DNA of 64,000 nucleotides from Blastomussa wellsi. Its lineage: Eukaryota; Cnidaria; Anthozoa; Scleractinia; Plerogyridae. The DNA is taken from contig OX393562.1 in the NCBI GenBank assembly GCA_947652115.1, positions 14,163,328-14,227,327 on the forward strand, given 5' to 3'. The translations under genes and the position numbers were made by a program. Each line of letters starts with the position of its first letter. Position 1 is the first letter of the stretch. A model generated the notes under the pieces. That model was not told where the DNA came from. It saw nothing but the letters and a program-made list of their open reading frames with translations, and did not search any database. Positions 1 through 64,000 of the stretch are shown piece after piece.

Positions 1-3000
1 TCAGTAGTGTAAAGAGATCGCCATGGTCAGATTCTAGAGGCTGCCTTAGAGATGCCACAACCGAGTCATACCCCATCTTTTGAGTGAAAGGGGACTGGAC
101 ACTAAGTGCAGCCGCTATGATCATCACGGGCTCAATGACGTGAAACACCGAGCCAATCAGAAGCATCTTTCCAATGACGACATCAACAGGTAACTGAGCC
201 AACATCTGACCAATCGGAGTTAAGGTCTCGTCTTCCGTCAGCGCGCCTTGTTGTTTCAGAGTGTGAATTGAATTTTCAACGTTCGATGCTGGTGGCGGTT
301 CTATAAAGGGAAACTCCCGGATGCGGTTGACACCAAGGGAAACCATTTGCAGAATGACGGAGTCTAAAGGAACAAGCTGGATCTCAGGAGTGGTGTACTG
401 CGAGAAGGCTTGGTAGTCACTCTCAGAATACAAACGAAAACACACACCAGGGCCTGTGCGACCTGAAAATACAAACACAAAAATTGAGCAAAAGAAGATA
501 GATTGAATAAATCGGAGCGATCGGTCATGTGAGCATTTAGACCAATTTATTATACGTCGACGGCATAGGTTCGGAAAACTGCACAAGACATACAAGAATA
601 AGCCACGCCACGCTTGATTTTGGTTGCGTTCCTATCTGTGAGAACCCATTTTTGGTAACTTTCTGTTCCGTGCCCACAAGTTTTAAATGGATTGAAATAA
701 CTTGTTTCTCTTGGTTTGAAATAACTTTCTTTTTAGTTATGATAACCATTGATTTGGATGTTTTGGCTATCTTTATTCCATTCGGAAATTCGTGAAAACT
801 CGCTGAATTATGGTGCTTTGGCAGTCGAGTACCGGACAGAGAACATTCCACTACCGTATGGTGCACATTTGGAACAATCTAGACAGTACTCTTAAAACTG
901 CAAAATCGATTTCTACTTTTAAATTTTATCTGAAAAATAAATTGATTACTGACTTTTTAAATAGCACGTTATGATAGTATTTTAGTATCTTACTAGTGTC
1001 TTATTTTATTATAATTTTAACTTAAAATATGCATATTGTATAGTACGTAGTGAGAATATTTATTATACGATTAATTCTTAAATAGGTATGTTTATATTGC
1101 TTTTGCTAACTACTTCTCTTATCTTAATTAGTTTTTAGTCGCTTTGTCACTGAAAAGCCCCACCAGGGGAGTGCCAATAAATTATTGTATTATTGTATTG
1201 TATAGAACACGATAAAAAATGAAAAACTAGCCAGCAGATTCCATTCATCGAGTTTCACGTCAAACATTGTCGCTTCCCTTTACAGTTGAATCTAACAGCG
1301 CTAAACTGCAAACAGTTTGACAAAGTTTTCAAAATCCGCGCGCGATGGCGTCATACAACTACGTCATTTATGTGTATGTCCTCTGGTGCAAAACGAGCAT
1401 TAGCCAATGAGCGCGCGGGAATTTCTGCAGTTATGTATACTTAGCTAATAAAAATAGGCGACATAAACAAGTAAAAACTAGCGATATAAGCTAGCGATAT
1501 AATGTTAAATTTCCGACGTTTCGGCGACCTCATGACGCCCGTGATTATCATGAGATTGGAAAGGAATGTGCGAGTTCAAAAAAGATATAAATTACTCCAA
1601 ATTTGAGTAAGTGAAGTAGAGCTAGACAAATAAATTAGTACGGATTGAATCTGTTTGTACGTTCACTGACAGTCCAATTTGTTCCTGCCTTTTTTCAACA
1701 CTCTAAAGCAATTGAGGAGGCCGTCAGGAACAGCACCCGCGTGGGCATCCACGCGTGTATGTAGGTGGCCACGCGTGTAGCCAACATAGCTTTCTGTATC
1801 GCACAGGTGACGTTGAAATTGGTACAATACGCACTGTTGATTAACCAGCTGTGGTTTGGTCTCGCATTCTTGGAGGGTTTGGCCAATTTTCCGACTGAAA
1901 GACTGTGGTTTGGAGCTTGAGACGTAAATCTTTCAATTGAGTCTTAACAACGTTAGCAGAATCCTGGTCACGTCATTTCCCGTCATTTCTTGGTCAGTAA
2001 CCCTTGGTATTAACAGTAGAGCCGATGAGGTGCTGCGGGTAATTCAAACGCGAGAACGGAGACAGTTCCCATTATAACGCCTACACAGTTCCCATTTTAA
2101 CAATAATTCGAAAACACTATGGAATAGCGAAGTAAAACAACTGACAGATGAAAAGCAAAAACTAACCAGCCCTTCCCTTCCGCTGTTCAGCGCTCGCTTG
2201 ACTAATCCAGAACTCACGGAGTCGCTGCATTTTAGCCTCAGGATCAAAGCTCATCTCTTTTACCTGTTGGTAGTCACATATATATCTTAGAACACGTTCC
2301 AGTTTGTCTGGATTTAATAAGGTCAGGTATAGTACCTAGTAAATAAAATTCTTCTCAATCCAGGGCATAACACTAGTTAATTTTTGGGGAGCACTCCCCT
2401 GTCCTTCCGCCTGTAAAATAGAGTATCCTATCCAAATAACAAGAAAAATTAAAACGGAGCAATTTTAATAGAAATTAGTACTTTACCTTTCCAGAGTCCA
2501 CAATAAACCTGATACCATCTATTGTGATGGAAGTCTCGGCGATGTTTGTTGACACAACGCATTTTCGAACACCCTCAGGGGCCACGTCAAAAACCTGCGG
2601 ATATAATGCGATGTAATCAGACGGAATTGCAAAGTTATGGAATTTTTACGAGGCAACGTGGTCGAGTCCGGCCTTAAGTGTCCTCATGGGCACGATGAGG
2701 ACGAGTGAGTGAACGTGGTAGAGTGGTTTAGGGCGCTGGTGTTTTAATCAGGAGGTCAGGCGCTCAAGCCCACCACCCTTCCACTAGCGGGATTTGTTTC
2801 TTGGTAGTCCCGAGTTCAAATCCTCTGTCACGCCTTGCCAACTGGTCTGCTTCCCGCCAGTTGGGATTTTCAGCCACGTTATGTTTATTCAAAATCTATG
2901 TTTTCTCTGTTTAATTGGCATGCCTAGACACTATCTATCTCGAAGCGAAGTGTATAACCACTGTAAACAAAAATGTCATTTTTTACGTTTCATTTTAAAC

Positions 3001-6000
3001 CATGGTACAAGATCTACAGCAAACATAAGCCAATAGATATAAAACTCCACCTTATCTTGTTCCTCTACTGATAGCGAGCTGTGAAGAGGAAGTATGATCC
3101 ACCTGCGAGACTGTTGCGCATATTCCTTGGCGGCATTAACTACCGCTGAGATTTCGGACATACCACTAAGAAACATCAGAACATCTCCACGCTCTGCTTG
3201 AGGATACTGCAAAAAAATTCAGTATTCAATATCATTTATTATTTCACGGTAACTCTGTTGTATACAATTAAGGTTGTTTTCAAATCCCGAAAGAATCGAC
3301 ATTCCAAAAAGGCTTGACTTAATGATTTCAAGAGGGCGGGAGGGGGGGGGGGTGTTTTAGGTATTTGACGCGTTTTTGAGGTTGAATCAACGGATTTCAA
3401 TTTTTTAAGGTTGGCATTTCTGTTAATTTGTGTTAGATTAACTTTAACTTTTCCGGTCGAAAAAACTGACTGCTCAACAGTCAACCCTTATTTCAAGGGC
3501 AGCACATTACTCTGCTTGTGCCTAATATCAATTTTATATTTTCAAATTTTCAGTTCACTATATATGTAGAGCAAGCCCGCGCCGGTCTAAGCCGCCGGAC
3601 TCTGGGGGTAGGTAGTTGGTGTAGTTTTTAATCATTCTTCAGCCAGTCGACGTGCAAGTCGACTGGCCAATCAGTGAAGTGCCTGCTGGACAGCCACTTT
3701 CCTTACTAACGTCGAAGTTTAAACGGCTGGAGTAACGTTTTTAACAAATTCAGGCACATGTTCCTATAGGTATCCCTATCAAACCACTACATGATAGCTC
3801 CATGACGTATCTTCCGCTCTGTGAAGGTCTACTGCATATGTCAAAAAAGCCAGTTGGATCGACAGAAATCTAGAATGCTAGCAGTCTCCCTTTTGGTGTA
3901 ACACGAGCAGCGAAGCCGCAAGCTTCAGTAGCGCACGGTGTTTTTTTTCCGGCGCCCACGCTACTCTTAGCTCGCGGCTTCACCGCTGCTCACACCCTCT
4001 GTCACTATTTTCGCGATAGACTGCTCGCAATCTTACCAAAGTATGGAAAAGTTTACGCTTTCGCCGCGGAGCGATTAACTGAAGGTTGCTCCCCACCGAA
4101 CAACAGAAAATGGCTGCTAAATCAGCAAGGGCTTAACAGTAATATCAACACCAGAGTGAAACAAAGGCGAAGGACGCGAAAGGGGAACGACATTGAAACA
4201 AACTGGTCATAAGATGGCTCGCAGAAGCAACCTTGAGAAAATAAATAAAGGTGTGCTTAATGTTTTGCGAGGTGCCGGGGAAAGGTTAGATGCGCTGTTA
4301 GTGGTTAAAACTTATAGGGTTATCAAAAGAGAAGACGACTGATCATGCAGGGTTTTCGGTAACATTTGAAACTACCGGATTCATAAATTAAGCAAGCGGA
4401 CGTGAGACTTGAAAAAGATATTATTTCGTGTGAACCAATGCACGTTGCTACCGGACGTTTCCTTTCACCTTCAGAACTAGGTCATATAGCTTGGGTAGCA
4501 TGTATGTATGAATAGACTGAAATAATGGGGGCTGAACATGAATGATTTGTAGAGGTTTAGCATAAAGCAGGAAACACTCTTTCTCCATCCGTAAACGAAT
4601 CAGTGTCCATTGTAGATGGGTATAGGCGATGCTGATTTCCGTAGTAGTAGTAGTAGTAAACTTTATTTCAACTCGGATTGAAGAGTAGCGCGTAAGCGCT
4701 AATATCTCCGAGAAATAAATACAGCAAAAATATATGTACAATAAACAATGTATACATGCTTGTAAAATTATATGTTGAACACAATCAAGTAAGGATTAAG
4801 AAATTAATCTAACTAGTTACAAAGGCAAGGCAGTTGTTTCTAAAATAGGTTATATTGGTGGTAGTTCTAAGATCGTCGTTTAACATATTCCACAATTTGG
4901 GCGCAAGAAATTTGAAGGAATTTTTCCCGAAAAATGTAGTATTTACGCGTGGTAATTGCAATTTGTTTATACCTCTAAGCCCATTAATGTTGGTTCTCGG
5001 TGTGAATAATGCTGTTATATAGGCAGGTGTGGCTGCTTGAAAGGACTTATGAACTAAAATCAACATATCGAGGAATCTACTCTTACTCAGGCCTACAAGG
5101 TCCAGACTTTCCAAAAGCACCTCATATGTGCTATCGTTATCACCAAGAATTATTCGTAAAGCATGTTTATTAAGGAGTTCTAATTTTTCCGAATTCCTAG
5201 CACCGCAAAAATGCCAGATGGTGCTACAGTATTGAAAATGTGGCTTAATAAAAGCCTTGTAAAGCCGTGCTTTAGTTGAATTACTTAGGATATGTCTGAA
5301 TCTCTTAATGACTTGAATTTGATTGTGTACTCTTGCACAGACGTTAGAAACATGCTTGGAAAAATTGAGTTTATTATCCAAATTGACACCCAGTAAGTTA
5401 ATACTCGTTTCCTTATCAATTGCCACATTCCCAATCTTAAAATTAAAATCGTATGTTTTTTTACCTAAAATCATAGCTTGAAATTTTTCAGGATTTGCCT
5501 TAAGACCATTTATAGCATACCAGTTAACAATAGTAACCAATTCATTTTCCATTCTGAGATGAAGTGTCATGGGGTCCTTGTCAGAATCATAGATTTGCTG
5601 ATCATCGGCATAGATGTTCAGTCTGGCATGCCTCACAAAGTAAAAAATATCATTTATAAAAATGTTAAATAAGAGTGGGCTCAAAACACTCCCTTGAGGA
5701 ACTCCCCTTGTAAGGCTCATCCAAGGTGAAAAAGTGTCATCAATTTTAACTCGTTGTTGCCTTCCATACAGAAAATTGCTGAGTAGAGTGCAGGCTGACT
5801 TGTTGAGACCATAAGCTTTAAGTTTGGCTAGCAAGAGGTTGTGCGGTAGGCTGTCAAAAGCTTTCGAAAGATCTATTGATATTACTGCTACCATAAGGTC
5901 TTTGTCTAGGCAGTCTTTCCAGTCTTCAACAAGACGTAACAATGCTGTCTGACAACTGTAGTGTTTGCGGTATGCAGATAAATTATCTGCAAGGATCCCA

Positions 6001-9000
6001 TTGAAATGTAAATTTAATTGAGTGGTGAGTAATTTTTCAAACACATTGTTAATTGCTGGTAATACAGAGATGGGCCTGTAGTTTGTTTTAGAAAATTCAT
6101 CGTCCTTTTTAAAAACTGGTGTAACTTGACCCTTCTTCCAATTGTTTGGATAACGACCTTGAATAATTGATGTATTGAAAATAGAACATAGGGGACCAGA
6201 TATGACGGAAGCAGAGTCCTTGAGAAGCCGTGGAGTAATATTATCATAGCCACTAGACTTGTTCACTCGAATTTCTTGTAGGCATTTCTCAACAATGACA
6301 GTGTTACAAAGTGTGAAATCAAAGTTTGAGCTCGCATCTCCAGGAAGGTTTGCTAAAATTGCAGAAATGCTGGGATGATCTTCAAAATTGGCACCATAAT
6401 TACTTTTAGGTTCCTTAATGTCACTTGTAACATTCACAAAGTGCTTGTTAAAAATGTTGGCAATGGACTGTTTGTCAGTGATCACCTGCTCATTCTCCCT
6501 GAGGAAAACATTATTAGTCTGCTGTGATTTACGTGAGTGCAAAAATGGGCGAAAAGTCGTCCAGAAATGCCTAGGGTCCTGATCTTGAGCCAATGATTTC
6601 TTGCGAAAATATGATATAATAGACTTCCGGCGCAACGAGGTGCATTTATTTCTCTGCAGTTTATACAGAGAATAATTTGTATCTGTTTTATTTCTAGCAA
6701 AGACCTTCCATAGATGATTTCGGTGGCGTATTGCTTTACGCCATTCATCCGTTAAGTATGGTACCTGGCCACCACGCACATGGGCCTGCTTTAGTGGTGC
6801 ATGCTGATCAATAATGGTGTGAAAGAGAGATTCAAAAGCATAAAGTTTGTCATCAATGTCATCAAAAACGTTCATAACTGTCAGGAAGGGTACCATATCC
6901 AAATCGTTTAGAAAGGCCTCAGTGTCATAATTTTTAAGACTGCGGAAAGTGATTTTCTGGGAACGTGGTGCCTGCAGTGATGTCCTCAATATGGCATAGG
7001 TTAGAGAATGATCACTGATGTGTGGATTTACAACGCCAGTTGTAAGCACTCTTTGCCTGACATTGGTGAGAATCAAATCTAAAAGAGTTTCAGTAGATGA
7101 AGTCACTCGGGTAGCGGAATTAACGAGACACTTAAAATCAAAAATATCCAGTATATCCAGAAGATCACGTCCGTCTTTTGGAGGCTTCTCTGGTTGTAGT
7201 AGGTCACAATTGAAATCTCCTAGGATGAAAACACTTTGACCATTACAACTAGAAGCCTCCAACAAGTTGGAGACTTCAGACTTCCATTGAGTTTTTAAAA
7301 GTGCTGGTGGTCTATAAATACCAATTAGTGTCGACCAGGCTCTGCCAAGTTTGAATTTCACTGCTATGCTTTCAATACCAACGCAGTTAGTTTCAAGATT
7401 AGTTTCATTCGCTGAAAAATGATGCCATTTCGAATATACATTATTACACCGCCACCATGCATGTTTCTGTCTTTACGAAGTAGATGAAAACCTTGTATTG
7501 CAAACTGGCTGTTGGGAAACGTTTTGTCAAGCTTTGTCTCAGTTATTATAAGCAGATCAAATAAGGCTGAGGACAGCCACATTTGAACCTCAGCAAACTT
7601 AAATCCAGCAAGGCCGTTGGCATTGATGTGAGCTATTTTGCAGTTTTTAATATGCCTTTGGGCAATTTCGTCGTAGCCAAGTAGAACACTGGTTTTAGAG
7701 CTAGCGTGGTAAGTGGAGGAGAAGTCATAATCATGAGAAGAACAAGAACTAAAACTTGACTCTAGATTGCTCACGTCAGCAAAAGGCATAGATTTAAAAA
7801 TGGAAATACATGACGGACAGGTCCAATGGAAATCCTGAGTGGCTTGCAGTCGGCGATATTCAGACGGCAATACTTCACCGCATTTGATGTGGCACCAATG
7901 ATTACATACGTCACATTCAATGGCTCGGTGGTTTACAAGTACTTTCTTTTTACAGACGGAACAGCATGTAGAGCCATTGTTCGAAGTGACTGGGCCAGGA
8001 TTGAGTGCAACATCTCCGCTAATTGCAAGCCTTGTCAGAGTAAAGGTTGCTTCAGAGTTCGGGTATCGCGAAATGCGTGTGGAGAGATATCTTCTTCCAC
8101 GTGGCTGAAAACAATCCCGCGCTGTGCCATGGAAATTTCGCTGAAAGCCGGGAGAAAATACACCAAAAACAGTCCCGCAGACAGAAGAAACATTCCAGTA
8201 ACTTTCATCAATCGAAGAAGTGTTCTGAAGGCAAGATATAGCGACGAAAAGCGATAAAATGGCGGAGCAAAAAAAGCCACGACCGGCCGCCATGACGCTT
8301 TCTACCTGTGTTCTCGTACTCCGTCTCGTAAACGGTCGATGCCATAATTGGTAAACAAGCTTTTCGGAATGGACGATGCTATATCTGCTTTAGTTTAGGC
8401 CTGTACTAGGTGGAAACTGGTTATAAATTGGCGATTGACTAATACACACTTACCAAATGCTTAAGTGGTCAATTTCAGGCTACCGTGGGAACGAGGGTGA
8501 GCTTTTATTTGTTGGCTTGGGCAATACCACAGGTAAAATAGACAAAGAAAGTCATCTTTTATAACGACATTTTGCGGGATTTGGAGGATCAGCATGGTTG
8601 TGTAGTGTGGTTCAGGGTTCGACTCTGGTCATTGACGAACAATTTTTCTTTTTTTTTTGGTGGGAAAAAAATTCGATGATAGCCAAAAAGTTCTAAGGTA
8701 AGTGTCGAAAACATGGCATCGGGTACGTGAATCTGCGATGCTGAGGGTAACCTTGCTATGGGCTAGCATCCCATTCAGGGGGGGGGGGGGACCAGGATAA
8801 GCTCCGGCCTGATGGGCTACTAGGATCGAACGCAGACTGACAGAAAATAGTGTTTTTAGTCGAAGGAACTAACAAACGCGCGATCTCAAGGAACTTACAA
8901 ATGAGCAAGGTTTAAAAGAAACGGCATGATAATTTCAACAAACCTTGTGATCAATTAACTGCATGATTCGGACGTACGGCGTGGGGTCAAGTTTCTCCCA

Positions 9001-12000
9001 ACGTCTCGAGTTACTGGAAAACTGATGAAAAAATGGCTTGATATAAGTTATATGCATATACTAAACAAAGAAAAAACATTATCAACAGTGCACAATTATG
9101 TTTATCTAGTTAATTTGATGCGGCTGGTATAGCAGTATGTAGCTCTGAAGCATGGAAGGAATATTTCTGTTTCTTGGAATATCTACCGAAGGAAGATACT
9201 CAAACTAATTAAAACCGTATTCACTCGAATAAGCGCCGAGGTGCTTTACTTTACTTTATACACTTAAAGCATTTTCTGTACAGATCAGTCCAAGGGAGAA
9301 AGGCACAAACAGGCTTGTAAGCCCTTATTAAAGCACCAACCCATGAAATACAGAACACTCAACCAAGGCCAGACCACAACACCGGGAAATCCGTGCCCTG
9401 CACTTTACGGGAAGTGTGTGTGTTCTTAAACGTCCCCTGCTAGCCATGTAACACTGAATGTACAGGAGATGGGGCCTACGGTTTATAGTCCTTGTCCGAG
9501 AAGACTTGAACGTTTAACCATTTGCAGATGTCTTTGGAAAGGCAGCATGTTCTCCTCAGTTATTTTAAGACCCCGAGTGTTGGTCCGGTCAGGGAAATCG
9601 AACCCTAGACCTCCCGCACGGCAGTCTGGTGCCCAACCAGCTGAGCTAACCAGGCGGCGGTTTGGTTATTTCATTTTTCGTGTCTCCGGTGCGGCGCTTG
9701 TGCGAGGGCGGCGCTCATACCACAAAACATTTTTATTGTACAATTTAATTTACTTCATGATTATTTTTTCATGGCTTATCGGCTTGAAGCTAACCTAAGT
9801 TTTGGCTTTCATAACAGCTTCGTCAATACCTTTCTGCAGGTTTTCAACAACTCTTCACTCGATGACCATGTCCTTCAAGACTGTTGCTGAAAGTTCACAA
9901 GATCTAACACAGGAGGCAGTCTATTTTTATCATCTTATGGAAATACTCATATACGCGCCGCACCAGAGCTGCGCTTTTTCGAGGGCGGCGCTTATTAATT
10001 TTTCCACTCCATGTGCGGCGATTAACGAGGGCGGCGCTTATTAACTTTTCCACTCCATGTGCTGCGCTTAATCGAGGGCGGCGCTTATTCAAGTAAATAC
10101 GGTAAGTGAGTGTGAGTGTAGATTATGCTAGAACTAGCAAGTAGAGAATATGTACGCTTACCTCTACTTTCGGAGGCTGGTAGCGAACTTCAATGGGATA
10201 TAGACGACCTGGTATCTGTAAAACGCAGAAATAAAATAAACCTTTTGCAACTCACGGTAACACAGATTGAGATGCGAATGCAGTTTTTGCCTCCACTATT
10301 TAAACATTATTGTGGCAGTCCAGAGTTTTTCCTTTTTCGCTCGTTGGTAACGCCAAGAAAAAAAGAGGTACAATGTAATCACACTGCTGGCTAAATAAAC
10401 GAACAAAGTAAGACGGAAGCAGCAAAAAGCGCGGGAAAACGTGCGCATCCGCCAAGTCCTGATTGGCTAAAAAATAACACCATTGTTCACTGATTGGTTA
10501 GACCACTTTGCAGGATTTTTATGAACCAATCAGAAAGTATATCCTGCAGGGCAGGCCTTTGATGAGCAGGGGGAGAGGAAAGGAATAGCGCCAAGCGTGA
10601 AGTGCGAACCCAAAGCAAGCACGTTTATGTTCTTTAATTTCAAACCTTAAAAATAATGATACAGCCACGCACCTGAATCACTGGCGCTCCTGTAAAGTAA
10701 CCTGAGAACAAGCTAAAAACAAGGGAGACACAAAGTTATCTCAAGCAACTGTTGTGCTGCGTCGGCGAGTAAGTGAAACACTTTGGTGACTGTTAAAAAG
10801 AAGTTTATAAATTTTAAGGTAACTGCATAACTGCCGCGGGGAATTTTGAATAGCTGATGTTGCGAGCGTAAGCCTTGGTTGAGTCGGGTGGAGGATTGTG
10901 GCTTGTGGGTAGAAGCCTAAGCCATGTATTATACTGTCATAAAACCCGACAGGAATTTGAGAACACGAGCCGCAGGCGCGAGAAAAAAAAACAACAAAAC
11001 ACGCACGATCGAGAAACTGAGGCAATTTTATTTCGCTTCTTCTACTTTCCTCTCGAACTTAGAAGTTTCCTTGACAGTTTCTACAGCTTGAATCAAAATT
11101 TTGTCGCGAAAAACAATGAAACACGCTTTTTCTGTGTTGTATACTCTGATAAAACACGGGGTTTTGACCAATCAGAATGTGCACAGAATCATATCTAAAT
11201 TATGAACAAGTACACTGACTGGAGTATGCATGTACATGTGTGCTTATGCTAGCAAGGACGGTTACAGAAGATGTATGAAAGCGTTTATTGATACTACCCA
11301 GGGGTTTCAAAATGTTCTGAAGTAGGTGGCCGATACTGGAAAAGTAGGCAGCTGAAGCAACGCCGAGATTGTTTGTCATGAGCTGATTGTCATGATTAGA
11401 GTAGCCGGTGACGCACAATCAAGTAGCTGGCGGAACTCCGGCGGTCGCTGGCTTGTTTTGAAACCACTGACTACCAGGGGCCAAGGTACCGATTTAAAAG
11501 ATTTGAAAGACTTTCAGTGTTGCCTTGACAAAGACAAAGTTCGCGAATGACAATTTGTCACAAGTTTTGTGGAAAAGTTACCCTACCCACCCTTCCCTCT
11601 GTCTTACCTGATGTTTATAGTAGCAGACATAAGAACCAGCTTGAGATCAGCACGTGCCTGCAGCAAACCACGTAACACGCCCAGCAAAAAGTCCCCGTGA
11701 ATATGTCTCTCGTGTACCTCATCCACCACAATAACACTGTACTGACTAAGGGTGGGGTCAGTGGATAGTTGGCGCAGCAACAAGCCTACAGGTAGGAACG
11801 TGAAATTATTCTGGGAATCTGAAGATCTCAGTGCCGGGAATTGGGAGTCAGGAAATTTTAAGGGAAACATGAAGTAATGAAGTTAAAGTTTGGGGAAGCT
11901 TGAGCTTTTTTCGAGAAGTTTCTCCAAAAAAATTTGGGAAGGTATTCCAAATTTTCGAGATGGCTTTTACTGACACATAGTACTGCTCAAAGAGCGTTTG

Positions 12001-15000
12001 GTAGTCAAGTTAAAACAAATGAAATTAGTCAACAGCTCACACATACCTTCAGGTCCTATGTGCCCTTAGGCATCAGGGGGATAGGTAGGTGACACATACC
12101 TTCTGTCAGAAACAAGATCCTTGTTCCAAGGGTTTTGCTGGTTTCAAACCGAATCTGCAGTTACAGAAAAATAAATTGTAGGAATGTTAAAGGGCTGTAG
12201 TCAGCCTTGTTTACATGCGTGAGTTTCAGCATCATGTGTTTTACACTGAGCATGTCAGATTACTGAGAAACTTGATAAATTGGTGATAGACACTTCCAGT
12301 AACATAACTTACAGCAATGTAATGCAATACAATTTCCGTAATTTTGATGGCATCATCGGAAAATGGTGAAGGCTGACTAGAGAGCCCCCTTTAAAAACTA
12401 AAGTTTTAGACTACACACCCTCTGACATTTTTCCACCCATGGTTTTTATCGCTTTAAGCATCTTTGGTATTATTTATGTAGACCTTACCTGATATGCTAC
12501 TTGAGATCCATACTCATTCAGTGTTTCATAGCCAACACGTTTAGCCAATGAGATGCAAGCAATCCTTCGTGGTTGAGTGCAGGCAATCTGTGTGAAGCCA
12601 GCATGCAAAAGGTACTGAGGAACCTGACAAAGAAAGGGAAGAAATACCAATACAAAACATTTTAAAATGTCTGCAGAAAGCTTTTGATTCATACTTTATG
12701 GTGTAGTCAGGTTATTAGGACATCATCATCATCATTGTCATCATCATCATCACTGCATCACCATCAAGTTAAGATAAAATCAATATTGTGCAGGCTTGCT
12801 GGGAGCGCATTCCACAGCATAGGCGCAGCTACAGTAAAATATCTGTCCCAATTTTTTTTTTCATTTTCCGTTCTGGATGTAATAGAATAGTGCCTGAATT
12901 AGAGCGCAGTGAATAGCATCACCATCATCATCATCGTCACCATCATCATCATCATCTGTCCTTTCTCTCTTCCTTTAAAATAGAGCATACAGCATCATTT
13001 GAGGCTTGATTTTATAAATTTGGCTGCCAAATGGCAGTGCTAGTGCCGCAATAAAAAAATAAATATTGGTGCATTGATATTGCCAAGCAGACAATTTATG
13101 GCGGTAAGAAAATCATACTAAAAGTAGGTGAGCCATGAAGTACAGGTCTGTAAATAAACCACCCAATTTCCAGAACTGTGACACAGTGCACAATCAGTGA
13201 GCAGGTAATAAGTAACTTACTTAGCTAGTAAAGAAAATGGCCTGCAAACAGGCTCCCTAGATAGTGGGATATAGGGTGAAATATTCAGGGAGTGTAGGGA
13301 GATCTGCTCATCTCTCCAATTTTTTTGTGGCTGGCCCCATGCGTCAATTTTTTCTCCTTAACACCTGGTCACTGTAGGACGCCTGTTCATTGGCTAGCAG
13401 TAAAAATTAAATGTTGTTTGCTGTAACTGTGACATACATGTACATGTACCTGAGTTGATTTTCCACAACCTGTGTCTCCAGCAATAATGACCACCTGATT
13501 GTTACTTAGTGCTTCGACAATATGCTCCCTGAAATGGCTTATGGGAAGGTTGGCCTGATCCTTCTTTAACTTCACTAACTTGGAAAACTGCAGTGAGCAG
13601 ACATAAAACAAGTACAACATTGTTAATTCTGTGTAATTGCCATACAGTATACATCTTATTAATAGTTAGATATTTGGACTGATCTGCGTCCTACAGGTAA
13701 ATGTAGTACTGTATGCTGTGTTTCTGTCAGGCAATTCACCCTGGAGTATACATTGTAAAATTAAATGGTTTTGGTCATTTACCATGATTATCTCACTTAT
13801 AATCCTATTCCAGGGAATAAGATTATAAGTCATCATTTACTCCAAGTCGTTTAGTATGTGTTATAGTAGTTATAGTAGTCAATGTTTTGTCTTCACTTTC
13901 CTTCTTTGACGTCTCTATCAGATTTTTTTCACAATTTCATTTTCAGTACTGAACCAATTGCTTGAATTTACCCTGGGAGGACCTCTCCTACTATAGCCAT
14001 ACAATCTACTCTCCTTTTAAGCAGATCATGGGCAGCAACAAGTATATAAAATTATTTCAGTACTCAGTTAATGCTGGCATGTATGAAAAACGTTCAATTG
14101 ATGTAATCACAAAATCAGCTAATTATGAATAGACACAGTACAATACAAACCTTTTGTTTTTGACAGAAATCAATATAATATAACAGTATGGATTTAAATT
14201 CCAGAAACTGTTCTTTTGTTAGTTCTCTTGAATGCCTTCCATCTTTCTTGCCAGAGAAGGAATAAACTGTAGAAGCATACAAAAAGTATATCTGACAGTG
14301 AAAGCTTGTTGAGCTTTGAAGAAGATTGTACATGTTCATCAGCAGTTACTCAATAACTGCAGAAGCTAGCTCCGCTAGCCCTTATGGTTATTCCAGGCAG
14401 CCAGTTCTATTTTATTTTCAATATTGTTTTTAATTTAACCCAGCTAAGTGAGTACAAATAAAGATTATTGTAAGTTGTTATTGTTGCCATTGTAGTTTAA
14501 AATGAATTCAAGTCACAATAATTTCAAACTACAGAGTAGTTTGATCTGTACTGTATTTCCCTTTGTTCTAGATTCATTATCATTAAAGCATCAAACAAGT
14601 TTGAAATATTATTTTGACCTGATATGCTGTATGCGTATAAACAGGGCTTCCAATAAAAACCACCGCCCACCAGAGCACCACATGTCACATGCCACCAGAT
14701 AAAATCCATTCAGCTCTCCACAAAAAGGAGATGTTTTCAGATCCTTAAATTGTTCCCCAACAGGTGCCAGACAAGTTAAGCCTAGCCACTGACTTCAATT
14801 CTTATTAATTAAAAGACTTGTGGGAGATGTTTCACTACATGTACATTACAGCAGTCTCTAATTAAAAAGTGCCCTTGATGCAATGTATGGGAGGTCAGTG
14901 TGGTTGCCCTTAACTTGCTAGTACATCCGTCCATTGTATACAGGACTCTGGATCGAGCAGTCATGTTCGAACCCTAGCTGGGGGCCAGGGAGTTCATTAA

Positions 15001-18000
15001 GGGCCAGGCACCAGGCAAATTGACCGGCTGTGAACGAGACTTAGCCATGACTTTGCCAGCTGTTTTCGTCTTCTCTACTTACTTTGAATTCTTTTATAAG
15101 AAAAGCTAAAAATGCCTGGCTGAAAAGCCCTACTGACCTCCTGTAGAAATATGTAATGAAACCCCTGCGGTGAGGGGTGACTGCATTGTGTTGTTGGGCA
15201 AGACACTTTACTGTCACAGTGTCTCTCTCCACCCAGGTGTATAAATGAACACCAACCATGGGAATTTAATGCTGGAGGGTAGCCCTGCAATGAACTACAG
15301 TAGAATCCCATCCAGGGTAAGTAGAAATACATCCTATTTAGCAGTATATTGGACCATGAATTGTAGCCTAACACGGACTTTATTTTACTAGATACAATGT
15401 ACAATGGAAATGTACGTGTATATATATATATATATCGTACCTTTCCGTGTTCCAGTGGTGCTATACCTTGTCACATCAGTAACATCTTTTGACAACAGTG
15501 CAACATTTATCTTATACCTTCTGTCATACGATAGAGGAAGACCAAGTTTGGGAGATGTCCTTTCTTTGCTGTCTTTCTCTATTAGGACGAAAACAGTTAC
15601 TGGGTGTGAGAAAACTAAACCGCAAACACCAACATTAATAATTATTATTAGTTTGTGGTATTGAGGTTTGTTCGCATGTCCTGAACTTTGTTGTGATTGG
15701 TCACCACATAATCAACATTCCTGAAATATTTCAGGTGTTCACAGTTTTACGGCAAAGACTGTAACTAACCACACTTCTTCGCAGTGCATTTGGAGCTCAG
15801 AGCCATTCCTGCATTTAGCTGCTCATACACTTGTGCATATAATTATAAGACATACTCTGCAGACTGGGGACAACTGCCTCCAAAATCCTGCCCCACCCCT
15901 CCCCAAACAGCTGCTTGACACAAAGGATGCCAACATTCCCAAACTGAAGATTATAATGCAAGCTTATATCACAGGCAGATCACCCACCCTTTGTTTATGT
16001 GATGTACAAATGTAAATGCCGTTTGGAACATGAGACTTGAGACAAGGTAAATTGAAATTTTTGTTCCACTAGCAGAGGTATTAAAGACATCTTTTGCCTC
16101 AATGCTTTTTAACAAGTTTCGAAAAAATGTTAATTGAGTAATGTGTTATGTTTTTTGCCATCTGACCTGTATAGAGAGAAAGGGAGACAAGGCAGGCAAG
16201 TTACTGTGGGCGACCGCTATGAGGCACAACTTCCAGCTTGAATTGTTGCAAAATTGAAAAATTATCTTCCTTTATTCACTGCCCATGCAAAAATAAATGT
16301 GTGATCACATGTGTGATCACACGTGTGATTCGAAGTGTGATCACACGTGTGATTTTTTATAAAATGTGTGAATCACACTTTAAATCACACTTTTCACCCT
16401 TCAAATCACACTTCTGTGAAGTGTGAAAAGTGGTGTGATAAAGTGTGAAAAAGAAGTGTGAAAAAGTGTGATTCACACGTGTGATTTTTTATAACGTGTG
16501 ATTGCAAGTGTGATCACACTTTATTAAGTGTGATCTAATGTATGATCACACTTACAAAAGTGTGATACTAGACATAATTGCATCCCATTTTATCAATTAA
16601 CGTTAAATCACACTTCTTTAGACCACACAATCAGTGAAGTTGATTGATTTAGCCTACAGCCTAAAATGCTACAATATGTATCATGCACCTATAGTAAAAT
16701 GATAAGTACTAACATAAATGGGGGAAACTTTTAATTTTGATTATGCTCATAATATATATATACTGGTGAAATTACCTCGATTATAATATAATTATTCTGA
16801 TACATTTTGCAGAATTGTCCATAAAAATGTTGCTAAAAACTATACATGTAATTTCCTTCGTAAATTGGCATAACAGTTTCTATTTGCAATCTGTAATAAA
16901 CACCATATATTAACTGAATAACATAAGGCAAACCTGGCAAAAATACAGTGACAAACATTAAATTTGTTCTAAACAGAGTGGAACAGTTTAATACAAATGT
17001 TAAATTGGGGGGGGGGGGGGTCACCATCCAAACCTAAATCAAAAATCTAGATCAAGTCATAAACAAAATACCATAATTATATAAACTGGAAGACGAAGCT
17101 ACAAATTCCACAATAATCATATTATTTTGGTGAATGATTCTCAATCATTAATATATTATATGTATCGATCATTTTGCATTACAAATTTGTTAAATATATT
17201 CATTTCATTATTGTTTAATGTGTAGATTCATTTTCTTTAGGCTTATATTTGCCGTGACGATATCCTCGGCACTTGTTATTGATGGATACTATCACAGCTG
17301 CCCACGCTTGCTCCATTGTTTCCCCTTCTTGTAGTGGGAGATGTTTAAATATGAAACCTGGAATATTCATAGGAAAGAAAGCAAAATTGATTAACAAAAA
17401 ATAATTTGACAAAGGATAGGTAACCTGCAAGATGTATAATTTAGTGGTTGTACCTAACCCAACAATGACTTAAGAGCCTTTGAAGCCCAAATGTGCCAAA
17501 TGGTACTGGACAACTTTTTAAGATATAAGGCTAGGCCATCTTTCTCGATCTATATATAACACTAATTAATTATAATATATATTAATTTCCATGTAAAGGA
17601 TACTACAAATCAGTAAAATCAACTCACTTTTTATGGCTAAAACTTTGTTGTTGTCCAAGGCTTTTTCCGTCTTGGACTGTTTGGACCCCGACACTGTGGA
17701 AGTTTTAAGAACATCAAATGAAAATAGCTTTTCCAGCAGTGTCAGGGCCATCTTGTTCCTGTTGCTGCAGTTTGCAATTCCCAACAAGGTTTCTTTGTCT
17801 GAGGTGATCCCATAAATGGGGTCACCAACAAACAAATTTCCTTGCAGGTTGCTGCAAATCATCTGTGCAGCTGAACCTTAATAAGAAAAAAGAGCAAACT
17901 AAAGTTATTAGAATAAAAAAGGTTGGCAATATGTTATTAGTCAGCTGCAGTCTACTGGGATGATCACTCTGGTAACTGAAAAAGCTGTTGTTGTTTTTCA

Positions 18001-21000
18001 GCCAAACAGACTGCTGCAAAAACTCTGCATGGTCATAATTAATGTTCAAATTTATTAAGTTACATTAATCCTTCAGACCAATAAAGGTGGGCTACAAGTC
18101 ACTTAGTAAAATTAGGCCCCAGTTGCAGGCAACAGATAAATTGGACAGCCAACTAATGCTCAACATGGCCGGAATACAACCACAGTACTACAATGGAAGC
18201 CACGGAAACAGTTGGACATGATAAAAAATTTTTTTTCATCAAATTCATAGCTGGCTCAGCCTTGTACTTAGATATATGAATAATTTTTATCCTAAGGATA
18301 TAAAGACATTGTAAATACAATGTCTTTAACAGCTGCATTAAAATACCTTTTTTGGTTGCTGTACCACTTGTGTTACTCTTTTGGGATGTGCTTAATGGTC
18401 CACTGCAAATCTTATGAGTGGAAGATGAAGCAATATCAACTGCATTGGTAGCAGGTGGTGTTTGTGCATGCCAAATTGCTTCAGGGGTGGGAGAGTTCAC
18501 AGCTGGTTCTAATTCTGTTAGTGGCAGAGACCTCTCACTGTTGCTTTTGTTCTCCTAAATAACAAATAGGTTATAATTATATAAATGTTAGTTGCAATAT
18601 ATAACTATAAAATCCTGGTTGCAATTAGCTCCGAGTTTATACAACTTTGTGAGGGGTTTGGGCCAGAGCTTACTAAAAGAGGGCTGTCACATCCTTATAG
18701 GTGGGCATTGGGGGCTTGTAATTGCAGGTATATATAAAAATGTTTGGAATGAGCTAATAATAAAAGCATCGGCACTTAACCAACTCTGCAGTGCTCTGTA
18801 TGATCAGTTGTTTAATACATCATAATGATGGTGTTGTACCTATTTATACTTCAGTAAGTCATTGGACAGTTAGTATAACACTGGTATTTATATATTATTT
18901 AAAGTCTTACAGTGTGCAGTGAAAGTGTTTATATTAAGGGAACAAGGGGAAGGGGGAGCTTTAAATTATTATTTGTAAGGTACATTTTTGGCCCTGTAAG
19001 TGTAGAGACTTATAACCTGAGAATTACAGAATATAGTTACAATAATCCAGCAGCTAAATTTTGTGATTTACATAATTTTAAAATTTAGGAAAAGGTACTT
19101 TACTTGCCTTGTACAGTCGCTTAACAACTTGGTTGTTTCCAAGCATTTTCATAAAATGGTGGACTGCTGTTGTTAGGCGGTCAACTTTTTTTGCCATTTC
19201 CTATAAAAAAAAAGAAAAGGGTTTCAAACTTGGATATACTCAAACAATTGTGTCGGTGTTGAAAAAAGGCCTATTTTGAAAATTTATTTAAAGTATTTAA
19301 CTCGCATTGAAGCATAATCATGACCTGATGGTTCAACATGTCATGATCATACTGAAAGAAAAATTACACACAGTAATCTTTGCCCAGGAAAATTGCCTTA
19401 AGATTAACCTGCAGTTCTTTCTTGCAGTGGCAGCTGGCATTTTCAGGGGGGCTGTTTATATCACAACTGCAGGTACTTCCTTCATCTGCTGCACTGTCTA
19501 TATGCTCTTCAACTAATTGGAAAAAAAACAACTATTATATACAATAAAAGCTCACTTAAAAAGCACACTCAGGCATCAACATGTTTATAATTGGCACCTT
19601 TGTTCTGCATTAATTGGCATATACATTCTAATTATGCATATAAGTGGAAACCAGGCTTTAATGATATACTTCTGGTGTTGCATGTCTGATTCATAATAAT
19701 CACTGCGTTTAACAGAGTGGTTTCAAGTAGCCTATTTACAAGATTTATTAGACAAATACTCCCTTTTTAGACAATATTATAGTCCTCTGTTTTCTTTTGT
19801 ACACTTTGAGTGTTCTTTATTATAGAGGGGGGGGGGGGGGGGGGGGTTGCCAACCCTTTTATGGCCCACCCTGTCTCTGATAAAATTTACACTTCTTAAA
19901 AAAAGACTTGATAATTGAAGACTTTTGTGTTTCAAGCTGCTGCGCGATCAACATTGTGACGAGGTATATTTGGTTTCCTGAAGTGATTGCTTCTTAAGAA
20001 GAGTTAACTTACTGTAATAGTTAATATAACAGCTCAAATACTTCTATGTTCAACATTTTACCGTTATTTATGTCAGCATACTTTTCCTCTGGTCTTGATT
20101 TATCTGACAGGGGTGTTTTTTTTCTTTGAACAATCACAATGCCATGGTCTGCGTTATAACATAATTTATACAACTAATTAAGATAAGTAAGCACAATTAG
20201 TCAAATGTATAACCAAGCCTTTTATTTATAGCCCACCCTGCTGTCTTTGCTAAAAATGTACACTTCTTGAAGTTATTGTTCTTTGAAGAAAATCCATTTC
20301 AAAGAACAGTACTTAACGATAAGCATGACAGGACGCACACGATTTTTACTGTAAGTATCTTTTCACGCAGAGTGCGGTTAAAAAAGGCGAGATAAGATAT
20401 CAAGAAGGTTTTTGAAAGTCATCGTCACCTAGAATAGAGATCTGGAAATACTAATAATAATACACTACAAATACTGCCTGGGTCTACTCGAATTTCGGTC
20501 TGTATTCCAGTTCGTGATCATTGCAACTGATACTGGCGACGAGAAAGGGTTTATTTCAAACGGTTTTGCTGAAGACAAAAATTAAAAATATTGCGATTGC
20601 TTATCCTGGTACATATTCTTCAAGATCTGGCAATAGGTCCCGCCCACACACAAAATGTACCAGGATAAGATATCACAAATCAAATTCTACTACAGTCGGT
20701 GTTGCACAAGAAAGCTAAAAACATTTGGTGGCAACAATTGAGCAATAAATATTGCGATCGCTTATCCTGGTACACATGCTTCAAGATTTGGCAGGATATC
20801 CCGAAGGTATGTTTTTTTTTTGTGCAAAAATTGCGGCACAGGCGGCTGAGACGGTGGTTGTTATTTACGTACGTGATCAATAATTTGCGATACGTTTTAA
20901 GTTATTTAAAGAATGCTTCGAAAATCACTCTAAATTCAACTTATAGCAATTGATTTAAAAAAACAGTAGCTTACATCACATTGTCCGCTCTTTTGCTATT

Positions 21001-24000
21001 TTGATGTCTGACTTTGTGGTAGCTTGTTAATTCTTAAGCCATTGAGAGTACTAAGGATGATTCAGACGATTTATACCGTGGTTTGCTTCCCACTCTTTTC
21101 TCTTTAGCGGAACCATAATTCCTTGGCACATTGCGTGAAATTCGTTTTTCGTTTCTCGATTTCTTTGCCATAAAAACGCCCACCTCGTTTACAAAGCGTA
21201 AAGAATGGACCGACTGACTGATCTTGGGACTCGATAAACCGGAACACGGCCCGAATAAAAAGTTATTGTTGGCTTGTGAAGGTAACGTTTGATGATATAA
21301 TCGGTTGGATCATATATCTGCCCTGCTCTGCTATCCTTTAATTTTAATGGCATGTCTACGACAGTCAAAAAAGATTATGACACCTGGAAGGAACATAAGG
21401 AGAAGAAACCCGCAGCGCTTTGGCTAAAGAATGTATGGAATCCTAGAAAATTTTTTTTTGTTAAAGGTACTTACAGTGCGCGCTCTATGCGTCCGCTCAT
21501 GTTAGCTTTTGTGTTAAAATCCATCTCAAGTCATCAGCATTTCAGGTTTCTTTTTGTTTCTTGAAGTGATTGCTTGCAAGAGTTATGTGACTGCAATAAT
21601 AATATACAACAACAGCTAAATCATTTTGAACATTTTACCGTTAATTGCGTCAGGAACCTTCTTCTCTGGTTTATCTGCAACAGGTGTTTCTTTCCTTTCA
21701 ACCGTCACAACTGCATGGTCTGCAATATAATCAAATAAATCACCAAACTTTATACGGTGTATTTAACCAATTATATAATGTGCGCCCATGTATAATACAC
21801 ACCTCAATTTTAGACCACATTTTGGGGAAAAAAGAAAAAAGAAACTCCTCATGACAAAGGTTAAATTGTATAACATTATTTCTTTTAATGAACTCGGCAA
21901 ACTAACCGAAATATTAAAAGGTTACAACATCTTTCACTTACATGTACTTAACTGTCAACAAAGTTTACGAGCATCCAAATATGGCCCACCTTGTCTTTGA
22001 TCGAAATTTACACTTCTTGAACTTATGTTTGAAGAACATCCATTTCAAAAAAGATAACTTAATCATCAGAAGCTTAAAAAATGAGCCAACTAAAGGGATC
22101 AGCATTAAAAGGTCTTTTTTTGTTTGTTGAAGTGATTTCTTGTAAGAGTTGCCAGTAATTGACTACAATAATAATATAGCAACAGCTAAATGCTTAACCA
22201 TGAAACTTTTACCTTCATTTGTGCCAGGATACTTTTTCTCTGGTTTTGATTGGACAGTCACACTTACACAGTCTGCATTATAACAACATAATTTATACAA
22301 CTAGATAAGTAGCAAATAATCCAAACCTTTAAATAATTAATCTTAAGCAATCATATTCTTATTCATATTAATCAACATTCATTTTTATTTCTCACTTTAT
22401 TACCATTTTCCAGGGTTTTTTTCTTTGTAGGAGCATTTGTCTTTGATCCCAACTTCTTTAACATGACTTGTGCCATGCTCTCAATTTCATCCTTTGAAAG
22501 CTGCAATAATAAGAAAAATGCTGTACTGCTCAAAGGAAGCTCAAGCTTGTGATGTGATTTAATTCCTTTTCGTGTTACCTATTCATGGCAAGCAATTCAA
22601 AATCTAAAACCTTATCGGTGTACCCAACTATTAAAGTTGTATTTATGTAGCATTTATTACAATTCAGAAATAAATAAAATTTAAATAGCGGTGGCATCCA
22701 CCAAGTGGCTTTTTGTCTTCAATTCTACATTGAGTTTTATTTTATATTGGCTTGGAAACTAAAACGATGAGGTTGTTCAGACTTCTTGATCTCATTATTG
22801 TTCCCTCCTGCCAATGGCCTTGTAATCTCAGGCCCCGAGTGAGTGTAAGGAAAAGAGATCCTGGGAGCATGTTGGTTAACATAAGTTCTAAACTGAATAC
22901 CCATGCAACTGGCTTTAAAAGTGTAACATGTGAAATTATATTCCTCTTACTATGGCATTGCCATCATTGTCAGAAACGTCATATGCAGTTGTCGCACTCT
23001 GCAAAGAAAGATTACAATTTAAAAACAAGAAATGGTTGGTTTAATCCATACATGATAGTATGGGAGTTAAAGCCAGAAAAAAAAAGTTGAAAAAGGAAAG
23101 AAATCAAAATCTTAATCCACAAAACTTAATTGTTTAGAAGCTCTAAAAAACATTCAGTGAACTATTTGTTCACAGTAATTTTGAATGATAATGTTTTGAA
23201 CATTTTGAAATATTACTTGTACCGTTTGAATATATTTTATGTGCACGCTTTGTATTATAAATTTTAATTTTTTAAACTAAATTGTTCCTATCCGGACGGG
23301 ATTGCCCGTTTGGGTCCTGCATAAAAGATTATGTGCAGCGGACTAATTTGGCCATATCATAATTCCTTCATTGACCAAGCTTGTTCGGTTAAGATGGCTG
23401 GATATTGGCCTCCTTTTTTGCGTTTTTATGGACCTTAACTTTGTCTCAGTCCATAAAAGCGCAAGAAAAGAAAAGAACTTGGCCAATATCCAGCCATCTT
23501 GATCTCACGCTTGGTCAATAATGCACTTATATTGTCAAAACAGAATGATGTCACACTGATTTCCCTTACTGTAACTGCAGTCTGTTCATCTTCATCTTTG
23601 TCACTCTCAAATGATTTTTTTGAACCAGCCTACAAATAATGAGGAAAAGAAAAAAATATTAACACAATCACTGTTTATCAATTGTCTAATAAAATCACAA
23701 GAGAAATTAAATTAACCTGTTGACACCTGGAGTTTAAAAAGAAAACAAAAGAAAACAAAAAACGCAAAGTTTTGACATTTTGAGGTTTTTTATGAGCTAT
23801 GATAGACCTTAAATTTAACTGGCATTTGTGGGGTAATGTGGGCGAAGCTTTAATACAACAATCTTGCTTTTTTTGAGATGATAAACCATGCCACTACATT
23901 ACTGCTTAATATGTCTTGCCATAATTGGTTATTTTTGGCTTCTTTTTGTCCTTTTCCTTAATTAGCGCTTTGCTGCACTGCTTCCATGTAGCTTAAGAGA

Positions 24001-27000
24001 TCCTAAGAAAGGGTAAATGAAACAGGAAATTCTGATGATGGACTAGAAAGGGGATGGAATGGGTAATTTTTGCTCTGGGTTTTTCACTACAATGTAAAAG
24101 CATTTAGTGATGAAATCACAACTGGGCGTGAGAAATGCCTAGTAGGCTTTTGACAGGTAGTTTTCACGATAGCTTCGTAACTGAAAATTATCAAAATGGG
24201 TTACTGATTTGATTGATTCCTGTGATATACTTACCAGTGATTTCAGTGTTTGTTCCAAGTTCACAGAGTAAAGAAGTTTCTTTTTAGAAACATCCCTTTT
24301 CTGCGATGGTGCCTTTGAAGAACTTGTCCTTTTCTTTGCTTTCTGTATGTATACATAAATAAATTTTGAATAACATTATCATAAAAACTTATTTCAAGTC
24401 CCAGCAATGTAAAAAGGCACAAGATAATGTATAAATATTACCTTTGGTGATAAGCATCGTGGTTTTCTTTTAGCTAATTCTTTTTTATTATGTTTCTTTC
24501 TTTTTCTTGTAGTCTCCACTTCATCTGCTGCTGGTGACATTCTGTTTGCTTTTCTGCCAACTTCTTCTGTATCTGCTTTCTTTTTCTTTACTGGGGTCTC
24601 AAATTCATCTGCAATTATGGTTTCAAACATTTCTTTTTAAAAATAGCGACAACACCTGGTTATACTTCTTACCAGTACATGTATATCATTTCCATCCTTC
24701 TGACTTTGTGAGGAGGAATGTTGTTGGCCTAGTTATAATTATCGAAAGTCATTGACATACACAAAATATTGACCACAAAATATAATTTATCTATACATGC
24801 ACGGTAACAAAAAATCTTACACTTCAATTTTCAGAGCTGAACAACAAGTTTCAAACAAGTTTAAATAGCCTTGAGATTATATCTACACTATTGCTCTAGT
24901 AAATCTATTCAACAGCCTATACTACTTTTTGCTCTTAAGGTCATTGTGTGATCTATAAAGCAAAAGGCAGGAGAACATCTATATTCATAAATACTAGTTA
25001 ATTCATTACCGGTATCTGATTCTTCACTCTCGATCGGAATGAAACCATCGGAATCACTTTCCATAGCCTCATAGTGAGCAGCTACTCTCCCTAAGAATAT
25101 TACAAAAATGAAAACAAGTTTAAAGTTTATGATAGGTTAAATGACCATTAGCCAGCAAGGGTTAATCTTGGTTTGTTAGCAAAAACCAAAAGTCACTTGA
25201 ATAAAGATGGAATGTGATTTGCCGGTACCCATTTTAATTCATGGGCAGAGAAAAGTTCTTGTACTATACACTGAATATGAATATTCCATTCAGTCGCATA
25301 TATTTTTATAGGTTCAATCAAGGTGTAAGAAATAGAAAATTTTATCAATGTAAATACTTACTGTGGAACGCTTTTAAATCAAGGAAAGACCCAGTGCAAA
25401 TCCTCGAGAGCATGTAAACAATCTGGAACCGTAAAATTTGCAGAGCTGAATGTTGAGGCAAAACTAAAGGAGTTATTTCTTGGTAAGGCTTATTGGAATT
25501 CATAACAGCAAGATGGTTATCACAGAGTTTATGTGGAGTGTATGTATGATGTATGAAGAAGTTCAACCGTGTCTTGCCTCAATTCTGTAGCAGACCAAAT
25601 TGATCGCATTGTACGACCAGGTCAAAATGAAAAATAATTGATGACCGGCTATTATTTTTTTGTTGGCTATATACATATCAAATTCTACCATTAATTAATG
25701 AGATATCTGGATGTTTCTATTATATTTCAACCAGTAAATTAAATTGTGGAATACAGAGTAGACAGTGATTCCAGGGTTCAGACTTTTTGTTATTATTTTA
25801 GCACTTAAAGACCAATGTTTTAATCATACCAATTCAGTTTTTTTAATTAACAGATGAAAAGTTTTGCAAACTTTTGTCACAGTCACCAAGAACTGCCTCA
25901 GGAAAAGAATGCCTACAAGACATTTATGATGGTAGTCTGTACAAAGATTACATTTGTCAGGAAGATTCCTTCCTTCGTTGCCCTTGGAACATTTACTCTT
26001 AACACCGATGGAGTCAATGTATTTTCTTCGTCAAAGAAAGGGCATCTTTGGCCAGTTTACTTAGCCATCAATGAGCTTCCCATTGAGCAAAGGTACATGT
26101 GTAAGGAACCCTTGGTACCCTGCATTTATACAATACATATTTAACACTTCTGAGAGCAAAGTCACTTAACTTTTTCTGCTGAAATTAATTTCTCTTTTTT
26201 TACAAAAGGTACAGCAAGAATTACCTTATCCCAGCATTACTTTATTGTGACAGAGGGACCCCCAACATGCAATCATTTCTGAAACCTCTTGTGGACAGCA
26301 TCAACAGATTATATACAGAAGGTTTGTCATGTTGAAGTGTTTCAGGTTCTCTTGCGAGACTTTGCCTGGTTTTGTTTAAAGTGTTATTGCTGAGCTTTGT
26401 ACAAGTAGGATCAAAGCTTTGTACCTGTACTATGAGCAGGTACACTGGTAGCAGTTGTCCTGTAAAGTAACTTGATGCTAAAATCTTTATTTTTATTGCT
26501 TTTAAGATACATGTCAACATAAATGTAATGCTATAATTAAGGTTGTGATTGCAGGTGTGAAGGTGACTACAGCATTTGGAGAAAGAAGAGTTCGTGCAAT
26601 GCTAATGGTTTGCTCATTGGACTTACCAGCAAAGGCAGCTCTCTTAAACATGAAACAGTACAATGGTGAAAATGGCTGTAGTTTTTGTGATGCCCCAGGG
26701 AGAACTTGTCCAGGGTCTCACTTGCACAGATTTTGGCCCTTTGACCAAGAGGGAGCTCTACGCACAGACAATACAATGAGGACAAATGCACTGAATGCTG
26801 CTTTACAAGGAAAAGCAGTAAGATCACACATGCTATTCATTTGAATGATTGTAGCAGTTACCAGTACCTGTATTGCTAATGAATGCAAATTGTAATATTA
26901 CCTATTTAAAACAACTTTGGAAACATTTGCCAATGCAAATTATGTACCTATTTAAAACAACTTTGGAAACATTTTCTTAGGGCCATTTCATGTACATTGT

Positions 27001-28029
27001 ATTTGTGAGGACAAAATTAATATTTTCCCAAAGTTTTTATGGCTATTATTACAGCTTTTCCTAGTTAACCAAAATCGCAATTGTTTTTTAACCTCATGAT
27101 GTCTCCGAAACTTTCGCTTTGATGGAATGGAGCTTCCCATCCTTTCCTGAGACACTGACGGAATTTCTAACACACATACCAACATCACGGGACATGTTTC
27201 TCAGGTTGATGCTAGAACTTATTTTTACACACAACATAACGAACGTCTTACAATGATTGACTCCAGCAATCTTGAAAAAAAAATTGAGACAGAAGGAGTT
27301 AAAAATTAAGCAATATTTTTATACTAAAATAATTATCTTTCAGGTTGCAGGAGTAAAAGGTGCCTCGCCTTTGGCTGCTTTGAAAGGTTTTGATCTTGTA
27401 AAAGGAGTTGCCATTGATTATATGCACAATGTTTTGATTGGTGTTGTAAAAGCTCTACAGGATAAATGGTTTCATGGTGACAAACACTCTCCCTATTACA
27501 TTGGCAGGAAGGTACGTATGTATCACTGAGTAATGATTTAGATTAAGTACATTCCCAGGGTACAAAGGAATTCAGGTCCGATAGCCCAGGACTAGTGGAT
27601 TTTGTGGTCGGGCTAGTGGAATGTATACTTTACTTTCCAAGCGGGCAAGGAAAAGTTTTTGGGGAAATTTTTCTTTGAAATTAATTAGCAGGAGCACTGT
27701 AAAACATGGAAAATTTTCGGGCTAGTAGAAATGACCTCCAGGCTAGTAGATCTTGGCTGCAGCTTGGCCAAAGGGCAGGCTGGAAAATTTAACTTCTTTG
27801 TACCCTGATTCCTCTTAGTTTCACTATTCACTTTAAATACACTTACTCCAGCGATACATTCGTACTAGTTAATCATAAAATTATATTATTATGCATTTAT
27901 CAAGCTAATTACAATGGTTGTGATTAACAGGCACTTCTAGTTGATAAGGTACCTCTACATTATTGTCAGTGAGGCAGTCAGTCAGTTAATTAGTTAGTTA
28001 GTTTGTTCGTTGTTAGTTACTTCTATTGA

Positions 28030-28081
<52 letters not shown>

Positions 28082-31000
28082 TTAGTTATAAATATTCATT
28101 TTTCTCGCTAATGGTTATGATTAACAGGCACGTCTGGTAGACCAGGGACTTCTGGGCTTTCGGGTCCCAGATGTCATAACAAGAAAGCCAAGAACTGTCA
28201 CTGAAAGTGGCAATTGGAAAGGTATTTACAAATTTAGCAGGCACTTAATCATCAGAGAAACTCTAATTCATTTGAAGGGCTTTCAATAAGCACCGACGGC
28301 CAACGAAAATTGTCGCCTACTTCGTCCAGAAAAGTCAGCACTTTTCACCCGAAAATTTAAGTAATATAAGAGAAATGCAATTAAAACTTGTTGATACAGT
28401 CGGTTACTCTACTCAAACCAGCTGCCTACTTCAAATTTTATTGAAAGCCCTGCATTTGAAAGGAGTAAATTATTATTTTACAGGGGAACTGTGCTGAATA
28501 AGTACACTTACAGTACCAGTAATATTATTCTTCTCAGACCTTTACCCCTAACTCCAGTACAGGAAAAAAGCAACTGTGTGAACATACCCTGCACATGCAG
28601 GTGGCAAGTATCTTTCAAACCCTTACCCATATCCTGTGACTCTTTTTGTCTATACAGCTACTGAACGAAAGTCATGGCTGCTGCACTATTCCCTTCCTGT
28701 TCTTCATGGCATTTTAAAGCCAATTTATTGCACCCATTTTGCTCTTTTGGCAACAGCAATTGCTATTTTGACAGCAGAGGTTATAACAACAGATGATCTA
28801 GAGAAAGCCAAACTGCTTCTGGTGGATTTTTGTAAATTATACCCTGAACTTTATGGTAAGCTGATGATGTATATCATAGATGTGTAAGCTGTTATTCCTG
28901 GTAGCCTAGATTACCAGCCTCAAGACTTTTGGGTAGGAAGTGGAACAAGAAGCAGCCTCATAAGAGTGCCAGAAATGTAGCCCATATTCGGCCTAGAAAA
29001 GTTGACCAATATTATTGATAAAAGTATATACCATTTATTAAATTGATACTGATGAAATACCAGGATCTTCATCCCGTGCAGTGAATATCTTTCACATGTT
29101 AAATAATTTACATGTAGCTTAACCTGCATCTGGTCTATGCTTTAATATTACAGGTGAGACTGCACAAAACCATAATGTTCATCTGCTACGACATCTCACT
29201 CACATTGCGGGAATTTTGGGTCCATTATGGGCCTTTTCTTGCTTTGGGTTTGAAAGCATGAATGCTGTGTTGAAGAACCTGATTCATGGAACAGGGAAAG
29301 TGATTTCACAGGTGAACACTATTTTAAACAATTTTGAAATCCTCAAGGAATTATGCTAAATTTGTTTAAGCAGCGGAGAAGGCAGTTCAGTGTATAATGC
29401 ACACAGGTTCACATGGAATACCACAGACTTCCTATTTAACAATCAGCCATGTAACATTGTTTTAGTTAGACATTCATATTTTTTTCTAGAAAAATGTCAT
29501 AAACTTGTGCATTTGTATTCCAGACAACCTGTCCCAGAAAAGCAGACTGAGGTTTTGGTACACCCGTGACATACATGTGGGCACTAATATTGAGAACACA
29601 ATTCCATTATCCATGTTGACCATGAAGAGACGAAACAGCCTAAAAGCAGTGAAATTTTTTTCTGTTTAAGGTTGTTCTTACGCAACAACATTAGTTGCAG
29701 TAATAATTTATCAGTATTAAAATTTACCCATAGTAAATGAATGTACATTTTTATTTGTGTTCATGCAAGTTGCTGATATATACATGTGCAGGTATCTTTG
29801 GCACTTGGAATGTTAGACAGGCTTCCAAAGCTCTGTGCAGAATTAACCAGCAGAGACGATGTCACAAATGAAGTAAAGGCTATGCTGAAAAGATTAACTG
29901 CCACAGAGAGAAGGTAACAGTATTTTTTATACCTTATTACATGAAATTTTAGAGACACGTTAATTTAGCGATTTTGCAAAATCGTTATTTAGTGACACTT
30001 ATTTAGCGATTTTTTTGTAAATTCTTTAACAGAAGCATCTAATTTTTGGAACATTAGTCACTTAATTTTAGTGATGTTTAGAAAAATAGCTAAATTCACT
30101 AAAATTAAGTGTCGCTAAAATTTCATATGATAAGGTAATTATATAGTGGCATGTAGAGGGCAAAGATTAATTATATTTGCTGCAATAGCCTTCCTTGACT
30201 ATTTGATTCCATATACTCACTTCAAGTGCTAGTACATGTATTCTACTGCGAAACTTGTGAGGTTGACTTGCAGCAAGGCTACATACACTCTACATGTAGA
30301 CATGACTGAAGTCTGCAGGCATGAAATCTTAGTTAGCGGTAATTAGGCATGACTTTTAATCACTGGGGAAAAGGGACAATTTTATTTCTTTAAGCAGATC
30401 TTGAAAAAACATTAAATGTAAAAAAGAAAATTAAACAAAATATTAACTGGTAAAGGATTTTATGTGGTAGTTGAAATTCTGATGGGGTAAAAGGTTAAGT
30501 TGATCTAACTATTAGCTAAAATTTTGGTAAAAGATTAAAATATCCTCATGCAATCAAACATAACTGTGAATGTCCAAGTGAACAGAAATGTTTTCTGTTC
30601 TGTGGGTGATTATTATATAATATGTATATTTCAGGGTTAAAGTAACAGAAGAGTTTGAAAGTTCATCCGCTGTTGGAAAGGTGGAGGAAGCAATTCTGGA
30701 TACAGAGTTTCTAGGGCCAGCAAACTGTCTTATGAGGAAGATGGGATTTAAAACTTTAGAACCTGAAAGTAAAGTAAAACAATGCCACAGAATTCTAGTG
30801 CATCATCAAGTCTTTTATTCTTCGCGTTATCCTCGGACAAGTGTAATGAACTCATACACTGTAGAGTTTACAGCTGGGGATGGTAATGTCTGGCTTGGTG
30901 AAGTTGAAATATATATTATTGTTAATGAGGTTCAAGTAGCCATTGTTAGACCATTTAAAATAACCGATAAAAGTGTTCTTCAAGTCGATAATGATCTAGA

Positions 31001-34000
31001 GGATCACCCAGTTTTAAAAAAGTATGTACAGCCAAGGAGTGATCAACATAAACTTGCCACACATATCAAGCTGATAGATTTAAGCAACAAGTACCTGGGC
31101 CTAACAGCGGTACCTGTGACGGACTTGATTAAGAAATGTGTGTATGGAGAAAAACAGCTCGAGGGATATGCTACTGTTTCTTGTTTTCCCAATTTAGTGG
31201 AACATGATTAATAATTTAGTGTATCAACTACAATAAATTATTTGCATTATCTGGTACATGACCAAGGCTTCATTACAAAGTCTCTGCAAGCCATGCCAAG
31301 CTGGGATGCTAGTCCATAACAAATGACCCCCCCCCCCCCAGCATTCAATGACCCAACCACCCAGACTCCTGTTGATGAAATCAAAGCAGCAGTAATCAAA
31401 ATGCATCTCAATGTAGCTATGTAGTATGAGAAATTATATTACTCAGTTAGTGAAATAAATAATGTATTTGAAATAAACCTAAAAAAGAAAACTGTGTTAA
31501 AGATTCTCTGTGAAGTGGGCAAATTCTTACAGACAGAAAACAGGAGCTAGAGAACATAAAGTACCGTTAAATCCAGCACTCATTACTCAGCCCCTACTGT
31601 ACAGTAGTGTTAAGTTTTCATTTGTATTACTTTTGTTAGTATTGTAATATCTTAAAAGATATTTAAAATCTGCAATTTCTGTAAAGTATCACTTATCAAT
31701 GTAATTATGATGAAGAAAGTGTGATCCAGTTATCAAAGCCTGCAAAATCACACTTTGTTTATCACGCTTCTTGTCACACTTGTCATGTGTGAAACACAAG
31801 CGAGAAGTGTGATTATAAGTGTGAAAAAGTGTGATTTTAGGTATCACACTTTTATCACACATTCAAAGTGTGATCACACATGTGATCACACATTTATTTT
31901 TGCATGGGTGGCCTCTGATCAACAACATACATGCATTTTGCCATGTTGTGGTCAAGCTTGGGCTTCATTCATCAAATTTCCTCCAAGAAAAGCAAAGCTT
32001 AAGTCCTCCATATAGGTTTCAAAAGATGATCTGTAGCAGCGTTCATGACTAAAGGAATTTTAAACAATCATGTGGCTTATTCAAAATCGGCTTGTCAATG
32101 CCCCAAGGTCATGATTGCATTTCAAATCCCCAACCCTACCCAGGATTGGCGGATTTTAAACAAGCTAATTTGGTTTTATCAACTGGGTTGATAATGTCAA
32201 TTGGCCACCGTAAAGAGATTCAAGAGCTGACGTTTCGAGCGTTAGCCCTTCGTCGGAGCGACTCTGGTTGCCGACTCTGCTACAGATCATATTTTGAAAC
32301 CTACATGGGGGACTTAAGCTTCACTTTTCTTGGAGTAAATTCGACGAATGAAGCCTAAGCTTGGCCATGATATGGTGAAACATGTTGTTGATCAGAGGCT
32401 GGTGTAAACAGGGTGATAATTTTTGAAATGTTGTGATAATTCAAGCTTGAATTAGTACCTCATAGTGGCCATCCGCATGTCGCTGCGACTTGCCTGCCTT
32501 GTCTCGGGAGAGTTGAAAAAACTGACCCCCGGTCCGCGGACTACCCACTGACCCCCTAGTTCGTGGACTATCCTTAAAAATCAACAATTTACCGGTACTT
32601 CTGTGGGTTAAAGAAATACAAGAAACTTACCTACAACTGCAGACAAAAGTGTTGGGAAGCTTTGTACTTTTCTCCTCTCCTCCCCTCCCCTATTCAATGT
32701 TGAGCCCACTAGCAACCTTTTTCGTACAAGATGGTAAAGTGAGATTCCAATCATTGATAGGGGGCGGAAAGGAGGGGGGGGGGGGCTAAAACAGTGTAGT
32801 ATTAGTGTTTTCTAAGTTGGATTCAAAAATACTGTAATTGGGTCTAATGTTTAATATTTTATACTTTTGTCTGTGGTTGTAGCTACTGACGCGATCATTC
32901 AAAACACTAGCCATCTCTCCGCCATCTTGCTTTTTTTGGTTAAGAATGGGGCGAGACTGAAAGAAGACTGGGTCAAAAAGCAAGATGGCAGGTGGAAATC
33001 AAGATGGCGGGTGTTATGAATGACCGCGTCGGCAGCTAGGTAGGTTCCTTGTGAATCAATCAACTTTATTTGCCACTCAAATCCTTTTACATCAGTTTCT
33101 TGTATTTCATTAACCCACAGAAGTAAATTTGGTTGATTGTTAATGCTGTCGCATTAGTTTTTCATACAGCGGTATTTTGCTAAGTAGTTACCAGTTTCCG
33201 CTCGGACGAGTGTCACATGTACTTCTTGTATGTTTCACTGTTCGAGACAAGGTTGTACCTCGGCGGATGTTTGTGAATTTCACGGCGTTAAACATTGTAT
33301 TTCAAGGTTCGTCAACGGTCTTTTACTCGTCCTATTCACGGAAAGGTTCAACGGAAACGGAGGGCGTTGTAAACAGAGATTTACGGAGCGATTAAAGGTA
33401 CAAACAGTTCTGTTTAGCCGAGTGTTTTGATCTTCAAGAACAGTCGCAGCCGCTGCTGACACTCGAAAAAGGATTCTCACTGGAAAGGGTAGGGAATTTG
33501 AAGTTCAAAGATATAAGGATAATCGAAGAAATGCCTTGTCGAATTTAACTAAACAAATGAACAAAATTCGACCATTGTTATCCAGTTTGAAGAATGTTGA
33601 ACTAGTGAAAGTAGAATCGCAGGAGTTAGATGAGCTATTTTCAAAGCTACATGAAGCACACGAGCGTTATGCAAATGCTTTGACAGATGAACATGAGATT
33701 AAAGAGGCTCATGAATGGTTTGGTATTCATGATAAAGATGCGTTTATCTTAAAGCAAAGTATTATTGAATTCTCAAATCAAGCAAAGAAGCAACACGATG
33801 ATGAAATTAGCTCAGTAAGATCACGATTGTCTGGTCGTTCTAAGCATTCTGCCACTTCAACATGTTCTTCAAAGACAAAGTTAATGGAAGCTAAGGCTAA
33901 GGCTGCCGCCTTGGAAGTTAAGGCAGCATTTTTAAAAGAGAAGCAAGCACTTAGAATGGCAACTGAAGAGCTTGAGCTTAGACAGGAAATTGCACAAGCT

Positions 34001-37000
34001 AAAGTAGAAGAAAAGGTATATGAACAGTGTGAAAGGGAACAAAACATTGATGATATGAATAATTATCTAGAAAAGGTGAAGGTACAAAGCACCTCAACAC
34101 CCATCTCTTCTCAAGACATTTCCAGTAGTCAAGTTACATTGCCTGTTGCATCTGCAACTAATGTTATCTCTGGGAAACAGCAAGGGTCAGCTGTTGTAAA
34201 TTCAGTTAGTACGGTTCCCATGGTTACACCCTCGATTACACCTACCTCAAGTAGTCCTGCATTCACAACTTCTGGCATGAATCCTAGTGCTCAACCCTTT
34301 ATTCCTGGAAATCTGTTTAAAAATAGAGAAGAGCCTGAAGCACCTGTTGTACCTAAGCATGTGTTCAACCCACAAGAAAGTCCACACTTCTCTAGAAGAG
34401 ATTCAAGTTCTGTCATCAATGAAAGTACATATCAAGAATTTCTAAGTGTTCAAAGGAAACAAACTGAACTGTCACAGATGATTGTCACACAGCAAGCTAG
34501 GAGTGAGTTACCATCTCACAAGCCGCCCACATTCTACGGAGATGTCATGCAATACCCAGCTTTTGTAACAGCTTTTGAGACTCTCATAGAATCAAAGGTT
34601 GAGAATTCTATGGAGCGGTTGTATTATCTGGATCAGTATACCAATGGCAAAGCAAAGGAACTGATCAAGGGCTGTTTGCAAATGAAAGGTAAAGATTCTT
34701 ACCAAGAAGCTAGACGACTGCTGAAGAAGCATTTTGGAGACCCTTACAAAATTCCAAGTGCGTACATCTCCAAAATATCGAATTGGCCTTTGGTGAAACC
34801 AAATGATGGTACGGGATTACAGGAGTTTTCTATTGTTCTTGAGCAGACGAGAAATGCTATGTCAGGCATGGCTTACATGAATGACTTGAACACTGCTAAT
34901 GTTCTTCGTCAATTGTGGGAGAAGTTGCCAAGACACCTTCGCAGTAAGTGGACTGAAAGAGTTAGTAAAATCAGAAATGCCTCAGAGCGGATGGCCAGTT
35001 TCAATGATTTCTGTCAGTTTGTGTCTGAACAAGCCGATTTGGCTACAGATCCAGTCTACTCTGAAGAAACGGTGGCGAGAACAAAGGATGGAGATGTAAA
35101 ACACCGCAGACCAGGAGATCGAAGATTCAGGAGAGACAAAGGTTCAAACTTTGGAACAAATGTGTCAAAACCAGATGGAAGCACAAGAAACCCTCGTTCC
35201 CGCAGCTGTGCCTTGTGTTGCAAAGCACATGATTTAGATGAATGTTCTGAGTTTCTCAAGAAGCCATTGACAGAACGAAGGAACTTTGTTAAAGAGAAAG
35301 GTTTATGTTTTGGATGTTACAGCTCTGAGCACATCGCAAAGCTCTACAAGAGTAGAAAATCCTGTAAGACATGTAGTAAGAAACATCCAACATCCCTTCA
35401 TGATCACAACTGGAAGCAAGAAGGATCGAGAACCGAAGTTGAGATTGGTGAAAGTAAAGGGACGGAGGTTAATGAGAGGAAGGATGATGGCCAAGTAATT
35501 AATGCTTGTAACACCATTTGTAATGTAACAGAGGCTGGTGATGTTCCTATCAGCATGGGCATAGTTCCTATTTGGTTGTACCATAAGGACAATCCTGAAC
35601 ACAAAATCAGAGTTTATGCCCTCCTCGATAATGCGAGTGGTGGAACCTTTATTAAAGAAGAGTCGTTGGAAAGGCTTGGCATCAAAGGTACTGAGACCAA
35701 GTTATTGTTAACCACCATGCATGGCACGCAAGAGATTGAAACAAAGGTAGTCGAAGGATTGGTCGTAGCTCACTTCAGTGAAAATGATGTACATCTAGAC
35801 ATACCCAGAGCCTATGTTAGGCAACACATTCCAGCAGACCGAGATGAAATTCCAAGACCGGAAACAGCTAGTAAATGGCCACATTTGCAGAGAGTCGCCA
35901 AGGACATACCACCATACATGGAAGATGTAGAGATCGGGCTTCTGATTGGACTTAACTGTCCTAGTGCAGTACGGCCAAGAGATGTTATTCATGGTAAACA
36001 GAACGACCCGTATGCTGTTCGTTCACTATTAGGATGGCACATTAATGGTCCAATTGAAAGAGAAAGCAACAGTGTAGTGCAATGTCACAGAATTCAGATC
36101 CACAAACCTAGTGCCATTGATGAAGCTAGTGGGTACATTGTAGCTGAGAGAAGCGTTAAGGAACAGTTAACGCCTCAAGTTGTTGAACGAATGTTCGAAC
36201 TGGACTTTTCTGAAAGGGAAAATGGAACGGCTATGTCTCAAGAAGATCGTGAATTTCTAAGGAAGGCTAAGGAAGGAATTCATCACCGTGAAGACTTACA
36301 CTATGAGATGCCACTCCCATTCAGAGAACAAGATGTCCAGCTTCCGAATAATCGCCCTCAAGCAGCTCAGCGACTCATTGGTTTAAAGAAGAAACTTGAA
36401 GCAAATGACACATACCGTGCTGATTATGTGGATTTTATGACTGGCATAATAGACAAGGGTTATGCTCGTAAGATTGACTCTGAGAACTTAGCAACGCAGA
36501 AAGGAAAAGTGTGGTACCTACCTCATCACGGAATATACCACCCAAGAAAGCCAAGCAGCATTCGCGTGGTGTTTGACTGTTCAGCTCGTTACCAGGGTGA
36601 ATCATTGAATGATCATCTTCTTCAAGGTCCTGATTTGACTAGCAAACTAACTGGTGTGTTAACAAGATTCAGGGAAGAAAGAGTGGCCTTCATGGCAGAT
36701 ATCGAGAAGATGTTCTACCAAGTAAAGGTAAAGAAAGCGGATCAGGATTTCCTTCGTTTCCTTTGGTGGCCCAATGGAGACTTAACAAAGGAAATGGAAG
36801 AATACTGTATGACAGTTCACCTATTTGGAGGTGGATCTTCACCTGGCTGTTCAAACTTTGCACTCAAACGTACTGCAGAGGATGGTGAAAACGAGTTTGG
36901 CGTGAAAGCAGCAGAAACGGTTAAGAAGAACTTCTATGTTGACGATTTGTTGAAATCATTGCCGACAGAAGAAGATGCAATACAGGTTATCCATGATGTT

Positions 37001-40000
37001 AAGAACATGTGTGCAAAGGGAGGATTCAACCTCACCAAGTTTGTCAGCAATAGTCGAAGAGTGATTATGTCAGTATTGCCTGAAGATAGAGCGAAAGAAA
37101 TTAAAGGTCTGGACTTAGGTCAAGACAAGCTTCCCATAGAAAGAGCGTTGGGCGTACACTGGTGCATCGAATCGGATACTTTCAAATTTCGGATAGAGAT
37201 GAAAGATCAGCCTTGCACGCGAAGAGGAATTTTGTCAACGATCAGTTCAGTCTATGATCCTTTGGGTTTCATAGCACCTGTCATCCTTGTCGGAAAGCAG
37301 ATATTGCAAGAAATTTGTCATGGCAGCAGTTGGGATGAGCCCGTCGAAGGTGATATCCTTTCCCGTTGGGAGAAATGGAGAAGTCAACTGCCCCTCTTAG
37401 AAACACTCAGCATTTCAAGGTGTTTTAAGCCACCAGACTTTGGCAAGATTGTTTCAGCACAATTGCACAATATGTCGGATGCCTCAGGAACTGGATACGG
37501 GCAATGCTCATATCTACGTTTAGTCGATGACAACAATCATGTACATTGCTCTTTTGTTATGGGCAAAGCACGCGTTGCACCAAGGAAAACAGTAAGCATT
37601 CCAAGGCTAGAACTCGCAGCTGCTGCTGTTTCAGTAAGAGTAGCCGACGTACTGAAGAACGAGTTGGATTACGAGAGAATAGAAGAGTTTTATTGGACGG
37701 ACAGTAAAGTGGTTCTCGGGTTCATCAACAACGAGTCCCGACGATTTCATGTTTATGTAGCGAATAGAGTACAGCTGATAAGAGATTACACTTCGCCGTC
37801 GCAGTGGCGATATGTAGAGTCTGCATCCAACCCAGCAGATGAAGGTTCACGAGGTCTGAATGCAAGATATTTCCTTCAGAACTCACGATGGATCAAAGGC
37901 CCAGATTTCTTATGGAAAAGTGAAAACCATTGGCCGGAGCAAGGTTCATACGAGAAGGAGCTTGACCCTAACAGTCCAGAAGTGAAGAAGATCACTGTAA
38001 ACGCTACTGTTGCGGAAGAGAAGAAGGACATGCTGAGCAGGTTAGAAAGATTCTCCAGTTGGCAAAGGCTGAAAACGGCAATTGCTTTATGTATGAAGTA
38101 CAAACAGCAGCTGAAGACAAGTGTAACCAAGGCAATAAGCAGATCTCCAGTGAAAGAAACCTCTCAGAGTACACCCAACAGTGGTCGGAGTAGTGATGGT
38201 ACAAGTTGCACTGTTCTCGCATCGGTTATGGTGAACGATTTGGAGCAAGCAGAAATTGAAGTCATCAAGCTAGTGCAAGCTGACGCTTTTGAGAAGGAAA
38301 TTAAAGCATTAAAGGAGCTCCACGCTGACGAAAAGAATGAAAGTAGACAGAGTGATAAACAGAAGAAGGTTGCTATGAAGAAAACCAGCAGTCTACATAC
38401 ACTGGATCCATTCTTGGATTGCAACGGAGTTCTGAGAGTTGGAGGACGGATCAAGAAAGCTAACTTGTCAGAAAGTCTTAAAAACCCTGTCATCTTGCCA
38501 AAAGCCGCCCACGTTACCAAGCTGATTATACGTCATGTTCATGAGAAGGCGCAACACAGTGGGCGAGGTGTCACTTTAAATGAGTTACGCACAAACGGTT
38601 ACTGGATTATAAACGGAAATGCAGCTGTCCAGCATTTCATCTCAAAATGTGTCACATGTCGCTATCTTCGTGGAGGTGCAGGAGAGCAGAAAATGGCTAA
38701 CCTTCCAAAGTCACGCGTTGAGCCTGCCCCACCGTTTACCTATAGTGCTGTTGACTATTTTGGACCGTGGTATGTGAAGGAAGGTAGGAAAGAAGTGAAA
38801 AGGTATGGAGCCTTGTTGACATGTATGGCTAGTCGTTCCATACACATCGAAGTAGCACACTCCTTAGAGACGGATTCATTCCTGCAAGCGTTACGGAGGT
38901 TCATCAGTCGAAGAGGGCCCATAAGAGAATTGCGCAGTGACCAAGGAACTAACTTTGTAGGAGCTCACAATGAATTGAAGAAGGCGCTCCAAGAAATGGA
39001 TGATGATCACATTAAGGCAGAGCTACTAAAGAATGACATCGACTGGGTTAGGAATCCTGCCACAGCAAGCAATTTTGGAGGAGTATGGGAAAGACAAATC
39101 AGATCTGTGAGAAACATTATGGCAGCGCTAATGAGAGAACACGGTCACAGTTTGGATGATGAAGCGTTGAGAACCCTAATGTGCGAAACAGTAGACCCCT
39201 AACGGTGGACACCTTGAGTGATCCTCTTTCTCCACTACCGCTTACACCAAACACAATTCTCACTGGCAAAACAAAGCTCATTTTGCCGCCTCCAGGAAAA
39301 TTTCAAAGGGAAGATGTCTATTGTAAGCAGCGCTGGAGACGTGTACAACACATAGCAAATGAATTTTGGACAAGATGGAGCAAGGAGTACTTGCAGAGCC
39401 TACAAGTGAGGAACAAGTGGATACGCCAACGCAGAAACTTCACTGAAGGTGATGTTGTATTGCTGAAAGACAGCAACACTAGCAGAAACCAGTGGTCATT
39501 GGCCAAAGTACTCATTACGTGTCCGGATGACCAAGGTCAGGTCAGATCAGTGACTGTCCGAACTTCAAAGGGATCCCTACTGGATAGACCTATTAACAAA
39601 CTTGTCCTGTTGTTAGAGTCAACTGAAGAGAGACCGGGAATCCCCGACGAGGAGCCACGTTGTGAGAACTCAATGTGATTTGAGGAACTAATGTTAAAAC
39701 AGACACTGAACGATGTTAAGATAAGGATAGGATAAGTGATTGTTTTGTTTAAAATGACAGACATTTTAAGAGGAGCCATGTTAATGCTGTCGCATTAGTT
39801 TTTCATACAGCGGTATTTTGCTAAGTAGTTACCAGTTTCCGCTCGGACAAGTGTCACATGTACTTCTTGTATGTTTCACTGTTCGAGACAAGGTTGTACC
39901 TCGGCGGATGTTTGTGAATTTCACGGCGTTAAACATTGTATTTCAAGGTTCGTCAACGGTCTTTTACTCGTCCTATTCACGGCAGCTCTGACGTATGGCT

Positions 40001-41870
40001 CCCAGAAGCTGCAGACATTGCAACGGCCACACCCCGGACAACGGTGTCGACCCACCGGCTAAACTACGTCAGGGTAACCAGCCTTAGTAGTGGGCTGGTG
40101 ATAGTAGAGGGCAGATGGGGCTCTTTAGCTGTGAAAAGCAGCCCATCTAGGAGACAGAAAACTCCAAAATCAAATTCGGGGGGTAGTACCCGTTAGTCAA
40201 ATAAGGCACCTACCTAGGGAAAGGAAAATCCCGATAAAACACCAACCCTCTCCATCGGAGTTGGTCGTAGGGCCAATCACCCTACACCGTAAAAAATACT
40301 CGATTACGGAAACCAGAGATTTGTTGACGAAAACCTACACTGGATCAAGCACGACGACATGCCAAACTCCGGTGGATAGCTATATTTAGTCTCCCAGAGG
40401 AGAAATAGGAAATAAGTCAAGTAAGTCATTCGCGGAAAGGTTCAACGGAAACGGAGGGCGTTGTAAACAGAGATTTACGGAGCGATTAAAGGTACAAACA
40501 GTTCTGTTTAGCCGAGTGTTTTGATCTTCAAGAACAGTATTTGCTATCGACGGTTACAATTTTTAAGGGTAGTCCGTAGGGGTAGTCCGCAGGGTAGTCC
40601 ACGGACTAGTTGTAGAGTAGTCCACGGACCGGGGTTCAGTTTTTTCAACTCTCCCCCTTGTCTCCCTTTCTATTTAGTACCAGTCTTCAGCTGGAAAGTA
40701 ATCTTGCCAGAGAATGGGTAACCGGTCGTTTCGCCAACGTGTCAGTTCGCCAACGACCAGTTCGCCAACGTACGAAGTCGATTCGCCAACGTCAAATGTC
40801 AGTTCGCCAACGCTAACATGTCAGTTCGCCAACGTTTTGCATTCACTCGCTTTACAATAAAGTCTAACAAAGTACGATAATTAAACCGATCGAGCGATGG
40901 CCGATTGTATTTGAAAACTTAAGAACACGGCTTAGAGTATGTTCCGCCTGTTAAATCTTGTTATTTTTCTCACTCGCATAGCAACAAAGTCAAAAATAAA
41001 CAACTTGAAATTCATATTCTGAGAGCCGGGCCGTTGAGATGACAGCAGGTTTTCAGCAGCTGTGCGGCGGTCTTCTCTTTTCTCTCGTACTGCTCCCAGC
41101 TGTCGAACAGCCTTGCCTGCTTCACTGTCAAGTCGGCTTGGAAGAAACCGGGAGGGTGACATTTTCACATTTACATCGAAGATGAGGTAAGTTGTAAATA
41201 CATTTCAGACCTTTTTCAAAATGTATTTTTAGACGTTGGCGAACTGACATGTAAGCGTTGGCGAACTGACATTTGACGTTGGCGAATCGACTTCGTACGT
41301 TGGCGAACTGGCGTTGGCGAACTGACACGTTGGCGAAACGACCGGCATTCAGAGAATGGCTTAGCTATACAGGTGGGAATGGCAAAAAAACAACATGTGA
41401 CATATTCCCACGGCATATTTGCAATCAATTTACAGCTGATTTCCATTTAAATGTATGTCTCAATAAATTTGTCATATTTAGTTTGTCCTCGTTCTGTACA
41501 GTTGGATTTCTTCGTGGGATTTTATCTAACCTCTTAGGTGCTTTTCAACGTGTCTTTTACTGTGGAAGGCCTCGTAACGCCCAAGAAAGAGCCAAAAATC
41601 CTTGTAATCTTGACTTCCTCTGATGAAAATAAGACGCTTCAGTGGAACCAACGTATTAACAGACATAAGACAGATATGAAAGAAAAGTTGATTACTAATT
41701 TTGCAACTATGAACTCTGTACAATTACCTTTTGATCAAATCGCAGTCGCGAAAGAACAGCTCGTCTAAAGATGATCGATGGTCTTCCCAAATTACAGAAC
41801 TTTCCCTTTCGTTGATGGGTGACTTTTCATTCTCGAAGTAATGACGAGACCTTTTTCTACTTGTTTCCAT
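1..41870 (-). CDS. DHX34: DHX34-like DEAH-box RNA helicase, 15 coding exons seen, 3' end cut by window
   Basis: DHX34 is a DEAH/RHA helicase that acts in nonsense-mediated mRNA decay. Exons, high to low coordinate: 41728-41870, 41531-41619, 15441-15578, 14151-14266, 13450-13587, 12489-12623, 12100-12154, 11608-11785, 10673-10712, 10162-10215, 8944-9021, 3051-3206, 2487-2594, 2167-2263 and 1-462. All junctions are GT-AG and all phases agree, giving about 662 residues, against about 1,140 in the vertebrate protein. Seen in order: an N-terminal block with [21 protein letters not shown] and GSQDYKDFW, which matches the DHX34-specific N-terminus; Walker [17 protein letters not shown]; the DEVH box [29 protein letters not shown]; motif VI QRKGRAGRTG; and the start of the winged-helix/ratchet region. 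The start ATG is 41868-41870, 140 bp from the divergent DENND10 start. Family assignment is by motif and order recognition. No frame breaks are seen, so the gene looks functional despite heavy transposon load in its introns. Confidence 0.93.
463..2166 (-). other. DHX34 intron 14 with no gene apart from a LINE fragment
   Basis: Apart from the LINE tail at 821-1203, I see AT-rich, non-coding sequence and short direct repeats such as CTAGCGATATAA (about 1476-1502). Confidence 0.55.
821..1203 (+). mobile_element. 5'-truncated LINE fragment (RT C-terminus plus 3' UTR)
   Basis: The plus frame reads [20 protein letters not shown] then [17 protein letters not shown] and stop, the usual C-terminal end of CR1/jockey-like reverse transcriptases. 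It is followed by an AT-rich UTR and a terminal (ATTGT/ATTATTGT) microsatellite at about 1180-1203. It lies in DHX34 intron 14, opposite to the gene. Confidence 0.6.
3897..4004. repeat. Fold-back MITE-like hairpin
   Basis: The arms GTGTAACACGAGCAGCGAAG.. and ..CACCGCTGCTCACACCC form an imperfect inverted repeat of about 43 bp around a T8 centre. It is in DHX34 intron 11. Confidence 0.5.
4809..7361 (-). CDS. LINE C-terminal ORF: endonuclease remainder and reverse transcriptase
   Basis: 850 aa. It opens with the rest of the AP endonuclease ([34 protein letters not shown]). A full RT domain follows: [55 protein letters not shown] and the catalytic YADDQQIY at about residue 585. The thumb and C-terminus end [18 protein letters not shown]. 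The frame has no internal stop, so only the junction with the upstream ORF is broken. The first Met is arbitrary: the frame continues upstream into endonuclease residues. Confidence 0.88.
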   Translation of the reverse strand: MKFKLGRAWSTLIGIYRPPALLKTQWKSEVSNLLEASSCNGQSVFILGDFNCDLLQPEKPPKDGRDLLDILDIFDFKCLVNSATRVTSSTETLLDLILTNVRQRVLTTGVVNPHISDHSLTYAILRTSLQAPRSQKITFRSLKNYDTEAFLNDLDMVPFLTVMNVFDDIDDKLYAFESLFHTIIDQHAPLKQAHVRGGQVPYLTDEWRKAIRHRNHLWKVFARNKTDTNYSLYKLQRNKCTSLRRKSIISYFRKKSLAQDQDPRHFWTTFRPFLHSRKSQQTNNVFLRENEQVITDKQSIANIFNKHFVNVTSDIKEPKSNYGANFEDHPSISAILANLPGDASSNFDFTLCNTVIVEKCLQEIRVNKSSGYDNITPRLLKDSASVISGPLCSIFNTSIIQGRYPNNWKKGQVTPVFKKDDEFSKTNYRPISVLPAINNVFEKLLTTQLNLHFNGILADNLSAYRKHYSCQTALLRLVEDWKDCLDKDLMVAVISIDLSKAFDSLPHNLLLAKLKAYGLNKSACTLLSNFLYGRQQRVKIDDTFSPWMSLTRGVPQGSVLSPLLFNIFINDIFYFVRHARLNIYADDQQIYDSDKDPMTLHLRMENELVTIVNWYAINGLKANPEKFQAMILGKKTYDFNFKIGNVAIDKETSINLLGVNLDNKLNFSKHVSNVCARVHNQIQVIKRFRHILSNSTKARLYKAFIKPHFQYCSTIWHFCGARNSEKLELLNKHALRIILGDNDSTYEVLLESLDLVGLSKSRFLDMLILVHKSFQAATPAYITALFTPRTNINGLRGINKLQLPRVNTTFFGKNSFKFLAPKLWNMLNDDLRTTTNITYFRNNCLAFVTS
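7364..8293 (-). CDS. LINE N-terminal ORF: hydrophobic leader, 2A-like motif, PHD finger, start of endonuclease
   Basis: 309 aa, starting at the ATG of [16 protein letters not shown]. Residues about 6-21 are hydrophobic and signal-peptide-like. GDVALNPGP at residues 93-101 is a near match to the 2A consensus (D-x-E-x-NPGP, with A in place of E). Residues 110-162 form a C4HC3 PHD finger (CSVC..CDVC..HIKC..WTCPSC). After a Ser-rich linker comes the start of an AP-type endonuclease: [32 protein letters not shown]. The frame is then lost around 7406-7411 and ends at 7364. Confidence 0.8.
   Translation of the reverse strand: MAAGRGFFCSAILSLFVAISCLQNTSSIDESYWNVSSVCGTVFGVFSPGFQRNFHGTARDCFQPRGRRYLSTRISRYPNSEATFTLTRLAISGDVALNPGPVTSNNGSTCCSVCKKKVLVNHRAIECDVCNHWCHIKCGEVLPSEYRRLQATQDFHWTCPSCISIFKSMPFADVSNLESSFSSCSSHDYDFSSTYHASSKTSVLLGYDEIAQRHIKNCKIAHINANGLAGFKFAEVQMWLSSALFDLLIITETKLDKTFPNSQFAIQGFHLLRKDRNMHGGGVIMYIRNGIIFQRMKLILKLTALVLKA
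7991..8017 (-). other. 2A-like ribosome-skipping motif in the LINE leader
   Basis: Encodes GDVALNPGP. 2A peptides make the ribosome skip the final Gly-Pro bond and have been described in N-terminal parts of several non-LTR retrotransposon families of marine invertebrates. Ala instead of Glu may reduce activity. Confidence 0.6.
8737..8841 (+). mobile_element. Tail fragment of the tRNA-type SINE family
   Basis: GGGCTAGCATCCCATTCAGG, a poly-G run and GATAAGCTCCGGCCTGATGG match the 3' part of the longer copies at 48.7 and 62.7 kb. The tRNA-like head is absent. Confidence 0.6.
9214..10103. mobile_element. Small DNA transposon with GCGCTTATT-type inverted ends, hosting a SINE
   Basis: ACCGTATTCACTCGAATAAG at 9214 is mirrored by an imperfect complement ending at 10103. 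The right half has four further GAGGGCGGCGCTTATT-like units (9690-10090), two followed by AACTTTTCCACTCCATGTG-like sequence. The tRNA-derived SINE at 9241-9657 lies inside. It is in DHX34 intron 10. Confidence 0.55.
9241..9657 (-). mobile_element. tRNA-derived SINE
   Basis: Read on the minus strand, the 5' end is tRNA-like: TGGTTAGCTCAGCTGG (A box) and GGGTTCGATTTCCC (B box), with an anticodon-arm-like middle. About 330 bp of body follow, with a tail of AAAGT repeats at 9241-9260. It is not a working tRNA gene because the acceptor stem is lost. Confidence 0.65.
12721..12957 (+). repeat. CAT-rich microsatellites in DHX34 intron 5
   Basis: Two imperfect (CAT)n tracts (12721-12766 and 12918-12957) flank about 150 bp of unique sequence. 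Confidence 0.75.
14925..15325 (+). mobile_element. tRNA-type SINE, degenerate copy
   Basis: A degraded head (GGACTCTGGATCGAGCAGTC, GTTCGAACCC) is followed at 15180-15320 by the family body GGGCAAGACACTTTACTGTC, CCACCCAGGTGTATAAATGA and AATCCCATCCAGG. It lies just downstream of DHX34 exon 3. Confidence 0.55.
16282..16322 (+). repeat. Left 41-bp terminal inverted repeat of the 15.6-kb transposon
   Basis: Identical over 41 bp to the reverse complement of 31868-31908, then the ends diverge. It begins CCCATGC and already contains two TGTGATCACA-type palindromes. The preceding TG is the candidate target duplication. Confidence 0.93.
16298..16626. repeat. Left subterminal array of GTGTGAT / ATCACAC repeats
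   Basis: About 330 bp contain many copies of GTGTGAT and its complement ATCACAC. They are alone, or fused as the palindrome GTGTGATCACAC, in both orientations and with irregular spacing; several are preceded by AA (AAGTGTGAT). Two longer direct copies of CACACGTGTGATTTTTTATAA occur at about 16338 and 16477. The pattern resembles the subterminal TNPA-binding repeats of plant En/Spm. Confidence 0.9.
17215..25064 (-). CDS. Transposon-encoded BEN-domain protein, 14 coding exons, about 519 aa
   Basis: Exons: 25010-25064, 24442-24608, 24235-24342, 23570-23629, 22951-22998, 22404-22500, 22213-22272, 21639-21719, 20062-20148, 19409-19512, 19108-19200, 18347-18554, 17628-17876 and 17215-17357. Phases agree throughout. 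The protein starts [17 protein letters not shown] (ATG at 25062-25064; the exon has an acceptor at 25090, so a 5' UTR intron is likely). A Lys/Arg-rich part follows ([17 protein letters not shown]: nuclear signals), then three related spacer exons, a Cys-rich patch (CSCD..CHCKK), a helical segment [20 protein letters not shown] and a C-terminal BEN domain (about residues 405-505). Seen in the BEN domain: LVGDPIYG-like entry, [42 protein letters not shown] domains bind DNA, often at short palindromes. The exon at 19108 uses a GC donor. The likely role, binding the subterminal repeats, is inference. Confidence 0.85.
19920..22280 (-). repeat. Tandem segmental duplication carrying three related BEN-gene exons
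   Basis: Three exons (20062-20148, 21639-21719, 22213-22272) share layout: an acceptor in tgcag|ac, a start DHx or DC.VxV, a Lys-rich middle, a PEKK or PEEKY block and an end before gtaaaa. The intron sequence just below each is also alike (AACAGCTAAAT.. and TGAAGTGATTGCTT..). This shows duplication of whole exon-intron units of about 0.55 and 1.6 kb. Confidence 0.7.
23371..23520. repeat. Fold-back MITE in a BEN-gene intron
   Basis: GACCAAGCTTG..AAGATGGCTGGATATTGGCC (about 23373-23411) is mirrored by GGCCAATATCCAGCCATCTT..GCTTGGTC (about 23481-23517), with a second pair GGTCCATAAAAGCGC inside. It is a nested insertion in the large transposon. Confidence 0.6.
25091..25335. promoter_or_regulatory. 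Probable divergent internal promoter of the transposon
   Basis: This short AT-rich gap lies between the 5'-most recognisable exons of the BEN gene (minus) and the transposase (plus). Head-to-head placement implies that transcription of both starts near here. No TATA box or initiator can be fixed with confidence, and first non-coding exons may lie inside. Confidence 0.4.
25336..31211 (+). CDS. tnp2-like (EnSpm/CACTA-type) transposase, multi-exon, N-terminus incomplete, one frameshift
   Basis: Exons seen: about 25336-25482 (start unclear), 25854-26092, 26209-26321, 26555-26817, 27344-27511, 28128-28221, 28658-28855, 29154-29311, 29792-29913 and 30635-31211; about 680 aa. Except inside the second exon, phases agree. 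Blocks: a likely zinc-ribbon remnant (TYCG..C..C), [25 protein letters not shown], then LNTDGVNVF with the first catalytic Asp, [75 protein letters not shown] with the likely catalytic Glu, and a 190-residue C-terminal exon. Between DIYDG and NTDG the frame changes: the upstream frame stops at 26000-26002 and the downstream frame takes over, so this copy is probably disabled unless the read is wrong. No in-frame ATG is visible, so at least one upstream exon is missing. Confidence 0.82.
28029..28079 (+). repeat. (ATT)n microsatellite
   Basis: About 17 perfect ATT units in a transposase intron, just upstream of the exon at 28128. Confidence 0.85.
29931..30136. repeat. Fold-back MITE in a transposase intron
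   Basis: ACCTTATTACATGAAATTTT AGAGACAC at the left is complementary to GTGTCGCTAAAA TTTCATATGATAAGGT at the right. Internal TTTAGCGATTTT units also pair. Confidence 0.65.
31715..31893. repeat. Right subterminal array of GTGTGAT / ATCACAC repeats
   Basis: The same 7-9 bp motif as in the left array recurs in both orientations over about 180 bp and runs into the terminal repeat. It is shorter than the left array. The motif density is far above its surroundings, so it marks the functional end of the element. Confidence 0.9.
31868..31908 (-). repeat. Right 41-bp terminal inverted repeat of the 15.6-kb transposon
   Basis: Exact reverse complement of 16282-16322, ending GCATGGG and followed by TG, as expected for a duplicated 2-bp target. 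Confidence 0.93.
32166..32262 (+). repeat. AATTTGGTTTTATC repeat, copy 1
   Basis: Contains TTTGGTTTTATCAACTGGG, CAATTGGCCACCGTAAAGAG and GCTGACGTTTCGAGCGTTAG. The same block recurs at 51141-51237 and, as a palindrome, at 50704-50812. It resembles the end repeats of Penelope-like or similar elements, but no protein is near. Confidence 0.6.
33138..33442 (+). repeat. 5' LTR of the BEL/Pao element
   Basis: Matches 39779-39982 and 40436-40536 with one substitution. TG..CA ends. Confidence 0.9.
33557..39202 (+). CDS. BEL/Pao gag-pol polyprotein (broken near its C-terminus)
   Basis: The open frame runs from 33431; 33557 is the first in-frame ATG, although residues upstream also look coding, so the true start is unclear. 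Domains in order: a coiled-coil Gag N-terminus; a DUF1759-like gag segment ([33 protein letters not shown]); zinc knuckles at about 35210-35400; an aspartic protease ([11 protein letters not shown]); the Pao-type RT with DIEKMFYQV and YVDD at about 36930; an RNase H region ([21 protein letters not shown]); an integrase H2C2 zinc finger; and integrase core D (VDYFGPW), D (RSDQGTNF) and E (VWERQ). In the second knuckle the expected Cys after HIAK is replaced, so it is degenerate. The frame ends early at 39200-39202. Confidence 0.9.
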   Translation: MNKIRPLLSSLKNVELVKVESQELDELFSKLHEAHERYANALTDEHEIKEAHEWFGIHDKDAFILKQSIIEFSNQAKKQHDDEISSVRSRLSGRSKHSATSTCSSKTKLMEAKAKAAALEVKAAFLKEKQALRMATEELELRQEIAQAKVEEKVYEQCEREQNIDDMNNYLEKVKVQSTSTPISSQDISSSQVTLPVASATNVISGKQQGSAVVNSVSTVPMVTPSITPTSSSPAFTTSGMNPSAQPFIPGNLFKNREEPEAPVVPKHVFNPQESPHFSRRDSSSVINESTYQEFLSVQRKQTELSQMIVTQQARSELPSHKPPTFYGDVMQYPAFVTAFETLIESKVENSMERLYYLDQYTNGKAKELIKGCLQMKGKDSYQEARRLLKKHFGDPYKIPSAYISKISNWPLVKPNDGTGLQEFSIVLEQTRNAMSGMAYMNDLNTANVLRQLWEKLPRHLRSKWTERVSKIRNASERMASFNDFCQFVSEQADLATDPVYSEETVARTKDGDVKHRRPGDRRFRRDKGSNFGTNVSKPDGSTRNPRSRSCALCCKAHDLDECSEFLKKPLTERRNFVKEKGLCFGCYSSEHIAKLYKSRKSCKTCSKKHPTSLHDHNWKQEGSRTEVEIGESKGTEVNERKDDGQVINACNTICNVTEAGDVPISMGIVPIWLYHKDNPEHKIRVYALLDNASGGTFIKEESLERLGIKGTETKLLLTTMHGTQEIETKVVEGLVVAHFSENDVHLDIPRAYVRQHIPADRDEIPRPETASKWPHLQRVAKDIPPYMEDVEIGLLIGLNCPSAVRPRDVIHGKQNDPYAVRSLLGWHINGPIERESNSVVQCHRIQIHKPSAIDEASGYIVAERSVKEQLTPQVVERMFELDFSERENGTAMSQEDREFLRKAKEGIHHREDLHYEMPLPFREQDVQLPNNRPQAAQRLIGLKKKLEANDTYRADYVDFMTGIIDKGYARKIDSENLATQKGKVWYLPHHGIYHPRKPSSIRVVFDCSARYQGESLNDHLLQGPDLTSKLTGVLTRFREERVAFMADIEKMFYQVKVKKADQDFLRFLWWPNGDLTKEMEEYCMTVHLFGGGSSPGCSNFALKRTAEDGENEFGVKAAETVKKNFYVDDLLKSLPTEEDAIQVIHDVKNMCAKGGFNLTKFVSNSRRVIMSVLPEDRAKEIKGLDLGQDKLPIERALGVHWCIESDTFKFRIEMKDQPCTRRGILSTISSVYDPLGFIAPVILVGKQILQEICHGSSWDEPVEGDILSRWEKWRSQLPLLETLSISRCFKPPDFGKIVSAQLHNMSDASGTGYGQCSYLRLVDDNNHVHCSFVMGKARVAPRKTVSIPRLELAAAAVSVRVADVLKNELDYERIEEFYWTDSKVVLGFINNESRRFHVYVANRVQLIRDYTSPSQWRYVESASNPADEGSRGLNARYFLQNSRWIKGPDFLWKSENHWPEQGSYEKELDPNSPEVKKITVNATVAEEKKDMLSRLERFSSWQRLKTAIALCMKYKQQLKTSVTKAISRSPVKETSQSTPNSGRSSDGTSCTVLASVMVNDLEQAEIEVIKLVQADAFEKEIKALKELHADEKNESRQSDKQKKVAMKKTSSLHTLDPFLDCNGVLRVGGRIKKANLSESLKNPVILPKAAHVTKLIIRHVHEKAQHSGRGVTLNELRTNGYWIINGNAAVQHFISKCVTCRYLRGGAGEQKMANLPKSRVEPAPPFTYSAVDYFGPWYVKEGRKEVKRYGALLTCMASRSIHIEVAHSLETDSFLQALRRFISRRGPIRELRSDQGTNFVGAHNELKKALQEMDDDHIKAELLKNDIDWVRNPATASNFGGVWERQIRSVRNIMAALMREHGHSLDDEALRTLMCETVDP
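39181..39678 (+). CDS. BEL/Pao C-terminal fragment (DUF5641-like), in a shifted frame
   Basis: Continues the integrase with [20 protein letters not shown], then [22 protein letters not shown] and a PINKLVLLL end, typical of the C-terminal domain of BEL/Pao polyproteins. It overlaps the main ORF by 22 bases in another frame. A small deletion near 39185 probably separated the two. It is a pseudogenic part, not a separate gene. Confidence 0.75.
   Translation: MRNSRPLTVDTLSDPLSPLPLTPNTILTGKTKLILPPPGKFQREDVYCKQRWRRVQHIANEFWTRWSKEYLQSLQVRNKWIRQRRNFTEGDVVLLKDSNTSRNQWSLAKVLITCPDDQGQVRSVTVRTSKGSLLDRPINKLVLLLESTEERPGIPDEEPRCENSM
39779..40536 (+). repeat. 3' LTR of the BEL/Pao element, interrupted
   Basis: Two LTR parts (204 bp and 101 bp) surround an insertion at 39983-40435. 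The first part is preceded by the internal sequence AAGAGGAGCCA. Confidence 0.9.
39983..40435 (+). mobile_element. 453-bp insertion in the BEL/Pao 3' LTR
   Basis: The flanking ATTCACGG (39975-39982) and ATTCGCGG (40428-40435) look like an 8-bp target duplication with one change. The insert starts CAGCTCTGACGTATGGCTCC and has no ORF, no tRNA-like boxes and no poly-A tail. It could be a 5' piece of a non-LTR element or another non-autonomous repeat; I cannot name it. Confidence 0.65.
40718..41349. mobile_element. MULE/Rehavkus-like element with tandem 12-bp motifs in its inverted repeats
   Basis: The left end (about 40722-40835) and right end (about 41232-41345) are near-perfect complements of about 113 bp. 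Each is built from six or so units of the type AGTTCGCCAACG. CAGAGAATGG at 40708-40717 and 41350-41359 is a perfect 10-bp direct repeat, as made by Mutator-like elements; minisatellite-like inverted ends are typical of the Rehavkus group. The 400-bp core has no transposase, so it is non-autonomous. Confidence 0.75.
41531..41870 (-). CDS. DHX34: DHX34 coding exons 1 and 2 (separated from exon 3 by a 26-kb intron)
   Basis: Exon 1 (41728-41870) begins with the ATG of [16 protein letters not shown] and ends in AG before gtaatt. Exon 2 (41531-41619) supplies the third base and reads [20 protein letters not shown]. It ends in phase 1, which fits the exon at 15441-15578 exactly (it restores a Glu codon, then [10 protein letters not shown]). 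These exons are easily missed because the next exon is about 26 kb away. The assignment rests on splice sites, phase continuity and resemblance to the conserved DHX34 N-terminus. Confidence 0.88.
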
Positions 41871-42010
41871 CTTTTTTAACTAAAAACGACTGAAACTGCG
41901 TTCTAAAAACTCCGAACTGACGAAACAGAAATGTAACCTACGGGGCCGCCATATTGTTTGTTTTGATTTACCGCTGATATGTATTGCGGGCGCATATCAG
42001 TGCGAGCAAG
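41871..42010. promoter_or_regulatory. Shared divergent promoter of DHX34 and DENND10
   Basis: Only 140 bp separate the two divergent start codons. The interval is richer in GC than its surroundings. It contains GGCCGCCATATTG at about 41944-41956, which on the minus strand is a YY1-like ATGGCGGCC. A second YY1-like AAGATGGCGGGG (42008-42019) overlaps the DENND10 start codon; YY1 sites at start codons are known in TATA-less housekeeping promoters. No TATA box is evident. Both genes are housekeeping types, which fits a bidirectional promoter. Transcription starts are not visible from sequence. Confidence 0.7.
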
Positions 42011-45000
42011 ATGGCGGGGATAGGAGATCTTCTTGCAGCTTGCTTGATCGGTAATTATTCCTCGTTCTCGCTCTCGAAATTCTCGATATATTCGATTAAG
42101 TAGTCAGCGGGCTTCTTATGCATTACTTTTTTCAGAAAAAGACGTTGATTCTGACGTTCTCTGGACGTGGTCGTACCCTACCATACCTGAACCGTTCCGT
42201 CAGGTCATCTTGAGGAAATGCTGTCTAAAGACGGACAAAGAGGAAATAATAGCGTTTTGTTTTGGTCAGTTTAGTAAACAGTGGTTTTACATTTACACAT
42301 CAGAGGTTAAAAATTCGGACACACTGAACAAGGTAGGTTATACTATGCCAGCGACAATCACTTGAAAACAGTAATGCACCTATCATCGCCCGCCCCTGGG
42401 GGGGGGGGGGGGGAGTGGGGGAGGGTAGCCTATCAAAGTTTTCTATTTCCCCCTCCTAGATGGGACACAGAGCAATCAAAATTTACAAATTTCCCCCCCC
42501 CCCCCCCAGAAGGGGATCATCTGAACAGCACCCAGGTCATATGACTAAAAAACAAGACTCTGTTAGCCATTGTTCCTCTTTTTTTAAAGTAAAAAAGTAT
42601 GCTTATACAGCTTCATATCCAGGATTTGATATTTCAAGGTTTGATAAAAAAGCAAGGACAAAAATGGACAAATGAAACTCCTAATAGTGTTTTCACCTTT
42701 CAATTCATGACATTTTGTAGTGATTTGGAAGCCTTTGTTTAACCCATTGACTCCTAAACCGGCCATAACCGGCTGTGGCAGACCTTGACCCTTGTTCCTC
42801 TTCTGACGTCATCTGCTTTGACCAAAATAGGAATCCCATTTACCTCAGTTCTGCAGGAGGGAACAAGCTTTCCAATGAAACTGATTGGGCAAATGGATTG
42901 ATTGGGCAAATGGAGCTTGAAATATGCACAAAAACGCTTAGAAATTTCTGCCAAACACTAGGGCGAAAATTTCCCTCACTTACCCTTGGCTACTCCATGT
43001 TAAAGATTTCCCATCTCATTGATGCTTTCGTGGCAATTCTTGAACCGAAAGCAAGCCCAGTAAAAGGCCAACAAAAGCATAAAATAGATATGAGGAAAGG
43101 AGAAAGGAAAAGCGAAAAATAAAAATAAAGAAATCGAACTGCCTAAAGAGGTGGGTCACTTTGTCGTCCAAAAACTGCATCTCGAAAATCTCGATATTTT
43201 GATTTGTGCGTATGCCCGAGCTAAGATGTCATTAAATGCGATGCTAGTGAAAAACCTGGCATGTCTTTACTTTGCAAATGCATTTTAGAGAAATTTGAAG
43301 CATATTTAGTCTATAACTGACTAGAAAATGTTCAAAATGTCTGTCTAGAAAACACGTTTTTTTCAAATATCTCCAGGAGTCAATGGGTTAAACATGTGTC
43401 CCAGTTTATCAATTGATGGCTTCTTTCGTTATAAATTTGAGCTATCCGTCCACACGAAGCTCGAAAATGCCAAGATTGTTTCAGAAGAAGGATTTTCAAC
43501 TTTTATATTAATATTGCATTTTTCGCACCTTTGTTGTCATTCTTATCTGATCGTAGCAGTCGCTTTGCGTTGGGTTTTTCTGTTGCATTGAATATCTCTC
43601 ATCAATTTCTTGCTTCTCGATGAAATTTTATCAATCGCTGGTAGCATTTGTCTCGAGCTCTGCAGACTTGTAAACAATTCGCTATAATTTCTCTGAGTAG
43701 TGACTCACGTCCACTGATAGCGAAGATTGAATGGTTTCAGCAACGATGAATGAAGATTTTGCAATTTTGTTATTCTTTAGTATGCAATGAACAAATAAAG
43801 TACCTAGAGCTGCTGTCTACTATTTTTCTCAGAGTTTCTTAAAATTTCTGAGATCTTGTGAAGGAGCTGATGAATTACATCGGAAACTGATAATTGAAAA
43901 ACTAATGATACGTGATTGGTTTTAGTGGTAACAATAAGTAATGCGTGATTGACGTATTTTGTAATTATCATGCAAAGTCTAAACAAACGGAAAGGAATGT
44001 GGTTCGGGTTTCAGCAGCCATTAGTGGGGAGGAGCATTGCATGATGACCCAGCTAATAACGGCTGCAAAGGAGACTATCATTTCCCCCACCTCCAAGGCA
44101 AAATCATTGTCCAATTCTCTGTAAAAGTCAGTCCCCGTATTCTGTTGTATTTGCTCAGGGTAACCCCCCCTCCCCTCCCCAACCGCCAAGGGATAGCCGA
44201 TGATAGGTGCATAAAAGCAGATTGGGCTCATTGGCTATTGAATTGAAGAAGGAAAAACCAATCATTTTAGGCTCATTATAAAATCAGAGTTCACAACAAT
44301 TTGAACATGATTATACATCTAGACTTAACCTTCAATCAAAATCAAAGTATTGTACTTAACTACAAGTGTAAAGCCACTGGGGACAACTTTTTGACAGACA
44401 ATTGACTTCATGTTGACATTATTGTCACTAATCGGTTAATTGCTAGAGGGTGGATTGGTAGCATCAAATGTCTACTGTGCCTTTCTTCACCTCATTTACC
44501 TGCAAGGTTCATCCTTTTCTATTGTTCAGTCAATCAATCAATCAATCTTTCAATACTACTTCCCACCAGTGAGCCTGCTCCCAGGCTACATTTGTAATCC
44601 CACCTTAAAAATGCATCGAATACTTTTATTAGTATCATTTGTCCAAAAAGCACGTACAGGACTCTGGTTCAAGTGGTCTGGTTTCAAGCCATGGTAGTTT
44701 ATTACTTTCACGGTGCCTCCACCCAGGTGTATAAATGAGTACCAGGTAACCATGCAATGGTCTAGTATCCCATCCAAGGAGGAGTAGAAATACTTGTAAG
44801 CTCTGGCCTGATGAGGCACTAGGTGACTAAGTGAATATTTAGCCATTGTATTGACATTTTATTTGCATCAACTGTATTTTTTTCAAGGTCACTCATGTGG
44901 CATTGACGCTGATAGCAAAGGTAAAAGATTAATATTAAATAATTTGTTGGCAGCTTTTCTCTAGAAAATATTGATTAAAATTATTTTAGCGCTTTATTAT

Positions 45001-48000
45001 ATTGCAAGGCAGTCTTGGGGTAAATCGGAGCATTCTGATTGGTTCTTACTTGGCCGGGATTTGGCCATGCAGTCATAAACCATATAGATTACATGTATCT
45101 TTGGTTTTCTAAAGTCAGCAGATTAAAAATTTGCAAATACCATACTGATATTACGATAAAGTACTAAATTACTAACTAAAGTGACCTAAACTGGGTATTA
45201 TTACATGAGTAAGGTAGTAAGGTAGAGGACCAATAGCCAATAGTCAGCCAATCGGATTGCTCCATTCCCAGTCCAATATTAATTTTTTCAAGTATTGGAC
45301 CAGGCATTTTATTGTCCCAAATGATCTCACATGCAATTTCTGAATTGTTCCTTAGTGGTTTACAGGAGAAAAAGAATTAAAAAATTTGGCATGCAAGTAA
45401 CTCTCCGGGCCCATACTTTTTTATTGGTTTGAAAAACAACAGCAGGGATTTTTTTTCTGACCAAAACAGCCGATGGGTGCTTGGTCGCTATTCCATTCTT
45501 TCTCTGTCAGTAGTTTCTGCTGTTGGCTTCTATCAATGCATTACAAGTATGCTCAGGACTGTACTGGAAGAATATAGGCCTTCGGTCTTTTCTGTATAGG
45601 GCTGTGCCCCCTAGGCTCGATTTCCGCCGCTCTCTCGAGTCCGGTCTTCGTTCCTCCCCGAGAAGAGACGGCTGGACGCGTGAGCGGCCATCCATGTCTG
45701 TGACGTATTTGAAAAACAAATAATTAATGCATTCTCAGATGTCACCGGATGTGAATTAGGACTCGGAAAGCAAGCCTAAATGTACACACGCGCCAATACC
45801 AGCAACTTGTTCTTGCTCTTATTTCGATGTTGCCATCGAAAAGTCAAAGCTAGCGCTTTGAAAAGCTCCGAGAAGATACAAAAACTATTCATCGGCAGTC
45901 GAAAGAAAAGTTTGAAACGAATAATAGAAAAGCGTGGCGTACCTTCTCGCCCAGTGTTGTCGCGTCAACAAAATCTCTTCGCCATGCAGCAGATCAAGGA
46001 AGAGTGAAGGCCGCAAAAAGCCTTTCTTCGGTTATCGATTCAAACAACGTGATAGCTAAATTGTTCTTTTAATATTTCAAGCAATTGTTACTAGGTACGA
46101 GTCGGGGAGGAAAAGTGTGGAATTGCCAATAACGATCACCATGGGCTACGGTCTAAAACCAACCACAAATACTAAAAGTATCAAACAGAAATCTCATCTT
46201 GTTATATTTCTCTGTGGATCTTTCATTTTCTCGACTTTAAAGCGCTTCAAAATACGATCACACGCCAAACCAAATCACTCCTTCGCATCCGTCATTCTGA
46301 AAATCTGCTTTGAAGAAATAATTTATGCGGCCTTCGCAGCCTGCTCGATTTGAGCAGGCGACCTCCTGATTGGCGGAAATCAACAATGGCATTCTCACGC
46401 GTCCAGCCGTGAGTTCGGGGAGGAGCGCGGGCTCCGGTTCCCGAACAGCGGCTGGTGATCGAGCCTATGTGCCCCCTGGTTTTGAAAATTTTTGACATAT
46501 TTTTTGGACAAAAGCAGTAGCAATTTTTGGGCGGTTGTATATTGTTTTAATACTAAGTAACGCATTCAAAAATTGTGTACCGGTAATGTTTTTGGGCATG
46601 GAGGTTACAAAAGTCCGAAGGTGCCCATATACCTGTGGTATGGACCAAGCACAGAAAGGTCCATATTTGGCTGTCAAGACCTCAGGCTGATATTGTCCCA
46701 GTGTGAAATTTCAGGTTACATAATTATTTTTAAATTTCTTTCCAAAATCAGTGAATAATAATGCCATTCATTACAGGTGAAATGAAATCCAATTCTGGTG
46801 CATGTTTTCTTTTCTGATTTCTCTTGACAGGACTTTTGTCCAGAGAAGTACAAAGGTCTCTCTAAGATAATGTGCAACAAGTTCATCAAAACTGGAGATG
46901 CCAGCAGCATGTTGGAGTCTTATCTATCCGTGGTCACTAAAGGTTCTTGCCCTAATGATGAGGATGGCCTGTTTTTAGTCAAAGACTTTGATCCTCGTTT
47001 GTCCTATGTGGCTTCTCCTATATCAGGCAAGTAATGTCACTGATTTAATGCTATTTATTAATTGGTTTTCATCTCAATTCTATTAAATTTGTAGTGTATT
47101 TTTGTAAATGGAACATCAATCTGGGGAAAGTCTAAAAATTTTTGTGATGATCATGAATTAGCACAAATTACTAGTTTGCTGGCACAGTGTTGATAGAGGT
47201 AGCAACAAAGGAGAGATCATCGCAGTTATGCACTGAACTTAAGCAGTTGAGAAAAGAGAGCATTTTGTTTTCAAGTTTGTGAAAACGTACGGCCATTGCA
47301 TTCACTGTTCAGTTCATGCAGTGCCCGTAGGGTTTCTTTTTCAGTTCTTTCAATGATCTTGTGCATTTCCAAATACAAATCTTTTCTGAGTAAAACTACT
47401 CAGAAATAAAAGGGAACAAATGAACTTGAGATCCAATGCCGCAAAGTTTCACACATCGCTAATGAAAAAGTTGAGATTTCATTGTTTTGTACTCGACATT
47501 TGATTGGCTCAAATTGAACATGTTGGAATGTATTGTTTTCATTCTGCCCTGTGATGGGTTAACTTTGTCTGGGTGGCTTACAGTAGTTGGACTGTAAACT
47601 GTTGGTTAGTTCCACTTCAGTTCACATGCGGTTAGTTCCAGTCTGAGCTTACTTGCAGTATGCTTTATTTGCTAGTAAGAGCAGTAGCTAAGGGCAGCAC
47701 TGTCCTCAAATTGACAACTGACTCTTGTAGTTTATACTTGTCATTCTTGCAATCACTGCATATGCCATTTTGTGCATATATTAACTCAGTCTGTGGATGT
47801 GATAAAAGCCTTTCAGTTGAGCGCCAAACGATGATGATACGTCAACTACAGTTTTCTAAGGCTGCAGGCAGAATTTCACTGATCTTTACATGGGATTCAT
47901 ACACCTTATTCCAAAATGGCCGCTGATTTATGCACATACAAATTGGCCCTTGTTGCCTCGTTCACGATAAAATATTCTTTTGATTTTTGAGCTTAAAATC

Positions 48001-50819
48001 GAGGCAAGAAGGGCTAATTTGAGTACCAACAAAAGAATATTAAGATGGTAGCCATTTTGGAATAAGGTGTATGTTTCGGTCTTTTTACAGGGTTATCGCA
48101 TTTCCTTCGTCATCAAATTCAACATAGATAAAGCGACGTTTTTCCCTAAATTCTCGCATAATGCTTGTGTGCATCTCAAAGCCCACACAAGGGAGAAAAA
48201 CAGTAAAGGAGCTTCGTCTCGTCATTTTGAGTTATTTTTTGGGACAAACCAAATTCCTCTTAAAATGAAGGAAACCTAAAACTGATAGTTTACCAAGGAA
48301 GACAAACTCCAAAGAGATGACAGTAAAGCAAAAAGGAACAAGGATGGTTAAGGATGGAAAAGATTGAGACAGATTACAAATGAATATTTTGAAAAATTTA
48401 GGCTATTTCTTTCAAAAGACACAGACTGTGAGGTAGCTCCCGTAAAGGAAGTTAATTTTGATTGGTCGGGAATAATCGGGAGCATTGAGCCAGAGTTACC
48501 CGGCTCTACATGTAGTGTAGACCTGATAACCTTCTGACCTAATTTAATCAGATAATTATAATTACAATCAATTGTATGTGTTTGGATGTGTTAAGTGGAG
48601 GCAAAAGTGGACCATGCTCGTACTTAAGTTAAATTCATTTGGAAATTTGTACACCTTTGAATAACCAGTAACAAGAATAATATTATTTGTAGTGCTAAAA
48701 AATAAATGATATTTAGAGAGGAAGCCAGCTCAGTCTTGTGGGGGGCACAGTGGCCTAATGGTTAGTGCGCTGGACTCCGGATCGGACGGTCCGGGTTCAA
48801 GCCGCTAGCCGGGGCACTGCGTTGTGTTCTTAGGCAAGACACTTTACTCTCAGTGCCCCTCTTCACCCAGGTGTATAAATGGGTACCGGCAAATTTACTG
48901 CTGGGGGATAACCCTGCGATGGACTAGCATCCCATCCAGGTAAGGTAAGGTAAAGTCTGCATTCAGGCCTAGTGGCCCATCAGGCCCGAGTTTATCCCGG
49001 TTTCTAGCATCCCATCCGGGGAAGAGTAGAAATACTCTCTGTCGCTTCATTCTACAGAAACCGGGATAAGCTCCGGCCTGATGGGCCACTAGGCCCGAAT
49101 GCAGACTTTACCTCTTACCTTTATAATTACCAGCTCAATCTTGGTTTTCCTGTGGGTCGTCTATCCAGGTTGAACTGGAATTTAGAAATGTTGGTTTTTA
49201 AGGAGGGAGGAAAATTTACCAGAGAACCTGGAGAAAAACTCTCAGAGCAAGGTGTGAATAAACAACAAACTTAACGCACATAATTATTGCACCAGGCCAG
49301 AGTCAAACCTGGCCATATTTGTGGGAGGCAAGTGCTCTCACCACTATGCATCCCCTTGTCAAATGTTTTCTAGGGAATTGAATATTGACAGGTATCCTCA
49401 TTTTAATCCTTTTACCAAACTACCCAAAGCATGCATGTTTTCTGGGAATTGTGTTGTACATGTCTTCTAATCTCTTATGTTTATTTCTTGATATTAATTT
49501 TTTTTTCACTTGATGGTACTAGATGTAATCAACATATTTGGAGTGGAGACAATTCTGATATACACTGCTCTTCTGTTAAAGAAAAAAGTAGTTGTGTACA
49601 GCCCTAAAGTTGAAACAGTTTTGGATGTTTGTAGGTAAGTGATGGTGTGTATGGGTATGTGTATAAAAATTATGTCAGATTGTTTCAGTCTTCAGAACCA
49701 TTTTGACAACTCTTTTTGGAAGGTTCAAGGAAAACGCATCAAGCAGTGAGCTATGCAACCAACAAAAGTCTGATTTGCCTTTAGTTATATTAGCTTTATT
49801 TTATTTAACAGTTTGCATACATGTAGGATCTGAGCTTAAATAAACTACTCATTTGCACAAAAACTGGTTCTTTGAAAGTTTCTGCTGGCTATAGCTGGTA
49901 GATTGTATTATTTTTGGTGCTGTCTTTGAGGTGCAGTGACCTAATGGTCGGTGCGCTAGACTCTGGATCGAGCGATCTGCCTGGGTCACCACATTGTGTT
50001 CTTGGGAAATACACTGTACTCTCACATAAGGAACGCAAAGCCAGGGGCCTGCTAGCTGCTTCATGCTGCAGAAACAGGAGTTAAACGCCTGCAGCTATTA
50101 GTCAGTTTGGGTTTAAAGGCGTTCATCTTTCTTTTCTGTTATTCAGAGCATTGCCTTTATTGGTCTGGCACCGTCAGAACTGGAGCATTCTCCATCCCTA
50201 TGTTCATGTAGAAGATGATGAACTTGAGAAGCTGACAACAAGCATTTCTTATGTGGCTGGATTCACTGATGCATCGGTTGAAAGCAGAACAGAGCTGTAT
50301 GATCTGTTTGTTAATGGTAGGTCTTACATGCAGGAAGATTACACAGTTTCGGTTCATTTTCAACTGATGTATTAATTTTGCATGTGGATGTGTGTTTGAA
50401 AGTTTTGGTTAATTTATTCGAAAAAGGGATACTTAAAATTCTCATGGTCTTGAGTTTGCTACACATGTAAGTGTCAACTATAGGGTAAGATTAGATTGCT
50501 GCCCACACTTCTCACTTCATTGTCGATCATTGGGAACCTTGTCACTCGGGATCATTGTATTAAAAGGGTGAAGTTCCATTGGAATCTTGAGGTGACAACA
50601 TTTATGATTCAGGTCATATTTGGGTTTTGAAACTTTTTCAGGGTTGTTAAGAACTAGTAGTTAATGGAATTCAACGTTTTACAAACCACCTATTAATTTT
50701 TACAATATAATTTGGTTTTATCAACTGGGTTGATAATGTCAATTGGCCACTTGAATCTCTTTACGGTGGCCAATTGACATTATCAACCCAGTTGATAAAA
50801 CCAAATTATATTGTTATAC

Positions 50820-50864
<45 letters not shown>

Positions 50865-53530
50865 CTATTAATTTTTACACGCTCCCATTGGACAAAACAC
50901 ACCATGTGGTACAAAATCGGATGACGAGTAACAAATTATTATTCAACAAATTGTCATATTTTTGGTCATGAAACGGCTATTATCTGTCATCTGTCCGATA
51001 TCTATATTCTGCGATATACGTTAAGTAACAATAATTCGGCGGACGCCTCGAAAAGCGTCGCATAACAGCAACTTTTCTAGCTGTGTAAAATGCGCTTCGT
51101 TTATCTTGCGGAATATTGTCTGACTTTAACCAACTCGTATATAATTTGGTTTTATCAACTGGGTTTATAATGTGAATTGGCCACCGTAAAGAGATTCAAG
51201 AGCTGACGTCTCGAGCGTTAGCCCTTCATCGGAGCGAATCGAGTTGTTACCACCTCGTCGGCTAAGTATCAGGCGCCATTTTGCAGCATAATTGTTTAAT
51301 ATACCCCGCCCGTTTGATATCTGTTGTCAGAACAAAGGAACAAACTACAAAGAGAGTTTGAAATAGAAATACGTAAACTCTTTTTATTATGGTGAGGCTT
51401 GTTATAGAAATTAATAGGAGGGTTATAAAACATGTAAACCCCTTTCTGGCGTACTGGTAAAACAAGGCTTTTTGTGAAGGAGGCATTTTCAATTGACAAT
51501 AAGAATTTTTAAAAACCCCAGATTAACGGCTGTTTCGTTTAAAAAGAATTTTCTGTGACTTTAATTGCTATTTGATGCATTTTCTTACAGTTGCAGCTGG
51601 AGAAATTTCCATTGCACCAGAAGCAAGAGGTAGGTGACAATTAGGTGGCAAAAAAACCCCGAACTCATAGAGCGGTTTTCGGTTGAGCTTTGGCCAATCA
51701 CAAAAAACACAGATAATCCTGTGAACCAATCAAAACCCCAAGCAAATACATGTAGCCGGCACAAAGCGTGGGAAAACATGCACGCGCGAGTCACAATTGG
51801 TTTTGGTCTTACTTCTGATTGGTTGAGAAAGAAGCGCGAGATTTTTCAACCTATCACTGAGCCTAGTAACCCAAAACTCATTTGAGTCTCGTAAAGCCAA
51901 AACTAAAGTAATCAGTGTACTTATCAAAACTCGAAGGAAATACATTGTACCGTCTGCCACATGCATTTGCTTTGCGGTTTGATCGGTTCACTGGATTATC
52001 CAGTCCTTTTTGATTCGCCAGAGTGATTGTACTTTGGTTTTGGTTGTACGACACTCATTGATAATCGCTCTAACGTAGTTCAATACCAAAGAACTTAAGT
52101 TTTGACCAATCAGGGGGCCCAGACGTATTTGATGCAGCGAAAGAATTAGAAGTTGAGAAAAATAGTTGAAAACACAGCATGCCTTTTTTATCAATTAGAG
52201 AGCTTATCAAATATAAAGACCAAAACGAAACACAATTGTAACAGTCAACTGAAATTCGCTCTAGCTATTGTTGCATTGAAAGATTAAACCATTGAGACTG
52301 ACAGAGATAACTGCTCCCTCAAAACTGTAGGCGGAACAACTGCCAGTGGGTCGCCCTCCACCTCTCGGAACGCGACATGCCACGGTCCTGAAATAATAGA
52401 TAACACGTCACAGAAAAATAGAGGTGGTGCTTACCGCTAACCAATGAAAATAGAGGTACTCAGGTTCCAGCGAGGGAGTGACTACCCGGTGACAGTTGAT
52501 GACGAAATCCCGCCTCTTAGACGGGATTGTTTCCAAGGTGTTCGTCTTTGAAGTTACTTAGCAACATGACGTATTTGTTCGCGCAATTACCTTCGGTGTA
52601 TTCGCGAGCTCTCACGCTATAGGATTTGATTGGATAAAATACGTCGGAACCTCCAGTGCTTCAGCGAAGGTTTGCCAAAACTGGGGGCGCTTGTTCCCCT
52701 CGCCTTGCGTTTACTAACACTAAGCATTTAAATTCTTGACGCAAAGTACTCGATTCTAGTGGCTAAATTATGTTTCTTTTATAGAAACCTTCCAGATGGG
52801 GAAAATTCACAAGGACATTGCCATGTTCATGGTGGATGCTGCCAAGAATGAGGAATATAACGATCAAATGCTTGTTAAGGTAAACAGATGTTTACAGTAG
52901 ATAAGCGACTGTAAGTGATCTTGGGATTTCAGTCTATGTTAGTCTGTTATGAAAATCAAACAACCACTTCATAATTGCAAATAGTTAAACAACACTTATA
53001 CCAATTCACATCGAAGCTAAAGCAAGTCTGAAATCTTTATTTAAACACAGTTTTAAATTGTTTTCGTCATAGAACGTGCTAGCAGATGTTCTTTTTAATT
53101 CAAATTTAGCACAATGAAAGCACAAGTTAGAATCCTATGTAAAATTCAGTCTTTAAAGTTTCTTTTGCTAATTGTCATTTTGTTAAACCTGGTTTAATTG
53201 AACACGTTTTGTAGGTGTGAATGGGATACTGTAGTTAAACAGTAAACTGGCTAGAAATTGGTTTTTAAAATTTCAACTTACATGTGTATCGTAAAACCAT
53301 TATAAAAATTCCCGAAATATGTTAATCACTACATTTTTATTGGCCTTTTCTCGATTCAGGAGTTGTCTGTGAAGACTAAGGATCTTATAAACAATCTTAA
53401 AAAGCTGGCAGTAGAACCTGAAGACGGAGGAAAGATCAAGGTCACTTTAGAAGCATTGAAACAGCGCAAACTTACACCTGTTGTGGAAAACTTTCTCTTT
53501 AACCTGGCTGCAGCTGAGAGCTTGGTTTGA
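42011..53530 (+). CDS. DENND10: DENN domain-containing protein 10 (FAM45 family), complete, nine coding exons
   Basis: DENND10 is a small, divergent DENN protein linked to late-endosome and Rab27 regulation. Exons: 42011-42050, 42136-42332, 44888-44920, 46831-47026, 49523-49634, 50147-50316, 51591-51629, 52785-52879 and 53360-53530. All phases agree; the product is 350 aa, close to the vertebrate 357 aa. Recognisable blocks are LRKCCLKTD, FGQFSKQWFYI, the DFCPEKY exon start, FGVETILIYTALLLKKKVVV, PLLVWHRQNWSILHPYVH, SYVAGFTD, ISIAPEA and the C-terminus LEALKQRKL..ENFLFNLAAAE. The start codon is the first ATG, inside a YY1-like motif. Intron 4 has a GC donor (CAG|gcaagt at 47027). Introns hold SINEs, MITEs and a TTAA-flanked transposon, but no exon is damaged. 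Confidence 0.94.
42390..42509 (+). repeat. Poly-G and poly-C tracts in DENND10 intron 2
   Basis: A G-run near 42399-42413 and a C-run near 42494-42508 lie about 80 bp apart. They could form a G/C hairpin and may be error-prone in sequencing. Confidence 0.6.
42743..43387. mobile_element. TTAA-flanked DNA transposon, copy 1 (DENND10 intron 2)
   Basis: TTAA at 42739-42742 and 43388-43391 flanks inverted ends CCCATTGACTCCT.. and ..AGGAGTCAATGGG. TTAA duplications are typical of piggyBac and Kolobok types. The 645-bp copy has no transposase ORF. It shares ends and an internal block (GCAAGCCCAGTAAAAGGCCA, complement in the other copy) with 53583-54495. Confidence 0.75.
44652..44829 (+). mobile_element. 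tRNA-type SINE, short copy in DENND10 intron 2
   Basis: Head GGACTCTGGTTCAAGTGGTC, body CCACCCAGGTGTATAAATGA, AGTATCCCATCC and tail GCTCTGGCCTGATGAGGCAC match the family, with deletions. Confidence 0.6.
45602..46477. mobile_element. DNA element with about 85-bp imperfect inverted ends (DENND10 intron 3)
   Basis: The left end 45602-45684 (GTGCCCCCTAGGCTCGAT.., CGGCTGGACGCGTGAG) is complementary to 46392-46477 (CTCACGCGTCCAGCCG.., ATCGAGCCTATGTGCCCCCT). The 700-bp interior has no protein I recognise. Confidence 0.55.
47898..48073. mobile_element. MITE with perfect 23-bp inverted ends (DENND10 intron 4)
   Basis: CATACACCTTATTCCAAAAT GGC (47898-47920) is the exact complement of 48051-48073. Internal AATATTCTTTTG / CAAAAGAATATT and GAGGCAA pairs make it a fold-back element of 176 bp. 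Confidence 0.8.
48739..49112 (+). mobile_element. tRNA-derived SINE with nested inverted tail
   Basis: The head CAGTGGCCTAATGGTTAGTG (A-box region) and CCGGGTTCAAGCC (B box) resemble a tRNA. The family body runs to AGCATCCCATCC. Then about 55 bp of the tail occur in reverse (48955-49003), followed by a second AGCATCCCATCC and the normal tail to 49112, giving a long hairpin. Confidence 0.75.
49928..50072 (+). mobile_element. tRNA-type SINE, 3'-deleted copy in DENND10 intron 5
   Basis: GTGACCTAATGGTCGGTGCG, CTCTGGATCGAGCG and CACATTGTGTTCTTGGGAAA match the head and start of body; the central part is missing before a short tail. Confidence 0.6.
50704..50812. repeat. Perfect 47-bp palindrome with 15-bp loop (DENND10 intron 6)
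   Basis: 50704-50750 is the exact complement of 50766-50812. Each arm is the AATATAATTTGGTTTTATCA..CAATTGGCCAC part of a repeat also found at 32166 and 51141. Confidence 0.9.
51141..51237 (+). repeat. AATTTGGTTTTATC repeat, copy 2
   Basis: Same order of blocks as 32166-32262: TTGGTTTTATCAACTGGG, GGCCACCGTAAAGAGATTC, GAGCTGACGTCTCGAGCG. Confidence 0.65.
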
Positions 53531-53914
53531 AAATGCAAGTAACGCCTTTTAGTAATATTCAGATTCCGAACTTGATGCTTAACCCATTGGCGCCGGAGAT
53601 TTTTGGAAAAAGCGCTGTTTTGGACCTTTGTGCCATTTTATGGTCAGTTGTGAGGTAAATCTGCTCCCAAATATATACTCAAAACTACTTTTGCAACATA
53701 CAAACATGCCTGTCTTTTCACGAGCGTCCTGTTTTTTGACATATTTGCTCTGGCATGCGTAACAGGCGAAATTTGGGTTAAAAGGTGACCTACTTCCTTA
53801 GGCTTTTCGTTTTTTTTTTTTTTTTCATTTTTTTTTCGCTTTTTCTTTTCTCCTTTTCTTTTCGTTTTGTTGCAGTTGTTGGCCTTCTACTGGGCTTGCC
53901 TTCAGTCCAAAAAT

Positions 53915-54270
53915 TAATAAACGATGATAAGTCAAAGACTACTGCAAGGCTGAAACAACGTGATATATTTTGAACAATATTTCGGCTGGCCAGACCAGCC
54001 TTCTTCAGGTTTTGATGTTACTAATTTTTTAACATGAGATTTCAATATTATATTATGGTGGTGTCGCAGTACGTATTATAATATTAATATTCAAATCTCA
54101 TGTTAAAAAATTAGTAGCATCTAAACCTGAAGAAAGCTGGTCTGGCCAGCAGAAATATTGTTCAAAATATATCACGTTGTTTCAGCCTTGGCTGATTAGA
54201 TCTCCTGCGAGATCCAACGTTCAATCAAGGAGGATCTTCGTACACGGTTTTTGCAGTCTATTTAGTTTGT
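53915..54270. mobile_element. Penelope-like non-autonomous insertion with head-to-head repeats
   Basis: AGTCCAAAAAT occurs at 53904-53914 and 54271-54281, a perfect 11-bp duplication. Inside, 53946-54047 and 54085-54189 are inverted copies of about 100 bp (AAGGCTGAAACAACGTGATA.. against its complement). Each has a CTGAAGA-stem-GAAA block. Arrangement and motif suggest a Penelope-type remnant; no RT is present. Confidence 0.55.
54127..54155 (+). ncRNA. Hammerhead-ribozyme-like core (candidate)
   Basis: CTGAAGA, then AGCTGG..CCAGC able to pair as stem II, then GAAA: the conserved hammerhead order CUGANGA-stem II-GAAA. The partner copy on the minus strand at 53980-54008 has a better stem (GGCTGG/CCAGCC). 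Stems I and III are not convincing, so this is only a candidate. Confidence 0.35.
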
Positions 54271-54499
54271 AGTCCAAAAATAGCGTCATCCAAGCAGGAG
54301 TAGCCAAGGGTAGTTGAGACAATTTTTCTGAGTTTTTCACTCAAATTTCTAAGCATTTCCGTGCTCAATTAATTCTATCACTTTGATCTAGGTATCATTG
54401 GAAAGATCTTGTTTTGGTGAAAATGATGACGTCGGAAGCGGAACAAAGGGCAATGTTCGTCATGGCCGGCTTTGGCCGGCGCGGGAGCCAATGGGTTAA

Positions 54500-56398
54500 C
54501 TCACAAAAGCTACGGTTCGCTTTAAATAGTGATTAATTGCTGGGCGAATTTTTTTTGTAGTACCATACAGCCATCCAGCCTCGCTTTCACTCCTATGTAC
54601 AAATGTAGTTAGAGCCTGGTAACTAAATGTGATGATAAGGGCGCGCGCGTGGAGTTTTGGGAAATGTACCCTGCTAAACCGTACCAAGATGTGGTGATGG
54701 CTAAAAGGGATAGACGAGAGGGACCTTTCTGACCATGAGTAGATTGAGTTGTCTTACACGAAGCGCGGAATCGTTGGATCCTCAGCCCTTTCAGTGGCTA
54801 TCTACACCAAGAGATACAACTCAATCTGTTCATGGTTAGAAAGGTCCCTCTCGTCTTTCCCTTTTAGCCATCACCCCAAGATGCAGCGTTTCTTTGACCA
54901 ATCGTTCCCATAATCCCACATTTCACGATTAGGCAGCCCAGTAATTTCATTGTATTCAGTAGAAAGGGAAATAACGAAGTTGTTATATATAAAAATATTG
55001 CCTTATTTCATCAACGTCTCTAAAATTCAAACAAGATTTCAAGTTTATTTTAATTTTAGCGTAAAACAATGAAAATTTTGATCCGCCATCTTAGACCCAC
55101 CGAACAAGAACAGATTTTCGCCGGTTATTCACGTTGGCAGGGAAAAGCGAAATTGGTCACGTTCGAGGGCTAGAGCGGAGAACATGAAACGAAAAAGTCA
55201 TTATATTGTAGTTCTAATGAGAAAACATTTCTAAGAATGGTACGCGGCAGTTTTTCCAGTGTATGACTTCCACCTACGTGTAATTTCCTTTAGCCCGGAA
55301 ATATGTGAAATGACGGTTTTGAAAGTCATTTCAATATATTCGATCTTAATCAGTCCTTTATTTTTTTATGTTATTGTCATGTATGTAACTTTTTTTCCTT
55401 GTTGTATCTGATTAGAACAAAATTTTGTACCTGGCAATAATTCGCGCGACATATTCCATTCAGACGTGAGAACAATAACAAAAAGATACAAGGGTTCTTT
55501 TATGTGTAATTTATGTTCATTGTTGAATCAGCTGACGGATTTAAAATCTTCCATTTAAATAAATTGTGGACATTTCTGATTGAAGGTGCTGTTTAGAATA
55601 TGTTTCCGTGCTAACTCTGTCCTATTGAAATTAACCAAAAAAGTACAAGAAAATAAAAATTCTAAATATTTTGGCGTAGGTTTTACGCCTGATTTGCCTT
55701 GAAGCGAAACAAGCTACTGAAATAGACATGTTCTGTCAATTTGATCTTTCCAGTTCAAGTGACAACGTGGAATATTGTCGAATTTTTGTAATTTAGTTCT
55801 TGTACCAGAAGTAGGAAGCGATCGTTTAGAGCAAAACGAAAGAAATGGAAGCGAGGATTTTTCACTTTTGACTTGACGTTGCATTGGTTCAAACAAAAGC
55901 ATGCCTTAACGTTACATGTGATTATCCTTATTCAGATAGAATCTGTACCGTTTAAAGCGATGTCTCTTTTTACATTTCCCATGGCTGTGAAGCTTTTTGC
56001 AAGTTCCAGCTGTAAATTGTAAACGATGAACATTTATTTTCTCCATACATCATTGGTTCATTATCAATAAATTATTAAAATGACAACTAGGGAGAATAAA
56101 GGGAAGGTTGATTGTATTGTCCTGATCTATCAGTTAATTCTCAATACCAATATCAAAAGGATTGCAAGATGTCCAAGTTGGGCTGGCCTCGCTAGTAGAA
56201 CGAACTTAATTTAACAAGATTGCTTGCAACACCTGTAAATGTCTGAAATTAAAACTCATTTCGTACATTGTGTTTTCACACAGTGAAATGACATGCTATA
56301 GGGGTATACTGTATTCAGTTGTAGTTTTAATCATCAGTATTGATATCGTTTGATATGGAAGTTCTAGTCGGCATTTGAAGCATCTTCCTTTCACTGTC
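54500..56398. other. Intergenic, no gene seen apart from a fold-back repeat
   Basis: Between DENND10 and the GPCR. A palindromic MITE lies at about 54690-54882; the rest is AT-rich without coding signals. It probably includes the GPCR 3' UTR near its right end. Confidence 0.5.
54690..54882. mobile_element. Fold-back MITE with about 65-bp arms
   Basis: GGTGATGGCTAAAAGGGATA..GATTGAGTTGT (left) pairs with ACAACTCAATC..TCCCTTTTAGCCATCACC (right) with a few mismatches. Confidence 0.7.
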
Positions 56399-57529
56399 TT
56401 AATTATGAAGTTCTCGGTTTCTAACGTGACTTTGCCGTATATCCGTTTCGCCGACGATCATCGATCGAGCTTGTACCGAATTTTCCCCGGAAACTTTCGA
56501 GTCCTTGCTGCACGGGTTGCAGAACAGCTTTTTGGCCATCTTTACGACTTGCTCTCTTAATTCTCGTGTAAACGCCATGTACAGAAAAGGGTTTACAGAG
56601 CTGTTCAGATTGGGTAGAATGATAACAAACATGTCGCGAACACCGATGGGCATTTTATCGAGGGTGTGCCAAAAGCTTAAAAGCACCAGTATAAAGAAGG
56701 GGACCCAACTGAGGCAAAATACTCCCACCACACAAGCCATCATTTTCGCTGCCTTCAGCTCCTGCAAAACGCGGGATCGTCTGATTGTCTTGTGGTCACC
56801 CTCGGGATCCGTTCTTGCTGCGGGACGAACTATGTTCTTCAATGTTCTCCTGCGCTGCTGAACGGCGATCTTGGTGAGGTAAGAATACGCTACTATGACG
56901 ATTCCCACGGGTAAGAAAAACGCCAAACTCGCCACGACTGTGTAATATAAAGGATCGTTTTTCCCGCAACCAGTGAACGTTTCGACCCTGTTAAATGTCC
57001 AGTTGTAATTACCAAGCGAAGCGAAGATTGCCGAGTACGACCAGACGAAGAATATCATCTTCAAGCCGGTCTCTCGCGTCATGAGTGCTGGGTAGCGAAG
57101 AGGATATTTCACCGCAACGAACCTCTCTATGGACACTGCTGCTAAGCTGCCAATAGATGAACTACACACCACCAGGTCTATCCAGATCCAGAAGCCGCAA
57201 ACCTTTAAGTTTAGGCACCAGTGATCGTTGTGGTGAGTGTTATAAATCCTGAACGGCATTGAAAACAAAGACACCAGCAAATCGGCGAAAGCCAGCGACA
57301 CGATGAGGTAATTTGTCGTGGTGCGCAAAGCGCGGTGCGCGTACACGGTCCCGCAAACAGCCAGGTTTCCGCAAAATGTCATGAGGCATATAACGATTAG
57401 AGTGAAGGAAATAGCGAGCTGCTTGGATGAAGGAGGCACGTCGCACAGCTCGTAGCTTGACTGATTAAGGTGTAAACGGCTTGAGTTGTTGCCTTCAATC
57501 ATCGAGTAGGTAATGCTGCTCTGGTGCAA
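56399..57529 (-). CDS. Single-exon class A (rhodopsin-type) GPCR, aminergic-like
   Basis: 376 aa with seven hydrophobic segments at about 38-62, 73-95, 110-132, 155-174, 196-219, 263-287 and 298-320. Class A landmarks are present: N in FCGNLAV (TM1), D83 in LAFADLL (TM2), C111 and C188 for the extracellular disulfide, ERF (135-137) in place of DRY, P207 in TM5, CLSWVPFF in TM6 and NPFLY (313-317) in TM7. D118 in TM3 lies at the position that binds amine ligands in monoamine receptors (D3.32). The N-terminus has two N-glycosylation motifs (NNSS, NQSS). There is no intron, as is common for invertebrate amine-like receptors. The first ATG is used; M10 is a possible alternative. The ligand cannot be named from sequence; octopamine-, dopamine- or adrenergic-like are guesses. 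Confidence 0.88.
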   Translation of the reverse strand: MHQSSITYSMIEGNNSSRLHLNQSSYELCDVPPSSKQLAISFTLIVICLMTFCGNLAVCGTVYAHRALRTTTNYLIVSLAFADLLVSLFSMPFRIYNTHHNDHWCLNLKVCGFWIWIDLVVCSSSIGSLAAVSIERFVAVKYPLRYPALMTRETGLKMIFFVWSYSAIFASLGNYNWTFNRVETFTGCGKNDPLYYTVVASLAFFLPVGIVIVAYSYLTKIAVQQRRRTLKNIVRPAARTDPEGDHKTIRRSRVLQELKAAKMMACVVGVFCLSWVPFFILVLLSFWHTLDKMPIGVRDMFVIILPNLNSSVNPFLYMAFTRELREQVVKMAKKLFCNPCSKDSKVSGENSVQARSMIVGETDIRQSHVRNRELHN

Positions 57530-58721
57530 ATTTTATTAATTTCTGCTTAGATTGCGACGTTTTCCTGCCCAGCACATTGAATTCACTTCATTCCTGCGGA
57601 CATCCAATGAGAAATTTTGGCGATTTGACTCTATACACTGACGCTATACACTGAATACACGAGCATATGTCTTTTAGATTTAGAAGCGGAAATAAAAAAC
57701 GCAATTGTCATGAAAGCCCTATTGGTCTTGACGTCATGTCATCCCAGAATAAGGGGTTAGCTAATCAGCAAGATAAACAATTTGCTCTTTCGTTTTTCTG
57801 GCAGATTGTCTTATAGAACAATACTAGCCATATGACTACTGTGTTATGAAAATATCTTCCTTTGGAATATCTCTCTTGACATTTCAAATAATTTCCCATT
57901 AAATTCTTCCTGTTTGGATGCTTAGCTGTTTGGCTTATCAGTTTTATTATAACCTTGAGAATTACGATTATATTTTTTCGATATTTCTCCTTTCATGTTC
58001 TCGCAGCTGTTCTGACGAAAATGAGATTCAATCATTGATAAAATTTCGTCAACGTTGAAGTTCATGTTTGTTGTAAAAAGAAAGGGAAAAAAGAAATTGC
58101 AGAAATTTAAACTCGACCGAAACTCTTAGCAACATTCACGGAAGCTTTCGCTAACCGATGCAACTAAACGAGATTCAATTCGTGGATAGGGATAGAGCCG
58201 GATCATAGAAAAACTGATTCTACATAAAAAAAAGTCAAAGGAAATATGTTTCTACGTAGCCCGCGTACAACCGGACACTCTTCTCTATTTCTGAACGAGT
58301 GGGCGGCTGTACAGGCCATTTTTCGCGATGTACGGTACGTGCAAAGAATATATTGGCGAAAATTCGAGTGTCACGAGTTGATTAAAAAGACATCAAGAAA
58401 TATCCTCAATTTGGGCATACGTTTCGTGACATTACAACAGCTTTGTAATTGATAGCAACAAACTTAAAAGTGCGCTAGCATTGTTTGGCTCTTCCGTTTC
58501 TCATATATAGAACAAATAAAATTGCATTAGTGGTTTTTAGAAATTCGGTTAACACATTCACCGTATACGCTGGTAAAAGCTCTATTGCTCTGTCACCAAT
58601 CCTATTAGATCTGTTTTAGCATAGTTTGTTTTTGCCGTCGCGTCTGTAATTCTGAAAAGTTGAAACCCAGGTAACATCGAATAACGCGTCTTTCGTTTTC
58701 ATTGCATCCATATTGCGACTA
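57530..58721. other. 5' flank of the GPCR gene; nothing recognised
   Basis: AT-rich sequence without recognisable exons or repeats. It presumably includes the GPCR promoter. Confidence 0.4.
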
Positions 58722-59124
58722 CACTCTTTCTTTTTTATAAGAATATTGTTTTTCCGGCCCTGGCTGAATATTCTTATTTTTTCCTGGCGGTTTTAGGCTG
58801 AAAATATTCTTATGAATATTCTTAGGTTAAGGTCGTTAAGAATTTATCATAATACAGTTTAGTTCATGTCTTTTGTGCTGGATACCTTACATATGTATTT
58901 ATTGAGTATTTATTGCGTAATGCAGGTTTTTATCGTTTTATTGGCTTGTTTTGCCGTTTAGAAAAGAAAAGAAAATTGTATTGTATTTGCACATTTTCAA
59001 CACAAAATTATCATTTATTTTCAAAATCTCGGCCTTGGGCTTATTCTTAAAATATTCTTGGAATTGTGCAAATTTCAGCCTCAATATTCTTATAAAATAT
59101 ACTCTTATAAAAAAAGAAAGAGTG
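58722..59124. mobile_element. Tc1/mariner-like MITE
   Basis: Inverted ends CACTCTTTCTTTTTTATAAG.. and ..CTTATAAAAAAAGAAAGAGTG are flanked by TA (58720-58721, 59125-59126). TAAGAATATT motifs recur inside. No transposase. Confidence 0.65.
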
Positions 59125-59126
59125 TA

Positions 59127-60940
59127 TTACGTTCATTCTCTGCGAGCATTTGTTCTCATCTCTACGCTAAATGCGTGCGAAGGACAAACCAAATGCTCGC
59201 TTCACAAGCTTCACAGCAGTCAAACATGGAGCGCGTGCGCACTGCCCACCAAAACTGCTTCATACAAACGTCCTGAAACCCTTCGCTTTCGAGGTCTAAT
59301 TGCAGTTTGCTCTCCTCTTAAAATTTCAGTTGACATCTTCACCTTGACTAGTGTTCTCGGTATACAGTATTCCGTGTATAAGCAAGGTTTCTCAGGCATA
59401 GTTATAGCTCCCTTTTGACCAGAAATGCAGCGAAAGTCCAATAATAGCGGTTGTATTGCACCATGCATTATCGTAAGCGTTGGCCAGCAACAAGAACGCG
59501 GACTCTGATGGTTGGCGGATTCCTGATCGCCCGTCAATGCTCAACGCTGATTCGCTGACATTCAATAACGAGCACTGCGCATGTTGAATTGCAAGAAATC
59601 GGAACTGCACCCTCGTGTCTTCGTTCCCCTTGACCAGCGGTCTTGAAACTAGCTGGAAAGATCCGATTTGAAGTCTGAAAATGTCGGAATTCCGTCCGAA
59701 CTGCGCATTCCTAGCTTTCGAAAGCCATGGTATTTGACTTCCGGCTATTTTATTGCCTTCAAAACCAATCAAAATCGATCCTGTAACAGAATGTTCGAGA
59801 GTCACTCGTTTCGTCATGCCTGTGCGATGAGAAACGAAGACTCAATGTACGAGATTGTCGGAACTGGCCAGAGTCAAAGTTCGTGATGCTGACCAAAAGA
59901 AAGGGGAATCTGGGGACGAGATTGTAAACAGAGGCACTAAACAAATCGAAACACGCATGTCTGTTCAGTACTGTGCTACTGTATTAACTAAAACATTTTC
60001 AATAACTTCGGATACAAAACAAATGTTGTTTGGCTGTGTTGACCGTCACTAACTAAAGGCCTGTTTTGCTGCATTTCCAAAGATCGCCAAATCAGGTTTT
60101 GAAAATCGAGTTAAACGGTTCGATTCCCAGCCATTTTGCGAGCACTGTAGTCGTCATTTTCCCACCGTCTTGAGGCAAAGAACGCGGGCTCATAAAACGG
60201 CTGGAAATAGAGCCTCAGTTTCGAGCTAGACTCCTGTTTTTTCAGTTCAGCTCGCGCTGGACGAAATCTAGTTAGTATACTACTGAATCTTATTGTGGAA
60301 AACCCTTCCCGGCTTGATTGATAGTTGGAGAGGAAAGCCGAGAAGAGGACAAGACACAGAGGGGACTTTTCACAGTACAAAAGTGTAATATTTGCTTACT
60401 CTAGAGTGTAATTCTACGCATGAAAAGCGGCTCGTATTCTAGCTGTTTAAAGTCTGAGTAGCTTTTAAGCTGAGAAAGTTTTTATGCCGGCTTTATTTGA
60501 GCAGCCTTTAGGCCACTCAAGTCTGAGTAGCTTTCAAGCTACTTTTCTGCTTGACGTAAAACGTCTAAGAGCCAAAAAAAGAACTTTTCTTGGAGCAACG
60601 GTAATTGTTCGACCTAAAATATAAAGTACACTCTACGTTGGCGAAACTTTTAGCGTGTTAGACACTTTAGGAGAAATCTCACTAGTATTATTAAAGTCTT
60701 GAAAATTCGTAAAGACCTTTAAGGGTTTCAAACTGAAGTTATTACATAAAACGATTTTTAAAACGCTCAGGAACAAACTTGTGTGAACCTGTGTCAAACC
60801 AGAAACTCGTCATCTTTAAATTCTTAACTGAGATGCAATTACAACTGTCATCCATGAAATTAAAAGCTTGCTCTTAAAATAATCACTCCCTAAGAACAAA
60901 CAGAAAAAAATTCGAGGATATTCACTGTTAGTCAGTGCAT
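59127..60940. other. Intergenic, no gene recognised
   Basis: Several short open frames occur but none has splice support or a family signature. Imperfect direct repeats AGTCTGAGTAGCTTTnAAGC at about 60451 and 60520. Confidence 0.4.
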
Positions 60941-62271
60941 TAGCCTGCGAGAGCAGATGATTTTTTCGACTCTCGTTTCACATCGCCGAAAAAACCGCCT
61001 GCGAAAGCGAGCCGAGAAACGATTTCCGTGACGTCAAAACTTTTGTTATGTTGTTGACCAATTAAATTCACTGATAGAATATGGCACACGCGCGACACCA
61101 CTGCACTAATGATTGACATGGGAACCCAGACGGGAGCCGGTGATGAGATAAGAATTGCCATTTGTCGTGTTGACAACAGTCTACTGTTTGCAATGAGCAC
61201 CGGCGAAACGCTGTAAAGGATCACACCACCCGAGGTTTGTTTTGTTTGCATTAGACAAAGTTGGGGAAATCGAGAACGAAAATAAAAGAAGATTTAAAAG
61301 ATGACGGCCCATTCCTCATCAAAAGACTGGCTAAAGAGCCAGGAACAATATCAGAGGCGAAAAAGAGTTTGATATTCGGAGGGGTGAATGCAAACAGAAA
61401 TTGATGGCAAGATGCCACGTTCGCACGGACTCCGAGCGCTAGAATTGGTGCTTCTTTTTCTGCTTTTGCAAGCCATGTCCGCTTTCTGTGTTCAATTTTA
61501 GTGCTTTTAGTCCTATTTTTTCCAGTTTTTTTGTTTTACTTTCATCGCGTGGCTTACTATTTACTATCTGCAAATGCCCTTCTTCGCAGTGCTTTTGGTG
61601 GGGGTATAATATCTGGTTTCACTGGAGATAGCCGACTGTTGACTACGACGCTACAGAATCACGCAAGAAACAGAGCGACGCATTACTACCGAAACTAAAA
61701 AGACTAAATTAAAGCTCAGTGTAATATAGCCAAGTAAACCCGTAAAAAAGGAACTAAAGGGCGACTTAGTATTTATCGGCAAGGAAATTATTCGTGGCTC
61801 CCCATGCACAGAAGATATGTGCAAATATTGAGAAAGTTCTACAGCTGATGAAAATGCAGTTAAATTATATTTGTTCCAGAACACGGCCGCTGACTTGGTC
61901 CTTCATCAACTCAACCAGCGACGAAACAACAATAACAACGTACAAGAATACACAATTGACAAAGCCTGAAATACGTCAGACTTTGGAAGATTAACGAAAA
62001 CATCACTCTTAGATTCAACAACTATTCGTAAGGATTTCTTTTGCTGTTGAACTCGAAAACTCCGCAAATTTCCTTTCGCTGAGCTGCAAACGTGTACTCC
62101 GCGAGGACCACGCGCTATTTCTACGTGTTACTTCTTAGAAAATGCAAGGTAAACTGTGATTGGGTAATAACGGCTGACGTCACGGAAATCGTTTCTCGGC
62201 TCGCTTTCGCAGACGGTTTTTCTCGGCGGTGTGAAACTAGAGCCGAAAAAATCGTCTGCTCCCGCAGGCTA
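60941..62271. mobile_element. DNA transposon remnant with long inverted ends
   Basis: TAGCCTGCGAGAGCAGATGA.. (60941 to about 61032) mirrors about 62180-62271 (..TCGTCTGCTCCCGCAGGCTA), including CGAAAGCGAGCCGAGAAACG and its complement. Flanks TCAGTGCAT and TCAGTAAAT could be a decayed 8-9 bp duplication (hAT- or P-like). The 1.15-kb interior has no transposase. Confidence 0.65.
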
Positions 62272-62313
62272 TCAGTAAATAGCCTGTAACTTTACAGTTT
62301 TGGTTAAGCCACG

Positions 62314-63183
62314 CTATTCACGTGACTTGGGAGCTTTTCTGGAACGTCTTCGTCTCTCCTTCCTAGCACTCGTGACAGTTTTTATAGACTTCATAGTGAC
62401 GACCTTCGCTTGAGCTGATTTTACTGGAGTGGACACAGCCTGCATGGAATATAAAGATATTTATATTTATCTCCAGAGCAACGCCTACTGTAGTCTGATC
62501 ATATTGGGAGGTTTAATAGGCCACTTCGGAAAATACCATAATACTCTTTGTTTGTCCCCAAAATTTTGCATAAGCTTTGTTTCCAGTTTCTCATGGGACT
62601 TACAATGGCCCCAAGAGAAAACAAAAACAATGCTTATGCAAAATTTTGGGAACAAAAAGAGAGTATTATGGTATTTTCTGATCTGGCCTATTTAAATTTT
62701 CTTTTTTTTTCTTTTCATTTGACAGACCCATCAGGCCGGAGCGTAGCATGTTTTGATTAGCATGAAGCGACTAGGAGTATTTCAACTCCCCCCTGAATGG
62801 GGATGTTAGTCCATCGCAGGATAACTCTCCAGCACTAATTTTGCCGGTACCCATTTATACACCTGGGTGGAGAGAGACACTAATATAAGGGAGTAAAGTA
62901 TCTTGCCCAAGAACACAATGCAGTGTCCCGACCAGGGCTCGAACCCGGACCGTTGGACCCGGAGTCCAGCTCGCTAGCCATTAAGCCATTATTCTTCCCT
63001 CCATAGAAAGCTGGGTGGCATTATCCTCAGCTGGCCGTTAGTCTGACTGGAGCCGCGGCAGCATTTAACTGCTGCTACTACTCACCTCCGATTGTGCCTG
63101 TGTAGTCCGTCCTGTTGCTGTATGACAATCAGGACATTTGATCAAACCTTCTTTTACGCGCTCAGCAGCGGAGTAAACGTGAC
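62314..63183 (-). CDS. Two 3'-terminal coding exons of an unrecognised gene with a CxxC motif and basic C-terminus
   Basis: Exon A (63086-63183) has an acceptor ..atttag and donor gag|gtgagt. In phase 2 it reads HVYSAAERVKEGLIKCPDCH then TATGRTTQAQSE; the other two frames have stops. Exon B (62314-62439) has acceptor ..tgcag and continues in frame with AVSTPVKSAQAKVVTMKSIK, ending in a very basic stretch KERRRRSRKAPKSRE and a stop. Exon lengths and phases fit. CPDC could be half of a zinc ribbon and the tail a nuclear localisation signal. I do not recognise the family. Upstream exons must lie beyond 64 kb or be too short to see. The intron contains a minus-strand SINE and a fold-back MITE. 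A chance pair of open frames is the alternative. Confidence 0.5.
62514..62692. mobile_element. Fold-back MITE
   Basis: AATAGGCCACTTCGGAAAAT ACCATAATACTCT.. pairs with ..AGAGTATTATGGTATTTTCT GATCTGGCCTATT. A second pair GCAAAATTTTGG lies within. It is in the intron of the unrecognised right-end gene. Confidence 0.75.
62725..62998 (-). mobile_element. tRNA-derived SINE, full-length copy, minus strand
   Basis: Read in reverse: head TGGCTTAATGGCTAGCGAGC with B box GGGTTCGAGCC, then TGTGTTCTTGGGCAAGATAC, CCACCCAGGTGTATAAATGG and CATCCCCATTCAGG, and the tail CGGCCTGATGGG. It is the best-preserved member beside 48.7 kb. Confidence 0.7.
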
Positions 63184-64000
63184 CTAAATGAGAGAAATAA
63201 CTTAAATAATACACTCGAGCTTCACATTTAAAGCGTTCAATGACACAGCCGAGACAATAAAATAGTAACAGAAACGTTCCCCTCCTACAAACGGATAGCA
63301 GGCTCTCACGACAAAATATGAAAAAACGGCTAATTGCCCGTCTTGTCCTGATGTCTTCAATGCGTTTTTCTTCGAATAATTAGTTGTTTTGTGGCTTTAA
63401 TTGAATCGGGGTAGAGCTACCATTGTTGGGGATAGTGTCAACCGATATACTAAACCCTCACATTGGTGTTTTGTTTACAGTTTTCAAGAAGACCAACCTC
63501 ACAACTAACTCAGTTTCACTTTTGCCGTCATATTCAAGTTTATCGCAATCAAAGATCACTTCAATTGTACTAAAGCTCGTAGCTTGCCAAAGCATACCTT
63601 GGAAAGACTAATAGTTTGACCATGGGGACTTTTACCGGATAAGTGATTAGTTTAAAAGAAGATAATTTGCTAAAGGTATTGGTGATTTTAATCCAAAGTG
63701 TAAAAAGAACAATCTTTTTTCAGAAAAGCAATTCGGCAAATGTCACGCCGAAACTACGGAGTCGCGTTTGGTCTGTCAACCATGTGACAACTGCTGTTTT
63801 TCATTGTATATCCTTGCCGAAACAGATGTTACGGCGAAACTACGGAAGTCGCGTAAGGTCTGTCAACCGCCTTTTGTTTACAAGAATCGACCAACCAACC
63901 GAGTAAAATTCACCTACAAAAATGGCTACAAACTGCTTGAAAAGCGCCAGACACCTAAAAGGCTATAGAGCAGACCGAAAGAAACTTCGTATTCAAATTA
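63184..64000. other. Right edge, no exon recognised
   Basis: Presumed intron of the unrecognised minus-strand gene. Short direct repeats are visible at 63741-63785 and 63823-63866 (CGCCGAAACTACGGAGTCGC / CGGCGAAACTACGGAAGTCG, then GTCTGTCAACC). Confidence 0.4.

Follow-up and report, generated by a model that had tools for sequence, protein, structure and literature searches.

A tnp2-type transposon of Blastomussa wellsi that carries a BEN-domain gene

Do a tnp2-type transposase gene and a neighboring BEN-domain gene in Blastomussa wellsi belong to one transposon, and what might the BEN protein do there? We analyzed a window of 64,000 nucleotides (contig OX393562.1, positions 14,163,328 to 14,227,327), in which a sequence-only reading had proposed an intact-ended 15.6-kb element with perfect 41-bp inverted ends. 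The ends and an empty-site alignment show that 16282-31908 of the window (15.6 kb) is one inserted unit, and its two terminal arms were 100% complementary, as proposed (Table 1).

The unit had inserted into an arm of an older foldback element, whose remaining arm provided an internal empty site. Flanks joined with one TG aligned to this arm over 238 columns with a score of 215, compared to a top score of 26 in 200 shuffles. Joins with two TGs and with no TG scored 208 and 214, respectively. The limits of the unit are real. TG flanks both sides, in agreement with the 2-bp duplication claimed earlier; as a duplication, one TG is favored, being preferred over two and, by score, hardly over none. 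Neither the foldback element around the insertion nor the subterminal repeats had been described in the sequence-only reading.

Table 1. Positions of features in the window
Feature	Position	Strand	Basis
Outer inverted end of older foldback element	16184..16201	+	exact inverted match to 32488-32505
Target-site duplication TG, left	16280..16281	.	direct reading and empty-site alignment
Left terminal inverted repeat, 41 bp, starts CCCATGC	16282..16322	+	100% complementary to right arm
Left subterminal repeat region (GTGTGA/TCACAC, AAGTGTGAT, palindrome GTGTGATCACAC)	16282..16640	.	motif counts
BEN-domain gene, 14 exons, 519 aa, uninterrupted	17215..25064	-	splice model; Pfam BEN at aa 431-503
BEN exons 1-7	25010-25064, 24442-24608, 24235-24342, 23570-23629, 22951-22998, 22404-22500, 22213-22272	-	
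BEN exons 8-14	21639-21719, 20062-20148, 19409-19512, 19108-19200, 18347-18554, 17628-17876, 17215-17357	-	
BEN exons 13-14, C-terminal BEN domain	17215..17876	-	Pfam PF10523 E 1.3e-6; nearest solved chain BANP
tnp2 (Transposase_21) gene, broken in window copy	25361..31211	+	Pfam PF02992; alignment to 14 homologues
tnp2 exon pieces, first half	exon 1 end to 25482, 25854-26092, 26209-26321, 26555-26817, 27344-27511	+	
tnp2 exon pieces, second half	28128-28221, 28658-28855, 29154-29311, 29792-29913, 30635-31211	+	
Junction of ~2.16-kb deletion, most of tnp2 exon 1 gone	25360..25362	.	C9 has 2.16 kb here; C1 has exon 1 upstream of same point
Junction of 5-bp deletion in tnp2 exon 2, frame broken just 5' of first catalytic Asp	25991..25992	+	comparison with C9 and C1 copies
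Last tnp2 exon, corresponds to BAH-like C-terminal domain	30635..31211	+	
Right subterminal repeat region, GTGTGA/TCACAC as at left	31700..31908	.	motif counts
Right terminal inverted repeat, 41 bp	31868..31908	-	100% complementary to left arm
Target-site duplication TG, right	31909..31910	.	direct reading and empty-site alignment
Foldback element, other arm (internal empty site)	32264..32505	-	238-column alignment to joined flanks

The second gene had been read as spliced, divergent and ending in a BEN domain, and our minus-strand model agrees. Built by hand from genomic sequence without transcripts, it has 12 GT-AG introns, one GC-AG intron and no internal stops. The BEN domain scored 28.9 bits against Pfam (gathering cut-off 23.2), and its best solved relative was BANP (PDB 7yug, E 1.7e-5). 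Lys250, Ser271, Ser310, Lys314 and Arg316 of BANP, named as DNA contacts in the available parts of PMC11472053 and PMC10206803, are identical in the window BEN, which differs from BANP at Asp312, Ser313 and Thr317; we assigned the residue numbers on the alignment. In protein-database searches we scored 8000 candidates for the full BEN protein and 91 for the BEN region alone, and neither gave a match; scans of viral contigs for BEN, tnp2 and the element end were also negative.

A tnp2-type transposase gene had been claimed as well; its Transposase_21 domain and its catalytic and zinc-motif residues are present, but the gene is not intact. The window tnp2 matched Pfam PF02992 with an E-value of 2.6e-12 (46.9 bits, cut-off 28.6). 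In the joined frame, D102, D190, C209, C212, H418, H422 and E442 were invariant in all 15 aligned sequences, window included, with the identity of each catalytic D assigned in our analysis. The gene has the CMC/CMCT motif, given in the available part of PMC12730594 as D, D and E, with C(2)C and H(3-4)H between the second D and the E. The exon-1 part of the DNA missing at the ~2.16-kb deletion (1,443 bp) is common to the C9 and C1 copies and 99.93% alike. A profile built on 49 homologues did not find the conserved tnp2 N-terminus in the window; we located it in those two copies. The frame change from the 5-bp deletion was also evident against many homologues. Judged by its sequence, the tnp2 gene of the window copy is dead. 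Folding the last tnp2 exon by itself yielded a poor predicted model (pLDDT 39.5), which we set aside. The transposase core of a homologue had a RAG1- and Transib-like fold over residues 1-557.

The first 28 bp of the left end were exact at three further loci (C1, C9 and C12), and two of these hold parts of both genes, as the check proposed in the sequence-only reading had asked. The C9 copy spans 24,412 bp, matches 40 of 41 terminal repeat positions and has GG on both sides; it contains an open 994-aa tnp2 and BEN exons 1-4 only, ten BEN exons having been lost and both ends kept. BEN exons 9-14 and tnp2 exons 1-5 are present at C1, and C12 has ~486 bp of the left end only, within the 30 kb examined. 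Substitution rates between the window and the C9 and C1 copies were 0.10-0.36%, with BEN exons, tnp2 exons and the noncoding parts alike. These similar, very low rates indicate that the BEN half and the tnp2 half travelled together. Indels in the C1 copy amounted to 83 gap bases in the BEN half (21 in BEN exon positions) versus 5 in the tnp2 half. BEN coding sequence differed among copies by 2 substitutions in 884 aligned bases, and a codon count including the altered exon 10 end gave one silent and five replacement changes. No near-identical BEN exons occurred outside window-family elements among 28 genome matches; the best other match was 36-38% and covered the BEN domain only. That the ends never enclose the BEN gene, or that it is a single-copy host orthologue, had been named as grounds for dropping the proposal; the C1 and C9 copies pair it with the ends, and its exons were found only in elements.

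A distant tnp2 family has the same pair of genes. The C22 element (19,370 bp, partly masked) has matching CCCCGGC ends with CA on both sides, a 924-aa tnp2 frame and a divergent BEN frame scoring 36.0 bits, above the Pfam gathering score. C93 holds a 7,813-bp stretch identical to C22 with a different flank. The genome gave 27 BEN and 43 tnp2 matches; by chance, ~0.06 BEN matches would be expected to fall 10 kb or less from a tnp2 match (27 x 43 x 20 kb / 368 Mb). We searched two other loci of the 43 tnp2 matches (10 kb each) with a home-made BEN profile and found nothing convincing; the best score was 13.3 bits, at a locus edge and on the wrong strand for a divergent gene. The tnp2-BEN pairing is therefore not general. 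The tnp2 sequences of the two families fell in separate clades (FastTree) and their BEN domains did not group, which would fit either a single old BEN acquisition with later loss or two acquisitions. The window-family copies together with this second family show that the BEN gene is a component of the transposon. Among open-licence PMC papers, we found none on a BEN domain paired with a tnp2 transposon and none on EnSpm/tnp2 with terminal inverted repeats in cnidaria.

Dense palindromic subterminal repeats terminate both families. In the window element, the left 359 bp contain 25 copies of GTGTGA/TCACAC and the right 209 bp contain 12, compared with 6 in the intervening 15,059 bp, so that 37 of 43 copies lie within the 568 terminal bp. 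All 17 copies of AAGTGTGAT in the window lie at the element's termini (by chance the window would have 0.94 on average), and 22 of the 25 CCATGG copies of C22 lie at its own termini. We consider it likely that the unit has two genes and belongs to the animal CACTA-related (TRC, tnp2) type of cut-and-paste DNA transposon, and that its BEN protein most likely binds the subterminal repeats in the manner of TNPA. The RAG1-like tnp2 transposase would cut at the CCC-headed inverted ends and insert with a 2-bp duplication; this chemistry is known for the family, and the anatomy comes from the present sequence. The BEN protein would most likely bind the palindromic repeats at both ends and may join the ends for the transposase, regulate element expression, or both, as TNPA does in plant En/Spm. 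The window copy (BEN kept, tnp2 broken) and the C9 copy (tnp2 kept, most of BEN lost) would then move only via proteins shared in trans. The subterminal palindromes, the BANP-type DNA-contact residues and the analogy give good reason to propose a TNPA-like role for BEN.

It is possible, and compatible with this main reading, that the element-encoded BEN protein acts on chromatin instead of in end-joining, as an anti-silencing factor or repressor bound to the element; we hold this tentatively. The available parts of three sources point that way, describing BEN proteins as chromatin-related factors (PMC11472053), reactivation of a methylated promoter by TNPA (PMC1636069), and TET/JBP genes in fungal EnSpm-type elements, with a suggested role against silencing (PMC12730594). 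The BAH-like C-terminus of tnp2 is in line with them, whereas the concentration of the repeat motif at the two termini is as expected for an end function.

Gene capture of the Pack-CACTA type is known, and BEN could likewise have been taken up from the host and travel as cargo that plays no part in transposition. The many BEN matches in the genome, the ends kept by the C9 copy despite its loss of most of BEN, and the two sampled tnp2 loci without BEN agree with capture. We nevertheless consider it unlikely, as C22 has the same divergent pair in a distant tnp2 family, no similar donor gene was seen elsewhere in the genome, and BEN is a complete model with an open frame and no fragment. Chance juxtaposition of a host BEN gene and a separate tnp2 element between unrelated inverted repeats, which the broken transposase might suggest, was rejected as highly improbable given the internal empty site, the C1 and C9 copies, where both genes accompany the same end, and the C22 family.

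The sequence-only reading had also raised the idea of such elements as the source of host BEN genes, and had called for a BEN-domain tree. In the tree we built, the window BEN joined BANP at 91/85 on long branches flagged by the program, and the C22 BEN lay elsewhere. The tree was unresolved and gave no direction of descent, and the idea was not borne out. A broader scheme would have RAG1-like tnp2 transposases of animals repeatedly paired with a BEN end-recognizing partner, a counterpart of RAG2 or TNPA. Within each family the subterminal palindromes and BEN would co-evolve, and partners of this kind would be the ancestors of some host BEN factors of the BANP/NACC type, which bind palindromes (CATG or CGCG motifs, for example). 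We regard this scheme as decidedly doubtful.

By its sequence features, the element fits the animal CACTA-related TRC type and not plant CACTA proper. Its ends start with CCC (CCCATGC in the window family, CCCCGGC in C22), the window element has a Transposase_21 domain, and 2-bp duplications were found at three sites, each weak singly (TG in the window, GG at C9, CA at C22). Subterminal repeats at both ends are shared with plant CACTA elements, whereas CCCATGC ends and a 2-bp TG stand in place of CACTA ends and a 3-bp duplication. The CCC..GGG termini also differ from the TGT..ACA termini of PlavakaA, which is tnp2-related with a 2-bp duplication (PMC12730594, available part).

The animal TRC element SmTRC1 makes short non-transposase proteins that its authors liken to TNPA; these proteins (PrA and PrB) are alternative splice products of a single transcription unit and were reported as not detectably conserved (PMC1636069). 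A recognizable DNA-binding-type domain such as BEN, encoded by a second gene in two distant tnp2 families within one genome, would offer a concrete candidate for the TNPA counterpart in animals. The pairing also gives a hypothesis, open to test, on how BEN domains are used or how they arose, and the element supplies a BEN protein, a transposase and, in GTGTGATCACAC and CCATGG, two different repeat motifs for testing.

RAG1-RAG2 and ProtoRAG are known for a two-protein pairing and its gene arrangement. With these systems and Transib, the window element shares the transposase core fold (from a homologue), a two-protein element and a chromatin-reader-type domain in the complex. It differs in having BEN and not RAG2 as the partner, the BAH-like reader on the transposase, CCC ends and a 2-bp duplication. 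BANP resembles the window BEN in its BEN domain, to which the comparison is confined, and in several DNA-contact residues; it is unlike it in being a host transcription factor and at some base-contact positions. To our knowledge, the second protein of plant En/Spm, Tam1 and Tgmt* is not a BEN protein. As described in the available parts of PMC2613891 and PMC1636069, these plant elements are similar to the window element in their tnp2-type transposase with a second protein (TNPD/TNP2 with TNPA/TNP1) and dense subterminal repeats, and unlike it in their CACTA ends, 3-bp duplication (ATA in Tgmt*) and a second protein spliced from the same transcription unit. SmTRC1 likewise differs in drawing its extra proteins from one unit, and the available part of its description mentions no BEN gene; as an animal TRC element, it shares with the window element the Transposase_21 domain, CCC inverted ends and 2-bp direct repeats (DeMarco et al. 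2006, PMC1636069).

The foldback surroundings of the element were the best proof that it is a single inserted unit. The element is 15,627 bp long, and comparison of its 41-bp arms showed the perfect complementarity that the sequence-only reading had claimed. It was inserted into an older foldback element, in the left arm. Joined with one TG, the flanks aligned with the reverse complement of the foldback right arm over 238 columns, across the join (score 215; best of 200 shuffles, 26). Because this join aligns through to the right arm, the 15,627-bp stretch is absent from the sister arm. The proposed TG duplication stood in part: TG borders the element on both sides, and one TG outscored two (208), but could hardly be separated from no TG (214).

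Features in the window (window positions)
Feature	Position	Remarks
41-bp arms of the transposon	16282-16322 / 31868-31908	
BEN exons 7-9	22213-22272, 21639-21719, 20062-20148	by eye, resemble a single exon duplicated in tandem; peptides similar, donors GTAAAA
DNA repeat in the BEN exon 7-9 region	20096-20159 / 21667-21730	77%
Older foldback element, split by the insertion	16184-16281 + 31911-32505	18-bp exact outer inverted ends
Outer end of the foldback element, GAGACAAGGCAGGCAAGT	16184-16201; inverted at 32488-32505	exact match
Foldback part and its repeat	32166-32270; 51142-51246	93%
LTR-type retroelement adjoining the transposon	33138-40538	open frame of 1923 aa, BEL/Pao-like by eye; flanking repeats 99-100% identical
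Non-LTR retrotransposon-like open frames	4809-8389, minus strand	887 + 341 aa; by eye, with endonuclease and reverse transcriptase

Gene models were predicted from the genomic sequence. The minus-strand BEN gene was modelled with 14 exons (12 GT-AG introns and one GC-AG) and encodes an uninterrupted 519-aa protein, with a BEN domain above the gathering score at its C-terminal end (E 1.3e-6). The tnp2 gene lies on the plus strand (Transposase_21, E 2.6e-12), bearing out the claim of a tnp2 transposase beside a divergent spliced gene ending in a BEN domain. Its product could be aligned with animal tnp2 proteins, the top match being a Porites lutea protein (37%; 188 matches among 8000 scored candidates), and retains the catalytic D, D and E as well as the C(2)C and H(3)H residues. 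We sought the conserved tnp2 N-terminal part in the window copy and did not find it, and 5 bp present in exon 2 of two other copies are deleted. The tnp2 gene of the window copy is broken at both places.

Other copies were sought in the genome that contains the window, 367.8 Mb in 124 contigs. The first 28 bp of the end occurred at five places, namely the two window ends and one locus each on contigs C1, C9 and C12; only exact matches were sought, so this copy number is a lower bound. Parts of both genes were present at two of the three further loci (C1 and C9). At 24,412 bp, the C9 copy retains both ends (40/41 positions), flanked by GG on each side. It keeps the entire tnp2 half, with a 994-aa open frame that starts at the first Met in exon 1, and BEN exons 1-4; exons 5-14 are lost and additional DNA is inserted. 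At C1 the left end is preserved together with BEN exons 9-14, of which exon 10 is altered, and the first five of the ten tnp2 exons; no right end turned up in the 30 kb fetched. Of the element, the 30 kb fetched at C12 held only ~486 bp at the left end. When C1 and C9 were compared with the window copy, substitution rates were alike in BEN exons (0.23-0.26%), tnp2 exons (0.10-0.22%) and noncoding DNA (0.17-0.36%), indicating that the two halves are similar in age. Indels in C1, however, fall mostly in the BEN half, with 83 gap bases there vs 5 in the other half.

The BEN protein gave 28 matches in its own genome at E <= 0.01, among which near-identical BEN exons were confined to the window, C1 and C9 elements. 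The next-best matches (36-38% identity) were limited to the BEN domain. Inspected by eye, several other BEN frames seem to occur in multiple copies: five similar frames on C1 (one short) and four similar frames on C12, C22, C9 and C4. They suggest additional mobile or amplified BEN families, without a neighbouring tnp2 match.

Exon-by-exon counting gave 27 BEN and 43 tnp2 matches in this genome, both lists missing split genes like the window's. Comparing the lists by reading, we observed one BEN-tnp2 pair within 10 kb, ~7 kb apart on contig C22 (chance expectation ~0.06); the next closest was ~71 kb apart. This second element is 19,370 bp long (partly masked), with ends CCCCGGCACCAGG and GATGCCGGGG and CA on both sides. 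Its tnp2 (924-aa frame) and BEN genes are divergent, as in the window. This tnp2 scored 26.3 bits as a whole frame in hmmscan, slightly below the 28.6 cut-off, 29.7 bits in the genome search, and E 2e-83 by tblastn with the C9 tnp2 as query. Contig C93 carries 7,813 bp identical to the C22 element up to the same end, with a different flank, which suggests a recent move if C93 is not chimeric. The window and C22 tnp2 proteins fell in separate clades (110-row FastTree), and their BEN domains did not group in a separate BEN tree. No BEN was found near two other tnp2 loci (10 kb sampled at each). For the animal tnp2 element SmTRC1, extra proteins had already been described.

The closest solved chain to the window BEN domain was BANP (E 1.7e-5). 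The window domain shares BANP Lys250, Ser271, Ser310, Lys314 and Arg316, the last of which reads bases, while Asp312, Ser313 and Thr317 differ; the numbers come from PMC10206803 and PMC11472053, and their transfer onto the window-BANP alignment is our own assignment. The NAC1 BEN domain is reported to bind the palindrome ACATGT (PMC7764960) and BANP to bind CGCG motifs (PMC10206803, PMC11472053); on these accounts, BEN domains can bind palindromes.

Both families carry repeats in their termini. One end of the window element carries 25 copies of GTGTGA/TCACAC within 359 bp and the other has 12 within 209 bp, vs 6 in the intervening 15,059 bp and 22 elsewhere in the window. All 17 window copies of AAGTGTGAT and all four of the palindrome GTGTGATCACAC lie within the termini. 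In the C22 element the palindrome CCATGG is the repeated motif, and 22 of its 25 copies fall in the two ends. Plant CACTA elements likewise have subterminal repeat regions, and the second proteins that bind them are dissimilar from one element to another (PMC2613891); repeat-bearing terminal regions are common to them and to the window and C22 families.
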